64,000 nucleotides of DNA from Isoetes taiwanensis. Taxonomy: Eukaryota > Streptophyta > Lycopodiopsida > Isoetales > Isoetaceae. This document shows positions 1-64,000 of the stretch, in pieces. The notes beneath the pieces are model-generated. The model was not told the origin of the DNA. It did not search any database and saw only the letters and a program-made list of their open reading frames with translations. Each line of letters starts with the position of its first letter. The stretch's first letter is position 1. Both the position numbers and the translations under genes were made by a program. The DNA lies in assembly GCA_021234155.1 (NCBI GenBank), contig JAJEKV010000071.1, forward strand, positions 1,871,138-1,935,137, given 5' to 3'.

Positions 1-751
1 CACTTGAAGATTCATACAAAGATGGATGGGGCAAAAATTTGGAGTGCATGAGGTTATCTTAAGTGGATTGTATTATCAATTCTTGGGTAATTTCAAGTAT
101 ATGTTGCTCACTAAACAACCCGGAAGCCTCGCAATGACCATGTGGTAAGATATCCTAAAATTGATATGGAAAAATAGAAGGCATGCACATGTATGAATTT
201 CACAGAGACCCATGAAAAAATTATGGCCAGTCTCCCAATAACAATGTAATTGTTTGACACTTAACGAAATTGATGTTATTCTTTTCAAGTGATTTGTTGT
301 TCCAGCACCTAAGCATGTAAGCACATATTTTTATACATATTAACAATAGTGAGGGTGCACAAGGGTGGTGTGCATGGACACGTACTTCGAAATGAAGATT
401 GAATTGTTGTTTATAAGAATGTAGATTTGTGACATTGGAATAAGGTTCAATTATTTATTTTGGTACCATCACTATCCCAACATTCTTGGCAAAATTATAT
501 TGTCAAGGCATTTTCTCGATGTGACATGTGTCAATTCGACTGGCCATACGAAATATTTAAGCCTGATTACGAATTAATTGTTCTGGCGCGTGTGAGGTTT
601 ATCGTACACTGACGCGCCTAAGCACATGATTTAAGCAGTAGGCGCCCACAAGCTCACGCTCCGCCTACAAGCTCACGCTCCGCCAATTCCTCCGCCCGCC
701 AAAATCCCTCAGACTCCGCCTCCGCTTCGCATTCCGCGATTCGCATTAGGC
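1..751. other. Intergenic leader without a recognisable gene
   Basis: No credible coding region is visible. The only local structure is a 19-bp unit (acaagctcacgctccgcct) repeated twice in tandem at about 648-685, followed by a C-rich, G-poor stretch that leads into the ORF starting at 752. The stretch could be the 5' untranslated or promoter region of that ORF, but no clear TATA box was assigned. Confidence 0.4.
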
Positions 752-1340
752 ATGAAGCGAGGAAGATCAGAGGAGCCGGAGGTCACCTCGAAGAGGCGCT
801 TACTAAGCGTCGAAGAGGTGTTCCCTCCACTCTTCCCGCCTCTGCCAGAAATTCTTGCTGCCTCTGCTGCCTCCTCTCTTGCCCACTCTGCTGCCTCCTC
901 TCTCACGCCCACCCTCGCCTCCCGGTTTGAGGAGGAGTTCGATTCCCGATTCCTCATCCGATTCCTATGAGGAATCAGAAAATGAGGAATCGGAAATGAA
1001 TTCGCAGGAATATATCACCGCTGTGATGCAGGGATGGATAGGCGAATCAGAAGAAGAGGACGAGTCCGAGGAAGAGGAAGAAGAGGAAGAGGAAGAGGAA
1101 GAGGAAGAGGAAGACGAAGACGAGGAAGCCGACTTGGAGGAGTTCAGGGCGGTCCTTAAAGGTACATGCATTTTCATTTGATTTCTGTTTTCAATTTTTC
1201 GTTTGTTTCAATTTTTCGTTTGTTTAATTATTCGTTTGTTTCATTTGTTGCAGATGGAGAATGAAGATGCAGAAGCAGATGAAGATGAAGAAGACACCCC
1301 CTTTGAAGAAGACACTGGCCTCAGGGCCGAAATTTTGTAA
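752..1340 (+). pseudogene. Broken gene for an acidic, Glu/Asp-rich protein
   Basis: The ATG at 752 opens a basic start (MKRGRSEEPEVTSKRRLL) and then an Ala/Ser/Pro-rich stretch, but this frame stops at 970. A second frame, open through 1181, continues with a long Glu-rich acidic tract (about 1040-1135), so a frameshift near 935-960 separates the two. A plausible GT-AG intron (donor about 1162, acceptor ending 1253) leads to a further acidic exon at 1254-1340 ending in TAA, although its open phase does not match the acidic frame either. Downstream is a T/A-rich stretch with AATAAA-like signals. Acidic low-complexity proteins of this type cannot be assigned by motif. It may be a decayed host gene or a transposon-encoded protein. 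Confidence 0.4.
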
Positions 1341-2056
1341 AAATTTTGTATATTTCTCTTTTGTGTACTGCTTTGGCCTAAGGGCCTTTTTTTATAAAAA
1401 TCTTGTTTACCATCAAACTTTTTTGTAACTTTGTTTTCGTCTTTGTTTCATTGAGATCTCTTCTTCTTCTTCTATGAAATGTTATTTTTGTCTATCTATC
1501 AAATTTATGAAGTTCGAATTCAATGCGGTCCATTCAGATTCGCTTTGAATGTAATAAAGGTCTCTAGCTCTTTCATTAGTTTCAAACACTAAGCATTTTA
1601 ATCAGTTTCAGCAAGATTGCGGTTAGTAACCTTTGGAACACACGAACACTTATGCAATAAAGCGACTACCTTTAAGCGGTTATATGGCTTAACAATAAGC
1701 ACCGCACCTTAAGCGCATGACGGTAAGCACATGATGACATTAAGCAACTACATAAAAGTATACATCCTTTGCATGACAATAAGCAGTATCTGCCATTAAG
1801 ACTCATACCAGACTAGCACTTGCAGGCAATTCTTTTTTTTAAGCACTTGATAAGTTTTAAGCATCCCTTTCAGTCAGCATTGAAGTATATATAAACAATA
1901 TAGCAAAAACTTATAGACAAGTCTGCATTGAACTACATAAACAATATAGCAAAAACATTCTTAAATTAAGATAAAGATGGTACATGAAAAGTGTAGGATT
2001 TCTTGGCCTAAATAAATGACAAACAGGCCAATAATCATGGAGAATGACAAGCGTCA
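1341..2056. other. Non-coding; scattered TAAGCA-type words
   Basis: AT-rich sequence with no supported ORF. Variants of the word taagca recur irregularly between about 1590 and 1860, without a fixed period. Confidence 0.35.
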
Positions 2057-2740
2057 TCACCATAAACCTTCTCCAATTCCTCCTTCACAAACCTGCAGAA
2101 TCAAGAATTGTTTTTCCGAAAGTCTTTCCGGGCATAGCTTCATAATCTTTCTATCTGTCTTAGGCCAAGGCTTGTATCTATGTGTATTCTTCACCAGTAA
2201 CTTCATTTCTTCCTCAGTCTTGGCCTGCAGTATTTCTTCTATCTTTGGGGTGAGTACTGTTAGCACTTCATCATGGACATCCATCTTGAAGGCAGGTACC
2301 CGCAGAAATTTCCAGGGACTGCTAAGGTAAGACTTGTATAATGAATCATCAAGAAGCAAAGTCTTACCCGAGAATCTTGGGTATGACTCATATATTTTCC
2401 CAAGTGGTTTCATCATGATTTGGACGGCCAGTGCTGTTAGGGTGGTGAAAACCGGTGCGCACACATTTTTCCCTGTCCCCATACAAATTGAAATCATCCC
2501 TCAAAACGGACATAGTACTTGTAGCACATCTTCCACATTGGAGAGTTGCATTGATGACCATATACCAACACAACACTACGTAACAAAGTCTTCAAGAAGA
2601 ACACATACTCGTGCGAATATCACTTTCTTTACGCTAGTGTATGTCATTGTCAATCCCTGCTTCCAAGCGTATGTGTTCATTTGCACCAAATGTTTTTACC
2701 AACACACCATTTAAATCCAAGACAATGAGTTTATCTTTTT
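2057..2740 (-). pseudogene. FCP1/HAD-superfamily phosphatase-like pseudogene
   Basis: Read on the minus strand, three frame-shifted blocks line up in the order of an FCP1-homology (NLI-interacting factor-like) phosphatase domain. The first block, near 2640-2735, contains KLIVLDLNGVLV, resembling HAD motif I, although the second catalytic Asp of the usual DxD pair is Asn (DLN). A middle block (2388-2576) has a segment matching the region before the C-terminal lobe (DREKCVRTGF). The last block (2057-2497) carries GKTLLLDDSLYK, the acidic DD motif of the HAD fold. At least two frame changes and an in-frame stop separate the blocks, so no intact enzyme is made. Related genes are common in plant genomes, where many copies are decayed. 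The family call rests on motif order only. Confidence 0.6.
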
Positions 2741-2756
2741 GGTGGCAAATCAATAT

Positions 2757-4810
2757 TTAGTAATGCGTTGGAACATCCCGAATACCTACACAACGGGAAT
2801 TACTACATGAATAAATAGATGAAGATGAAAATGAAAAATGGGTTGAATGTGGAAACCTTTTCGTATCAACGTGAGGATTTCTCGACCTAACAGAATCAAC
2901 TGGTAATCCTACAATGAATGCAACAAAAAAATCAATAATATTCAATGTTTTAAGCAACACTAAGTTGTGGCCTTCTTGGCCAACAATGCCCATACCCCCT
3001 TTCGGGGTTATTAATGGCGGCAATCACTTCTTGAAGATCGGGCTCACGAAACTTGAGGGCCCGATTACGCATTTCCTTCGAACACACCGCCGATATGTGT
3101 GGTGTCATGATTGAGACTGCTTCTCGCATCTTTTGCATAGCTACTTCTTGTTCTCTTTCTTGTAGCCCTGAACAACTTCTTTGCCATCCTCCAGCTTACC
3201 CCTCTTTGTTCTTACGCCCTTTCCTTTTCGCAAATATACACCCAAGTTGCCCTCATTCGATGGAATTACTCCCTCAACTTCCTTAGGTGCTTCAGGTGTG
3301 TACAATCGGTTCTGTTGTTTTTCCCAACCGTCTTTGTGTTTACAACCGGTCTTTGTGTTTACTGACTCTTCTTCTATAGCTTCTTGGATGCTTCTTGGGT
3401 GGTGGTGGTGGTTCTCTTTGTTGCATTCAAATCAGTCACAATTAATTTGTACTCCTATAGGACTTTGCGGTGTTGTGCATCTTCAAATGGCACCATTGTC
3501 CTTCTTTGAACCCTCAACGGTGAGACCTCAATTGCGGGACGGATTAACACATCCTTTTTGGTGTACTATTTGAAGCACCACGCAACATGGCCAAAACCTA
3601 GCTCGTCAAATACACCCTCGGCACCTTTCGGGGCAACCATGAATACATTGTCCTCCTCTCAACAATGAACAACAAGCTATATGATACTCATGTTGGCAAT
3701 TCGATTGCTAAACTTAACCCCGTAAGCTTTTATGAATTCCGGACCACATGCCGAACATGTATAAAATGGATCTTCCACTAGCAACTTATCTCGTATAATA
3801 GTAGAGATGCTAAATGTTGCGGGGAGTATCCATTTTCAGCTTCCACAAATTGTTTATGTAGAAATGCGTAAGTCTCTGTTCTTCTTCGAGAACTTTTAAC
3901 TCCTCCTCAAGTTTGAGTTTACGTTTGACCCGCTCATTAATGATGTAGGGTTCATTGCTTTTTGTACCTTGTTCTCGTGCCAAGCTTCCATCCGACGATC
4001 CGCTCCAAATCTTTAATTTCTGCCTCCAACTCACATGTTGGATTAAGCTTGAACTCCTCTGTTTTGTAGCCAAATCATTTGTGTGGCTGTCTTAAACTGT
4101 TTTGACCTCTTCCAACATCATTTTTACGTAATTCGGAGGCCTTCTCATTGCCTTTCAGCTCACTTCCCTCTGCTTCCAGTTCTTTGTGATAAGTAAAACT
4201 GATTTTCCAATCTCCTGTACTGCATTCTCTAAGGTTTTTATGTTTTCATCACATGCACTGATCTCATTTGATCCAGCTCCCACCTTTGGCTTTGCCTTCA
4301 TTTCAGTTTTCCTAACATGTGCTACAACATCCGCCTCTCGTTTTTACTTGTCTATTGTTGTGGTATCTTTGACATTGCTGACAAATGCAGCCCAGATTTT
4401 ACTTTGTGTTCCTCAGGTGCAAGTATTGATCTAGTGCAATTTTCAAAGCGCCAAAAGCAAGGGCCGGTTGCTTTCTTACTTCTTTGTTGTGACAATTCTT
4501 GTAGATTTTTTACAGAGTGTTTCCAACTTCTCTTGAAGATGCTCCTTTGCACAGTGCCATTTTATCTTTCCCTTGTTCAACTTCTTTGTCCAAACAGAAT
4601 CCCAATCTCGATCCGTGACATTATTTTCCAACCAAGCTTCTTCCTCATGGGGCTTCACCCCCGAATTGCACAGACCTCTGATGCTGTGAAAATCATCCGC
4701 GCTCCATGCCTCCATCATCAACAGTGAAACACTGATTTGAGTTTTCGCGCCCAGGGGAAAAGGAGGGAGAAGGGCGTGACGGGCTTCGACGTCCGCGAGT
4801 TTCAGCACTT
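2757..4810 (-). other. Decayed coding-like sequence, mostly minus strand
   Basis: Short minus-strand open stretches occur at 2950-3138, 3810-4073 (charged, coiled-coil-like, rich in Lys/Glu/Leu) and 4476-4808 (contains many Trp and Lys residues). None begins, ends or splices convincingly, and none matches a family I recognise. The block sits directly upstream (in minus-strand sense) of the FCP1-like pseudogene and could be more of the same decayed locus, but this is not demonstrated. Confidence 0.25.
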
Positions 4811-4915
4811 AAAGTGCTTAAACGCTTCGCCAAAAGTTGTACCCCACTAGCGATTTTACACCCAAGAAATGCCAATTATATTTGACTTAGGACAACCATT
4901 CAATGCACTTGCAGG

Positions 4916-5314
4916 CAGTCCGGTACATTGAATTTGATAGCAAATTCACTGAAGAAGAGAGAGAGAGAGAAATCCAGAGAGCTGAAGATAGCCTGCATTT
5001 CAAATAATGCAGCCGGTAAATTAAAGTTAAACAGTTATAGGGAAGCAATCCGGCTGTGTTCAAGAGTAAGCATTAGCCATGGAAGAAAGGTGTATAGTTG
5101 GTATTATGAGAGAATGGAAACTAAGATATTTGCACTGATGCAGATATTAGAAGAAGACCCAAGTAACATAAAGACTCTTTATCAGAGGGCTCAAGCGTAT
5201 ATAGAAAACGCAAATTTTGATGTTGCGGCAAGAGACGTGAAACGGATGTTTATTTTAGATCCTCAAAACAGGTTATGTTTGCTTCAATATTTCAATATTC
5301 ATATTGTTACATAG
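4916..5314 (+). pseudogene. FKBP62/ROF-type TPR fragment
   Basis: The translated stretch resembles the tetratricopeptide region of plant high-molecular-weight FKBP immunophilins (FKBP62/FKBP65, ROF type). It begins with a YIEFDSKF-like segment, then ELKIACISNNAAGKLKL (TPR helix pair), then LYQRAQAYIENANFDVAARD and a DPQNR turn, in the order expected for TPR2-TPR3. No FKBP catalytic domain lies upstream. The first segment (4921-4970) is in a different frame from the rest, and the shift falls in a GA dinucleotide run at 4957-4970, so slippage is the likely cause. There is extra or altered sequence in the middle of the second TPR (near 5090-5130). It is a gene fragment, not a working chaperone. 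Confidence 0.65.
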
Positions 5315-5402
5315 CAATGTATCATAATGTTTTCTTGTGGTCCATTCCAGGGAGATAAAACTGCTTCAACAGGATTTGCGAACCTGCACTTGGCCCTCCC
5401 GT

Positions 5403-5572
5403 TCTCAAACTCAAATTAAACTCAAACTCAAACTCAAACTCAAGTTTTTTGGTCCTAGTATTAATTTAGGTAGTGAAAAGATCAAACTCAAACTCAAATT
5501 CAAACTCAACGTCAAACTCAAACTCAAACTCAAACTCAAACTCAAAACTCAAAACTCAAACTCAAACTCAAT
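5403..5572 (+). repeat. CTCAAA hexanucleotide microsatellite, two blocks
   Basis: Two blocks of CTCAAA repeats (about 5403-5440 and 5484-5572) flank a short unique stretch. A lysine/leucine ORF running through here is only the translation of the repeat. Confidence 0.9.
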
Positions 5573-6690
5573 GATAGCAAAATGTTATGCCAGATCCTCA
5601 AGGAGCAATTTCTCCATCAATCAACAAAATCAGAAGAATATCTAGGATGAACCAGGAGAAGCGCATCTTAGTGCATATGTTGATTTCTCTGCGATAAAAG
5701 ACATGGGCTTTTCTTATTTAGTATTTTTGTGGTCAAATGTTTTTATATAGTCTGCAGAGCATACTCGTAAGGAAGGTTCAGGAAAGAAAGATGCAACTGC
5801 CATCGCCAAACATATCAAACCTATAGTGCGGATGAGCTTCGATGCTATGGCTTGTAAAGCAAATTATCTAAGGTGCATAGTTTGTTTGCAAAAGTATCAG
5901 GTATGGGCTATCCTTATTTAGCATTTGCTTTCCATTGTTGCTCTCTGCAATAAAAATGACTCTCCACATATTATTCTTTACAGGTTCGTCTATATATTAC
6001 CCAATCTCTCAATCAAATTTTTGTAGGAGCTCCTCGCATAAACTTTCAGCTTCAGAAAGTCCAGGTTAGTGTCATCATTCTGGTACTTTACAGTGTCATT
6101 TCTTAAAACATACTCAAAACGTGCCAAAACTACACGAAAGGACGCGAAATTCTTCCACATATTCTTCCACACGAAAGGGGCGATGGGCGATGGGCGATGG
6201 GGAATCGAGGGAAGATAGCGATAAACAGGTCAGTAATCTGTGATTTACTTTCCAATCTGTGTTTGTTATCAGTATGTTTGTAAGTTAGGTTTAGCAGAAG
6301 TAGCCAATTGTAGTCGGAGATCCAGATAGTTATTTCAAATTACTAAAAATGCTAAAAATACAAGAGAACCGTAGCCAGATTCATGAGAGCTTCGAAAATG
6401 GGAGTATCAGAGTGTTAGTCTTAATAATGGAAGGGGACAAGGTTAATGGAACAGAAGAAGGAGGGACGCTTAATCAAAGACAAAGATAGCTAACGGAGCT
6501 ATGGGTCGAGGGGCAGGATGGAGGACGAGAATCGGAAGCATATTCGTCAACGGGTACACAACGGTCATAACATTCGAATTAGCAAGGAAATAACAATATT
6601 ATGAAATAATAACGAAAATAAAAGAAAAGGAAATGGGGTGAGGGAATAATAAACGTGAGATAAATATCGCTGAGTTTAAAATTACATGGG
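5573..6690. other. No supported gene
   Basis: Short exon-like pieces (for example around 5758-5900) are open for a few dozen codons, but no family is recognisable. From about 6180 the composition becomes purine-rich and resembles the 5' regions further on. A GGGCGATG unit is repeated at 6177-6202. Confidence 0.3.
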
Positions 6691-6742
6691 AAAAAAAAAA
6701 AAAAAAAGAAGAAAAAGAAAAAGAAAAAGAAAAAGAAAGAGA
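6691..6742. repeat. Poly-A and AAAAAG purine tract
   Basis: A run of about 17 A is followed by AAAAAG/GAAAAA repeats. The opposite-strand Phe-rich ORF across it is an artefact. Confidence 0.9.
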
Positions 6743-7033
6743 CGGAATACGTGGCGACAGGGAGATAACAGAAGTAGACTACACATTTAAAGGGGGGCGG
6801 GACACGTGGCAGCACAAGCGGAAAGCGTTAAAGGAGGCGTAAGAATGAAATAATGAGAATATAGAATAGGACGGAACAGACGTAGGTAAGCTAAGTAGCT
6901 AGGAGCCAGGTGGCGAATATCCACGTACGAAATTCGAAAAGACAGCGTAGGACAAGACTACGACAAGACCAGCATTTAAGGAAGACGGCCGTAAAAATTA
7001 GCGGGAATTCAGACAGATCTTCGTAACCCTAGA

Positions 7034-7232
7034 ACTATATAACAGTAAGCAAGAACAAGGAAAACCCACTCTCAAGATCACTCACGATCCTGCGACGTCT
7101 GGAGCTCTTGAGCCCTTGAGCGGCAATTCCGGATTATCAGAAAAGCGCTAGCCCAGCTCCATCTCCATCTCCGTCTCCGCCTTTATTCCCGTCTCCATCT
7201 CCATCTCCATCTCCGTCTTCTCGCTAACAGAA
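7034..7232 (+). promoter_or_regulatory. Promoter and 5' leader of the cysteine-rich ORF
   Basis: A TATA-like word (ctatataaca, about 7036) lies roughly 195 bp before the ATG at 7233. The intervening leader contains repeated tctccatc units (about 7159-7218). Two ACGTGG/CACGTGG (G-box-like) words lie further upstream at about 6751 and 6803. The assignment is by position and word match only. Confidence 0.4.
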
Positions 7233-7781
7233 ATGGACAAAGGTAAGAGAGCAGCAGCAGACAGCGATGGTGGAATGAGAAAGGTCGTGAAGCGATCCGG
7301 ATCAGGGGTTCCGGGTAACCTCACGGTGCCCTACAATCCGGACCTCGAGGATCTCAACCCCTGGTGCATCTGCGAACCGGAGTGTTTATGTTTAGGGCGA
7401 GGGCTGCCGTCGTGCATCAGCTGCGGGCGAGTGCACTGTCTATACTGCGATCGAATTCATCATGCTCAAGATATGAGGGATCACGGCTATACTCTAGGGA
7501 TGCTAGAAGTGATGGGAGTCTTAGGCGATAAAAATGATACAGTAAGACGCCAGGACCTAGACAGAACTATGAGCTGTTCTAATCGGATGCAGATTCATGC
7601 AGCGTTGCAGCGGTCTACAAGTTACCAGCACAACTTATACATCTGTGATTTCGGGAAGGTTTGTATATACTGTTGTGAAAAGAATCCCATTGATTTCATA
7701 TGCCGAGCATACATAGCGAGGAACCTGGAGAAAGTTAAAAAGATAGGGGAGTCATCCGCGGAGAAAAAACCAAGGAAGTGA
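7233..7781 (+). CDS. Cysteine-rich zinc-finger-like protein, 182 aa, unknown function
   Basis: Uninterrupted ORF from ATG 7233 to TGA 7781. The N-terminus is basic (MDKGKRAAADSD). Residues about 45-82 hold a dense cysteine cluster (CxCxxxCxC, then CxxC, then CxxC followed by HH) that looks like a two-zinc module. A second cluster (C..CIYCC....C) lies at about residues 140-162, and the C-terminus is Lys-rich. A TATA-like promoter and leader precede it, and AT-rich sequence follows. I do not recognise the family. It could be a host gene, or an accessory ORF of the LINE that starts downstream, because the flanking purine-rich composition resembles that of LINE-A. No transmembrane or signal segment is visible. 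Confidence 0.5.
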   Translation: MDKGKRAAADSDGGMRKVVKRSGSGVPGNLTVPYNPDLEDLNPWCICEPECLCLGRGLPSCISCGRVHCLYCDRIHHAQDMRDHGYTLGMLEVMGVLGDKNDTVRRQDLDRTMSCSNRMQIHAALQRSTSYQHNLYICDFGKVCIYCCEKNPIDFICRAYIARNLEKVKKIGESSAEKKPRK

Positions 7782-8828
7782 ATATCTGTGATGGAGGCAG
7801 GCAACAATAGAGGGAAATGAGAAGGGCTGCATGTAACCCTGTGCTTTTGCTTTAGCTTTAGCTTTAGTGTTTTGTTTTGTTTTGCCTTGCCTTTTATCTG
7901 TCACTTTTCCGCTACTTTATGCTTCAATCTTATGCTTCAGTCTTTCAGTTTTGCTTACTATAAAGTGCAACAGAGGAAGTGTTTGAATGATGCGGGGAAA
8001 CCCGAAATAGAAGAAAAATTTTTGCCTGTAATGCTTAGTAATGGCTGAATAAGCCAAAAACCTGTAATTGCAGATTACCTTTTTGAATATAAGATAATTT
8101 TTGCGCATAAGAGATAGCTATTTCGGTTCGGAGATTAGTATGTTCTGACTCCCAACTATTCTCAACTATTCTCAACTACTCTCAATCACTTTTAGTTGAA
8201 TTCTACACAGAGATAGGGTAATATTGTCTAACCCTAACGATTGAGTTAATATATGCGAAAATAGCAAAGTAGCAATGTTCTAGATTGTCCCAGTAATGTA
8301 GCTTTTTCGGCTCTCCATGCACCTCTGAGGTAAGTCTGATTGAATATCGAGACACCCCAACTCGATAAATGGCAAAAATCACGGCGGGTACAGACAAAAG
8401 ACAACATGGACATCCACCCAAGAGGCGGGGGGATAAAATGAGACAGATAACGCGATAGCAAGAATGTATTCAGAGAGCAGGAAAAGGTGGTAGCATGCAA
8501 GATAATAGAATATTGGTCAAACAGGATACCAACTCTGTAACGCAGGAACAGGTAGAGATGGCGGATAACGGTAAACTCAAGTACACAGAATACAACAAAG
8601 GGAATAGCAAACAGATGATCACAGCGGCAGGAAAAAGGGAATAGACACGGGACAGACTGAAGAACTAAAAGGTGGATGAGGTTAAAAGAAACAAGTGAGA
8701 CCCGAAAACAACAAAACATAAGGAAGGCATGCAGAGGGGGGACAGAAGGAAAAGGAGAGATGAACGGACGGATAACAGGAACAATGGAACAAGCAAAGTA
8801 TAAGGAGCAAGACGGACAGTACTAAGTG
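7782..8828. other. Non-coding; T-rich then purine-rich
   Basis: A T-rich stretch (7840-8110) contains gctttagctttag and ttttg repeats and could be the 3' untranslated region of the cysteine-rich ORF. A ctattctcaa unit is repeated around 8155-8185. From about 8200 the sequence becomes A/G-rich like LINE-A and may belong to its 5' region. The minus-strand ORFs here show no family similarity. Confidence 0.3.
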
Positions 8829-9195
8829 TGGAACAGGGAGCCCCAATCTCCGCCACACGCCAGTATAGCGAGCGCTAGACCCACCAACTGGTTAACTGAA
8901 GTACCCAAAGCTACAAAAAGGTAAATGTATAAGGCCAAACGACTGAATGAGTAAAAGGTGGACAGAATAAGATACGGGACAGAGAGGCCCAGCCTCCGCC
9001 GTACACCAGGATAGCGAGGGCTAGACCCACCAACTGGTAATCTGGACCACTATAAACTCAAACCATGTGCAAAGTGCACGAAACCATGGATCGAAAACTA
9101 AGAGTAAAAAGCGGGCGGAATAAGATACGGGACAGAGAGGCTCAGCCTACGCCGTACACCAGGTTAGCGAGGGCTAGACCCACCAACTGGTAACC
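8829..9195 (+). repeat. Three spaced copies of a ~70-bp motif, likely LINE-A 5' UTR monomers
   Basis: A 70-bp block containing ctagacccaccaactggt occurs at about 8829-8900, 8971-9040 and 9123-9195, spaced by about 142 and 152 bp. The second and third copies are closer to each other than to the first. The blocks lie just upstream of the LINE-A coding region in the same orientation. The arrangement resembles the 5' UTR monomers that supply internal promoters in some LINEs, but promoter activity is inference. Confidence 0.65.
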
Positions 9196-9552
9196 GCGCC
9201 ACTGCAAACTCAAAAAGACACGGTATATGACACAGAGTACCTGGACAAAGTACATAAATATATGAGTATGGAAGGACGAGATCTCGAATCGCCAACCAAT
9301 CATTATAGAAGGAGGTATGGACATACCCGAGGAACGGAGTAGATATTAAATATTGGAGACCGAATAATTAACGGGAATTCCAATATTCAAAATTCAAAAA
9401 TCGGGGTTAACGGTGAAAATTTCGAAATAACAAACCGTTTGAGGCTACCATATATACTGATGAAGCGAATACGGCAGAACAGCAGCATACGGGTTGTGCT
9501 GAGAGCACAGGCGAGGAATACAGCGGTGTAGCGGTGTAACACGGCTCAAACC

Positions 9553-12500
9553 ATGGCGGAAAGCGCCAACCATAGCCAGACTAAGAGAGCAGAGGCAGCA
9601 CGAACACCGGCAAGCCAACAAGATCTCAAGGATTTTCTAGCTCAGATAGACAAGCAGTTGGAGACTAGGATACCCAACATGGATGCGCTCAACACACTAG
9701 CGGAATCGGTCAACCGAAACAAGGTAGCCATTGCGAGCATGGACGTGAGGATAGTAGGATGGAAAAGACAAGCGAAGAAATGCAGCGCAGAATGGACGAG
9801 ATTGAGGAAGAGAAAACCAAGATCCTGAATAGGTTGGTTGAATTAGAAAAAGGAAATGTTCAATTGAATGCATGGGAGTCATTTGATAAAATAAAACCGC
9901 ATATTGTAGAATATGAGGAACAGACTAGAATTAAGCATGACGTTAGGCTCATAGGGATAGCAGAGAAACCTAACGAAGATACATATCAAGTGACTGCAGA
10001 GGTGATAGAGGTGGTCTTCAAAGAACACAGGAGCATCATTGTCAAGGCAGTGCGATCAGGACAATGGAGGGGGAGAGCGAGGCACATAAATTTAACACTC
10101 AGGGATCGAGCAGCCAAGGAGAGGGTATTGCGGATAGGATCCAGACTAAGAAACGGGATCAAAGTACAGGAAGCACTCACGGTAATGCAGAGGCAAGGGC
10201 TACACAGAGAGCTGGCCAAGGCCAGAGAACTGAATCAGCAGGTACACAGGGGTCAAAAATGGCAAGGTATTCTTGCACAAGAGAATACGGGAAATGACAG
10301 GAGCGGGACAGGATCCAGGGCTGGGAGTTCAGGAGAAAGGGAGGTTGATGGATCGGGAGACAGAAATGGAGAAGGAGAATACCAGCCCACAGGGGGGTTC
10401 CATACAGGTACACGGGAACATAGTGGAGACAACAATAGCCCCCGACATGAGTCAACACAAAGGGGAAGAAAGAGGGGGAAAAGGGGCCGGCGAAGGCCGA
10501 GCAGCACGAGCCGGGAATATGATCCCGACTCCGACCATGAAGACAAGAGGGAGACCAAGAAGAATGGGAAACGGAGCAGAATACACGGACACCCAGAGGG
10601 AACAACCGCGAGGGAAAAGACGCTGAAGATATGGTACTGGAACTGCACGGGGTATCCATGGGATGATGGGGAGAGGCTGGAAGGGGCACACGGCTCTGAT
10701 ATAATATGTCTGGTGGAGACATGGGAGCACAATGTAAAAAGATTGCCAGAGGAGGAAGGATACGAACTATTCACGTGTTGGAAGGACAAAAACTTCAAAA
10801 TTGGAAGAGGGAGCGCAGGATTAGCCTGCTATGTTAAAGATAATGTAGTAAAAAGTGTGTGTATTTTGCAATCTGATGTCAATAAGAGATACATGGTTTT
10901 GAGTTTACAGTTAGAAAACAAGATAGAATTAATTTTGATTTTAGCCTATTACCCACCAAGCAGTGATAAGCTGGATTTGTTAGAACTGGGGGAGACCATG
11001 ATGAAATGGAAAGAACAGGGGCCAATGATATTAATAGGTGACTTGAACGCTAGAACAGGACAGGGACAGGCACAAATCACGAATATGGAGGACACAGACA
11101 GACAATGGACAAGCAAGACAAGATCAGAAGAATGGGACAGGAGAACAGAGGACAGAGCAGAGGCCAATGCTAAGGGAGAGCTACTACTTGAGATATGCTC
11201 GACCACAGGAGTCATTATAGCCAACGGGGTACAGAAATGGGACGGGTCAGGGAAGTACACAAGCCAGAATGCACATGGGAAAAGTATAGTGGACTACGTG
11301 ATAATGAATGACACTTCAGCAGAAATGGTATCGGGATTCACGCTCCTGGACTGGCCGGTCGGCAAAAGAGAGAGCCACAGACCCATACAGCTAACACTTA
11401 TGGGGGATGGATACACCTCGAAAGGTATGCAACAAGAGACAGAGGAAATTAATGGGAAAATGAAAATACAGTTTCAGGAAAAGAAAATAGATGTATTTGT
11501 ACAATACATTCAGGAAGAAATGGGAAAATGGAATTGGGGAGCACACAGAGCAGACGAGAATGGAGACAGGCTTAATGACATAACAGTAAAAGTAGCAGTG
11601 GAAGTATTCGGAAAGAGAAAAAGAAAAAGAGGGAAAGATGCGTTCAAAGCCTCGAGCTGGTATGATGACGAATGCAGAAAACAGAAAAGAAGGGTCAGAG
11701 AGCATAAAGGGAGGGAAACATACCAAACCGAGAAAAAGATATACCTCAAAATGCTGAGAGCAAAGAGAAACAGAAATCTGATACAACACCAATGGGGGCT
11801 GGCTAAGCTCCTGAAAAAACAACCCCGGAAATTCTGGAAAGGGCTCCAAAAGAAAAGACAGGGGAATCAGAAAAATAGTAGTTCACAAGAGGAAATTGGG
11901 ACAGACGGTTGGGAGAAGTACTTGGAGAAACTTTATAAAACAGGGGCATCTCCAGCACCGATACCAGAACTACAAGGGATGGACAAACCGTGTTTTAATA
12001 CACAGGAAGTGATGATGGCATTGAATAGAATGGCTTAATAACAAGGCCCCCGACCTATACGGGTTAACAAAGGGAACTATTAAAGAGTGTAGATGCAATA
12101 ATCTTAAAGCAAGTGACGATATATTTTAATGGTATCATACACACGGGACTACCATCCGGTGGGCGTGATAACAGGGTGATACCCCTACACAAAGGGGGGG
12201 AGCGACAGAAGGAAATTACGTAACTATAATGGTGAGCTCCATTTTTGCAAAATGGTTTGGAAAAGTTTTAGACAACAAGCTGAAGAATTGGGCAGAGGGG
12301 GGGAATCGGAGAGCACAAGGACAGGCAGGGTTTAGGCCGGATCACTCAACAACGGACCACTTAGTGACACGTAATAATCATGAGCGTAATAGAAACCAAG
12401 GGAAGAAAATAATATGCTGCTTTGTGGATTTTAGGAAAGCGTTTGACACAGTCCCAAGGGAAAAGCTAATACAGAGGCTTATAGATATGCAGGCACCAAA

Positions 12501-12654
12501 GGATATGGTGGGGGCAATTGCGAGATTATACTATAATGTGTACGCGAAAATACAAGAAGAAGGGAAAGCGATAGATTGTGACACGGGGGTCAAACAGGGG
12601 TGCCCACTATCTCCCACATTATTTGGGATATATATATATATTTTTTTTTTTTGA
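9553..12654 (+). pseudogene. LINE-A polyprotein, 5' part: ORF1-like, endonuclease, RT start
   Basis: From ATG 9553 the frame gives an N-terminal helical segment. A frameshift near 9755 passes into the long frame 9759-12038, with a coiled coil (about its residues 1-35), an RRM-like stretch (DVRLIGIAEKPNEDT), a charged Gly/Arg/Glu linker, and an EEP endonuclease (WNCTGYPW, ETW, GDLNART, IVDYVIMND, ESHRPI). A stop at 12036 interrupts the start of the RT, whose NKAPD motif continues in another frame. The frame from 12229 then carries QAGFRP, the catalytic FVDFRKAFD block and VKQGCPLSPTLFG before the insertion. ORF1-like and ORF2 parts appear joined in one reading frame with no stop between them, which is unlike the usual two-ORF L1 layout. 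Confidence 0.8.
12621..12632 (+). repeat. LINE-B target site duplication, left copy
   Basis: The 12-mer atttgggatata is found again at 18863-18874. It belongs to the LINE-A RT coding sequence. Confidence 0.85.
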
Positions 12655-12847
12655 GGAAACGGCAGAAATTGTATTACTGTATGTGAGATTACATAGTTAT
12701 ACAAAAAACCAAGGATTATCCATCCATGGAAAAAGTGTTGACATCAGGTTGTCAACGGCCCTATAATGGCCACTAGGAATAACTGAAATAGAAAAACACT
12801 ATATATCAAGAGTTCAGAGTTTAGCAAGACCAAGTTAAAGCCTTAGC

Positions 12848-13294
12848 TCATAATATATCTGGGACTCCATCAAGAGTGATAACAGCATAGGCCTCGTCAG
12901 TATGAAGAAACATCAGGTCATCCAGCTCATTGGGCCCATATCCGGTAGAGTCTAGCAGGTGCATTATCCAAGAATCGCGTGCATCTTCATGTATCTTCTT
13001 CTTGGCAAGGAAGTATGGCTTAAGCTCCTGATTAAATGTCCAGATATCTGTATCCGCCAGTAGCCGATCAAAGGTAATACAACTGATAACTTCAGTCTTG
13101 ACCCAAAACAGTGCATCAATAGCTTCACGAGTGGAAAGCATGGGTGTGGCAGGATCCACCTCACGAGCATGTCCTCCCGCGTGATGTCTCTTCAGCAGAA
13201 ATTCTGTCAAGCACAGCATCCAAATCATTAAAGAGAATTGAGAAAAATTGGAAGAAACCATTAAAGGATCCCAAAGAATCCCAATTTCGATCAT
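12848..13294 (-). pseudogene. LINE-B ORF2 C-terminal continuation in another frame
   Basis: The frame open from 13294 to a stop at 12848 directly follows the end of the main ORF2 frame and overlaps it. Its sequence from GGHAREVDPATP onward is protein-like and ends with DEAYAVITLDGVPDIL. A single frameshift near 13170-13200 would append about 110 residues to ORF2. I recognise no domain in it. Alternatively it is a non-coding 3' UTR that happens to be open. Confidence 0.35.
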
Positions 13295-16200
13295 ATTTCA
13301 GGCCACTCTTAGCTCTATGGGCCATAGCAGCCTCTGCTAAGAGGACCTGAAAAGAGGCTTTGAGCTCATTTAAACTTGGGGTCGACCCTTCAATGGCCAC
13401 TGCATTTCTGTGTTTCCATATGGCCCAGCAACTTAATACTCTAATTGTTCCTTTGAATGCTGAGGAATTGTCAAGATAATGGAGCAGAGAGGTATTATCT
13501 GTCGGAATCTGTTGCACCAAAGGATGAATCCAATTCCAGAATGTGGACAACCATGGACAGGTAAAGACATGGGGTGTCGTTTCTCTCTGTCCACATCCAA
13601 AGGGGCACAACTCAGATACCTGGCTGTCAATTTGGGTCCTATAACTATTGGTTTTCAGGTTTTGGTTGAGCAATAGCCACCTAAAAAAGATTATTTTGTT
13701 TGCGCACTGGAGTTTCCATCCCTGCCTGACAATTTTAACTGCTGTGTTTTTTTGACAACTCCAGACTCTGCAAACTTTAAGCTGAGCAGTGTCCAGAAGC
13801 AGATTGTAGATCTGAGATACTTTATATCCTTGATCACCACAAGTCCAGTTAGAGGAAGTGCTACTTTCCTCCCTAGAGTAGCCAGTAACCACATTATAAA
13901 TTTTCCTGTTTGTTTCAGTGTCAGAGAGGCAAGTGGTTAGCTCATTCCAATTTCTCCAATTACCATTTGATCTCAAGGACCCTAAGGTATTTAATCCAGC
14001 TTGACTCCATTCCTTATATTTGAGAGGGTGCTTTAGGGCCAAGCACCCCTCATCTTCATTCACTAGATCCTGATGCCAAAAGAAACCATGGTTGTCCCCA
14101 ATAGAGGCCAGATCCCTAGCACGAAAGCAGGTTGAGGCTGAGTTCCATGCTGAGAGAATCCATTTCAGAATTTTGGAAGTGCCAGGTGCAGGTTTGAGCT
14201 GGTAGAATGCGGAGTCTGGAAGTTGGTGAGGTAGAGAGGGGGCTCCCAAGATAGTTGATGATCCCAACCAGTATCTTACCAGTTTTAAAGCTGGTGAGAG
14301 GTTGTCTGAGTTCAGAGTTCTCCAAACTATCTTAGCAGCCAAGGCCTGTGCCTGAGTGAAGAGGTCTTTGCATCCTAATCCTCCCTCCTTTTTTGGCAAT
14401 GTGAGATTCTCCCAGGAGACCATTCTTGCCCCTTGCCAGATATAGTCTCTCATGGCAGTCTCTAATTTCCTGTAGGAAGCTTTATCTGCAATGATAACCG
14501 AAGAGAAGAATATGTGTGTACTAGCAATCACACTATTAACTATACCAACTCTTCCTGCTAATGATAATGATTTGGAGTACATCTGTATCTTTCTCTTCAT
14601 CCTATTCACAATAGAGTCCCACAGTCCTGGAAGGTTCATATTTATTGCCAAGGGGAGACCTAATAATTTTGTGGCATTTTTATGCCCAGTAACTTTAATT
14701 CCATGTATCTCCCCCTGATCTGTTTCCATCACAATAGTGCTTTTGCTTTTATTTAGAAGGACTCCCGAGGCTTCACCAAAAAGTTGCAACATTTGTAGAA
14801 AAGTTGGTAGACTGGAGCCATCATTTTGGATGAATGTCCCATTTACTAAAACAGCTGAGCAACCAGTCTCATTTAGACTATGCACCTTCTTGATGACATT
14901 TTCAGAGAAGCCAAGATGAGCCATAGCCTTATAAAGAAAATTCCAACTGATTGTATCATAGGCTCGTCTGAAGTCCAGTTTAACAAGCATACAGTTTTGC
15001 TTGGATAGAGAGTTCCAGTGTAATCCCTCATGAGCACCAATAAAATTGTCTAGAATACTTCTCCCTGGAAGAAAAGCTGACTGTACTGGATTAATTACCT
15101 TCTGGAGGACCCCTTTGATCCGATTAGCCAGGATCTTGGCTAAAATCTTGTATGTAGAGTTGGTCAGTGAGATTGGTCTCCAGTCCGAGAAGGAGAGTGG
15201 TGCATCTATTTTGGGGATCAGGGCTATCAGACCAGCATTAATTGCAGGGTGTAGCTTTGATGCAGACCAGGCTCCTTGTATAAAAGTGGTAAGGTCATGT
15301 TTCATGATATCCCAGAATGATATGAAAAACTCTGGAGGAATCCCATCTGGGCCAGGACTCTTCCCATGAGCCATACCTTTGAGGACACTTTCTATTTCAT
15401 TTGTTGAAGGCGTCTGCAGTAAACTTGTATCATCAATTGCCCGTTCAGCTGGCCCAAGCATATCAAAGAATTCTTGTATTTTGTTATTATCCACCTGGGC
15501 TTCAGCAAACAATTCCTTGTATTTATCATGGAAGAAGCCTAATAGATTTTCCTGTCCAGATACTTTTTGGTCCCCCTCCATGACTGAAACAATACCATTG
15601 TTCATAATCCTTCCTTTGGCTGTCTTAAAGAAAAGTTTGGAGCTGCACCTGTCCATACAGTTGATATTGATGCACTTGCTCTTAATTATTAGACCTCTAG
15701 CTTCTGACTCCTCAATGTTCTTTACTTTTCTCTCCAGGCTTTCTTCCTCTTTGTGCAGAATAATGTTGTGAGGGTCTGAGAACAGCTTTTGTCTGACCTC
15801 CTTGACCTGTAAATAAATGTCTCTTTTTTCTTTTTTCATCTTTTCATTCCACTGTTTACCCCACTTCTTCATCCAATCTTTGATCTGCTTCATTTTGCTG
15901 ACATAACCTTTCATTGACCCACTCTGCTGCAGGGGAGGGAGGGACTTAAAGAAGTCCTGGAAATCCTGGCAGAAAGCTTCATTGTTGAGGAGATTAGTGT
16001 TCAATTTAAAGGGGATATTGGTTCCTCCTTTAGCTGGACTTCCAACCTCCAGGAACTGTGGGAAATGGTCTGAGATGGAATTACTGTAATCACCATTGAT
16101 GATCACATGTGGCCATATGCTGGTATCTCTTGTGTAAAATCTGTCAAGAAGACAGAAGACCCTGTCATTACCATCTCTCTTGTTACTCCATGAATAGACA

Positions 16201-16739
16201 TTTGCTGAGGAAGGAGCTTGATATACAAACAAGGTCATGAGTTTTTCCCACTGAAGTCTTTCATTTTTTGTCATGTTCAATTTTTTGCCTAGCTTTTGGT
16301 CCCATTGTGGAGTGTTGTTAAAATCCCCACTTAGAACCCAGCTATCTGCATTCATTGTAGGGATCCATGCTGCCATGTCCCTCCATTGGTTCTCTCTTTC
16401 CTCAGGGTCAGTGGATGCATAAACATTGATTATACCCACTTTTTCCTCCCCAATCTGGAGGAAAACAACATGCCATCTACCAGAGTGGTGATGGTAGGAA
16501 CCTATAGGGGAGTATGAGTTCCAAATGGTGCAGATTCCTCCTTTGGTGCCATCTGCAGGTGACCAGATAGATCCACCACTGGGCATGACCCAATTTCCTA
16601 GGTTTGAGGCCTCAAAACTAGGGAGCCTATGTTCCTGGATGAGGATAATGTCAGCCCTCATTTCCTTTAGTGCAATAATGACACGTTTCCGCTTTAGGGG
16701 GCCTTTAATACCCCTTACGTTCCAAGTAACAATCCTCAT
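13161..16739 (-). pseudogene. LINE-B ORF2: endonuclease/RT, open but missing the RT core
   Basis: A 1192-residue uninterrupted ORF begins with the EEP endonuclease (MRIVTWNVRGIKG, QEHRLP near 36-40, GDFNN near 138-142, SDHFP near 223). RT motifs follow: KSPGPDGIP (460-468), SDWRPISL (518-525), QSAFLPGRSI (553-562) and KLDFRRAYDTISW (587-599). After VNGTFIQN (about residue 639, position about 14822) it jumps straight to SLPTFLQMLQLFGEASG, which normally follows the YADD box. The RQGDPLSP and YADD motifs are therefore absent, consistent with an in-frame internal deletion of roughly a hundred residues. The C-terminal zinc-binding zf-RVT-like segment (CPFGCGQ...H..C) is present near residues 1030-1060. 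The protein cannot be a working reverse transcriptase, yet the frame is still open. Its ATG overlaps the ORF1 stop. Confidence 0.85.
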
Positions 16740-18862
16740 GTCCTCCTGGATCTTGTGACTGGCCCATACGGATTTGGAGTATAGACCTTCCTCTGCCTTG
16801 TCTTTTTGGTTGTCTGAGGAGTGAAGAATGACTCCTCTTCACACTTCTTTACATTTTCCTCATCAGTGCTGTCCCCATCATCCCAAAATTTTCCTTGAGG
16901 AGTGTCCCCAATTTCAATTTCAGGGCCCAAGGAAGATAGGACCCTTTGGTTATCATCGAATAGGGGAGTCCCCTGTGCCTGTTGTCCAAAGACAGGGGAG
17001 TCCTCTACCATTAGATTTGTGAGCTCTAATTCTAATTGAGATTCCTCTTCATCAATAGGAGAATCCAATTGATTTCCTGCTAGGTCCACTATCCTGTTTG
17101 CATTATGGGCATCTGAGAGGTCTAATCGAGCTTCTTGAGCTTGATGTTCAGCAATTGGTGAAGCCAGATGACCCTCTATTGAGTCGGCTACCTGGGTGCA
17201 GCTCAGAACATTCTGAGTCTTTGCCTCCCCAGCACCTCCCTGCTGTTCATCACCAGGGTTCTTATCACTGGCATCCTTGAATAGTTGAAGGATAGGGGGA
17301 GAAGACATTAACCTTGATGGTTCTCCCTGCTCCAACAGTTTCCCCCCCGAGTCATCTGAATCCGAGTATTCATTTACTGGAGGACCATTGGGTTCTTCAA
17401 TGGTTAGAACCTTAGCTCTAACCTCATGAGCAGGGGTGATCACAAGAGCATTAGGGTCCACAATTTCTTTCCCTTTGACTCTGTTTAGAATCTTAACACT
17501 CAAGTCCTCTGTTTGGAACCTGACCTTTTTCCACTGTTTCTTTTGTTCCTTTTGCCTTTGATTCTCCAATTTCTGTTGTTCCTTCAGATCTCTTTCCTTT
17601 TGTTTCTTTGCCTTTCTTTTAGCACTCCCATTAATGTTTTTCTTCTGCCTCTGAGTCGGTGTAACCATATTTCTCTGGGATTTCCCTTTATTGGGAGTTA
17701 TCCATTCTGGTTCCTTATCTTGCTCCACTATGCATCTGGGTTTTCCTGCTGTCACCCCCTTGCAAATCCCTCCTCCATGCAGTCGAATTCCACAGATTCC
17801 ACAGGGCTCCGGTAACCCATTCCAAGCCAGCTTCAGAGTTTTGGGGTTCCCAAAATAATCTATGTAGTGGATATTACTAGGCACAGGCTTCAAGAGATCG
17901 ATCTGTGCCCATACTCTAGGGGCTCGGTCGGGCGAGATTTCAAGGTCAATATAGTTCCCAGTGTTTTTGAATAGTGAGAACAGGGACTGCTCATTCCAAT
18001 ACATGGGGTTCAAGCCTTGCAGAGATGACCAGGCTGGGTGGAAAAGCTCAGTTAGGTTTTGAGGGTCAAAACCTGGGTACCATTTTTGGAAGAAAATCTG
18101 AGTGTTGGCCCTGTTGATGGTCCCCTTTTCTAGGAGCAAGGTAGCTGATCGAGTGTTTTCACACTCCACTATGAAGAAGGGGAACTCAATCCAATATAGA
18201 TTTTTTATTAGAATATCCTTTTCCTTCTCTAATTCAGCTTTCAAATATTGCAGTCTAACCCCTTCATGTCGGACACAGCCAATGAGACCCAGACTAGATA
18301 AATATTTTAATTTACTTTCTACAGCTGGGTTCTTGAGCTTACCCACACATGCCGGGATTGGTCTTTTAGCTCACGTCTCACCGCCTTCTGAATCTCATTA
18401 GCATAATCCAGGATCGGCTGGACAACTCCCTGCTGCCTAATCACCGGACCCACGCCTGCTCCAGTACGAGTATTCACCATATTTGGAAGCCAAGTTAGAA
18501 AGTCACCGAAAGCGACACACCGGGCTGCCTGACCGCGTTCCACCTTGATCAAATCTTCAAGAATGTGCTTCAACTGTTCTCGTCCTCTATGGCTCAACTT
18601 GCGTAACAGTTGCAGAAAATCCTTTTCCAGCCCTATTTCCCATGAGTCCCTTTCTGATCCTGTCCCAAAATCTGTATAACCCTGTTTCCCAGACCCCAAA
18701 ATCTGTCCTCCTGACACTTGCACGGATTCCAATGAAGAGTCTGTGGTACCCTTCAAATCGACCCCACCTTCCACTAATTTATCCCCAGCATCCTTCATTA
18801 GAAGCTTCCCTCCCATTTCCACCCCACTGATTCCTTTCTTTTTTCCCCTTTTTTCCCCTCCC
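16736..18862 (-). pseudogene. LINE-B ORF1: nucleic-acid-binding protein, one frameshift
   Basis: The first frame (from about 18862 to 18319) gives a basic/Gly-rich start and a helical segment. It shifts near 18330 into the 536-codon frame 16736-18346 (the residues RRELKDQSRHVW join smoothly to KLKNPAVESK). The second part has a DUF4283-like fold region (IEFPFFIVECENTRSATLLLEKG), a Cys/His knuckle-like segment (EPCGICGIRLHGGGIC), a Lys/Gln-rich coiled coil and an acidic C-terminal half ending in a basic tail (GPVTRSRRT). This is the usual plan of plant L1 ORF1 proteins, which coat the RNA. ORF1 ends in TGA within ATGA, the A of ATG being the ORF2 start at 16739. Confidence 0.75.
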
Positions 18863-18874
18863 ATTTGGGATATA
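18863..18874 (+). repeat. LINE-B target site duplication, right copy
   Basis: atttgggatata, identical to 12621-12632, directly followed by the resumed LINE-A RT frame. Confidence 0.85.
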
Positions 18875-20117
18875 CATAGATGCCCTGCAGGATTTTATAG
18901 CAGAACAGCAAGGGGACACAGACGCCCCTACCCTAGGGAACACCAAAGTACCCATCATGCTATATGCAGATGACTTGAGCATGATGGCTACAAAGAACAA
19001 AGGGATGCACAGGTTAAACTGTTAGAAAATTTCTGTGAAAAGACAGGGTTGACAGTTAATCTCGGAAAAACCAAAATAGTCTTTTTCGGGCAAAAAGGTA
19101 GACATAAACCGTTCAGATACTTGGGAACAGAACTAGAAGAATCAACAGAATACAGATATCTGGGATATGACGCGCATGGCACGGGAAAATGGGCTAAAGG
19201 GGCAGACACAAGATTCAAAGCAGCCATCGGAAGCTACTACAATATGAAAAATTTCTGCAACAAAAGCAGGATAATAAACTGGGAATTGTTCAGTGCAGTA
19301 GTTGCAACTACACAGCTATATGGGGCAGAAGCCTGGGGGCCAGGTCTGACGGAGAAAAAGTGGGAAAAACAAGAAGGGATTTACAGACAATGGCATAAGC
19401 AGGAATTTAAACTGAGAACGAATACACCACAAACAACTATAGTATATGAGACAGGGCAAAAACCGATGGAAGTAAGGGCATGGGAAAGGACCATCAGATA
19501 TCTTATAAGGAACAATGCAGGCGGGAAACCAAGCAAGCTAGCAAACATTGCGATCAGAGAATCAGCGAAAGCCCACATAATCGAAGGCAACGGGTGGTTC
19601 AGGGATGTAGCAATGTGGACTGGGGATGAACTTGAGCGATCTCATCACTGAAGGGGAATGGAAAGACGAGTGGGCCGACAAAGCCACGCGCACATGGCTG
19701 CATAACCACACGGGCCCCAAGACAATGTGGCTTATGACAGTTTTCAACCCGGGACAACAGATAGGGCAACAGATATACCAGGATGACATAGTAGGAAAAG
19801 CCAGGAGAGACACTCTAGCAAGATTCAGAATGGGAAGTCACGAGCTGAGGATTGAAAAGGACAGGTGGCGAGGGATAGAGAGAGAGGATCGAATATGCAG
19901 AATCTGTGACAAAGGGGAAGTGGAAGATGAGAATCATATGCTAAATGATTGCCCGGTATATGAAAGCATCAGGAATAAGTACAAAAGTATAAGGTGGGGT
20001 CAGCCAGTACACATCGTGATGACAAAGTCAGAAACAAGGAGGGACCTGGCAGACGCAATACGGGAAATGACGGCCAGGCACCGAGAAGAACACAAAGAAA
20101 AAGGGTTTCTGTTATGA
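18863..20117 (+). pseudogene. LINE-A polyprotein, 3' part: RT core and zinc knuckle
   Basis: Reading resumes with GIYIDALQDF and reaches the catalytic PIMLYADDLSMM box near 18950-18985. The thumb/connection region follows in the frame 19049-19651 (VNLGKTKIVFFG, YRYLGYDAHG). A second frame shift near 19630 leads to 19626-20117, which ends with a CxxC...H...C knuckle (RICRICDKGEVEDENHMLNDCP) typical of LINE C-termini, then GFLL and a TGA. Two frameshifts in 1.2 kb show this half is decayed too. Confidence 0.8.
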
Positions 20118-20376
20118 ACGCCAGAGAGGCGCAACATAAACACCCTGAAAAACGGTCAGCTGAAAGCTGATTGATAACGACGCACCCGTGCACGGCCATG
20201 AAGCCGATCCAAAGCTGGGTGCCGGTATTAATAGAGAAAAGTCAAGCCTTCAGAAAAGGCTACATTGTAAATCAGCATGATGTGCTAGTAGCACCCGTAA
20301 GGGAGCTCGCCCATGCTACATAAGTCCACGGGCCTCAGGGTACAAGGGACAATAATGTATCTATCTATCTATCTAT
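20118..20376 (+). other. LINE-A 3' UTR and TATC-repeat tail
   Basis: A 3' UTR without ORF ends in about four tatc units (20359-20376). Instead of poly-A the element has a microsatellite tail, as several non-L1 LINE clades do. The Helentron coding end begins only nine bases further on. Confidence 0.75.
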
Positions 20377-20384
20377 TCCGACCT

Positions 20385-20940
20385 TCAAGCGAACACTATG
20401 TATGCTCGTCTGTGGTCACTCCAGTAGCAATGGCCGATGTCGCAAAATGCAGGTGTGAAGTCTGTCCAGATATGGTCAAGCAGTGCCGCGGAGCGCGTGG
20501 CGGCATTCACTTGTTTCACGTGGACGGGCATCGTGGCCTGTAACACCGCGATGATGTTGTTTTGTTGCAACGCGTCTACGTTGAAATCTCCCATGATGAC
20601 AGTCCTAGCGGCATTGCCTCCAAGCGTGGATTGCGATGTTAAACTCCCAGCAATCGCTCTAATATTGTCAAGGAATTGCTGCATGCTACCGCCGTGGTGC
20701 CTATATATATTTGCCGTGTGCAGGATGGTTCCCGTGGTGCGATCTCGAAACGTGGCAAGGATGGCTGTGACCGAGAGCTCCGTGACTTGTTGCCAGTAGA
20801 GAAGCTCGAGCCTGTCAGTGTCGTAAAGTCTGGCTGTTCCGCATGTGTTGCTGTTGAGCAAGCACTTATACTTAGTTGTCTCGAAGATGGATGCGTCATC
20901 CGTTCTCGTCTCTTGAATCTGACGACATCAGCTGTGAATC
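20385..20940 (-). pseudogene. Helentron endonuclease (EEP) domain
   Basis: The frame ending at 20385 (TGA 20387-20385) carries, in order, QIQETR (catalytic Glu region, about 20905), GDFNVDAL (Asp/Asn motif), LLDHIWTD and SDHRRAYIV, the final Asp-His pair of the AP-endonuclease-like fold. The segment upstream (RPPTLVATTLDTL...ILADSQLMSSD) is in the preceding frame, so a frameshift near 20915 separates it from the helicase. In Helentrons this domain is fused to the helicase C-terminus and is thought to be acquired from a non-LTR retrotransposon. Confidence 0.75.
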
Positions 20941-22645
20941 TGCTAGTATGTGGTCGATGTACTTTGATGCCGTTAGTGTGTCTAGCGTTGTTGCGACGAG
21001 TGTCGGTGGCCGTTTGTCGACGAGGTTGGGCATAGTCATTGTCCACGGCATCTCTCTTTGCATTCTCCGGATCTCTTCTGTAACTCTGTTGTCAACAGTG
21101 AAGTTTCGGTTTGTCAGCGGGTGCTTTAAGAACAGTCCTGCCATTGTCTTCACTCGCGAGATAGCCGTGTATGCCATTCCGTGCATGTGCATGCCTCTGG
21201 GGTTGAAGCATAGCTGTTCGACTGTCCCACCTTGTGACCTGTGTACTGTCCTAGCAGCGGCCGGTTGGACGGGGAACTGGCGTTTCATGATCTTGTGCCT
21301 CTCGTTTTTGCCTGCCTGGCATAGCTTCGTCAGCTTTTGGATTGGCGTCCATGTTGGCTCCCTTGGGCATACAGGTGTTTCAGCCTATCTCGACAGTTTC
21401 TTCCTGTTGTGGGCTTCATAAATAATATCCAGAGTGCCTCTGTCTCATCCACACCCGAGTGCCCCTGCAGGATGCCATCGGCACCATTGATGAGCCCATC
21501 AGATAAGTCAATGTTGCTCGTCAGCTCAACAAGCATAGTTCGTTTCAACTCTAGCTTGTCTCTCAACCCGTACGTCTTTCGAGAGTCTGTGGGTAGCCTG
21601 ATGCTTCTCGGACAGCCATCCTCGTGCGTGTCTATAGACTGGATGAGGATGTCTTGCTCTGTTATTTGGGCGTACACTTTGTCATTGTGCTCGTCCTTGT
21701 CTTTGTTCTTGTGAAAGACATGCGGAAGACGCGGATCGCGAGGTGTTGGTCGGATACAGGTGGAGTTCATAAGGTGCAAATCATCTACCATTTGCTCTGA
21801 TATCCTCATATGGGACAACGCACGTGCAAAGGGAAGGTCGTCTCCTTGCCTCACGATCTCGGTCAGCTCATAGTACCTGAAATTCAATTTCCATGAGTGG
21901 TACAGGTCTGGGAACTGGACGAAGCCTAGCCGTTCGGCGTCGTCGACATCTGGGTCGCAAAAATTCCACTTGTCAAACATTGGCTTCAATTGGTAAAAGT
22001 CCCCAGCTGCAATCACTGACATGCCCCCAAATGGTATGGGCGTCGCAGTGGCCTTGTACCTAAAATCGAATCACACAAATGAGTTAGTCACATATGCCTG
22101 TTTCTCGTGCAGGCTTGCGGGCAGCAGGTGAGCTGTGATATAATTTACTTGTTGCATAATGCATCGACGTGGAAGAGGAGGCGAAGCCCGACCCTTGAGA
22201 TCTCGTCTATGACCAACAGTCTCACCGCCTCGTAGGCATTCCTTCCCGTTTGCAGCGTCGCAGATGTGGGCATCGTCATCTTATTTCCAAACGCTGTTGT
22301 TGGTCTTATGCCGAATGCCGAGTGCAGCGTGATGCCCCCAACGTTATCTGCTGCCCTGCCTGTGTACGCAGCTATGACAACCGATGGCCTGCTCAATGCA
22401 TCGGGAAGATCTTGTTGAAAGAGCCGCTTTTGTCCCTCGATAAGGCACTGTAGCAAACGCGACTTACCCACACCCGCACCGCCCGTAAGAAACAGGTTGT
22501 ACCTGTGGGTTGGGTCATGTATCTTTTTGTACATGATATCATCATACAGTAACCGTTGGCCCTTCCTCAACGTCTTCACCATTGTGTAGTACATCTCATT
22601 GGGCATGATTTGTTTATTTGATGCCATCGTCCTCTGCACCTGCAA
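20896..22645 (-). pseudogene. Helentron Pif1-like helicase
   Basis: The first exon block (22645 to about 22147) has Walker A GGAGVGKS, an AYTGRAADNVGG segment and Walker B LLVIDEIS. A GT-AG intron (about 22070-22146) is supported because splicing joins DALCNK to a KATATPIPFGG stretch and the GDFYQLKP motif. The next block (22022-21330) continues with helicase motif IV-like sequence (VELTSNIDLSDGLINGADG). A frameshift near 21300 then leads to the final block (21288 onward) with TVHRSQGGT (motif V) and YTAISRVK (motif VI). The helicase unwinds DNA 5'-3' during rolling-circle transposition. Confidence 0.8.
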
Positions 22646-22702
22646 TGCACAGAAACAGGTGAGTTTCTAATAAATGATGGAATCAATTCTGCGTCATGTA
22701 CC
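22641..22702 (-). other. Intron between Rep and helicase of the Helentron
   Basis: The minus strand reads aagag|gtacatgac ... tgtgcattgcag|gtgcag. Removing it keeps the frame from YYTLHRSPQE into VQRTMASNKQIMPNE. Reading straight through gives the unrelated tail of the 22576-25191 frame. Confidence 0.65.
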
Positions 22703-25191
22703 TCTTGAGGAGACCGGTGTAGAGTGTAATATGGAAGGTCTGCGCCTACATCAAACTCATCCTCGCCTTCCGCTTCCTCATCTTCATTCGATCGCCGTGT
22801 TCTATGCTGATCGATCTCTTCAGCTATCCTCTCTATGTCACCCCAGCTATGCAAATCCCCGGTGTGCTGGAATGTTAGCGTTGTATGAACTGCTTCGATT
22901 TCTTCTTGCTTCGCCATGTATGCACTATAGTAGCTCGAGTGCCCGTCCAGGAGATCATCTTCCGTCCTAAACTGCACGTGCAACAGAAGCCGTTCGTACG
23001 CCCATCCTTCTACGTCTTTATTCTCGTTGAACTTCACATACCTAACTACAGCCGCTTTTGGATTGCCTGATCTGTCCCTCCTCATTTTGTTCACAAATTG
23101 CCCATGCTCATCCTTGTATAACATGGCTGCTCGCGCAAGGCTAATGTGTTCGAGCTCTGTCGTTCGCTGCTTATACTTGTCAATAATGTTCGGGGCGAGA
23201 ATATCTGTGCTATTAGGATCGAGCTTTGCAAGCTCTTTTTTTGTCTTCAACAACCTGGACCTATTCTGCGGCATGTTCGTGTCAATGAAAATTACAGTTC
23301 GCGTCTTCGTATGCAGGGGCATGCCGAGGAGAAGCATTGTGGCCTCGGAGATCGAAACCTCCTGCGAACGTATAATTGCGTTGCCTAATTGTCGTATCCT
23401 CTCAACGACATGCTGGTTATTCTTGTTGCAAGAATCTATAATCTTTGCCAAGGATGCAGACATGCTCGTCTCTGCTGTCGTTATGTAAGATAGACAGTAC
23501 GTGGCAACAGCATAGGCATTAAAGATATACTGGAAATCTGTGTTGGCTCTCCACAACGTCGCGATGCGAGGATTAAAGGCTGTTGTCTTGCAATCACTCA
23601 CCTGCCTCTTCAAGAAGAGCTTCGGCCCTTGGATGCCATATGCAAGCACCTTCTTGTATTGATGTTCATCGAGGCCTACGTGTTGCAACAAATCATCCAT
23701 TGTCTTAGTTTTGTCCTTCCAATGTTTCTTCAGCCAAGCTTTGATTTTCTCCTTATTTTCTTTCAAGGCCTTACCTTCTTCAGGGGAGTGCTCTTCTGGT
23801 TCTAAGATACATGTGCTTCTAACAGGAAAGTGCGGCACATGGAACCTGCAGTCAATGCCCCGCTTCTTTTTGCATGTGCGAGTGTGCCTGTGTATCTGCA
23901 TTGGACGCAATTCTTCTGGTAGCAACTCGATGTCCGTTGTAATAAGCTCGTCAACAAAAGATATGATGTCGTCATACATTGCATTTGGATATTGTGGGGC
24001 ACCTTCAATCCATAGCAACATGTGGTCATGTGGGCTTCCTCTATGCTGGAACTGGGTGATACATACGAAATCAGTAACCTTGCCAATCATATCATTCGGC
24101 TTCTGCAGTACCTTCTTCAACCCCATCACCCTGTTCACATAGTACCTCGTGCACGTCACTGGGTCCGCTCTCGTGAGTTCTAGTGCAACTTTCTTGTCAT
24201 TCCAACCTTCTGAATTTGCTCTGGCCATCGTATCAGGATTAAGATGCTTAAGTGCATCAAGCAAGTCTGGCCAATTGGACTCTGCCATGCTAAAGGTCGC
24301 AAAAATGGACGGCGGCCCAAGCTGCCTGATCATTGCAAGTGCATCCTTCTTAACAGCATCTAGCTTATCAGGTGACGCACGCAACGATTTCAAGTCATGG
24401 TAGCCAGTGTTATCTTTGCACAGGTTCCGAAGTGCAGTTTTATCCTGTGTTTGGTACGCGAATAGATTCAAGTCATTATGCTTCCCTCGTCTTATTCGAA
24501 AATTTGCAGAGCTACGCACAAAGTGGATCTCATCCTTTATGAACTTTAGAAACATGTTCGTTTGGTCCTTTGCAAACCTCCGATCTATATTTTGCAATTC
24601 CCACTGGCATATCTCTTTGTATGTGAAGTCCTGATAGATTGCTGCATCACGTTGTATGCCCCCAAACAGGCGAGGAAAGCACATCTCCTCGCAATTCGGG
24701 ACGGCATAAAACCCCATCGGGTGTAAACCCTCCCCTGGTGCAACGATGACAATGTTGTCGTCGAAATCCTGGATGGTCTCACGTTGCATATTCCACAATA
24801 GAGTCTGTCCCACATGCACTGGATCATGATCGTCCCTGTTAGTCCCTGCGCTATCCAGCTCGACGACTGTGCATTGATCGTTAAACTGTGTAGCCCATTC
24901 CTCGTTCATCTTGATGCCTGCTTCCACATAAAGGGGTTGCTTGTGAAGGTAATGCATGGCTCGCATCACGGTAGTTGGATTCACTGGTCCTTCCATATAC
25001 GGGCATGTGTCTGCCATTCTCCTTTTCAGTTGCAATCTAATTGACGCATGGTCGTCGCTGAGCCTGGGCAATATGACATGTGTTCCTTCAACATTAGATG
25101 CAACATGAATAACAGACCCGTGCAACTTGTTCTGCCCAACCCATTGGTCTGATAACGCTATTCTCGCAAAGGGTATCCTCACCGATACCAA
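22703..25191 (-). pseudogene. Helentron Rep (HUH endonuclease) domain
   Basis: About 830 residues are open. Motif 1 is FATFSMAESNWPDLLDAL (about 298-315 of the frame), the HUH motif is HRGSPHDH (383-390, about 24022-24045), and the two-tyrosine motif is YCLSY (565 and 569, about 23487-23499). The catalytic residues are present, but the Lys usually found after the second Tyr (YxxKYxxK form) is replaced by Thr (ITT). The flanking SxxP, LPEELRP and CRFHVPHFPVRSTC segments are typical of Helitron replication initiators. Rep nicks and joins single strands through tyrosine linkages. A frameshift near 25180 detaches the N-terminal part. Confidence 0.85.
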
Positions 25192-25740
25192 TCTCTCTTC
25201 CCAAGTCTGTAAGCGACCTTACGGATTCTGGTACTGCATTCATTTTTATGCGCACGGGACTCTCAAACCTTGGGCTTCTTTGGCATCGCTTACATACATT
25301 GTTCCCTGCGGAATAACTGATACCATTGACCAAGTTGTGCCTATTCTTCCAATGTGTTGTGGAGCACGTCATTTGGCGAGAGAACCAAAGCATGTTACAC
25401 TTGGCACATGGAAATATAGGTATGTCTGCACTGTACTTTTTAAAGCACTCCTCTGCTTGCACCTTTACACTATCTACTTCATCATCTCGTTCAACATTTT
25501 CGTTTTCGTCATCTCCCGATGTACTTGCTGGACCATTGTCTTCATCGCTTCCAGTGCTTCCATCTACGACAAAAATTGCTTCCTCAATCTGTTGTACATT
25601 GCTATCTTCCAGCTCTAAAGATTGCCTCATAACGACTCCTGATGTACTTGCTGGACCATTCTCTTCATCGCTTATAGTGCTTCCATCTACGAGGCAAACT
25701 GCTTCTTCAATCCTGTACATTGCTATCTTTCTGCTCTAAA
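25094..25740 (-). pseudogene. Helentron N-terminal region with Cys/His finger
   Basis: The frame 25094-25720 contains two imperfect copies of an acidic repeat (VDGSTISDEENGPASTSG and VDGSTGSDEDNGPASTSG), then a zinc-finger-like FPCAKCNMLWF...C...HW segment and CKRCQ. The finger before Rep is usual in Helitron proteins. The frame overlaps the Rep frame by about 100 bp, which marks the frameshift. Confidence 0.7.
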
Positions 25741-26377
25741 GCCCGCCTCATATCAAGTATGCTATTCACTCTCCTGCGTACGTTTGAATAGCACACATCA
25801 ATGTTTGCATTCTCATTCATAAATAGACGGGCGTATTTTGCAGCGGGTTGAACATCAGTGCCCTGACGATCCATAAACATTGTCAACTGCTCATTTGTCA
25901 AGCGACGCTTTCGTGATGGTGGCTGCAGCCCGGCCTGCTCGTCACTTTCTGCCAATGGCTGCAGTTGCAAGTGCGTACTACTGTCTGTTCCTGTGCGGTC
26001 TAGTTCGATTGTGATTTCTGCGTCTGCTACTATGTCGTTTACACCAGATGAAGTGGCTACATCTTCCCTTATATCTGCTCTATTTCTGCTTCCTCCTGTA
26101 TGGTAGACAACATGCTACTCACTAATGTTGATGGGTTGGTGTGCACGTCTAGCCCAAGGGCTAGCTGACTTTGTTTTGAACTCATCAATCTTTTTGCATT
26201 CCTTATTACTGTATGCGGGCAGACTTGAACATGCCTATGTTCTTCCAAGAATGCAACTGCTCTTCTTTGCGCTGATAACATCTTGTTTTCCTCCATGTCC
26301 CAAAATTGCAGCAATAACGGATCATCCTCCTTTTTCCAGCGCTCATACACCATTGTCGACAGTCCCTGTAAAACCAC
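25707..26377 (-). other. Possible first exons of the Helentron protein
   Basis: Two short protein-like frames (25707-25970, with QPPSRKRRLTNEQLTMFM; and 26069-26377, with WDMEENKMLSAQRRAVAF) share a composition with the Rep N-terminus and contain helical DNA-binding-like stretches. Splice sites linking them were not settled. Confidence 0.35.
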
Positions 26378-26672
26378 GATATTACATCAAGGTACAAATT
26401 GATACATGCAATACTAAATTTAATTTACAACAAATATTCTAGCATTTAATTACATGCTAAGATCTATTTAGAATGCACAAAAAAATTGCAAATATAAAAA
26501 ATTGCAAATAGCCTTTATTGACAACACAAAAAAGAAAAAGGTAAAAAGTGCCATATAACAGTACAGCTAACTACACTACAATCCTATACTGCAATACAAT
26601 GACCCATTTACCATACCAGTTGTAGAAGTCCAACATATACGAACGACTTGATACATATACAATTTAGAATCC
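26378..26672. other. AT-rich spacer
   Basis: No ORF or repeat of note. It should hold the Helentron 5' terminus, but I could not identify it. Confidence 0.4.
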
Positions 26673-27671
26673 AAAAAAAAAAAAACCCGGCTTGAACTAG
26701 TTAAACCTAGCACAAACATCAGCATTGGTCAATCCCTCCGCTGTCTTATCTGGCCATACAAGGACTTTTCAATCCAGGATGGTACCATAAATCCAGGGAA
26801 AACAGTTAACTACTAGTAATCTTCATAATACAATCACAAAGACTTGAAGTCCAAATATCATAAACACCCAAATGGACAACATTTCTCAAGCTCAATAAAT
26901 ACCTTAGCTCAATAAATACCTTAGGACAGTAAACCATTGATGTATAAGAAAACATAGTTACATAAGTGTAACTAGTACACTATGTCGTGCCATATAAGAT
27001 CCCTGTTTTCTCATGTATGAGTAAGATAGTTTTGGACAGCCAACATTCTATATCAAGGCTAAACTTTTCAGCCATCATGGCAATCCTAGGAAAGAGTATC
27101 AGTTCACAAAACATTTATAACAACCATATAGAGTACCAATTTGATGTAATCATTTAAACTGCATCAGATGTGCCAAGCTCCAGTCCCCATTTGCATGTCA
27201 ACTCCTAAGAACTCCTAATACACTGGACAAAAGGAAAACATTAAGAGGAGAAGCCCGTACCTGCAGCCAATCAATACATCATTAGCCTGATAAGGGTAAA
27301 GATGCAAGGGCCAAAAGGTACCTTAGGCTTCTCGGTTATTAACCGGTCACCTAATGTAGTCCTTTTGCCCAAAGATCAAAAATATCTTAGAATCTATTGA
27401 CATAAATCTTGACAAATAAGAGAACATAACCAATATATTGGAAACAAAAATAGCAAATTACCGAGTGGTTGAGAGGTGATTCTCGCCATAAGCTAAATAT
27501 AAGCAATTAACAGGAAAAGAGGCATTTAACAGTAATTAGCACAGAAGCATCAAAGTGCTGCTAGCAATTTTTTTTAGCAAGTGCATGCATAAGCAAATCC
27601 AGTACAAGCATACCCATTATGTCATACCTGAATATATGGAAATGCATTGCATTACCTGGTTATTTGTAGAA

Positions 27672-27854
27672 TTAGACCCATAGTCTTCTTCTTGCATTTG
27701 AGTAATATAAACAGGAGCAGCTAGCATTGTCTAAAAGTCCAGCATGATGTATGCCATTTGACAACGGTAAGACACAGCCATCAATAGCTCCACATTTTCC
27801 TGAGGTAAGCTCCATAATTTGAGGCAAAGAATCCATATGCAAATGGATACACAC
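27672..27854 (-). other. Exon-like open segment conserved in all three units
   Basis: A 60-codon minus-strand open stretch with KCGAIDGCVLPLSNGIHH is repeated at 30573-30755 and, with changes, 33417-33656. It contains plausible splice-site-like words at its ends but has no recognisable family. It could be an exon of a host gene that was caught in the tandem duplication. Confidence 0.3.
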
Positions 27855-27939
27855 TTGCTCTATTTTTCAACAAACAAAGAAATCCAAAAACCAGATGTAG
27901 GATCTATATCTGAGAAGATGAACTGAACTCAGCAGAGCC

Positions 27940-28385
27940 TGCCTATAGCATGCTGTTCAGCATAAAGTAGGACCTAATCAGTATGAAGATTAACTGAAAA
28001 GCTTCAGCTTGTAGCATGCCGTTCCAGCCAAGAAAGAGGTCGGATTTGCAAAGTATGAAAAAGCTCCCAAAATCCGAATCAAATCAGTATTAAGATTAAC
28101 TCAGAAGCATCTGCTTATAGCATGTCATTCCAGCCAAGAAAGATGCCGGATTTGCAGAACATGAACTCTAAAGCTTCAGCTTGTAGCATGCCGTTCCAGC
28201 CAAGAAAGAGGCCGGATTTGCAAAGTATGAAAACGCCCCTTAAGAAAAATATTCAAGGCATAATCCGAACCTAATCAATATGAAGATTAACTTAGAAGAT
28301 TCAGCTTGTAACATGCCGTTCCAGCCAAGAACGAGGCCGGATTTGCAAAATACGAAAAATCCCTTTATGAAAAATATTCAAGGCA
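27940..28385 (+). repeat. Sub-repeats of about 60 bp inside the 2.9-kb unit
   Basis: Four to five imperfect copies of a block containing gccgttccagccaagaaaga and ending ggatttgcaaartatgaaaa occur at about 27945 (partial), 28010, 28105, 28170 and 28303. Corresponding sub-arrays are found in unit 2 (about 30840-31260) and unit 3 (about 33740-34160). Confidence 0.85.
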
Positions 28386-31300
28386 AAATTCGGAATCAAA
28401 TATGCTCTGCAAGATATTCTTGGGAAGAGACCACATAAAGCTGGTGGAATATTCCCTTAGCCTCCCATCATAATTATGAAGGCCACTTAGGTATAACCAT
28501 AATGCTCAGTTATGTAAATGAATGCCTACGAAATTAGCTATACATATTGCCATGGAAGTATTCCTCTAAAAAAAATGCCATGGCATATATTATGCCCATA
28601 TCAGGACAATGGATTTGCCACATAAGCAAATTGATGCCTATGTCGGTCTGGATTACTATTAAGCCATGTGAGTGTACACATTAAGGACTAAATCTAGATA
28701 CTCAAGTTATCCTTATAGCAATTGCACAAGAATTTCCAAGTCCACCTGCCTAGGAGGGATAGTCAACACAAAGGTTTACTCCCTCACGGGTGCTATTCAG
28801 TTACATTCATGTAATATCAGTAAGAGAAGCTAACAAGTAGCATGCATATATAAAAAAAACCCTACCTCCTACCATAAGGAGAGGCCAAGATTCTTCCTGC
28901 AACACAGTTTTCATAGGGATGACAGACCCCTACAACTGCAGGAATCATGCCTCACCTCATGAAAACTGTTTGCCAATGCTTGAAGATAGTACAAAAACAA
29001 AAAATATGTGATCACAGAGCTTAAGGAACCTCCGTTTCCTTTTAGCAATAGAAACTTAGAATGAAAGTAACACTACCTCAAATTGAAAAGTAGTTGTTGC
29101 GAACTTGCATTAGCACCTGGAATCAAACCGAATTCCAGCAAACAGACGTATCATCAGACGGCATGAACATAAGCCATGTGGCTACGTAGGAACTTCATTG
29201 TTCCAAAGCTCATCCATATTTTAAATAGCAAGCCAAGTGGCAATGGAGGACAACAGTCCATGTATGTGTTTTCAGTCAAATGGCACACTGTGCCAGATGG
29301 CAAACAATGACATCTGGGTCTTTCAATTTTGCATCTTGTCAAAGCCTCAGCTCACGAGTTCTGAGTTCCATTGGAATCACTATTTTGAACTCAAACTCTT
29401 CTTGATTCTCATATTCTGCCATTAATCATGCATCAGAAATATATGGAATTTAAAAAAATTCAATGCAAGTGCAAAGATATATCCGAAGAAACCTAAGCAT
29501 TAATATATAATCGAAAGGATAAGAAACCTTAACCAAGGAAATATGGCAGCACTGATAAGACCAATGCACAGAAGTGTCATAAAAAAAACCGGCTTGAACT
29601 AGTTAAACCTAGCACAAACATCAGCATTGGTCAATCCCTCCGCTGTCTTATCTGGCCATACAAGGACTTTTCAATCCAGGATGGTACCATAAATCCAGGG
29701 AAAACAGTTAACTACTAGTAATCTTCATAATACAATCACAAAGACTTGAAGTCCAAATATCATAAACACCCAAATGGACAACATTTCTCAAGCTCAATAA
29801 ATACCTTAGCTCAATAAATACCTTAGGACAGTAAACCATTGATGTATAAGAAAACATAGTTACATAAGTGTAACTAGTACACTATGCCGTGCCATATAAG
29901 ATCCCTGTTTTCTCATGTATGAGTAAGATAGTTTTGGACAGCCAACATTCTATATCAAGGCTAAACTTTTCAGCCATCGGGCAATCCTAGGAAAGAGTAT
30001 CAGTTCACAAAATATTTATAACAACCATATAGAGTACCAATTTGATGTAATCATTTAAACTGCATCAGATGTGCCAAGCTCCAGTCCCCATTTGCATGTC
30101 AACTCCTAAGAACTCCTAATACACTGGACAAAAGGAAAACATTAAGAGGAGAAGCCCGTACCTGCAGCCAATCAATACATCATTAGCCTGATAAGGGTAA
30201 AGATGCAAGGGCCAAAAGGTACCTTAGGCTTCTCGGTTATTAACCGGTCACCTAATGTAGTCCTTTTGCCCAAAGATCAAAAATATCTTAGAATCTATTG
30301 ACATAAATCTTGACAAATAAGAGAACATAACCAATATATTGGAAACAAAAATAGCAAATTACCGAGTGGTTCAGAGGCAGATTCTGCCATAAGCTAAATA
30401 TAAGCAATTAACAGGAAAAGAGGCATTTAACAGTAATTAGCACAGAAGCATCAAAGTGTTGCTAGCAATTTTTTTTAGCAAGTGCATGCATAAGCAAATC
30501 CAGTACAAGCATACCCATTATGTCATACCTGAATATATGGAAATGCATTGCATTACCTGGTTATTTGTAGAATTAGACCCATAGTCTTCTTCTTGCATTT
30601 GAGTAATATAAACAGGAGCAGCTAGCATTGTCTAAAAGTCCAGCATGATGTATGCCATTTGACAACGGTAAGACACAGCCATCAATAGCTCCACATTTTC
30701 CTGAGGTAAGCTCCATAATTTGAGGCAAAGAATCCATATGCAAATGGATACACACGCTCTATTTTTCAACAAACAAAGAAATCCAAAAACCAGATGTGGA
30801 TCTATATCTGAAAAAGATGAATCGAACTTCGCCAGAGCTCGCCTATAGCATGCTGTTCAACATAAAGTAGGACCTAATCAGTATGAAGATTAACTGAAAA
30901 GCTTCAGCTTGTAGCATGCCGTTCCAGCCAAGAAAGAGGCCGGATTTGCAAAGTATGAAAAAGCTCCCAAAATCCGAATCAAATCAGTATGAAGATTAAC
31001 TCAGAAGCATCTGCTTATAGCATGTCGTTCCAGCCAAGAAAGATGCCGGATTTGCAGAACATGAACTCTAAAGCTTCAAATTTTGTAGCATGCCGTTCCA
31101 GCCAAGAAAGAGGCCAGATTTGCAAAGTATGAAAACGCCCCTTAAGAAAAATATTCAAGGCATAATCCGAACCTAATCAATATGAAGATTAACTTAGAAG
31201 ATTCAGCTTGTAACATGCCGTTCCAGCCAAGAACGAGGCCGGATTTGCAAAATACGAAAAATCCCTTTATGAAAAATATTCAAGGCAAAATTCGGAATCA

Positions 31301-34300
31301 AATATGCTCTGCAAGAGACCACATAAAGCTGGTGGAATATTCCCTTAGCCTCCCATCATAATTATGAAGGCCACTTAGGTATAACCATAATGCTCAGTTA
31401 TGTAAATGAATGCCTACGAAATTAGCTATACATATTGCCATGGAAGTATTCCTCTAAAAAAAACGCCATGGTTTCTCTATGCATATATTATGCCCATATC
31501 AGGACAATGGATTTGCCACATAAGAAAATTGATGCCTATGTCGGTCTGGATTACTATTAAGCCATGTGAGTGTACACATTAAGGACTAAATCTAGATACT
31601 CAAGTTATCCTTATAGCAATTGCACAAGAATTTCCAAGTCCACCGCCGGGGGAGGGATAGTCAACACAAAGGTTTACTCCCTCACGGGTGCTATTCAGTT
31701 ACATTCATGTAATATCAGTAAGAGAAGCTAACAAGTAGCATGCATATATAAAAAAAACCCTACCTCCTACCATAAGGAGTGGCCAAGATTCTTCCTGCAA
31801 CACAGTTTTCATAGGGATGACAGACCCCTACAACTGCAGGAATCATGCCTCACCTCATGAAAACTGTTTGCCAATGCTTGAAGATAGTACAAAAACAAAA
31901 AATATGTGATCACAGAGCTTAAGGAACCTCCGTTTCCTTTTAGCAATAGAAACTTAGAATGAAAGTAACACTACCTCAAATTGAAAAGTAGTTGTTGCGA
32001 ACTTGCATTAGCACCTGGAATCAAACCGAATTCCAGCAAACAGACGTATCATCAGACGGCATGAACATAAGCCATGTGGCTACGTAGGAACTTCATTGTT
32101 CCAAAGCTCATCCATATTTTAAATAGCAAGCCAAGTGGCAATGGAGGACAACAGTCCATGTATGTGTTTTCAGTCAAATGGCACACTGTGCCAGATGGCA
32201 AACAATGACATCTGGGTCTTTCAATTTTGCATCTTGTCAAAGCCTCACTCCACGAAGTTCGAGTTCCATTGGAATCACTATTTTGAACTCAAACTCTTCT
32301 TGATTCTCATATTCTGCCATTAATCATGCATCAAAAATATATGGAATTTAAAAAAATTCAATGCAAGTGCAAAGATATATCCGAAGAAACCTAAGCATTA
32401 ATATATAATCGAAAGGATAAGAAACCTTAACCAAGGAAATATGGCAGCACTGATAAGACCAATGCACAGAAGTGTCATAAAAAAAACCCGCTTGAACTAG
32501 TTAAACCTAGCACAAACATCAGCATTGGTCAATCCCTCTGCTGTCTTATCTGGCCATACAAGGACTTTTCAATCCAGGATGGTACCATAAATCCAGGGAA
32601 AACAGTTAACTACTAGTAATCTTCATAATACAATCACAAAGACTTGAAGTCCAAATATCATAAACACCCAAATGGACAACATTTCTCAAGCTCAATAAGT
32701 ACCTTAGCTCAATAAATACCTTAGGACAGTAAACCATTGATGTATAAGAAAACATAGTTACATAAGTGTAACTAGTACACTATGTCGTGCCATATAAGAT
32801 CCCTGTTTTCTCATGTATGAGTAAGATAGTTTTGGACAGCCAACATTCTATATCAAGGCTAAACTTTTCAGCCATCATGGCAATCCTAGGAAAGAGTATC
32901 AGTTCACAAAACATTTATAACAACCATATAGAGTACCAATTTGATGTAATCATTTAAACTGCATCAGATGTGCCAAGCTCCAGTCCCCATTTGCATGTCA
33001 ACTCCTAAGAACTCCTAATACACTGGACAAAAGGAAAACATTAAGAGGAGAAGCCCGTACCTGCAGCCAATCAATACATCATTAGCCTGATAAGGGTAAA
33101 GATGCAAGGGCCAAAAGGTACCTTAGGCTTCTCGGTTATTAACCGGTCACCTAATGTAGTCCTTTTGCCCAAAGATCAAAAATATCTTAGAATCTATTGA
33201 CATAAATCTTGACAAATAAGAGAACATAACCAATATATTGGAAACAAAAATAGCAAATTACCGAGTGGTTCAGAGGCAGATTCTGCCATAAGCTAAATAT
33301 AAGCAATTAACAGGAAAAGAGGCATTTAACAGTAATTAGCATAGAAGCATCAAAGTGCTGCTAGCAATTTTTTTTAGCAAGTGCATGCATAAGCAAATCC
33401 AGTACAAGCATACCCATTATGTCATACCTGAATATATGGAAATGCATTGCATTACCTGGTTATTTGTAGAATTAGACCCATAGTCTTCTTCTTGCATTTG
33501 AGTAATATAAGCAGAGCAGCTAGCATTGTCTAAAAGTCCAAAGATGATGTATGCCATTTGACAACCAGAAGACACACGACCATCAATAGCTCCACATTTT
33601 CCTGAGGTAAGCTCCATAATTTGAGGCAAAGAATCCATATGCAAATGGATACACACTTGCTCTATTTTTCAACAAACAAAGAAATCCAAAAACCAGATGT
33701 GGATCTATATCTGAAAAGATGAACTGAACTCAGCAGAGCCTGCCTATAGCATGCTGTTCAACATAAAGTAGGACCTAATCAGTATGAAGATTAAGCGAAA
33801 AGCTTCACGACTTGTAGCATGCCGCTCCAGCCAAGAAAGAGGCCGGATTTGCAAAGTATGAAAAAGCTCCCAAAATCCGAATCAAATCAGTATGAAGATT
33901 AACTCAGAAGCATCTGCTTATAGCATGTCGTTCCAGCCAAGAAAGATGCCGGATTTGCAGAACATGAACTCTAAAGCTTCAGCTTGTAGCATGCCGTTCC
34001 AGCCAAGAAAGAGGCCAGATTTGCAAAGTATGAAAACGCCCCTTAAGAAAAATATTCAAGGCATAATCCGAACCTAATCAATATGAAGATTAACTTAGAA
34101 GATTCAGCTTGTAACATGCCGTTCCAGCCAAGAACGAGGCCGGATTTGCAAAATACGAAAAATCCCTTTATGAAAAATATTCAAGGCAAAATTCGGAATC
34201 AAATATGCTCTGCAAGATATTCTTGGGAAGAGACCACATAAAGCTGATGGAATATTCCCTTAGCCTCCCATCATAATTATGAAGGCCACTTAGGTATAAC

Positions 34301-34690
34301 CATAATGCTCAGTTATGTAAATGAATGCCTACGAAATTAGCTATACATATTGCCATGGAAGTATTCCTCTAAAAAAAACGCCATGGTTTCTCTATGCATA
34401 TATTATGCCCATATCAGGACAATGGATTTGCCACATAAGCAAATTGATGCCTATGTCGGTCTGGATTACTATTAAGCCATGTGAGTGTACACATTAAGGA
34501 CTAAATCTAGATACTCAAGTTATCCTTATAGCAATTGCACAAAAATTTCCAAGTCCACCTGCCCAGGAGGGATAGTCAACACAAAGGTTTACTCCCTCAC
34601 GGGTGCTATTCAGTTACATTCATGTAATATCAGTAAGAGAAGCTAACAAGTAGCATGCATATATAAAAAAAAAAAAAAAAAAAAAAAAAA

Positions 34691-35450
34691 CAATTCACAC
34701 CATGTTTTGCAACTCTCTCATCCAATATCAAGCTAGAAAAAAGTTTAGGGACCAGCTTATGCATCTACAACATCAATTATAAAATTAAGGGATTTCTTAA
34801 AGCTTCTCAGCATATTGTCTACACAAAATCAGATTGAATGTATCAAAGGTAAAAGATCTTCTAGCCTACCATTTTTCATTTTGTGCATGAGAATTTACGC
34901 CACTTATTATGAACCTTAGGTTAGCCAATAATCAAAGAATTAAACATCTAGTAAACCAACACTAAAACATTAAACATTCTCAAAACCAAGCCTTTACCCA
35001 AAGCTCTACACCCAACCAAACTACTGATCTACCAATATCAAGCTGAAATATAAAAACAACAAGACTTATCTGACAATCAATTACCTCTTGTACCTCCTTT
35101 ATCGACCTAGCAATTCTCAATATGATACACCAAAAACCAGGTCCGAGAATACTAACAGGATATTAAAAAGCAACAGCAGAAGCCCTAGAAAAAAGTAATA
35201 GCTTTCTAGGAATCAAATTGAAGACGGAATGAGTAGAGTAGTCTTTCTTGACCCCCTATCACTCTTCCGGCCATAACTTTGTTATTCGGAGAAGTTACAA
35301 AAAGTGCAGCCCCAATTCGGAAACTAGACTCGAATACGATTCTAACGAAGTAAATTTCACCTAAATCGGACCTGTAATTGCAGAGATATCGCAAATTGAA
35401 TTTTAGGCTGTATTTATACAACCCTCTGCGACTTCAACCTTTTTTCACCT
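34691..35450. other. Non-coding spacer
   Basis: AT-rich sequence with no supported ORF. Confidence 0.4.
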
Positions 35451-35499
35451 GCCTTTGCCTTTGCCTTTGCCTTTGCCTTTGCCTTTGCCTTTGCCTTTT
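35451..35499 (+). repeat. TTTGCC hexanucleotide microsatellite
   Basis: About eight tandem copies of tttgcc lie about 150 bp upstream of the RPA-like start codon. Confidence 0.9.
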
Positions 35500-35650
35500 G
35501 TTCCAACCATGACATATAACAACTCTATAAAAATGGTGCAGGAGCAAGCCTTCCAACAATTAACAACTAAAACCCCATTGCTTGTTCTCGTTAACCTCCA
35601 TTGCTTGTCGTCATTCATTTCGCACCCCATTAACCTACCTCACACTGCAA

Positions 35651-36947
35651 ATGGCATCACCTACTGGCATCAAACGCACAGCAAGCGAAGAATCTATGCA
35701 CATGCCCAATTCAAAGTCAACAAAAACGATCCAAAAATCAACTTATTTGTTCGCTGCTCCTGGAAACGAGATACATGTCCTCGTTCTAATCCAATACGGA
35801 AACTTGCTACGACCAACATCCAACAGTTATAAGGCATTAAATGTGGATGTCGTGGACGAACAAGCAATGCACACAATCACAGTAACTGCTGACGACGAAC
35901 GCGGCGTGGAATTACAAACCGTGTTGACACCAGGTTCTTGGGTCTCCATACGTAATTTTGGTGTAAGGAAGAGAAACCCATTGTACGAGTACGGAGATTG
36001 TGTGAACACCATAAAGATTCAAAGGAACACTGAAGTGGCACCCATTGAAGGGCCTGGAGTGCTGCTCTCCTTATTGCCCACAGACAATGCAAACATACAG
36101 TCACTGTTAAACGCAACCCATGACCAACCCATACACGTCAACCTGCTAGTTGCTATTGTCGGAGTCAAAGAACATACGATGTTCCCTTGTTTGCTAATCG
36201 CAGATGGATGCGACAAAAAGGATGTCGCAGAATTAAAGTTCTGGTCTGAATAAGCATATGTGTTTGACAAGCTCAAAGACTTGTTTCTTTTAGGACGTAA
36301 ACCCATTATCTTATTCAAGACCCTAAAGGCAAGTACGTTCCGTGGTCAGACTAGCTTAACATCTACAGAAGCTACAATGGCATTCAAGATTGTCGAGGAC
36401 GCATTGTCAAGTTGGTTTCCGGATGAATTATGGTTCCCAGATGATGACATAGTAGCAAAACTCACAAATGAAGTCTTTACAGCACACGTTCTACAAAATA
36501 CCAATGTATATCTTCTACTACTAAAACTAAGCCAAAATTGTCTTCTCTTTTTACCTTCTTTCATAAGCTCTCCACTAATCAAACATCCTTGCTTGTACAG
36601 ATCACAGGCACATTAAGATTGAATACAACTGGCAAAAACAAGGTTGTCAAAACATGCAATTCTTGCAACAAGGTAGTGCCGGACAGTCTCTGCAACACGT
36701 GCAGAAACGACGACATCACAGAAGAGTTAACAATGTTCGGCGACATCGACACTGGATCCAACACGCGCTACATGTCACAATGGTAGGAGCATTGCTTGAT
36801 AAATTTCTCGATTATCCATTCGGAGGCACATTAGCTACAATGAAAGCAGATCCTCGATCATTCCGCCAAAGCATACTGAAGAGCCAGAGTAAATGCACAT
36901 TTCAGCTCAACCACCGACTCCAAATTATTGCCTTCAATAGGATCTAG
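35651..36947 (+). pseudogene. RPA70-like single-strand DNA-binding protein, broken
   Basis: The chosen start is the ATG at 35651 (MASPTGIKRTASEES), because the similarity begins shortly after it. The first part (to 36250) reads as OB-fold sequence (LFAAPGNEIHVLVLIQYGNLL, TPGSWVSIRNFGVRKRN, LLIADGCDKKDVAELKFW). A TAA at 36251 interrupts a frame that then continues unchanged (AYVFDKLKDLFLLGRKPIILFKTL) to a GT-AG intron (36506-36600, phase 0). The next exon holds a zinc ribbon (CNSC....CNTC) as in the C-terminal RPA70 DNA-binding domain. A frameshift near 36780 precedes the last block (GALLDKFLDYPFGG...), ending with TAG at 36947. One nonsense codon and one frameshift make it a recent pseudogene. 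RPA-like genes occur in the host and as cargo of plant Helitrons. Confidence 0.6.
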
Positions 36948-37525
36948 GCTCAAACATGATCCATAACTATAGAACAACAAAAGACATCCGTTCATATTTT
37001 TAACAACTTTACTTTGCTTGTAACTTCCATGTATTCCATGCTATTAAATTCTTAGCAACCTTCTTCAATTTAAAGTATTGAATTCTTCCTTCATGTCCTA
37101 AACAAAATTCACATGCAAAACAATTTATAAATCTTAACATCTTTTGCACACAACCCCCTGTCTCTTCTTCCTCTATTTCGATTGTCCATAAATTGTTTCC
37201 TATGTTATCAACTATCAAGTACTCCAATGTATATCATCCTATTAATAAAGTCATGGTTTCAAGTACTCTATTGTCTAAAAGTACCCATTTCAATAAAATG
37301 TCAAAACATAACTTTCAACTACGATTTAAGCCCAACTACGATTTAAGCCACTTCACAAAACATGTACATCCATTCTCTCCTTTATTACACTTCTCCTTAT
37401 GCCTCTGCCATCCTAGTTCCGTACTAAAAACCAAACACCAATACCTTGCACTCAAACCCCAAAGTCCATATGTCTCTAAATCATTTTTGTAAATGCCAAG
37501 CGTATTGAGAAACTAGATGGTGTGA
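36948..37525. other. Non-coding; shares a dispersed repeat with 40.4 kb
   Basis: The stretch at about 37260-37350 (ctctattgtctaaaagtacc, then caaaacataactttcaacta) reappears with changes at about 40376-40450. A catgattt-type unit (actacgatttaagcc) is duplicated in tandem at 37318-37350. Confidence 0.5.
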
Positions 37526-37985
37526 ATGGCAGTAAAAAACTCAAGAGTTGCATTAGGATTTTGCAAATGGGCAGAGAAACAAAGGGGTCATACGCATAAT
37601 GTAGATGTACATAATCGTCCTCTTGTTATATTGATATCAGGATCTTTGTATGAGGATGTACATAATATTTACAGGAAAATTTTGGTGTCTGGTTGTTCTC
37701 CAAATTGCTATATTGTACGAATTTTGCTGAGATGCCTTTGTAAAGAAGGTAAAGTGAATGAGGCGTATCACTTCCTCTGTAGTTGGTTACAACATTTTAA
37801 TTGATGGACTTTGTAAATTTGGGAACGTTGAAGAAGCTAAAAAGTTGCTCTTAAAAATGGCTGAGGCACAAAAGCTGTTAGCTTTAGGAGCTCGTGTTCC
37901 CAGCGTTGAGTTCCAAATGAGTTTCTGCAATACTTCTTCCATGCCGAGCACCAAAGATTTCTTCAGACCAAATTCCAATATGTAG
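37526..37985 (+). pseudogene. Pentatricopeptide repeat (PPR) protein fragment
   Basis: Two overlapping frames give PPR-like helix pairs, most clearly VGYNILIDGLCKFGNVEEAKKLLL (P-type PPR motif) and a preceding GCSPNCYIVRILLRCLCKEGKVNEAYHFL. A frameshift near 37780 separates them. Only about three repeats remain, with no targeting peptide and no C-terminal domain, so this is a fragment of an organellar RNA-binding protein gene. Confidence 0.7.
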
Positions 37986-38394
37986 CATTATAACAGGGGG
38001 TTTTTTTTGTGTTTTTGTACGCTTTTTGGCATGGTTTTCCTATGATTTCGGTGCTGTATTCATTGGGCCATACTAAATAGTATTTCTAGAGTGCAGCTTT
38101 TCTGGAGCGTTGATGTGGATTAGCTTTAACAATCTAACGGTTCTTATGCCGAGCTCCTTATTCATATGCATGAACCCAGCAAAGCTCTGTTCTCTCACAA
38201 GCTCTTGTGGTGGTTTTATCCGTCGTGCCGTCGCGCCGATCCGTCTGCCTCTATCCTCATCCAACAGTTGTGGTATGGAAGTTTGTGCTTTTACATATTC
38301 ATGACAGACAATCTTCCATGACAGAGATTGGAACAATGCATGATACGGTGTTATTGTGTTTTTGCTGTTTTTTGCTTTTTATGCTACATATTGC
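37986..38394. other. Non-coding
   Basis: No supported ORF. Confidence 0.35.
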
Positions 38395-38754
38395 ATTCAT
38401 CTTTTTTAAACATTCCGCAGAAAGTGTTGTGTTATTTGGTTTTGGTTCACAAGATTGAAACGTGCAGGGAGATTTCTAGCATGGTGAAGTGGAGATGGAA
38501 AAAGATCAGGCTAAAACAACCACAACTACCCCTCGCTTAGCATCCGCATTGCCTTAGTGCGTAACTAAAGCCCAGACCGCATGCCAAACCCAAAACTGTT
38601 GTAATCGTATTCATCTTTTTTAAACATTTCTCAGAAAGTGTTGTGTTATTTGGTCTTGGTTCACATGATTCAAACGTGCAGGGAGATTTCTAAAATGGTA
38701 AAGTGGAGATGGAAAAAGATCTGGCTAAAACATCCACAACTCCCCCTCTGCTTA
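38395..38754 (+). repeat. Direct repeat of about 145 bp
   Basis: 38395-38540 and 38609-38754 match closely, both running from attcatcttttttaaacatt through gtgcagggagatttcta to ggctaaaacaaccacaac or catccacaac. The offset is about 214 bp. A smaller 40-bp duplication (ttactcttgaaaccgagact) follows at 38947-38983 and 38986-39017. Confidence 0.85.
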
Positions 38755-39912
38755 CCATTTGTGCCTTAGTACGGATCTGCAGCCCAGAATCTGCATGCCA
38801 GACCCAATCTTGTTGCACAGTTCAATCCGGGAGAGCGAAAGTCTGCATGGCAGAGCCAAAACCGGGACCTTGCATTATTTTCTTGAATCCAAACCCTGCA
38901 TAAACCTCGCATGGCGGCGTGAATCGAAGGCTGCAATCCACCGTGGTTACTCTTGAAACCGAGACTCGCACGCGATTCAACCGTGTTACTCTTGAAACCG
39001 AGACTCCCCGCACGATTCATCATGCCGTAACCGAAACCCTAACAAATGTAAACTTGATGATACCTGGCGGCAAACGCGAATCGCAATCCATGGCATGGCC
39101 AGAAAACCTCCTTGCTAGCAAAATCCGGAAGCTTGGGTGGGTATTCATGCTGAATCGATGGCTTGGAAGTCTGGTCCGGAACCGCAGTTGAAGCCCGTTT
39201 CTGTAGATGAACGTTAACAAAAAGCCAATAGTTTGAAACGAAATAATATAATTAGGATAAGAAATATTGGTAACCATTAGCAATTGTTAAAGTTAAGAAC
39301 TAAGTTAGTAGGGCTAGGGAAAGGTAAGAGTTGCCGCCACTGACCTCTGCATTGACCTTTTGTGCATGCTGACCATTGCTTAGGTTAATATCCAATTACA
39401 ATTACAAGCTTGTGTTATTCTTATTATAATGCTATATAAAACTTTTAACCTTGTGTTGTTTTTTTTAATGGTCGCAGCTGACTATTACAATGAGGCTAAT
39501 GGCACTAAAAGCAGGACGAGGCTCAACCTCAACATCAATTAATGGGAGTTATACAAGCGTAAGGCATCACGCATCTGAGATAAACCAAGACTATTTGATA
39601 GGCAAATCAACCAAGATTTGTATCGTATCTTAAGCCACTATCCACTTTAAGTGCTCCAAAACTATTATAATACATTGGCTATTTTCAATAACTCAATAAA
39701 TTTCTAAATAAAATGCTTTTATAGCATATATAATTATATTACATTATGCTTTGATATTATAGTTAGTCATGTTTCATTTTACTATATTTTTTTTTCTTAA
39801 TCTTTGCATATTACATAACACATATTGCTACATGTTTTAGATGTCTTTTATATTCTCACGTCCGTTTTTTTTTTTATGGCCCGAAGGGCCAAAAATTTTT
39901 TTTAGTATAATA
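38755..39912. other. Non-coding
   Basis: No supported ORF. A short perfect palindrome (ggcccgaagggcc form) lies near 39877. Confidence 0.35.
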
Positions 39913-40357
39913 ACCAACACATAACTACCATTGACATTAATTAATATAACCATTGAATCCAACACAATTAAATTAAAATCCCCCTTAAACCCCCTTTGGT
40001 TTGGGTGCATATTCACACGGGGGGTGACGTAGGGCAGCGAGAGCCCTCATAATTGTATTTTGCACGTACGAAATCAACACCATATAGTATTCCGGTTGAA
40101 ATCTTATAGTATTTTGCAAATCTTGTTATACAGTATAGCAAATCTTGTACTTGCATACCCCACAAATGAGGAACTTTACGTATGGTGTAGATTAAGGAAT
40201 AAGGGGCGAATATGCCAATCCGACAGCTCTCGATGCCCGGAGTCACCCCCCGTGTGAATATGCACCCAAACCAAAGGGGGTTTAAGGGGGATTTTAATTT
40301 AATTGTGTTGGATTCAATGGTTATATTAATTAATGTCAATGGTAGTTATGTGTTGGT
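39913..40357. mobile_element. Foldback MITE-like element with ~116-bp inverted arms
   Basis: The arm 39913-40028 (accaacacataactaccatt ... attcacacggggggtgac) is the near-perfect reverse complement of 40241-40357, and weaker pairing continues inward to about 40045. The central part is about 210 bp and has no ORF. The whole is about 445 bp, a size typical of non-autonomous DNA transposons. The outermost tagttatgtgttgg is duplicated on the right side. No transposase or clear target duplication was found, so the superfamily is open. Confidence 0.75.
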
Positions 40358-41492
40358 AGTTATGTGTTGGTATCAAGTATTCTATTGTCTAGAAGTAACA
40401 ATTTGAATTGATCGTCAAAACATGACTTTGAACTATGATTTAAGCCATTTCACCCTCCGGCCATCGGGGGCAACCCTCCGTGCGCAGCACCTTGTTATTT
40501 TTATAGTGGATACTAGTCTTGATGGACATTTATTTTATGTCTATTGGAATCTAGCAGTGATCATCCAGTATTTGTCCTTATTTTTAGAAAACTTAGGTAT
40601 TTTTAGACGTTTGGTATCTTGAATTAGAGGTCCCAAAGGGATGGCCCAGATTGCTTGATCCATGGCATATCCCATGATGTGCTCTAAGCCAACGTCCCAG
40701 ATAGGCATAAGGTAGGATTTAGCCATCAAGCAGGAGTTGTGATGAAGGACATAACTGTCTTTTCATGTCCATTACCTCCTAGAGATATGATGCTAATTGC
40801 TAGTACCCCCACTAAGATTGCAACATCACATATAGCGGTTGGTTAGGTGTAACCAATCGGGCATATCATGCCCTGATAGGCCCAAATGCTGGGCAATTCT
40901 GAAGAGTGTGGCATCATCTTCAATAACCCTCAGTTGGCAACATTGATAGATCCCTCCATCTACCTGCCCCAATTTTGAGGTAATGCGCACCTGCGCAAGT
41001 GGATGCAAACATTTTGCGCTTCTCCATGGGCAAATGCGCTAACCAGTACCATTGCAGATCCATGACATGCGAGGGATGAAGTGGAACTTCCTCATAAGGA
41101 GACTCCAATGGATATTTAACATCATTGTAAAAAACTATTAAAATATAGTTATGTAATTATTTACCTTTAAACTTGTCTCCTTACTTTGTATTTGGGGAGT
41201 GCACCATGGGGGTATATCATATGCGTGCAAGGGGCCTACAAAACCCCCTTGTATACACCTTTTAAAATTTGCCAATAACCCCGTTCAACCACGATTGTAC
41301 TAGAGTCACCTAAAAAAACAACCCCTAATTTAAGGCAAAAAAAGAACTCTTTTGGGCCACTCACCTAGCTATCTATCTTAAACTATGTGAATCCTCCTTG
41401 ACTTTGTCATATATGATGCTTTATTTCTTCTTAGGTTAAAATATATGGTTGCCTTCTCAAGTTTATGATTTTGGACATTTATTTTGTATAAG
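40358..41492. other. Non-coding
   Basis: No supported ORF. The dispersed repeat shared with 37.3 kb lies at about 40376-40450. Confidence 0.35.
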
Positions 41493-41567
41493 GGAAAGAT
41501 CATCTACTTGCAATTCTGGGCTGCGGAGGCATGCTTGACAGCCCAGAATTGTAAGTAGAAGGTCTTT
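41493..41567. repeat. Imperfect hairpin, core arms 20 bp
   Basis: 41504-41523 (ctacttgcaattctgggctg) pairs with 41539-41558 with one mismatch across a 16-nt loop, and the pairing extends outward by about ten bases with three mismatches. It could be a small RNA precursor or a MITE remnant. Confidence 0.6.
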
Positions 41568-42100
41568 CACTCAACATGAAGGCACAAATTCAGGCGAGTA
41601 AGGAAAGGAGAATTGCGAGTAAGAATTCTAGACTTGCAAGTAAAGCACAGCGGAATCGCAAGTGAAACTGCAGAACACTCACAATTGTTTTCCTTCAAAA
41701 TAGGTCTGGCATGCATAGTGTCAAAATTCGTCTTCGATAATGCAATCTATGCGTGAGCATTTAATGATGCTTATGCATCGATTAATCTATCTATCTATTT
41801 ATGATGTTTGTTATCACCCGGTCATCCCAATGGGATTGGAGTGAATTTGGGTGAGTCAGATGTTATTAGTTGGTAACAACACTTCAATCAATGGTTGAGA
41901 TTAGATCTCACCTTGCAAACTCAAGCACCCAGCGTTAAGGTACGTGAACGTATAGCATTCATAACATTCAATTAAGGTATGTGAAGATATAAGATTCATA
42001 ACATTCAGTTAAGGTACATGAAGATATAACATTCAGACTTGCATGGAACCATGTGAAGTCTAAACGTAAATTTATGACATTCATCTAGGTGATTGAGGCT
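41568..42100. other. Non-coding flank of the LTR element
   Basis: No supported ORF. A partial duplication (taaggta.gtgaa.atata followed by attcataacattca) occurs at 41937-42030. Confidence 0.4.
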
Positions 42101-42105
42101 TGCAT
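42101..42105 (+). repeat. Target site duplication TGCAT, left
   Basis: Identical to 55332-55336 and directly outside the left LTR, which starts TG. Confidence 0.85.
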
Positions 42106-43756
42106 TGTGACGCTCCCTGCTAAACATACGGCGCCCAGCCGTACACTCGGCAGGAAATCCCCCGTCCGGCTCAACAACCGCACGGGCCCTTCGTCTACCC
42201 CGCACTCTGAGGTGATCCCTAGTGCGGGGAGGGAACACGAAGGTGTCTTGCGCGCCCTTCCCCTATGGGCTCCTATAACAGCGGAAGCGATAACACGTCA
42301 GAACTAGCATCAAACATATACAAATACTACCTCGAGGGGTAGTGCATCACACATATACCAATACAAAGATGATAAGCACAAACCGTGAAACATGAGAGCT
42401 CCTACCCCGGCTCAGACTCATAAGGAGGATGACTAACCGGCTAGGCCTCAAGATAGAGCAGACCGAGTCATGGCAATGGCGAGGGCTGGCATAGAACAAT
42501 GGCTAGGGTTGACCACTCCATCCGCCCCTCCTGTGCATACTTTGGATGGGCTAAATCAGGCTCGCATGACTCTAGCCTTCCGGATCACGCAATCCCATGG
42601 CATCACCCATCGGGACTACCTGTGTTGCATCTCCCTCGGGTCCGATGAGGCAGGGAAGGGTTGCATCTCCCTCCCCCGTGGTCTAGAGGTTCCGTGGCGG
42701 CTAGAGAATCGTGGACGCACACGCGATTCGCACCGACTTTAACCCCCAAAACGAGAGCCAAGCCAACACTTGCAGCCCCGAGAGGCAGGCGACACCATTG
42801 CCCCTGGGAGGTGTGGGACCCATGCTCGCCCACACTAAGTGACCCCACCATAAGCCTAGCTCACTATGGGATCCCCCCAAAGCCCCCCACTCGGCAGGGA
42901 TCCCCCACCACCTTCCCTCTAGCCCCGTTGTGTGGTGCTGAGTCATATCATAGCCTCGATAGCCTGGTGGGCTCCTATGCACAGGCCGCAACTAATAGGA
43001 ACTAAGGGATCTACTCTAGGAGCATACTACTTATGGCCCTAGGTCTCTACCCCCCTTCCCAAAACAAGAGGAGCAAACATGATCAACCATCATCACATAA
43101 TCATCACATCATGAGAATAATCATAAGAAGAACATCTTAACCTAATCATACAAATCTAACTAATGGTTAGGGTTCATTGATTAGGGTTCAAGATGTTGAA
43201 TACGGGTTCTAGGATGGCTCTACTCTAGATACAAGATACTAGCACATCCGGAATGCTAAGCCCAGATGAGCTATCACAACTACTACCCTACATACCTGCT
43301 CCTGATGCTCTCCCTCCAGATCCGTGTGCCTCCATGGTCTTCGACTCACGTGATGCTGCTCCTGCTCCAAGAACGAGTCTACCCCTCGGCCTGGGGCCAT
43401 TTGCACCAGCCTATGCCACAGCAAACGATGTTCGAAACGGGGTTTCGAACGAGTAGGTGAGTCTCTAGGTGCTAGGGCTGGAAAAAGGCCTAGGGTTAGG
43501 GTTTAGGCCTATATAAGTTAGGTCCACCTAGGATGCCACGTGGCACCAATCGGGTGAGTCCTGTGTGGCGGGTGCCCAATAGGTTAAGGCCACGTGGATA
43601 ATGGTCTTAGCCTATGGTTGGCTAAGTTATGTGAATAACTTGGCCATGCCCCCTAGTGCCACAATCTATGGTATACAAGGCTATGAAGATAGACTTGTAT
43701 GGTGGCGGATCCAGGAATATACGTATTTATGGCGTATATTCCCTTGGACCGTCACA
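42106..43756 (-). repeat. 3' LTR (left), 1651 bp
   Basis: It begins tgtgacgctccc and ends ggaccgtcaca on the plus strand, with TG...CA termini on either strand. It matches 53685-55331 over its full length, with clustered small differences. On the sense strand it carries a TATA-like ttatatagg next to a telo-box-like aaaccctaaccc (about 43495-43520) and a 9-bp palindrome gttcgaaac/gtttcgaac (about 43429-43450), both also in the other LTR. Confidence 0.92.
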
Positions 43757-43771
43757 TTCTCCCCCCCTTAG
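43757..43771 (-). promoter_or_regulatory. Polypurine tract
   Basis: The sense strand reads taagggggggagaa directly before the 3' LTR, the usual primer for plus-strand synthesis. Confidence 0.85.
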
Positions 43772-44594
43772 GACAATGCTGTCCTCAGCATTAAGCGCTT
43801 AAGGTGATTTAACCTACCTTATGCCTGCACAAGGGACAACATGTCATAACCTTTAGCTTATTATAGTAATCAAGTTTTATTAGTTCAAGTCAAAATTTAG
43901 GCTATATTTGTACTTATACAAAATTATATAGCCTTAACACGGTTATTTCTTACGATAATTCAAACATTATTATAAGAGTTATTATCTTCTCGTAATGCGC
44001 TCCTCGTTGAAGTCCGCCTTCTACTTGCCTACAAAAGGAGCACATTACGTTAGTTTAGTTAATAATTTGTGGTTTTAGGGGACCACCCCCCTTACCTCCT
44101 TGAGCCGAACTACTGACTCAAGGTTGTCCTACTACCTTGTCCAAGATCATGGCCCTTTCGGATTTGAGCTTAAGGATCATTTAAGATGCTCCCATCGTAA
44201 GCCCATGATCGAAAGTGCTACCTTGTACTTTCGGTTACTTGGTTGCCGAAAGTACCCCTAGTGCATCATGCCCCACGGGTTTGAAGCTAGGGAACGCCTC
44301 ACGATCCCATCATCGCAAGATGATCACTTTAACCCTCACCATGACCCTCCTACGGCCAGGTGTGCGTACCCCGCATCGTGGCATAGAGATCATCCGATCG
44401 ATGTCCCATCATCGCCCACCATGCCTCATTCCTCACTCACATGACCCTAAAGGTCATGTGCACCTCTTGGTGCGTGTGGCCTAGAGAATGCCCTAAAGGC
44501 GTATCCCATCATCGCCCACACGATCCAAAGTTCTGGCACATGCACCCTACTAACTAGAATGCATGCGCCAGGCTTAAGGCTAACTAACAACATA
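43772..44594 (-). other. 3' untranslated region of the LTR element
   Basis: No supported ORF lies between the chromodomain stop and the polypurine tract. Confidence 0.6.
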
Positions 44595-45356
44595 CTAGCT
44601 AACCACCGGCAAGTCGGGATTCGACCAAGCCCGGAGACGACTTCGACCATCAAACTCCTTCATAAACTCTGGGTATTGCTTCTCCAAATCTTGCTTCAAT
44701 ACCCATGTCGCATCTTCCACGGGTAAGTGCTTCCACTTAACCAAATATTGGAGGAACTGAGACCTCCTAGTCTTCTTGAATGACTTATCAAGAAGTAATT
44801 CGGGCACTATTTCTACTTGCTCCTCCGTCATTTCCAACAAGGTTGGAGTATCCAAAACCTCCTCAGGGTTAGGATTGTGCCTTTTTAATAAACTTACGTG
44901 GAAGACCTTGTGAACTTTGAGATGGGCCGGAAGATCCAACTTGTAGGCTTGGGAGCCCACTCTCTCCAAAATCTTGAACGGACCAGCCCACCTAGGGGCA
45001 AGCTTCTTACAACTCCCAATCCGAAGCTTGGCTTGCTTCACCTTGATCTTCAACCAAACGCTATCGCCTACCTTGAATTCTCTTACGGTCCTGTGCTTGT
45101 CGGCTACACTCTTCTGCCGACTTCTTGCTGCTAATAAGTAACCCCTTACTTCTTCCACTAGCTGCTGCATATCCCCTAGCATCTGCTGGGATACTTCCAC
45201 CTTCGACACAGGATTGTGCCAGGTATCCGGGGTTAAGCACTGGTACCCGTAATTTACCATAAAAGGAGACATCTGAGATGACTCTTGCTTGGCACTATTG
45301 TAGGCGAATTCCACCAAGTGGATGTACTCATCCCACTTGGACTGCTTGTTCCACAC
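44595..45356 (-). pseudogene. Integrase C-terminal half with chromodomain
   Basis: A 253-residue open frame. Residues 1-35 are the end of the integrase core (EYIHLVEFAYNSAKQESSQMSPF). Then comes the conserved GPF.ILERVG..AYKLDLP (GPY/F module, about 135-160) and VFHVSLLKRHNPNP. The chromodomain runs to the end: residues about 205-237 contain QYLVKWKHLPVEDATWVLKQ, with the aromatic and acidic positions of chromovirus chromodomains. Chromodomains of this class steer integration to chromatin, often through modified histone H3 tails. The frame begins without its upstream integrase core, which lies in other frames. Confidence 0.9.
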
Positions 45357-46856
45357 ATAGCTTCAAGCATGTCTTCAATGATCCGATTCGTCCCCTCCGT
45401 CCCGGCCATCTGTTTGGGGATGATATGCCGTGCTCATGGAGAGCTTCGTCCCGAATGGTGCTAAAGAGATCCCGCCAAAAGGCACTCATAAACTTAGAAT
45501 CTCTATCGATATTATCTCCCGAGGCATGCCATGGAGTCTAAAAAATCTCCCTTACAAATAACTTGGCAAAGATCTAATGCGGTGTGGGTAGTCTTGCAAG
45601 GCACAAAATGTGCCATCTTAGATAACTTGTCTACGACAACCATCAATGCATCCTTGCCTCAAGAGTTCTAGGGAGCCACAGAATGAAATCCATGCTTATG
45701 ACCTCCCACTTCGCATTTGGCACCCCCAATGGCTCAAGAGCACGGAATCGAACTGGGTTGCTCCGCTTTGGTCTGCCGACATAACCGGCAATCCCGAATA
45801 TATATGCAGCTATCGCCTCTTCATTCCTGGCCGAAGTAACTACTTGAATCTTGAAATAGGTCTTCATGAAGCCAAGATGCCCCGCTATTGGGCTGTTATG
45901 TGTGTCATGAAGAATTAGCTTCCTTACCCCCGATGATTGGGCACACACAACTTATGCTTGTGATACAACGGGTTGCCTTCCTTCTTATAATGCTTGAAGG
46001 CTTCCCGCTCTTTATCCATTCGCTTCCTTGGAAAGGCTTTCCCACACCTCCTTGAAGTCCACATCCGTTGGCAAGGACTCCTCAATCTTCTTGCCAAATT
46101 CACTTTCGAAGAGTGGAAATCGTGATTACAATGCGCCCTTGTCCGAAATGGCCTCCCGGAGAGGGCATCCGCTACAACATTAAGCTTGCGGGCTTATATA
46201 CAATATCAAAATCATACTCCTCAAGAAATTCCATCCACCTCCTTTGCCTTAAATTGAGGAGTGGCTGGGTAAAAGATATCGCAGACTCGTGATCAAAGAT
46301 CCAACTGAAACTTCCTCCCCAAAGCAAATAATGCCTCCATATCCTTAATGCCCGACAATGGCTAGCAGCTCCCCGATCATGGGTTGGGTAGCGTTGTTTC
46401 GGCGTCGTTCATCTTCTTCGAGTCGAGGCTTGACTACCCTTCCTTCTTGCATCAAGCTCTGTTGCTATCTTACTTGCATCATTTGCTATCAACTTATCTT
46501 TACTGGTCCGGGAGAACCAAAGATCGTGTTTGTTGTTAAGGCCTCCTTAAGCTTCTCGAAGGAAGCTTGGACTTTCTAACCAATGACTAGTCCAATCCTT
46601 AATCTTCTTGGCCTTGGTGAGGTCCGGCTGAGGGGACGCCCACTTAGCAAAGTCCTTACTTAACTTTCTCGTAATATCCCGCCAACCCGAGAAAGCTTCT
46701 TACTTACGCCACATTCCTTGAGTGGCCAATCAACTATTGCCTCAATCTTAGATGGATCTCGTGGAGATTCCCTCGGATGTTACTACATGCCCCAAATACT
46801 CCACTCTACTGTTGCAAAGTGGCACTTAGAGAGCTTCCCATACAACCGATGACGCC
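45357..46856 (-). pseudogene. Integrase N-terminus and RNase H, degraded
   Basis: At 45643-45948 the zinc-binding start of integrase is seen (HDTHNSPIAGHLGFMKTYF), and then PVRFRALEPLGVPNAKWEVI with SMDFI, which holds the first catalytic Asp. Further catalytic segments lie in other frames. Between 46.0 and 46.8 kb the RNase H region is interrupted by several frameshifts and was not traced residue by residue. Confidence 0.7.
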
Positions 46857-47429
46857 TCAACTTTTCCAAGACTTTCCCCGAGATGTCGACAATCTTTGCT
46901 CAAGGGACTTGCTGTAGATTAGAATGTCGTCGAAGAAGACAATAACAAACTCATCCAAGAAGTCTCTGAAGATGTCGTTCATGAGGCGCATAAATGTTGC
47001 TGGAGCGTTCGATAGTCCAAAGGGCATTACTGTAAACTCAAAATGACCATACCGCGTTCTGAAAGCGGTCTTATGGATATCCTCTTCTTTTATTCTTATC
47101 TGATGGTATCCTGACCTTAAATCAATTTTAGAGAATACCTTTGCTCCTTGTAACTGGTCCATTAGGTCATCTGCCCTTGGCAATGCATATTTGTTCTTTA
47201 TCGTCTGCTTATTGAGCTGGCGATAGTCTATGCACATTCTTAAGCTCCCATCTTTCTTCTTCACAAAGAGTATAGGTGCTCCGAAAGGAGACACACTTGC
47301 TCTTATAAAGCCAAGCTCAAGCAATTCCTGAAGCTGCTTCTTGAGCTCAATCAATTCAGGGGTGCTCATTCTATATGGCGCCTTACTGGTAGGCTTCGCA
47401 TCTGGAGCCAACGTGATCTCACATTCCAC
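46857..47429 (-). pseudogene. Reverse transcriptase of the LTR element
   Basis: A 190-residue frame with the Ty3/gypsy RT signature: [66 protein letters not shown]-like [15 protein letters not shown], and the catalytic [14 protein letters not shown]. The YVDD/YLDD box reads FFDD; both catalytic Asp residues are kept. A frameshift after LEQR ends the frame. Confidence 0.9.
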
Positions 47430-47654
47430 ACCCCTATAAGGTGGCAGCTGCCGGATTTCATCCGGAAATACATCCTTGAACTCGGAAATAAGCCTTGCTA
47501 TCCGCTTTTGGGCAATTGATTTCCCTTTGGGTCACTTCCATCCCGCTTGCCCGCTCAAGCGGATTCCATCCTCAAGATGTAGTCCACCTTATTCCTTTCT
47601 ATACTCTTCCTTAGCCGCTTCAAAGAGATACACCGCATGGGAGAATCTAGCTTC

Positions 47655-48298
47655 TTACCTTTCACTATCAATTTTTGCCGCCCGCGCCGTCATGGTGACT
47701 TCTGTCCGGGCCGCTTGATCAATCATGGCTTTGGCTGGCTTCAAGAATTCCATCCCCACTATAAGATCGTATCTTCCGATATCCATGACTTCCGCCCCCA
47801 TCGGCCACTTAGCCCCACTAAGGTCTATGTCAAAGATGATTCTCCTACCCTTAGTGTGCCGAATGGCGCCGTTTGCCATAGCCACTGGCCTTGGCTTAGA
47901 CTTCAATACCTTGTTCTTCATTAAGGCAGACCAACCTAGGAGATGCAAAATTGTGAGAGCTACACGTATCTATGAGGACTACATATGGATTACTATCTAT
48001 GATCCCATCAACCGATGACGGTCGGTCGATTCTCAATATCACCTGTCTCAATGTTTGCACATATGTGGCACTCACCATCTATGAAGTCCTGGGCCTCCTG
48101 CTGGTCGCCGCCCCGGCCCGCCACGTTGGGGAGTCCCAATCGACCCGCCCGCCAAGGCTGCCCTCGCATGACGAATGGGCAATCATGCGTTGATTGCCCG
48201 GGCTGGAAGCACTGAAACATAACTTTTCTCAATGCATTCTGTCTCTTTTCCTTTCGGCATCGCCTAGGAGACGCTTTGAGAGCACCGCCCCGATGCAT
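47655..48298 (-). pseudogene. Aspartic protease and gag zinc-knuckle region
   Basis: The frame 48008-48298 has a gag knuckle-like segment, CFQPGQSTHDC, which lacks the second Cys of the usual CxxC. The next frame (47896-48078) gives VVLIDTCSSHNF, matching the retroviral-type protease motif DTGSS but with Cys in place of Gly. The frame 47655-47948 continues with protease flap-like sequence (DIGRYDLIVGMEFL). Both key residue changes and the frame shifts indicate loss of function. Confidence 0.75.
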
Positions 48299-48479
48299 TC
48301 TCTCGCGACTACGGTCCCCAAAAGCTTTGTTCGACCCTTACCTTTGCTGCTGACCTCGATGGTGTGGCTGGCTGATTGCTTACCCCGATATTGCCCCCGA
48401 GCACGCCTCGAACTCTTACCCCCGAAGGTTGATCGCTTCTCTGGCTGGAGTTCTTTGGTGCCTCCTCCAAACTTATAGC

Positions 48480-49440
48480 TTTATCTTCGGCCCCTCGAAT
48501 CGACCTTGGGTTGATTGCTCTAACACGCCTCTTGATATTGATTTGTTCAACCCCTCAATGTAGGTATCCACCGCTTGCCTTTTCGAGACTCGGGAACATG
48601 GAGCCTAAGCCTCATGAATTCTTCGGTATACTTAGCCACTGATAAGCTACCCTGATTCAACCTGTAAAACTGCTGGATCTGTCTACTAGTATGAGACCTT
48701 GGCACATAGTGCTTGCGGAAAGCCTTGCTGAAGGTCTTAAACCCGCAATTGTTCCTCTTGACTTGTTAGACTTAGCATATCCCTTCCACCAGATCCTTGC
48801 CGGTCCAATAAGGTTAGCTGTAGCAACTTTCCCTATGTCCTTGTCTTTCATACCGTAGGAGTTACCAAATTCTTCCATTTCATCAAGCCATGCTTCAGCC
48901 TCCATGCCCGACCGTCTTTCCCCAGAACGGCCCGGCTTCCTTTGTCTTCCATACGTTGCTCATAGCACTATCTACCTTTTTCGATAGTCATCCGCCTCTT
49001 TCTTGCCCTTTTCCTTACTCTAGATGTGTGACCGATTTGACCGTTTGAGCTAGAGCTGTCCCCCTTTGGAAGAACCGCCCCCGATGAGCTGGAGCTAGAT
49101 GATGATGGGCTCTCGGTTCTTCTCTTCCTTCTCCTATCCCCGCGTTCCCCCAGGTTGCCCTCCCCTTCTGGCCGAGGGCCTTCGCCGCCACCCTCGGGAA
49201 CACAAGGTGGAGGTGGAGGACCATCTTCTGATGCGTTCATCGGGAGGTGTCGCCCGAGTTGATGAGGTGTTGCATCGGTTCCTCATCCGCACCAACCTTG
49301 CGTTGGATCGCCCTCGGTGACATATCCCCGCTTTCGAAGTCCTCTTGTTCTCTCGCCAAACAAATTCCTTGGTACCCAATTGCGTTGTCGGTGGCCGGGT
49401 CTTGAGATCCCCGCGACTTGAGTTCCTTCTTTGCAAGGAT
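48480..49440 (-). pseudogene. Gag capsid region
   Basis: The best block is 48657-48905 (AEAWLDEMEEFGNSYGMKDKD, then ATANLIGPARIWWKGYAKSN), the retrotransposon gag domain with its WW pair. A proline/Glu/Ser-rich N-terminal stretch is at 48968-49240. Several frameshifts lie between. Confidence 0.75.
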
Positions 49441-50948
49441 TGATCATCAATACATGTTATTTGGGTTAGATGTTGATCAATCTTACTTGTAATTGAATTA
49501 TCTTTATTAGTTATAAAGAAATCATACAAAGCCTTGCATTTATAAAACAGTTAATAGCCATTAATACATAAGGATTACATGATAGGGTAGATATGTCTTA
49601 GCACAATGGGTACAAGAAAACATTTAGCACACAACTTAAGAAAATTTTACAACTATTCAATGGCCTCCCGAAAGCCTGAAGAGGTTCTTGACATCCCTGA
49701 ATCGGAGGCCTTTGCCGAGGTTGCGCAAGATGTTCCTTGTCGATCTTCCTTCAAGTGCTCGGGCCATCTCCGGGTTCGAAGTTCTCGTGTCATTTCGCTA
49801 CCACCGAAAAGTGTTGCATCCCTAAGGTGCCCTCGCAAAGTCGAGGCAATGGGTTTTGACGGCCCCTGTTGAAAAGGATGATGTGGTCGGCATGGGCGTA
49901 TATCTTCGAATGCTGCCCAAAGCCGGAGAGCGCTATGAGAAGTGCCACGGATTCCTCCCCCCTTGGGCTGAACTCCTTGTGGAAGACTATCATTTGCCCT
50001 TGGCTGAGGGCTGGAAGATAGTATCGAAGTGTCGTGCCCTTCCCTGTACCTCGCGATCCAATGCCCTTCCTTTGAGCCGCTTCGGGCCAGAGGCATCCCG
50101 CTGCGATAAGATCTTCATGATCTCTCCACATCTTTGGTTGCGTTGTCCGGTTGATGCCGCTGGACCCTTCCCTCATGCTCTGGCTCGAACCGGGTCGGCT
50201 TGAGCTTGGGCCCCTCCCCGGTTTGTAGAGTGTGCTCAGATCTGCTGGAACTCCTCCTCCGAGATGATAGGTTCTCTTTGTCGATAGATCTCCCTTATCT
50301 GGCGATAGGCTGCTATATCCGACATTGTCTCCCCGCATAAGAGTGTCTCTCCGCCAGGCTCCTTGGAATCTCCCGGTATGAGTAGTCGATGAAGTCTGCG
50401 CTCTTCCCATGTGCTATCATGCCTAAGAGCTCGTCAATTCAAGACCACGATTTCCCGGCAATAAGACAAGTTGAGGATGTGGATTTTGCAAAATATACTC
50501 CTCCCCGCCGATGACTATCGGCGACAGAAGGCCGGATGCCGGGAGGCTCGGTAGCTCTTTCGATGTCGCCGTCGTCGTGCCTCGACATGTACCTCTGCAT
50601 CCTTGTTGCCTCCCCGCTCTCCCATTCTCGGGTTTTGCCCCTAATTTTTCGTAGTCTTCATGGATCTGCAGAGATGGTGCCCCGACGTCGTGCCATGGTA
50701 TTCATAAAGGAGGACTCTATGTTCGAGGATTTGATCCCGGGCCCTACTGTATCAAGTGGCGCTAAGTCTAAGGGCTGAATGAAGGTTCTCCTACTTTGTT
50801 GATTGACTTATAGTGCATGAAAAGGGCAAGGGGCTGGGTGCGGGACGAAATGTACCTATGCCTATTGTGTCTGCAGGGTCATATAATCGGGCATGGTCCT
50901 AGTCCTATCCCATAGTCGCTTCTTGCCTTTGGATCCCGCCAACTCGAC
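49441..50948 (-). other. Uncharacterised coding-like region between the extra ORFs and gag
   Basis: Overlapping minus-strand frames look protein-like in pieces, for example LLSPIVIGGEEYILQNPHPQ (near 50480-50540) and MSDIAAYRQIREIYRQREP (near 50260-50325), with stops and shifts between them. I recognise no domain. They suggest another decayed ORF in the long pre-gag part. Confidence 0.35.
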
Positions 50949-51428
50949 CTAAGACTTGGGCGAAGTGTCTAGAGAAACCCAATTCCATCCCCTAGGAGGT
51001 AGTCTAACTTCCCAAGGCAGGACTTGCTGGTCATATTGGCACATAATGTCTGTGTAGTAGGGTGTTCTAGTCAGAGTTGCATGCAGATCAAACAAGTGGT
51101 CGAACACGAGAGAAGGCTTGATCTGGTGAAGTCGATGGATATGGCTTAAAGCATTGTACCATCTCTCAAAGTTCTTTGGGCCATTGAGTAGGAAAGGGTG
51201 CAGAAAATGGCTTGCAAAGATCAGTGAAGGATCAGAAAATCGCCTAAGGGGCTGGGAGCAGTTCTGTAGAAGGAAAAATGGCAAATGAGACCTCTTTTTA
51301 TAGACTATGGGTGAGCTCGGGGTTCGTGCAAAAAGGTACCTACCTAAGACGGCCTTGGTTCTATGGCTCTGGGTGTCCAAATGAACTACCATGAAGTGCA
51401 GATTTAAGCAAAACAAAGCAAGAAACAC
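50949..51428 (-). CDS. 159-aa ORF of unknown function inside the LTR element
   Basis: An uninterrupted sense-strand frame with an aromatic- and His-rich composition, including NGPKNFERWYNALSHIHRLH and ending WEVRLPPRGWNWVSLDTSPKS. It lies between the H3-like coding region and gag. No family similarity is evident, no zinc motif is seen, and the N-terminal part is hydrophobic but does not form a convincing signal peptide. It may be the remaining part of a longer accessory ORF. Confidence 0.45.
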   Translation of the reverse strand: MFLALFCLNLHFMVVHLDTQSHRTKAVLGRYLFARTPSSPIVYKKRSHLPFFLLQNCSQPLRRFSDPSLIFASHFLHPFLLNGPKNFERWYNALSHIHRLHQIKPSLVFDHLFDLHATLTRTPYYTDIMCQYDQQVLPWEVRLPPRGWNWVSLDTSPKS

Positions 51429-51449
51429 TACATGGCAATTTATTGGATC

Positions 51450-51770
51450 AAATTTGGCTAATTTGGGTCAAAAATGGGCTGACCCGGGTGAATCCGCGCG
51501 GATGGCCTCCGCGTCGCGGACGCAGACGCGTTTGGCGCGGTCTCACCCGGTTGGCCTATTTTGGAGCCATTTTTGGTCAATTTTGGGAGTTTGAAGATGC
51601 TAACATGGCTAATTGGGCCGATTCTAATCTAACTAGCAACTTATTTTGAGCAAAACTGACACCAAAAAGCATGTTCTTGGGGCGTCCCGGGTGAATCAGC
51701 GAAACGAGCGTCGTCCGGGACGCAGAGGCCATTGGCGCGGTCTCACCCAGTTGGCCCAATTTTCAGCTTT
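51450..51770 (-). repeat. Two diverged copies of a ~180-bp block in the element leader
   Basis: 51478-51562 and 51664-51757 share cgggtgaatc, a g/c-rich segment with gacgcagacgcg or gacgcagaggcc, and ggcgcggtctcaccc followed by ttggcc. Each is followed by a T-rich piece. The repeat lies just downstream (sense) of the H3-like stop codon. Confidence 0.7.
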
Positions 51771-51990
51771 TTTTGATGATTTTTTTTTTGCCAAATTTTC
51801 GTTGTAGTTATGATTTCTAGGGTATTCCTAAGCATACTATGAAGAATTCTACCACAATTGGGTTCTATTTCCTAAATTTCAAGCATCCAACATTTTTCTA
51901 ATTACAGAGGAAAATAACTTTTATATTAATATGGGAAACACAATTACATGAAAATTTAACTTTTCTAACAAAATTTACAAAATTTGAGGC

Positions 51991-52566
51991 CTAGGGCCTC
52001 TCCCTGCGGATCCTCCGTGCTAAGTGAATGTCCTTCGGCATGAGGGTGACTCGCTTAGCATGGATTGCGCAGAGGTTCCCTTCCTCGAAGAGCTGCACCA
52101 GCTCTGCTTCGGCGGCCTCTTGCAGGGCCCGGGTCATTAGAGGGGTAACCCTATAATCGGTCCGGAACTCCTGCATTACTTCCCTAAGGAGACGCTCGAA
52201 GGGCGCCTTCCTTATCAGGAGATTCGTGCACATCTGGAAGTGCCTTATCTCCCTAAACACCCGGGCGTACGTGCTGTTCGGCCCGTGGTGAACCCTCTTG
52301 GGTTTTTCCGGTCTAGGTGGGGGTGGCTTGGGCTGGTTCTTCTTCGGCCTGCCGCCCTCCACAACCCGCTGCACCTCCTGGCGGCAATACCAATCGTTGT
52401 ACCTCGTCCAACGACGGAGGTACTCCTTGTATGCCGCCATTTTGCGCTTAAATTCGCGATCCTGTTGGAGCGCGAATGCCCGCTCCCCTACCTTCTGCTT
52501 CTTCACCACCTTTGGTGGCTCTGGCCACTTCGGGTAGGGTGGCCTCGCATCGGGGTTTGAAGCTTC
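51991..52566 (-). CDS. Histone H3 fold-encoding ORF of the retrotransposon
   Basis: An open frame of 191 codons after an in-frame TGA (52567-52569). Counted from the internal Met at 52509 it has 172 residues. Residues 1-75 are basic and Pro-rich. Residues 86-172 are a full histone H3 core: alpha-[17 protein letters not shown], alpha-1 [16 protein letters not shown], alpha-2 [20 protein letters not shown], then [14 protein letters not shown] and the end [10 protein letters not shown], against LARRIRGERA in canonical H3. Loop 1 has the same length as canonical H3, and MPKDI is kept, so it is not CenH3-like. At canonical K56 it has Met and at K79 Arg. The Cys of CAIHA is kept. The fold would pair with H4. 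It lies wholly between the LTRs, in the element's sense. Confidence 0.93.
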
Positions 52567-53108
52567 TCAGAGCGGGCCGGTGTCCCCTTCCTCTTCTTCT
52601 TCCTCCACCTCCTCATGTTGGCGCTGGGGAGGCTCTTCTATGACGACGGTCCTGCGAGGCTCGTCGTTCTTCCTCTTCGTCGCCTTTCCCGGCTCCCTGC
52701 TCGCCCTCTCCCGCTCCCGCTTCTTCACGGCAGCCCTCTCCTCCGGCCATTCATGACCTTTTCCTTACCCTTCTTCTTGGGCCTTTGAAGGGCCCGCTTC
52801 TTCGATGCAGTGCTGGTCTTTGCTCTTCCACCTGTTCTTGACCTGCTCTTCCACCTCGGTGTCCAGAGGCCCGAGAATGGCGGGACTCGCCTGCTTCTCT
52901 GCGTGCCCCGATGACGAATCGCCGCTGGGGCTCTCCTCGGCATCATGGAAGCTCGTCAGTGGTTCTGCTTCGCCGGGCTGGGGACTCCTCATCGCGGGCT
53001 TCTACCGAAGGTGTTCGGGGACCTTCTTGACGCCGCCTGGCCGCCTGCGCCATGGAGAGGGTGGGCCTAGGGCCGATCTTCCCCGTAGGTTTGCTTGGTG
53101 CGTGCCAT
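51991..53108 (-). pseudogene. Complete retrotransposon histone H3-like gene, 4 lesions in this copy
   Basis: The ATG at 53108 gives MARTKQT, the exact canonical H3 start with Lys4. In the next frame TGKIGPRPTLSMAQAARRR follows, which aligns with canonical H3 residues 11-28 (TGGKAPRKQLATKAARKS). After a second frame change near 52990 one frame runs to the end: an acidic and basic linker (SGDSSSGHAEKQ, EERAAVKKRERERASRE, an EEVEEEEEE run), then the histone fold. Only TAA 52765-52767 and TGA 52567-52569 interrupt it. The intact protein would have about 373 residues against 135 for H3, with a linker of roughly 200 residues between tail and fold. It starts about 570 bp downstream of the primer binding site and would be the first ORF of the genomic RNA. 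Confidence 0.85.
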
Positions 53109-53670
53109 GTCTTGTGGTTCGGGAAATGGGTGACGTAAGGTCGAGCAAAGAGAGAGGTGGAGGTGAAAGGTTGAGAGAGAGAATGAGGTGTCGATATTTA
53201 AAAAGGAGGGTCCCTAGGAATATTCTCCCACCATAATTACCCCTATTTATTAGCCCCCCTTATTAATTACACCACATTTAGTAATTATTTAATTATTAAG
53301 ATATGTATTACTCCTGTATTAATTCGTATTATACCTAAAATTTTTCGAATTTTCTAATGGTTTGAAGTGCTAATTATGGATTTGCGCCATTTTTCACTCG
53401 GGTCTCCGATTGGTATGATTCTTCGACCCATTTTAGGTGAAATTTGATGCAGATGCATAATTTTCACTCCAAATTTACTAGAAGATGAATTTGACTTACG
53501 CATTCCTTCGTCTAACACTTATCCTAAGTCCTGACCCACTACCTAGGAGAAAAATTTTTCCCCTATTTTCGCGGTTCAACGGTGGAAATGTTTATTTCAC
53601 ACCTCCTATAGGCTTGTTAGACTACTTCCATGGTTATGGTCAGTGCTAGTTCCTGGTCAACCAAGAACAT
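53109..53670 (-). other. 5' leader of the LTR element
   Basis: AT-rich sequence between the primer binding site and the H3-like ATG, with no supported ORF. Confidence 0.5.
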
Positions 53671-53684
53671 TGCTCTGATACCAT
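53671..53684 (-). promoter_or_regulatory. Primer binding site, initiator-Met tRNA
   Basis: The sense strand reads atggtatcagagca immediately after the 5' LTR end. tggtatcagagc is the standard plant retroelement site complementary to the tRNA-iMet 3' end. Confidence 0.9.
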
Positions 53685-55331
53685 TGTGACGCTCCCTGCT
53701 AAACATACGGCGCCCAGCCGTACACTCGGCAGGAAATCCCCCGTCCGGCTCAACAACCGCACGGGCCCTTCGTCTACCCCGCACTCTGAGGTGATCCCTA
53801 GTGCGGGGAGGGAACACGAAGGTGTCTTGCGCGCCCTTCCCCTATGGGCTCCTATAACAGCGGAAGCGATAACACGTCAGAACTAGCATCAAACATATAC
53901 AAATACTACCTCGAGGGGTAGTGCATCACACATATACCAATACAAAGATGATAAGCACAAACCGTGAAACATGAGAGCTCCTATAAAACTCGGACTCATA
54001 AGGAGGATGACTCTTAGGCTAGGCCTCAAGATAGAGCGTAACCGAGTCATGGCAATGGCTTAGGGTCGGGCATAGAACAATGGCTAGGGTTGACCACTCC
54101 ATCCGCCCCCCGTGCATACTTTGCGGATGGGCTAAATCATACTCGCATGACTCTAGCCTTCCTGGACACGCAATCCCATGGCATCACCCATCGGGGACTA
54201 CTCCGGTGTTGCATCTCCTCGTCCGGGATGAGGCGTGAAGGGTTGCATCTCCCCTTCCTGTGGTCTAGAGGTTCCGTGGGCGCTAGAGAATCGCGGACGC
54301 ACACGATTGCACCGACTTAACCCCCAAAACGAGAGCCAAGCCAACACTTGCAGCCCCAGAGGAGGTGGCGACACCATTGCCCCTGTGAGGTGTCGGACCC
54401 ATGCTCGCCCACACTGAAGTGACCAGACCATAAGCCTAGCTCACTATGGGATCCCCCGGCCCCCACTCGGCAGGGGATCCCCACCACCTTCCCTCTAGCC
54501 CCGTTGTGTGGTGGGCCGAGTCATATCATAGCCTCGATAGCTGGTGGGCTCCTATGCACAAAGCCGCAACTAATAGGAACTAAGGGATCTACTCTAGGAG
54601 CATACTACTTATGGCCCTAGGTCGCTACCCCCTTCCCAAAACAAGAGGAGCAAACATGATCAACCATCATCACATAATCATCACATCATGAGAATAATCA
54701 TAATAAGAGCATCTTAACCTAATCATACAAATCTAACTAATGGTTAGGGTTCGTTGATTAGGGTTCAAGATGTTGGATACGGGTTCTAGGATGGCTCTAC
54801 TCTAGATACAAGATACTAGCACATCCGGAATGCTAAGCCCAGATGAGCTATCACAACTACTACCCTACATACCTGCTCCTCGATGCTCTCCCTCCGGATC
54901 AGGTGTGCCTCCATGGTCTTCGACTCACGTGATCTTTTGCTCTGCTCCAAGAACGAGTCTACCCCCGGGGCCATTTGCAGACCGTCTATGCCACAGCAAA
55001 CGATGTTCGAAACGGGGTTTCGAACGAGTAGGTGAGTCTCTAGGTGCTAGGGCTGGAAAAAGGCCTAGGGTTAGGGTTTAGGCCTATATAAGTTAGGTCC
55101 ACCTAGGATGCCACGTGGCACCAATCGGGTGAGTCCTGTGTGGCGGGTGCCCAATAGGTTAAGGCCACGTGGATAATGGTCTTAGCCTATGGTTGGCTAA
55201 GTTATGTGAATAACTTGGCCATGCCCCCTAGTGCCACAATCTATGGTATACAAGGCTATGAAGATAGACTTGTATGGTGGCGGATCCAGGAATATACGTA
55301 TTTATGGCGTATATTCCCCTGGACCGTCACA
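53685..55331 (-). repeat. 5' LTR (right), 1647 bp
   Basis: Same boundaries and internal landmarks as the left LTR, including the palindrome (about 55006-55027) and the TATA/telo-box stretch (about 55070-55095). In the sense direction it holds the promoter for the H3-gag-pol transcript. Confidence 0.92.
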
Positions 55332-55336
55332 TGCAT
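55332..55336 (+). repeat. Target site duplication TGCAT, right
   Basis: Matches 42101-42105. The restored target reads catctaggtga...tcacctagatg, a short hairpin. Confidence 0.85.
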
Positions 55337-55463
55337 CACCTAGATGTACAAGAATGTGCATGTTTTTGTTTTTTTTAATCTTATCTTGCAAATCGGTAAA
55401 ACCTTTTGGAATTTACAAATATTCTACATTTGTTCAATTATTGTGAAAATCAACAATCATTAT

Positions 55464-57321
55464 CTAATATTCATCATCATCATTTTCATCAGGAGATTCA
55501 GCTCCAACCTCCTCATAATCCTTCTCCAAAGCTGCAAGGTCCTCCCGAGCTTCTGAGAATTCACCTTCCTCCATTCCTTCACCAACATACCAGTGCACAA
55601 ATGCGCGCTTTGAAAACATGAGGTCAAATTTGTGGTTAATACTTGCAAACACCTCAGCAACCGCAGTATTGTTACTGATCATACACACTGCTCGTTGAAT
55701 GCGTGCAAGATCCCCACCTGGGATGACACTTGGAGGCTGGTAATTGATGCCACATTTAAATCCAGTTGGGCACCTATTTAAAATTTCAAAGAAAAAGTAA
55801 GAAAATGGTGCAAGAAGAAAATTAGAAGGCCAAAAAACAACCCAAAAAAAAAAAACAAACAAGCAAACAAACAAAGAAAATATAGATGAAGAAAAAAAAA
55901 ATGGCGCCCTAAAAGATGATGAAACATGAACCCTAAAATTCTAGAGTAGATACTTACCAATCGACGAATTGCACAGTTCTTTTGGTTTTGATAGTTGCAA
56001 CAGCGGCCTGGACATCTTTAGGAGTTAAATCGCCTCTGTACATCATGCAGCAGGCCATATATTTGCCATGGCGAGGATCGCATTTGGCCATCATAGAATT
56101 AGGCTCGAAAACGCTGTTTGTAATTTCTGCAACAGAAAGCTGCTCATGGTATGCCTTCTCGCCGGAAATTACCGGAGCATAAGATGAAAGCATGAAGTGA
56201 ATCCTTGGATATGGCACTAGATTGGTCTGAAATTCTGATATATCCACATTTAGAGCCCCGTCGAACCGTAGCGATGTCGTTAATGAAGAAATAACTTGAG
56301 CTACTAATCTGTTCAGGTTTGTATATGCCGGTCTTTCTATGTCTAGGGATCTTCTGCAAATATCATAAATTGCTTCGTTGTCCAGGAGAATCACAACATC
56401 TGTGTGTTCAATCAAAGAATGCGTGGATAAAACACTGTTATATGGCTCCACAACTGCTGTTGAAATCTGCAGAAACAGGGATTGGAAATGCTTTCTCAAA
56501 AAAGGATGGAAAGTTTTTAGTGCAGAAACAGGGGATTTCCAAATGCCCTTTCTAAATCTAAAAAATTAAAGAAACAGAAATTCAAGCAATCCCCTTACTC
56601 TAGGAGATGGATAAACTGTAAAACCGAGTTTGGATTTCTTGCCAAAGTCGACCGACAGACGTTCCATTAATAAAGAACCCAGGCCGGAACCCGTGCCTCC
56701 ACCTACTGCATTAAAAATAAGAAATCCCTGCAAGCCGGAGCAATTATCCGCAAGCTTTCTGACACGATCAATGCATAGATCAACATTTTCCTTCCCAACT
56801 GCAGAAAGGAAACTTACAATGGTAAGAACAGAGCAATTGAACAAGGATTTTAGGGGCAAATGCATGAATAATTCTTGCCTGTGTAGTGGCCTCGAGCAAA
56901 ATTGTTGGCCGCATCTTCCTTGCCGGAGATTAGCTGCTCCGGATGAAATAATTGTCGATAATTTCCTGTGCGTACTTCATCAATTACTGTAGGCTCTAAA
57001 TCCACCATTATAGCTCTAGGAACATGCTTTCCAGCCGTGGTTTCGCTGAAAAATGTGCTGAAAGAATCTTTCCCAGTACCGGCCGCTTCACTACAAAATC
57101 AACAGCATAATTCCATCAAATTTTACTTCAAAAATAAGCAATCAAGACTCTGCGAAACAGAGCGTTTCTACAGTCTGAGAAAAAGATTAACAAAATTCAG
57201 GGACATACGCAAGAATTCTTCCATCAGGTTGAATGCCATGCTCGAGACAGAAAAGCTCCCAGCAAGCATTTCCTAACTGGATACCTGCCTGGCCGATATG
57301 TATACTGATAATTTCTCGCAT
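55464..57321 (-). CDS. TUA: Alpha-tubulin, divergent isotype, five exons
   Basis: Exons on the minus strand: 57209-57321, 56879-57090, 56599-56798, 55958-56466 and 55464-55773, which join in frame to 447 codons plus TAG. The protein starts [20 protein letters not shown] and has GTP-binding GGGTGSG, the catalytic Glu in the DISEFQTN segment, [23 protein letters not shown] and an acidic tail ending DENDDDEY with the terminal Tyr. It polymerises with beta-tubulin in microtubules. Introns 1, 3 and 4 are GT-AG; intron 2 (56799-56878) starts with GC (acag|gcaag), a known minor type. The loop at residues 36-50 is unusual (RILAEAAGTGK): one residue shorter, with Ala at the usual Lys40 acetylation site. 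No frame lesions are seen, so it is probably functional. The LTR element inserted about 130 bp beyond its stop. Confidence 0.95.
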
Positions 57322-57732
57322 GGCGAGGCTTCCGGCTTGGAATCAAGGGGCAAGCAAGTTTCTGAAGAGCTGAATTATGGATTCAAAGGATAAGAAAAGG
57401 GAGAATTAGATTCCGGCAATATCCAAGTAGCGATCAAGCTTAGAACATTCTGGCATGAAAGAAATGGCATCTAGCCAGGCAAGTACATTTCGAGACCCTT
57501 AATTGGTGTAATATACAACTGGCATAATGGTCTGGGATATTTAGATGCCCGGAGGCCCCTCGTTAGGTGGGAATAGAGTGTCATATGTGACAAGGTCCTC
57601 CATGATTGGCTTTTCATTAGAGATTCTACCATTTTTAAACTAAGGTCCACCATTGTCATGTAAATATATGGAAATTGAAGCTCTAGGATGTTCTGTTGTA
57701 TGGGTCAAAGGATTACTAAACTTGATTCTATA
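57322..57732. other. Upstream region of the alpha-tubulin gene
   Basis: No clear TATA box was assigned, and no other gene is seen. Confidence 0.4.
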
Positions 57733-57842
57733 CACGTCAAGGTAGGTGGATTTGTGTTCTGGCAATTCATTGGATCATTCTCATCCAGAATAGCAACTGG
57801 CCCCCAAAAAACATGTAGAATCCGGTAGCTTACCTTGACGTA
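57733..57842. repeat. Inverted repeat, 11-bp arms
   Basis: acgtcaaggta (about 57736) and taccttgacgt (about 57832) form a short inverted pair next to the longer hairpin. Confidence 0.5.
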
Positions 57843-57863
57843 GTGGACATGTGAAGGTGTCGA

Positions 57864-57952
57864 GCATTCTTGCCATCCCCCTGACCTGCAGAATTTGGTT
57901 GCTCCTCAACGGCGCTCCCGGATTCTGCAGGTCAGGGGAATGGCAAGAATGC
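57864..57952. repeat. Strong hairpin, 31-bp arms, 27-nt loop
   Basis: 57864-57894 (gcattcttgccatccccctg...) is the reverse complement of 57922-57952 with one mismatch. It contains a PstI-like ctgcag in each arm. It could be a small-RNA precursor or part of a foldback element. Confidence 0.85.
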
Positions 57953-60031
57953 CCTCCCCCTCCATACTCCATATCACAGCAAATGCCCTGGGGTGTGAAT
58001 TTCGGGGTGGAAACGTGCCGACTTCTGCCCTGGAATTCAAGCCTCGGGGTGTTTCTTGAAGCATATGGGGTACAGCGTCAATCAGTGTGAAAGCCATAGG
58101 TCTAGTGATAAATTTGTGTCGAATGCTACCAACTTGAAATAATGAGCTTGTATTGTGTCAAAATGATATCTAGTGCACAGTACCAAATATTTTTTTGTCT
58201 AAGGTATGACCTCCTTTTTGTTAATTTTTAATCGCAAATTAAGTAGGTTATTGCAACAACTTTTGAACAATGCTAAATTGTGCCAACCTTTTCTTCATAC
58301 TTAAAACTAAATGTTTATTAAAATTTTATCTAATATTTTAAGTTGTGCCAACAGGATTTTGAGGAGGATTTGTCAACTTTATATTGCAATTTAATTGTTG
58401 CAACAACTTTTAAACAATATTGTAAGTGGAAACAACAACGATTGAGGCCACGACCAAATCCGGAATCCGTGAACAGAACCGAAGAGCTAATCTTGCATGC
58501 CGACCTCCTGTGCAAGCCTTAATGTCTTCTTGCTTTTATCCAGAGTTTGCGATCAGCACACAAGTGCACACAAGGCTGAAACTTGCATATTTGTGGCCGG
58601 ATTCCTGGCGACCTGGAAGACGCTGGTGATTCCTAGATAGTTGCAGATTCTAGACTGATGGAAAATCGAATTACAAATGTATCCAGTAGCTGATTTTTAG
58701 AGCAGAGATTGCGTCTGGTAAATTATGTGAATTTAAATCCGCGTCTCAAGATTTCTTATTCTAACACATCACTAGAAGTCTTTTGCATCTAGAAGCCCTT
58801 TGCTAAATTCCTAGCATACTTTTCTTTATCACTTTTGGATCCTAAATAGAAAGATTTTGAAAATCTGTAGAGACATTGTTGAAAAAAGCCTCGGGCTTAC
58901 TTATGCCAAAGAAGAAGATTACGACATAGCAAAAAAGGGCCCACTATAGGATCTGATAGCTATGTACAAAAAACTGGAAGACGCCAAGAAGCAGCATCCA
59001 TGGGCAAAAATAAAGCTTTGAACACTATAGACAAAAGACCAAATAGGGAGAAATAAAGATAGAATCGGAGCAAAAATTTGTAAAAAAAATTAGCACTCTC
59101 CTTATCTATGATAGTTGATCTTTATTAGATGTTCTAGAAGTTTTGACATCTAGCGGACGAGTTACCCTTTATCTACCTATGAATCGATGGCAATCGAAGT
59201 GCAAGCATAGGAGCAAAACAAGAAAAATGTCTAAATTGGAAAGGCAAATACCTCAGACTAAAGGCATGGATTTACAGAGAAATTAGTGATAAAACAGGAC
59301 AGAAACAGGCAAAACAATCAGGCCTATCCATGGAAAATACAAAAAAAAACCAAAAAGGAGATTTTAGAAACTTCGAAATCTGCTTTCAAAAAAAACGCAT
59401 GGATAAATAAAAAGATAGATGCTTGTGAACATAAAATTTTTGAAATGAATCTGATGTTTCCTATCGAATTCAAATAGCAACTAGAAATGCTAAAGATGGA
59501 TAATATCCTAAAAAGCAAACAGATTGTCCAAACATGTCAAGAGGAAACTGACTCCTATGGTTAGAAACTAGTAGATCATCCAATTCTAAATCACATGTCA
59601 GGAGCAAAAGGACTGCTTTGAGTTAGAATCAAAATCTAGGAAAATGTAAGTTTAAATCGAGTACCTTGACATGAAAAAAAGGAAAAAAAAGAAGACTAAA
59701 AGAGTTATGACACAAGAAGAACTTGATGCTAGCATGCGTACCAAGTTATAGCTACCCTACCCAAACATAAATAAGACCCTAACCTATAAGCAACTAGGAA
59801 AAATAGACACACAAGAGAAATGAAATGGAATGCTCAAGAAGAAGATCAATGAAAAGAACTAGAAATTGAAGTAATATATAGAGGAACAAAAAGGTGCAAT
59901 AAGGTCCAAGCTATTTTTGTCTTGCCAAGTTGATGGTTCTATATTGTTATAGAACTTGCACTTCCTGTATTATATTAACATGTATACAATGGCTTCCAAT
60001 TGCATGAACTTTAATGTAATTGCATCTTTAT
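57953..60031. other. No supported gene; A-rich coding-like debris
   Basis: Pieces such as KSLGLTYAKEEDYDIAKKGPL (about 58890-58950) and a Lys-rich frame at 59286-59477 look like decayed coding sequence but match no family I know. Confidence 0.3.
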
Positions 60032-60110
60032 GGAATAGAATAGAATAGAATAGAATAGAATAGAATAGAATAGAATAGAATAGAATAGAATAGAATAGAA
60101 TAGAATAGTT
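60032..60110. repeat. TAGAA pentanucleotide array (LINE-C tail)
   Basis: About 15 tandem tagaa units. It sits at the 3' end of the minus-strand LINE-C, in the place of a poly-A tail. Confidence 0.95.
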
Positions 60111-60506
60111 TTTTTAACGTCCACGGAGACCAATAGGTCATGGGACCCATACAATGGGCTAGTACAATCATTACTACTAGGGCTAAAAAACCCCTGCCTC
60201 GAAAGGTTTTCAAGGGAAAAACCTTTGCAGTAAAGATGATACTAGACAAGCGGAGGTAATGACTACTGGGGGCTCAGTAATTGCAGACGTTTATCTAGAA
60301 CCTCAAGTATGTATAATGCCAAGTCATGCACAGATGGTGCTCTGAGAAGTTGTGGAAGCGTGGAATGGAATGCCAAGGTCAAAAAATGATTCCGGACTAT
60401 CTCAAAAGGGGCAACTTCGGAAGAGTATGGCTTTCATCTTCAATAACCTATAACCGCAATGTGTACATAGTCTTGCTTCTCGCGGCAATTGCGCGGCCAC
60501 TCCCAT

Positions 60507-62204
60507 CTACTGTCTCAATCCAGAAGAGCTGTGGGACCCCGTGCGAATTGATGCAATAGCTACAAGCTTGTTCCTGGACAATGAAGCAAGCAGATAAGCT
60601 TGGGGCCCTGGTGCCAAGGTGGGACTTATGTGTGCATGATAATGACCAGTTTTCACTTGGGCCAAAGTAACTGCGTCCCATATCTTTTGAGAAAAACGAC
60701 CATTGAGATATTGTTGCAAAAGCCCAGGATCAGAACTGGCAAGCATCAGGCAATGCTCTGGTTGCACAGCCCAACGGGCAAACCATGTAGTGCAATGCTC
60801 TTTCCAACATCGTTTCAAACGCTGAGGAGATTCAGCCATGGCAAGTGCAAGAACAGGATACCTAACATCATCCATGTGGTGCACCTTGCAGATAGAGTGG
60901 AGATGGCGGTTCATGGCAGAATGTTGAAGAGGCCAAAAACTTGTCTCTTGTAAAAGAATAGCATAGGGCACCGTTGTTTTAACTCCGAGGCTGTAAGTGA
61001 GAAAGGACTTTTGCACCCGCTCCAAGCTCTCCCAAGCACTAGCACTAATGGCAGGCCCCCACACTTCAGAACCATACAAAAAAAAGGCTCTACCAAAGCC
61101 GAAACAAGTGGGCTTTCCGCGGGCCAATCATGAATTCTCTTGAAAACAATTGTTTTGCATTGCATAGAGTGCTCTCCATCCAAGCAGACTACCGGCTTGG
61201 TAATACTTCGTTCCCAAAGTGTGTTCTTCTGAATTCTACACCAAGATACTTGTAGCTATCTACAACTTCAACCGGCGGCTATCATAGTGCATAGGGGAAC
61301 ATTGTGACGAGAAGATTGAACTACCAAAAGCTTGGTCTTTTGGAGAGTAACACGCAGACTGTGTTCTTACAAAAACCGTGCGAGCATGTAAATGTTCTTT
61401 GCATACTAGCGGCGGTATGTGCCAGAAGTGAAACATCATCAGCATACATAAGTTGCCTAATGATATAGTGTGCCAAATGTGGACCTCCGCCGCCATGATT
61501 ATCAAGCCATTCTTCCAATTGATCAATGTACAAGCCAAAGAGTGTAGGAGATAAAGTGCAACCACGGCGAACTCCAATATTGCTAGTGATTTGAGTACAC
61601 GATCTTTGGAAATTTAGCAAAACCCTTTCATAGAGCCGATAAACCGCATTTTGAAGATCTTGTGGAACCCCAAGTGCACGCAAAGCCGCCAAAGAAGCTC
61701 GCGTGGTAATTGTATCAAAAGCAGAAGTAAAATCCACAAAGCATATATAGAGGTCTTGTTTCAAACTTCGACTATGTTCAATAAGCATGCGCAATGTGAA
61801 AATATGGTCTATTGTAGAAAGGCATGGACGAAAGCCTGCCTATCCTACAAAGACGCACACAAAGTATGTTACGCCCATGATGTCAACTGCTTCGGTAAAA
61901 GACTGGCTAAGAGCTTTGAAAATATGGAACTTACCGTGATCATGCGATAATTAGAAGGGTCATGCTTATCACCTGCTTTGTAAATTGGTACGACCTTACT
62001 GACAGCCCAAGTTTCTGGCAAGCCTTCTTGCAAAGCTTGATTTAAAAGACTAGTGATGATTGGAAGCAATAGCGGACCCCCCCATTTAAGCAATTCTGCT
62101 TGCAAACCTTGAAGATCAGGAGACTTGCCATTAGATAGATGCCGCAGTCCTTCTTTGACTTCCTCCTCTGTGAATTGAAGAATATCACCTACCAAAGGAG
62201 GCAC
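60507..62204 (-). pseudogene. LINE-C reverse transcriptase and C-terminus
   Basis: Frame 61869-62204 has the RT entry (EEVKEGLRHLSNGKSPDLQGL, VSKVVPIYKAGDKHDPSNYR). Frame 61321-61794 has the core (FVDFTSAFDTI, RRGCTLSPTLFGLYID, QLMYADDVSLL). Frame 60507-61127 has the post-RT region (FLYGSEVWGPAISASAWESLERVQ). Two or more frameshifts and a gap near 61130-61320 separate them. The style (IDQLEEWL and microsatellite tail) is unlike LINE-B. Confidence 0.85.
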
Positions 62205-62231
62205 AGAATTAAGGACCCCAGGATGATCAGG

Positions 62232-62262
62232 AGGAATAGGATAGGATAGGATAGGATAGAAG
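62232..62262. repeat. AGGAT/TAGGA array (LINE-D tail)
   Basis: About five aggat units, the tail of the second copy. It differs by one base per unit from the LINE-C tail. Confidence 0.85.
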
Positions 62263-62430
62263 GGTTTTTATCGTCCACGGAGACCAATCGGCCTATAGGA
62301 CCCAACAAAATGTCGCAACTTATTACTCTCTGGGTTAAAAAGACCTCGCTTAGAGAGTTTTCGTGGAAAAAATCGTGACAGAAATAAGAGTGTTGTCGAA
62401 CTTTACAAATATACACCACGAGAAAAATAT
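62263..62430 (-). mobile_element. LINE-D, 3' end fragment of a LINE-C relative
   Basis: It repeats the LINE-C 3' UTR (cgtccacggagaccaat, the gttaaaaagacc stretch and a gtggaaaaaatcg stretch) with about a quarter of positions changed. Nothing upstream of it in the minus sense is recognisable, so it is strongly 5'-truncated. Confidence 0.75.
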
Positions 62431-62722
62431 ACACATGTCAGACGAGTGCCCGAGAGTATAGCTAATCCAGCCGAACCATAACCTCTTGATGGTTGATCCC
62501 AGCATCCGTATGCTCAACATATGGCTGGGAGAGCGGAAGTATCTGGCGACCAGCTACGGCAACTTGACGACATCTTTTAGCTGCTACAGTAGCTTATGGA
62601 CTGGCACTTCAATATCTTGGCTTCAACAACTATTTCCAGAGGCGAGCAACATCACACGAATCCAGTCCAAAGATCTGAAGGTTATCACCAAGTTCTTGGA
62701 CCCCGATTACCCTTATACTTTA
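62431..62722 (+). other. 79-codon open frame of unknown identity
   Basis: The frame 62486-62725 (MMVDPSIRMLNIWLGERKYLA...) is protein-like, ends just where the LTR-like repeat begins, and has no recognised family. It may be the 3' end of an older gene or element. Confidence 0.25.
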
Positions 62723-63735
62723 TGAGATAATCTTTTGTGGAATTCTTCTAAGCAGAATTGGTAGAGGATTCTATCAATTCTTTTATTGTGAATAACCCAA
62801 TTCTTGTTTAAGCCAATCTTCTAATTAGTTCTTCCCTTTAAATTCGTAATTTTGCTAGACGGTGCTCTAGTGTTTAATTGATTTTACCTTAACCTAATCC
62901 TTTCCAGAAATTTAGTCTTTCCCTTTCTTATTCAGAGTCTGTTCTACTGTCATAAAATTCTGTAGATGTATCAATTTGGTATCAGAGCCTCTCGATTCTA
63001 AAACCAATTTTTTAGATATATCTGCCAATTGCTTCAGCGTACCTGATCAGCAGTATAACCAAGCTATTAGCAATGCCAGCTACATAACAGGCCAAATGGT
63101 TATTCCTGTCTCTTCCAATCTAGCAGAATGCCAAAGACAACTAGAATTCCCTGAGCTCCCATGCACATTAATGCATCACAGAATTAGCAGCAGCCTGCAG
63201 CACCTGTCAACGTACAGCAATCTCCAACTACATCTTGCCTAACTTCTCTGATGAAAAGAGAAACCCGCCTACAGTTTTTGGATTTATTTCCACATGGGCG
63301 AGCTACTTTGAATTAGTAAAAGCTCCAGAAAAATAGAAGCTTCAAGCCATGGATAAATATTTGACGAATATGGCTAGAACTTGGTGGCAAGAAAGAAAAA
63401 GAATGGAAGACGTTAGACAAAGGGAACAAGAGACCCAGATCAAATACGAGAGATAATCAAGACCAAGCTCATAAAGCAAGGTGGGGCAACTAATTTGACA
63501 GATCTTCACTAAAAAAAAGCATATGTTTCTATTGTGGAGGACCACATCTTAAAGTAGATTGCCCGAAATTAAATGCAAAAGGAGACCGGAGTGACTGAGG
63601 TAAATTATAAAAGAGAACAACGGGATCAAGGCCCCAGCTACCCTGTTCCTTACCTTGTGAAAATACTTTATGAGATAATCTTTTGTGGAATTCCTCTAAG
63701 CAGAATTGGATAGAGGATTCTATCAGTAGATGTGC
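62723..63735 (+). mobile_element. Small decayed LTR retrotransposon with gag fragment
   Basis: A stretch beginning tgagataatcttttgtggaa at 62723 recurs at 63671 for about 55 bp, which I read as left LTR (62723-62973) and truncated right LTR. Just after the left copy lies tggtatcagagcc (62977-62989), a tRNA-iMet primer site. The interior encodes a gag piece (FISTWASYFELVKAP, ARTWWQERKR, about 63285-63410) and a zinc knuckle (CFYCGGPHLKVDC, 63524-63562; spacing CxxCx3Hx4C). There is no pol, so the element is non-autonomous (TRIM/LARD-like). Confidence 0.65.
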
Positions 63736-64000
63736 TTTTAAATTAACGCATTTCACGCCATGCATGCTTTTAAATCAACGCAATTCGCGCCTGGCATGCT
63801 TTATGCTATGCAAAAAGCATACATCCATCCATCCAGCAACTACATTTATGCAACTGAATAAGTATTATCGAATACATTGCCCAAATGCTTAAGCCATGTT
63901 CATTTATACACAATGGACACGTGATTAACTACTTTGCAAAGACCTTGCCTCCGTGTCACTAATGAATGTACAGTGCTGATTAGATTATTCTTACTGATGT
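63736..64000. other. No supported gene
   Basis: An aacgca..tcgcgcc..gcatgcttt block is repeated twice (63737-63765 and 63771-63800). No ORF of note. Confidence 0.4.

Follow-up and report, generated by a model that had tools for sequence, protein, structure and literature searches.

Transposons are known to capture pieces of genes, and hAT DNA transposons of Pseudocercospora fijiensis have captured histone H3, with 784 H3-like copies of which 90% are truncated and RIP-mutated; H3-hAT transposons also occur in other Dothideomycetes, and the copies of Pyrenophora tritici-repentis are called putatively functional in the available text of that report (PMC6710886). Ty3/gypsy elements of Phalaenopsis carry an ORF for an m6A demethylase (2-ODD), and the accompanying screen of 121 angiosperms gives a filtered list of 15 unusual domains, with no histone among those named in the available part of the source and with lycophytes outside its scope (PMC9289625). 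In giant viruses (Marseilleviridae, Medusavirus) the virus-encoded histones are believed to serve in packaging the viral genome (PMC8015243). Plant chromoviruses with a group II chromodomain (Tekay-, Galadriel- and Reina-like elements, including SM-Diluvium and SM-Cranky in Selaginella) are described as being without the chromodomain residues Y24 and Y48 (PMC3350952). The first-pass annotation of the locus treated here knew of no Ty3/gypsy element described as carrying histone H3, and likewise no histone-bearing LTR retrotransposon was found in a search of the open-access literature.

Histones are among the most conserved proteins of the host, and as a rule transposons receive histone marks and do not themselves produce histones. 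Here we show the presence of an H3 region in a Ty3/gypsy element of Isoetes taiwanensis, its position within the element, its membership of H3 by sequence, its amplification and the purifying selection acting on it. In the reading that we prefer, and to which we give a probability of about one half, a chromovirus lineage took up a host H3, perhaps of the H3.3 type, that would now serve the element as a nucleosome-forming variant.

The window element and its histone frame

The window, i.e. the whole stretch of 64,000 nucleotides analysed, contains at 42106-55331 on the minus strand a Ty3/gypsy chromovirus. The right-hand LTR (53685..55331, minus strand, 1647 bp) is the 5' LTR, because the primer-binding site TGGTATCAGAGC, presumably of the Met-tRNA type, reads on the minus strand at 53683-53672; the left-hand one (42106..43756, minus strand, 1651 bp) is the 3' LTR, and the purine-rich tract AAGGGGGGGAGAA (minus strand) adjoins it on the inner side. 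Both LTRs read TGTGACG...CGTCACA. They had been annotated as a matching pair with a target duplication, which is borne out by an identity of 94.91% (K2P 0.053) and by the TGCAT that bounds both outer ends (42101-42105 and 55332-55336). The same primer-site 12-mer lies upstream of ORF1 in six of ten related loci examined, which belong to the subfamilies B and C described below.

The start codon of ORF1 (51991..53108, minus strand) is an ATG at 53108, opening the sequence MARTKQT, and its H3 region runs to 51994. It lies ahead of gag and in the same strand, as the first-pass annotation had stated. Of the coding region that it described, running from MARTKQT to a full H3 fold, the start and the full fold stand, but the frame is broken and a non-H3 linker lies between the two. 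Three different frames share the N-terminal part, the main one being interrupted by two stop codons, and only 52566-51994 is open, a C-terminal stretch of 191 aa that comprises a helical region and the H3 fold. The window's own copy of the element is dead. Its 95-aa histone-fold core (51994..52278, minus strand) shows 85-100% amino acid identity over 150 scored places, the window included. A Pfam search with the open part 51994-52509 gives Histone (PF00125) at 3.3e-30 (105 bits), and H3 chains of the PDB are matched with up to 115.6 bits (best E 2.2e-32). An AlphaFold model of the window ORF has the expected helices but is poor (pLDDT 65.7) and superposes badly on H3 chains in Foldseek (rmsd about 10 Å or more, TM scores of 0.27-0.29 normalised to the query length), so that the call of an H3 fold rests on sequence. 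The H3-tail match of the window copy stops at residue 6, since the start there reads MARTKQTYGEDRP. In the intact ORF1 of L007, a locus of subfamily A, an H3-like start of about 10 residues is followed by a charged non-H3 linker of about 260 residues and by the whole fold.

The remaining parts also lie on the minus strand. An accessory ORF2 region (49656..51182, bounds approximate) is broken in the window and matches no Pfam family; one piece of it (50041-49865) matches the ORF2 of subfamily C (E 8e-8), and an overlapping piece (50068-49901) that of subfamily B (E 1.6e-4). The gag core (48550..48959) gives Retrotrans_gag at 4.4e-10 on 48550-48765 and is 61-73% identical, over 28-49 aa, to gag in eight of the ten B and C loci. 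By coordinates the pol order PR-RT-RH-IN is present, with the PR and IN matches sub-threshold in the window. The protease region (47658..48078; Asp_protease 0.0047, below the Pfam cut-off) is 55-71% identical to that of five B loci and 33% identical to an inverted match in L062, and it is supported by a frame of the relative L061 that reaches RVP_2 at 3e-13, above the cut-off. Reverse transcriptase (46860..47531; RVT_1 9.6e-31) and RNase H (46175..46408; RT_RNaseH 6.2e-9) follow. The integrase is represented by broken zinc-binding and core pieces (45331..45951), with Integrase_H2C2 under the cut-off (1.1e-4) on 45646-45951 and no family from a Pfam scan of 45331-45537; the homologous frame of L064 passes the cut-off with Integrase_H2C2 at 6.7e-20. 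The integrase C-terminus and the chromodomain (44598..45362, the chromodomain at about 44804-44649) match SH3_Tf2-1 (2.1e-23) and Chromo (1.8e-11), and a chromodomain is also found in L064 (Chromo 2.9e-8). A histone-capturing hAT transposon is ruled out as the identity of the element, which is bounded by LTRs and has a reverse transcriptase.

It is known that LEDGF/p75 steers HIV insertion. ORF1 could act as an integration tether, its fold entering or docking on host nucleosomes and its N-domain holding the integrase or the pre-integration complex, and so steer insertion, perhaps together with a chromodomain that is minus two of its three cage residues. In an alignment with an HP1 sequence, the window chromodomain has Y24 and Y48 replaced and W45 kept, and the two replacements make direct reading of H3K9me doubtful (PMC3350952, in the part available). 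The ORF1 N-domain is diverse (29% identity between B and C) yet under purifying selection (pN/pS about 0.18-0.19), which also fits a tether. For other chromoviruses of the same chromodomain type, however, the available text of PMC3350952 describes no such factor, and we regard a tether as unlikely.

Copy number, fixed position and selection

An exact 13-residue H3 motif occurs at 2,090 sites in the assembly, host genes included, as against 0 sites for the reversed motif, and near-canonical H3 genes number 15. The H3-fold copies are spread across very many contigs. A control search for H4 gave 69 candidates and 51 matches, 16 of these full-length at 99-100%; H4 is not amplified, which rules out both a general capture of histones and an assembly artefact multiplying them. 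According to the available text of the genome report, repeats resembling plant proteins had been removed from the I. taiwanensis repeat library, so that the H3 elements may have remained unmasked and been counted as H3 genes (PMC8566536).

Three diverged subfamilies (A, B and C) all have an H3-ORF1, ORF2 and gag, and the elements carry two or three extra ORFs before gag, the first of which ends in the H3 fold. Among the 150 H3 and 150 reverse transcriptase (RT) places listed for A, 24 pairs have the RT downstream on the same strand, 22 of them at a spacing of 4,370-4,485 bp and two outside it, and no other arrangement occurs within 12 kb. For B, 135 and 150 listed places yield 26 pairs (18 at 4,325-4,624 bp, eight outside) and one pair in the wrong order. 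In eight of the ten B and C loci examined, gag follows the fold at a distance of about 3 kb. The H3 region is a component of the family, with a fixed location after the primer site and before gag-pol, and the main claim of the first-pass annotation, that of a Ty3/gypsy element encoding an H3 variant, is supported. The rival notion, that of a host H3 retrocopy inserted in the window copy only, is ruled out, since the position and spacing of ORF1 are constant in many copies.

A search of the assembly with RT gave 29,531 first-look candidates, and the best 150 scored had 93-100% identity. Whether other copies carry the H3 region, a question raised by the first-pass annotation, has a mixed answer in a small RT-anchored check (n=8) on contigs with a complete motif listing: six of the eight listed RT places have the exact H3 motif 4.1-5.3 kb upstream and one has a fold match without it, but one has none. 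At the RT place C200:81537 the H3 motif is absent from the motif list for its contig. Decayed and rearranged copies are common, given that among the ten B and C loci L065 and L068 have no gag or pol match, L069 has gag only, L062 has PR and RT inverted, and L061 and L064 have no RT match. Intact H3 regions do exist elsewhere, ORF1 being whole in 14 of the 30 subfamily A loci examined (the window copy, L001, among the 30); 15 of the other 29 are broken, judged by the MART frame.

Across copies dN/dS is far below 1, the value against which the first-pass annotation had proposed to compare it. The omega of the fold is 0.039 in A and 0.029 in B, about ten times that of host H3 (0.003), with dN lowered by the sampling, because loci were chosen by fold score (L001-L030 and L046-L060 scored highest in a search with the fold) or by long open frames (L061-L070 were hand-picked for these). 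This bias is countered by unselected regions of ORF1, by gag, PR and RT of the same loci and by a chance calculation. In the same B loci compared with L070, pN/pS is 0.057 for the fold, 0.058 for RT, 0.207 for gag and 0.188 for the ORF1 N-domain (4-5 pairs each); positions 1-36 of A give 0.195. The log-likelihood improves by 167 (A) and 258 (B) units over a model with omega=1 and kappa=2 fixed, and for a typical pair the neutral chance of so few replacements is about 1e-13 in A and lower in B, allowing for 9,043 candidates. The H3 fold is under strong purifying selection, near the level of RT.

These values bear directly on the view that the H3 region is a functionless captured piece or retrocopy, hitch-hiking as in the hAT elements of Pseudocercospora. 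The known capture of gene pieces by transposons (PMC6710886, in the part available) agrees with such a passenger, as do the broken window copy and the 15 of 29 other A loci in the same state. Retention of H3 at one place in three diverged subfamilies, the low omega, the likelihood gains and the neutral chance all argue the other way, and a mere passenger is highly improbable.

Residues of the fold and possible roles

The residue comparison covers 55 element rows (30 A, 24 B and 1 C). R49, R63, R72, R83, R116, K64, K115, T118 and K122 are unchanged in all 55, and so are C110, H113, D123, L126, R129 and I130; we take the kept residues to be DNA-contact, H3-H3 interface and Asf1-face positions, the last being C110, L126, R129 and I130. 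Exceptions in A are R52, which is K in five of 30 rows, R69, which is H in one, and K56M. In A and B, positions 86-90, taken as the chaperone patch of H3.1/H3.3, have been altered. The canonical H3 tail (K4, K9, K14, K18, K23, K27, K36) is not present in ORF1: most of it is replaced, including K27 and K36 and, in B and C, also K4 and K9 at the normal place. In A, the 14 whole frames start with MARTKQTARK (4), MARTKQTYRK (9) or MARTKRTYRK (1), all with K4 and K9 kept and S10 replaced, and the L007 start matches the H3 tail better than shuffles do (p 0.0005). Subfamily A may have kept or regained a minimal K4/K9 tail, MARTK[QR]T[AY]RK, as a mimic. ARKS-like motifs had hinted that the linkers of B and C might derive from the H3 tail, but shuffles of one linker each do not support this (p 0.20 for L050, 0.32 for L069).

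Residues of this kind could also serve a decoy, in which ORF1 would titrate Asf1, HIRA or CAF-1 and weaken silencing without entering nucleosomes, and in A would also draw off readers or writers of H3K4 and H3K9 through its start. The invariant Asf1 face, the K4 and K9 of all whole A frames, the L007 start and the constraint on positions 1-36 are in keeping with this. The exact MARTKQTARK, however, is found in only four of the 14 frames, with S10 replaced, the tested B and C linkers are without significant tail match, and most DNA-contact arginines, needless for a pure decoy, are also kept; we hold a decoy to be improbable.

Subfamily A stands farther from host H3 (pN 0.254) than B (0.114) or C (0.097), and 28 of its 87 fold positions differ from the host H3.3-like L045, a divergence that may indicate another partner or role. 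A centromere role like that of CenH3 could be imagined, as A has REIRHFQ, TNLL and RVTLM in common with Arabidopsis CENH3. In a tree that includes host rows, which do not form one clade, A joins CENH3, in a join flagged as long branches meeting. The loop-1 stretch of A, B and C, however, is of H3 length and not that of CENH3 in an alignment with CENH3 and CENP-A, and the copies lie on very many contigs; we hold this role to be very improbable. A host CenH3, considered also as a donor, was not found among 150 scored places, which were filled by H3-like copies. A single capture of H3 for the lineage is favoured (support 88/74).

In the reading that we prefer, the captured host H3 would now form the C-terminal module of ORF1, a protein private to the element whose frame lies between primer site and gag. 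This protein would enter the nucleus, pair with host H4 and, as an H3 variant, become part of nucleosomes formed on new insertions, element cDNA or target chromatin. With the chaperone patch and the greater part of the H3 tail replaced, such nucleosomes would be unable to bear most of the normal silencing marks, and the new N-terminal domain could recruit factors of the element or the host. The net effect would be a chromatin patch controlled by the element and favouring its expression or integration. That the lineage in this way builds its own chromatin, with private nucleosomes that evade H3K9/K27 silencing or mark targets, is a more tentative proposal. The roles suggested in the first-pass annotation, namely deposition on chromatin, cDNA packaging and altered silencing, are likewise putative.

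Either alone or together with H4, ORF1 might compact the element cDNA inside virus-like particles or within the nucleus, a role in packaging or nuclear import for which the giant-virus histones offer an analogy (PMC8015243, in the part available). ORF1 is element-encoded and lies upstream of gag, in keeping with such a role, but its frame is separate from gag, no H4, H2A or H2B match occurs in the Pfam-scanned element frames, and the genome shows no amplification of H4 (69 candidates, 51 matches); we judge this role quite improbable.

Significance and comparison with known systems

A high-copy retrotransposon clade with its own H3 fold across three subfamilies constitutes a natural experiment, which separates the parts of H3 that serve nucleosomes (the fold, kept) from those that serve regulation (the tail and the chaperone patch, replaced). 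Parasite-encoded chromatin thereby becomes directly testable in a living plant. If the lineage does build private chromatin, this would amount to an arms race in which the parasite fights by means of a histone variant.

The non-histone part of B (L061, 1-300) has no match at E<=0.001 among 5.8 billion proteins, and that of A (L007, 1-275) none at E<=0.01 among the same proteins, with the best 8,000 candidates scored. The fold matches 6,558 proteins; H3s of all kinds dominate among the 120 listed, and the 12 inspected comprise H3s, H3s in tandem and H3s that carry N-terminal extensions of other kinds. Foldseek against a viral structure library gave nothing at E<=0.001, the best match being a Marseillevirus protein (4.2e-3).

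In LTRs, primer site, gag-PR-RT-RH-IN order and C-terminal chromodomain the element resembles the group II chromodomain chromoviruses, a likeness in domains and chromodomain residues; H3 ORFs before gag, present in the Isoetes family, are not described for them in the available part of the source (PMC3350952). The hAT-H3 elements of Pseudocercospora are likewise a transposon family that amplified H3 to hundreds of copies (PMC6710886). They are DNA transposons, whereas the Isoetes family consists of LTR retrotransposons with long intact ORFs and H3 as a constrained C-terminal module. The 2-ODD elements of Phalaenopsis are, like the present ones, plant Ty3/gypsy elements with a fixed host-derived ORF, but the domain differs (PMC9289625). 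Giant viruses also encode histones of their own, but these are large DNA viruses whose histones come as tandem doublets or as multi-histone sets (PMC8015243), whereas the Isoetes element carries a single eukaryotic H3, close to that of its host, in a retroelement.

The window copy and its H3 region

The LTR retrotransposon, a Ty3/gypsy chromovirus, occupies 13.2 kb of the minus strand (42106-55331). The first-pass annotation had described a Ty3/gypsy element encoding a histone H3 variant (51991..53108) between matching LTRs with a target duplication, and these boundaries are borne out: the two LTRs, of 1651 and 1647 bp, share 94.91% identity over 1632 aligned positions, with 44 transitions and 39 transversions (K2P 0.053), both start with TGTGACG and end with CGTCACA, and TGCAT flanks the element on either side. 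The primer site, TGGTATCAGAGC, follows the right-hand LTR, so transcription of the element runs leftward. Pfam recognizes gag (Retrotrans_gag, 4.4e-10), reverse transcriptase (RT; RVT_1, 9.6e-31), RNase H (RT_RNaseH, 6.2e-9) and the integrase end (SH3_Tf2-1, 2.1e-23; Chromo, 1.8e-11). This copy has decayed: the matches of its protease (0.0047) and of the zinc finger of its integrase (1.1e-4) miss the Pfam cut-offs, which the same domains pass in other fetched loci (RVP_2, 3e-13, in L061; Integrase_H2C2, 6.7e-20, in L064). Aligned to HP1, the chromodomain lacks the first and third cage residues. Chromodomains without these two residues form group II (PMC3350952).

Between primer site and gag, an ATG at 53108 begins MARTKQT, and the frame terminating at 51994 has, by sequence, a complete H3 fold at its end (Pfam Histone, 3.3e-30; top PDB chain match an H3, 115.6 bits). 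The coding region claimed there thus stands as to its H3 start, its whole fold and its position ahead of gag; it does not stand as an open frame, since the N-terminal part of this ORF (ORF1) runs across three frames with two stops in the main one, and the open part is 52566-51994. The AlphaFold model of that open stretch is poor (pLDDT 65.7). Foldseek returned 274 PDB matches to it at E<=0.001, the best 50 of them nearly all histone or nucleosome entries, but the superpositions are bad (rmsd about 10 Å or more; TM by query length 0.27-0.29), and the model therefore contributes little.

The spacer between ORF1 and the accessory ORF2 holds a direct repeat of about 110 bp (74%; 51475-51584 and 51678-51784). 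Outside the element, alpha-tubulin-like exons were read at 55464-56865 (-) (Tubulin_C, 1.6e-9, on 55465-55874), and some 130 bp separate the end of this ORF from the element's 5' LTR. A segment of about 5.1 kb within 26679-34672 has a second copy about 2.9 kb on, at 97% identity, with shorter internal repeats. A Helitron-like protein is encoded at 22145-25720 (-) and 35582-36253 (+) (Helitron_like_N, 8.3e-19), where helicase-like and RPA-like ORFs were recognized by reading only. Non-LTR (LINE-like) ORFs occur at 9759-20117, including one of 1192 aa at 13161-16739 (-) found by reading, and at 60507-62204 (RVT_1, 2e-15, at 61322-61794).

Subfamilies, copy number and ORF order

The H3-bearing elements fall into three diverged subfamilies, A (that of the window copy), B and C. 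In A, 14 of 30 fetched loci, a set that includes the window copy, have a frame that is unbroken from MART through the fold. Nine of these frames begin MARTKQTYRK, four MARTKQTARK, the exact H3 start, and one MARTKRTYRK; K4 and K9 are present in all 14, and position 10 is never S. In B, the 14 whole frames encode 408-425 aa; the start resembles MANTKS, and a domain without known family, about 300 aa long, precedes the fold, which is 85-87% identical to host H3 (two compared). Copies with an intact H3 region, which the first-pass annotation had proposed to look for, are therefore present. C was fetched as one locus, L069, with a fold 87-89% identical to host H3 and an N-terminal domain that shares 29% identity with its B counterpart (E 2e-35); as a query, this domain gave 5,476 candidates, 117 of which were scored, with 120 matches from 100 down to 53% identity. 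B and C have in common ORF2 (51% over 197 aa) and ORF3 (76% over 127 aa), located between ORF1 and gag (e.g. L063:3977-5419 and L061:5643-6137). The A ORF2 region matches that of C (E 8e-8), and comparison with the B and C ORF3 found no ORF3 in A. Pfam assigned no family to ORF2 or ORF3 in L061-L070.

In the searched assembly (1,658,258,908 bases, 1,110 contigs), the fold core gave 9,043 first-look candidates, and the best 150 scored at 85-100% identity; with the three subfamilies, other copies evidently carry the H3 region. A canonical plant H3 query listed 15 near-canonical genes (97-99%), followed by 135 places at 71-87%, where open frames reach 567 aa. A degenerate CAIHAKRVT pattern, whose R position also admits S, had 1,052 and 1,038 exact sites, pooling host genes and all subfamilies, and its reversed control had none. 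An H4 query gave 69 candidates in total and 51 matches, 16 of them full-length at 99-100%, so that, of these two histones, it is H3 that is amplified. Rough estimates of about 940 A copies (150 x 150 / 24) and 780 B copies (135 x 150 / 26) assume independent lists, which these are not; they are comparable in magnitude to the number of motif sites, 2,090. Repeats resembling plant proteins were removed from the published I. taiwanensis repeat library (PMC8566536), and H3-bearing elements may thus stand unmasked and annotated as genes.

The order of parts recurs across copies. Among ten fetched B and C loci, the exact primer site lies upstream of ORF1 in six, and in eight the fold is followed, about 3 kb on, by gag; in L065 and L068 the fold is the sole match, and in L062 the RT is inverted. 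The best-scoring 150 H3 and 150 RT places of A form 24 same-strand pairs with RT downstream, 22 of them spaced 4,370-4,485 bp, and none in any different arrangement within 12 kb; the best-scoring 135 H3 and 150 RT places of B form 26 pairs (18 at 4,325-4,624 bp) and one in a different arrangement. As these places head longer lists, the pair counts are not frequencies. Whether all copies carry H3 was approached from eight RT places on contigs C1-C235, where the H3-motif listing is complete. For six (C71, C101, C112, C138, C223, C224), the same strand holds an exact motif 4.1-5.3 kb upstream, and for C212 a fold match lies at 4.6 kb with the exact motif absent; upstream of the C200 place no H3 match was found.

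Selection on the fold and history of the capture

The expectation of a dN/dS below 1 across copies is confirmed. By the Nei-Gojobori method, the A fold has a pN/pS of 0.050 and the B fold one of 0.036, and codon-model omega is 0.039 in A (29 distinct sequences), 0.029 in B (22) and 0.003 in host H3 (12), with log-likelihood gains of 167, 258 and 303 units over omega fixed at 1 (kappa at 2); constraint on the element fold is about ten times weaker than on host H3. Choosing loci for a similar fold or an open frame biases dN downward. This objection is answered by three results. Parts not used for the choice are also constrained (B: N-domain 0.18, linker 0.37; A: positions 1-36 0.195, linker 0.197, pre-fold region 0.096). 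Against L070, in the same loci, fold pN/pS (0.057, five pairs) is close to that of RT (0.058, four pairs) and well under gag (0.207, five pairs) and protease (0.211, four pairs). The neutral chance of so few replacements in a typical A pair is about 1e-13 after allowing for 9,043 candidates, and smaller still for B. ORF1 is a gene of the element that many copies keep whole and that is under selection at the level of RT.

A single capture of H3 is favoured rather than shown, by ORF2 being common to the subfamilies, by the same position of ORF1, and by the proposed phylogeny with host genes, in which the fold tree without CenH3 rows sets A, B and C apart from canonical H3s (support 88/74) and joins B with C (75/79). 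The A and B folds are 63-69% identical, below the 81-90% of their RT in L066, L067, L070 and part of L063; exceptions against A are the other part of L063 (44%) and the inverted RT of L062 (54%). The integrase-chromodomain part is 81% identical to the window's in L064 and 44% in L061, although ORF1 is of B type in both, which points to mosaic elements. Exchange between subfamilies is possible, as is fast change of the A ORF1, whose fold is more than twice as far from host H3 (pN 0.254) as that of B (0.114) or C (0.097).

Proposed function and known systems

The comparison, in H3 numbering, covers residues of DNA contact and of the H3-H3/Asf1 faces. R49, R63, R72, R83, R116, K64, K115, T118 and K122 are invariant in all rows (30 of A; 24 of B, two of which duplicate loci already present; and 1 of C), as are the H3-H3/Asf1 residues C110, H113, D123, L126, R129 and I130; some A rows differ at R52 (K in five) and R69 (H in one). 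The residues on which pairing with H4, formation of the tetramer and wrapping of DNA depend are largely kept. At positions 86-90 the host has SSAVL, STAVL or SHAVL, A has PLMTR (Q at 90 in one row), B TFAIL and C THAIL; A also carries K56M and K79R or Q. The C fold is nearest the host H3.3-like gene L045 (89% vs 87%), with T31 and H87, and B and C have S86T, V89I, E105G, T107A, I124L and A135P in common, which weakly suggests an H3.3-type donor. In L007 (A), the start resembles the H3 tail more closely than 2,000 shuffles do (p 0.0005), and it may have been retained from the captured gene or acquired later; the linkers of B (L050) and C (L069) show no match to the tail beyond shuffles.

The first choice is a nucleosome-forming H3 variant: ORF1 would be translated, enter the nucleus, pair with host H4 and be incorporated into nucleosomes, placing on element or target chromatin a tail that the host could not mark as usual. 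ORF1 as a tether for integration ranks second, as a decoy for a chaperone or tail reader third, and as a means of packaging cDNA fourth.

Searches of open-access papers showed no histone-bearing LTR retrotransposon, a scope that does not prove absence; the word "histone" is absent from the main text of the I. taiwanensis (PMC8566536) and I. sinensis genome papers. An orchid survey covering 121 angiosperm genomes names its frequent extra domains in LTR elements, with no histone among those named (PMC9289625). The nearest known case is that of fungal hAT transposons with captured H3, mostly truncated and mutated, of which the Pyrenophora copies are putatively functional (PMC6710886). There, H3 was captured by DNA-type hAT transposons, whereas here the host element is an LTR retrotransposon.
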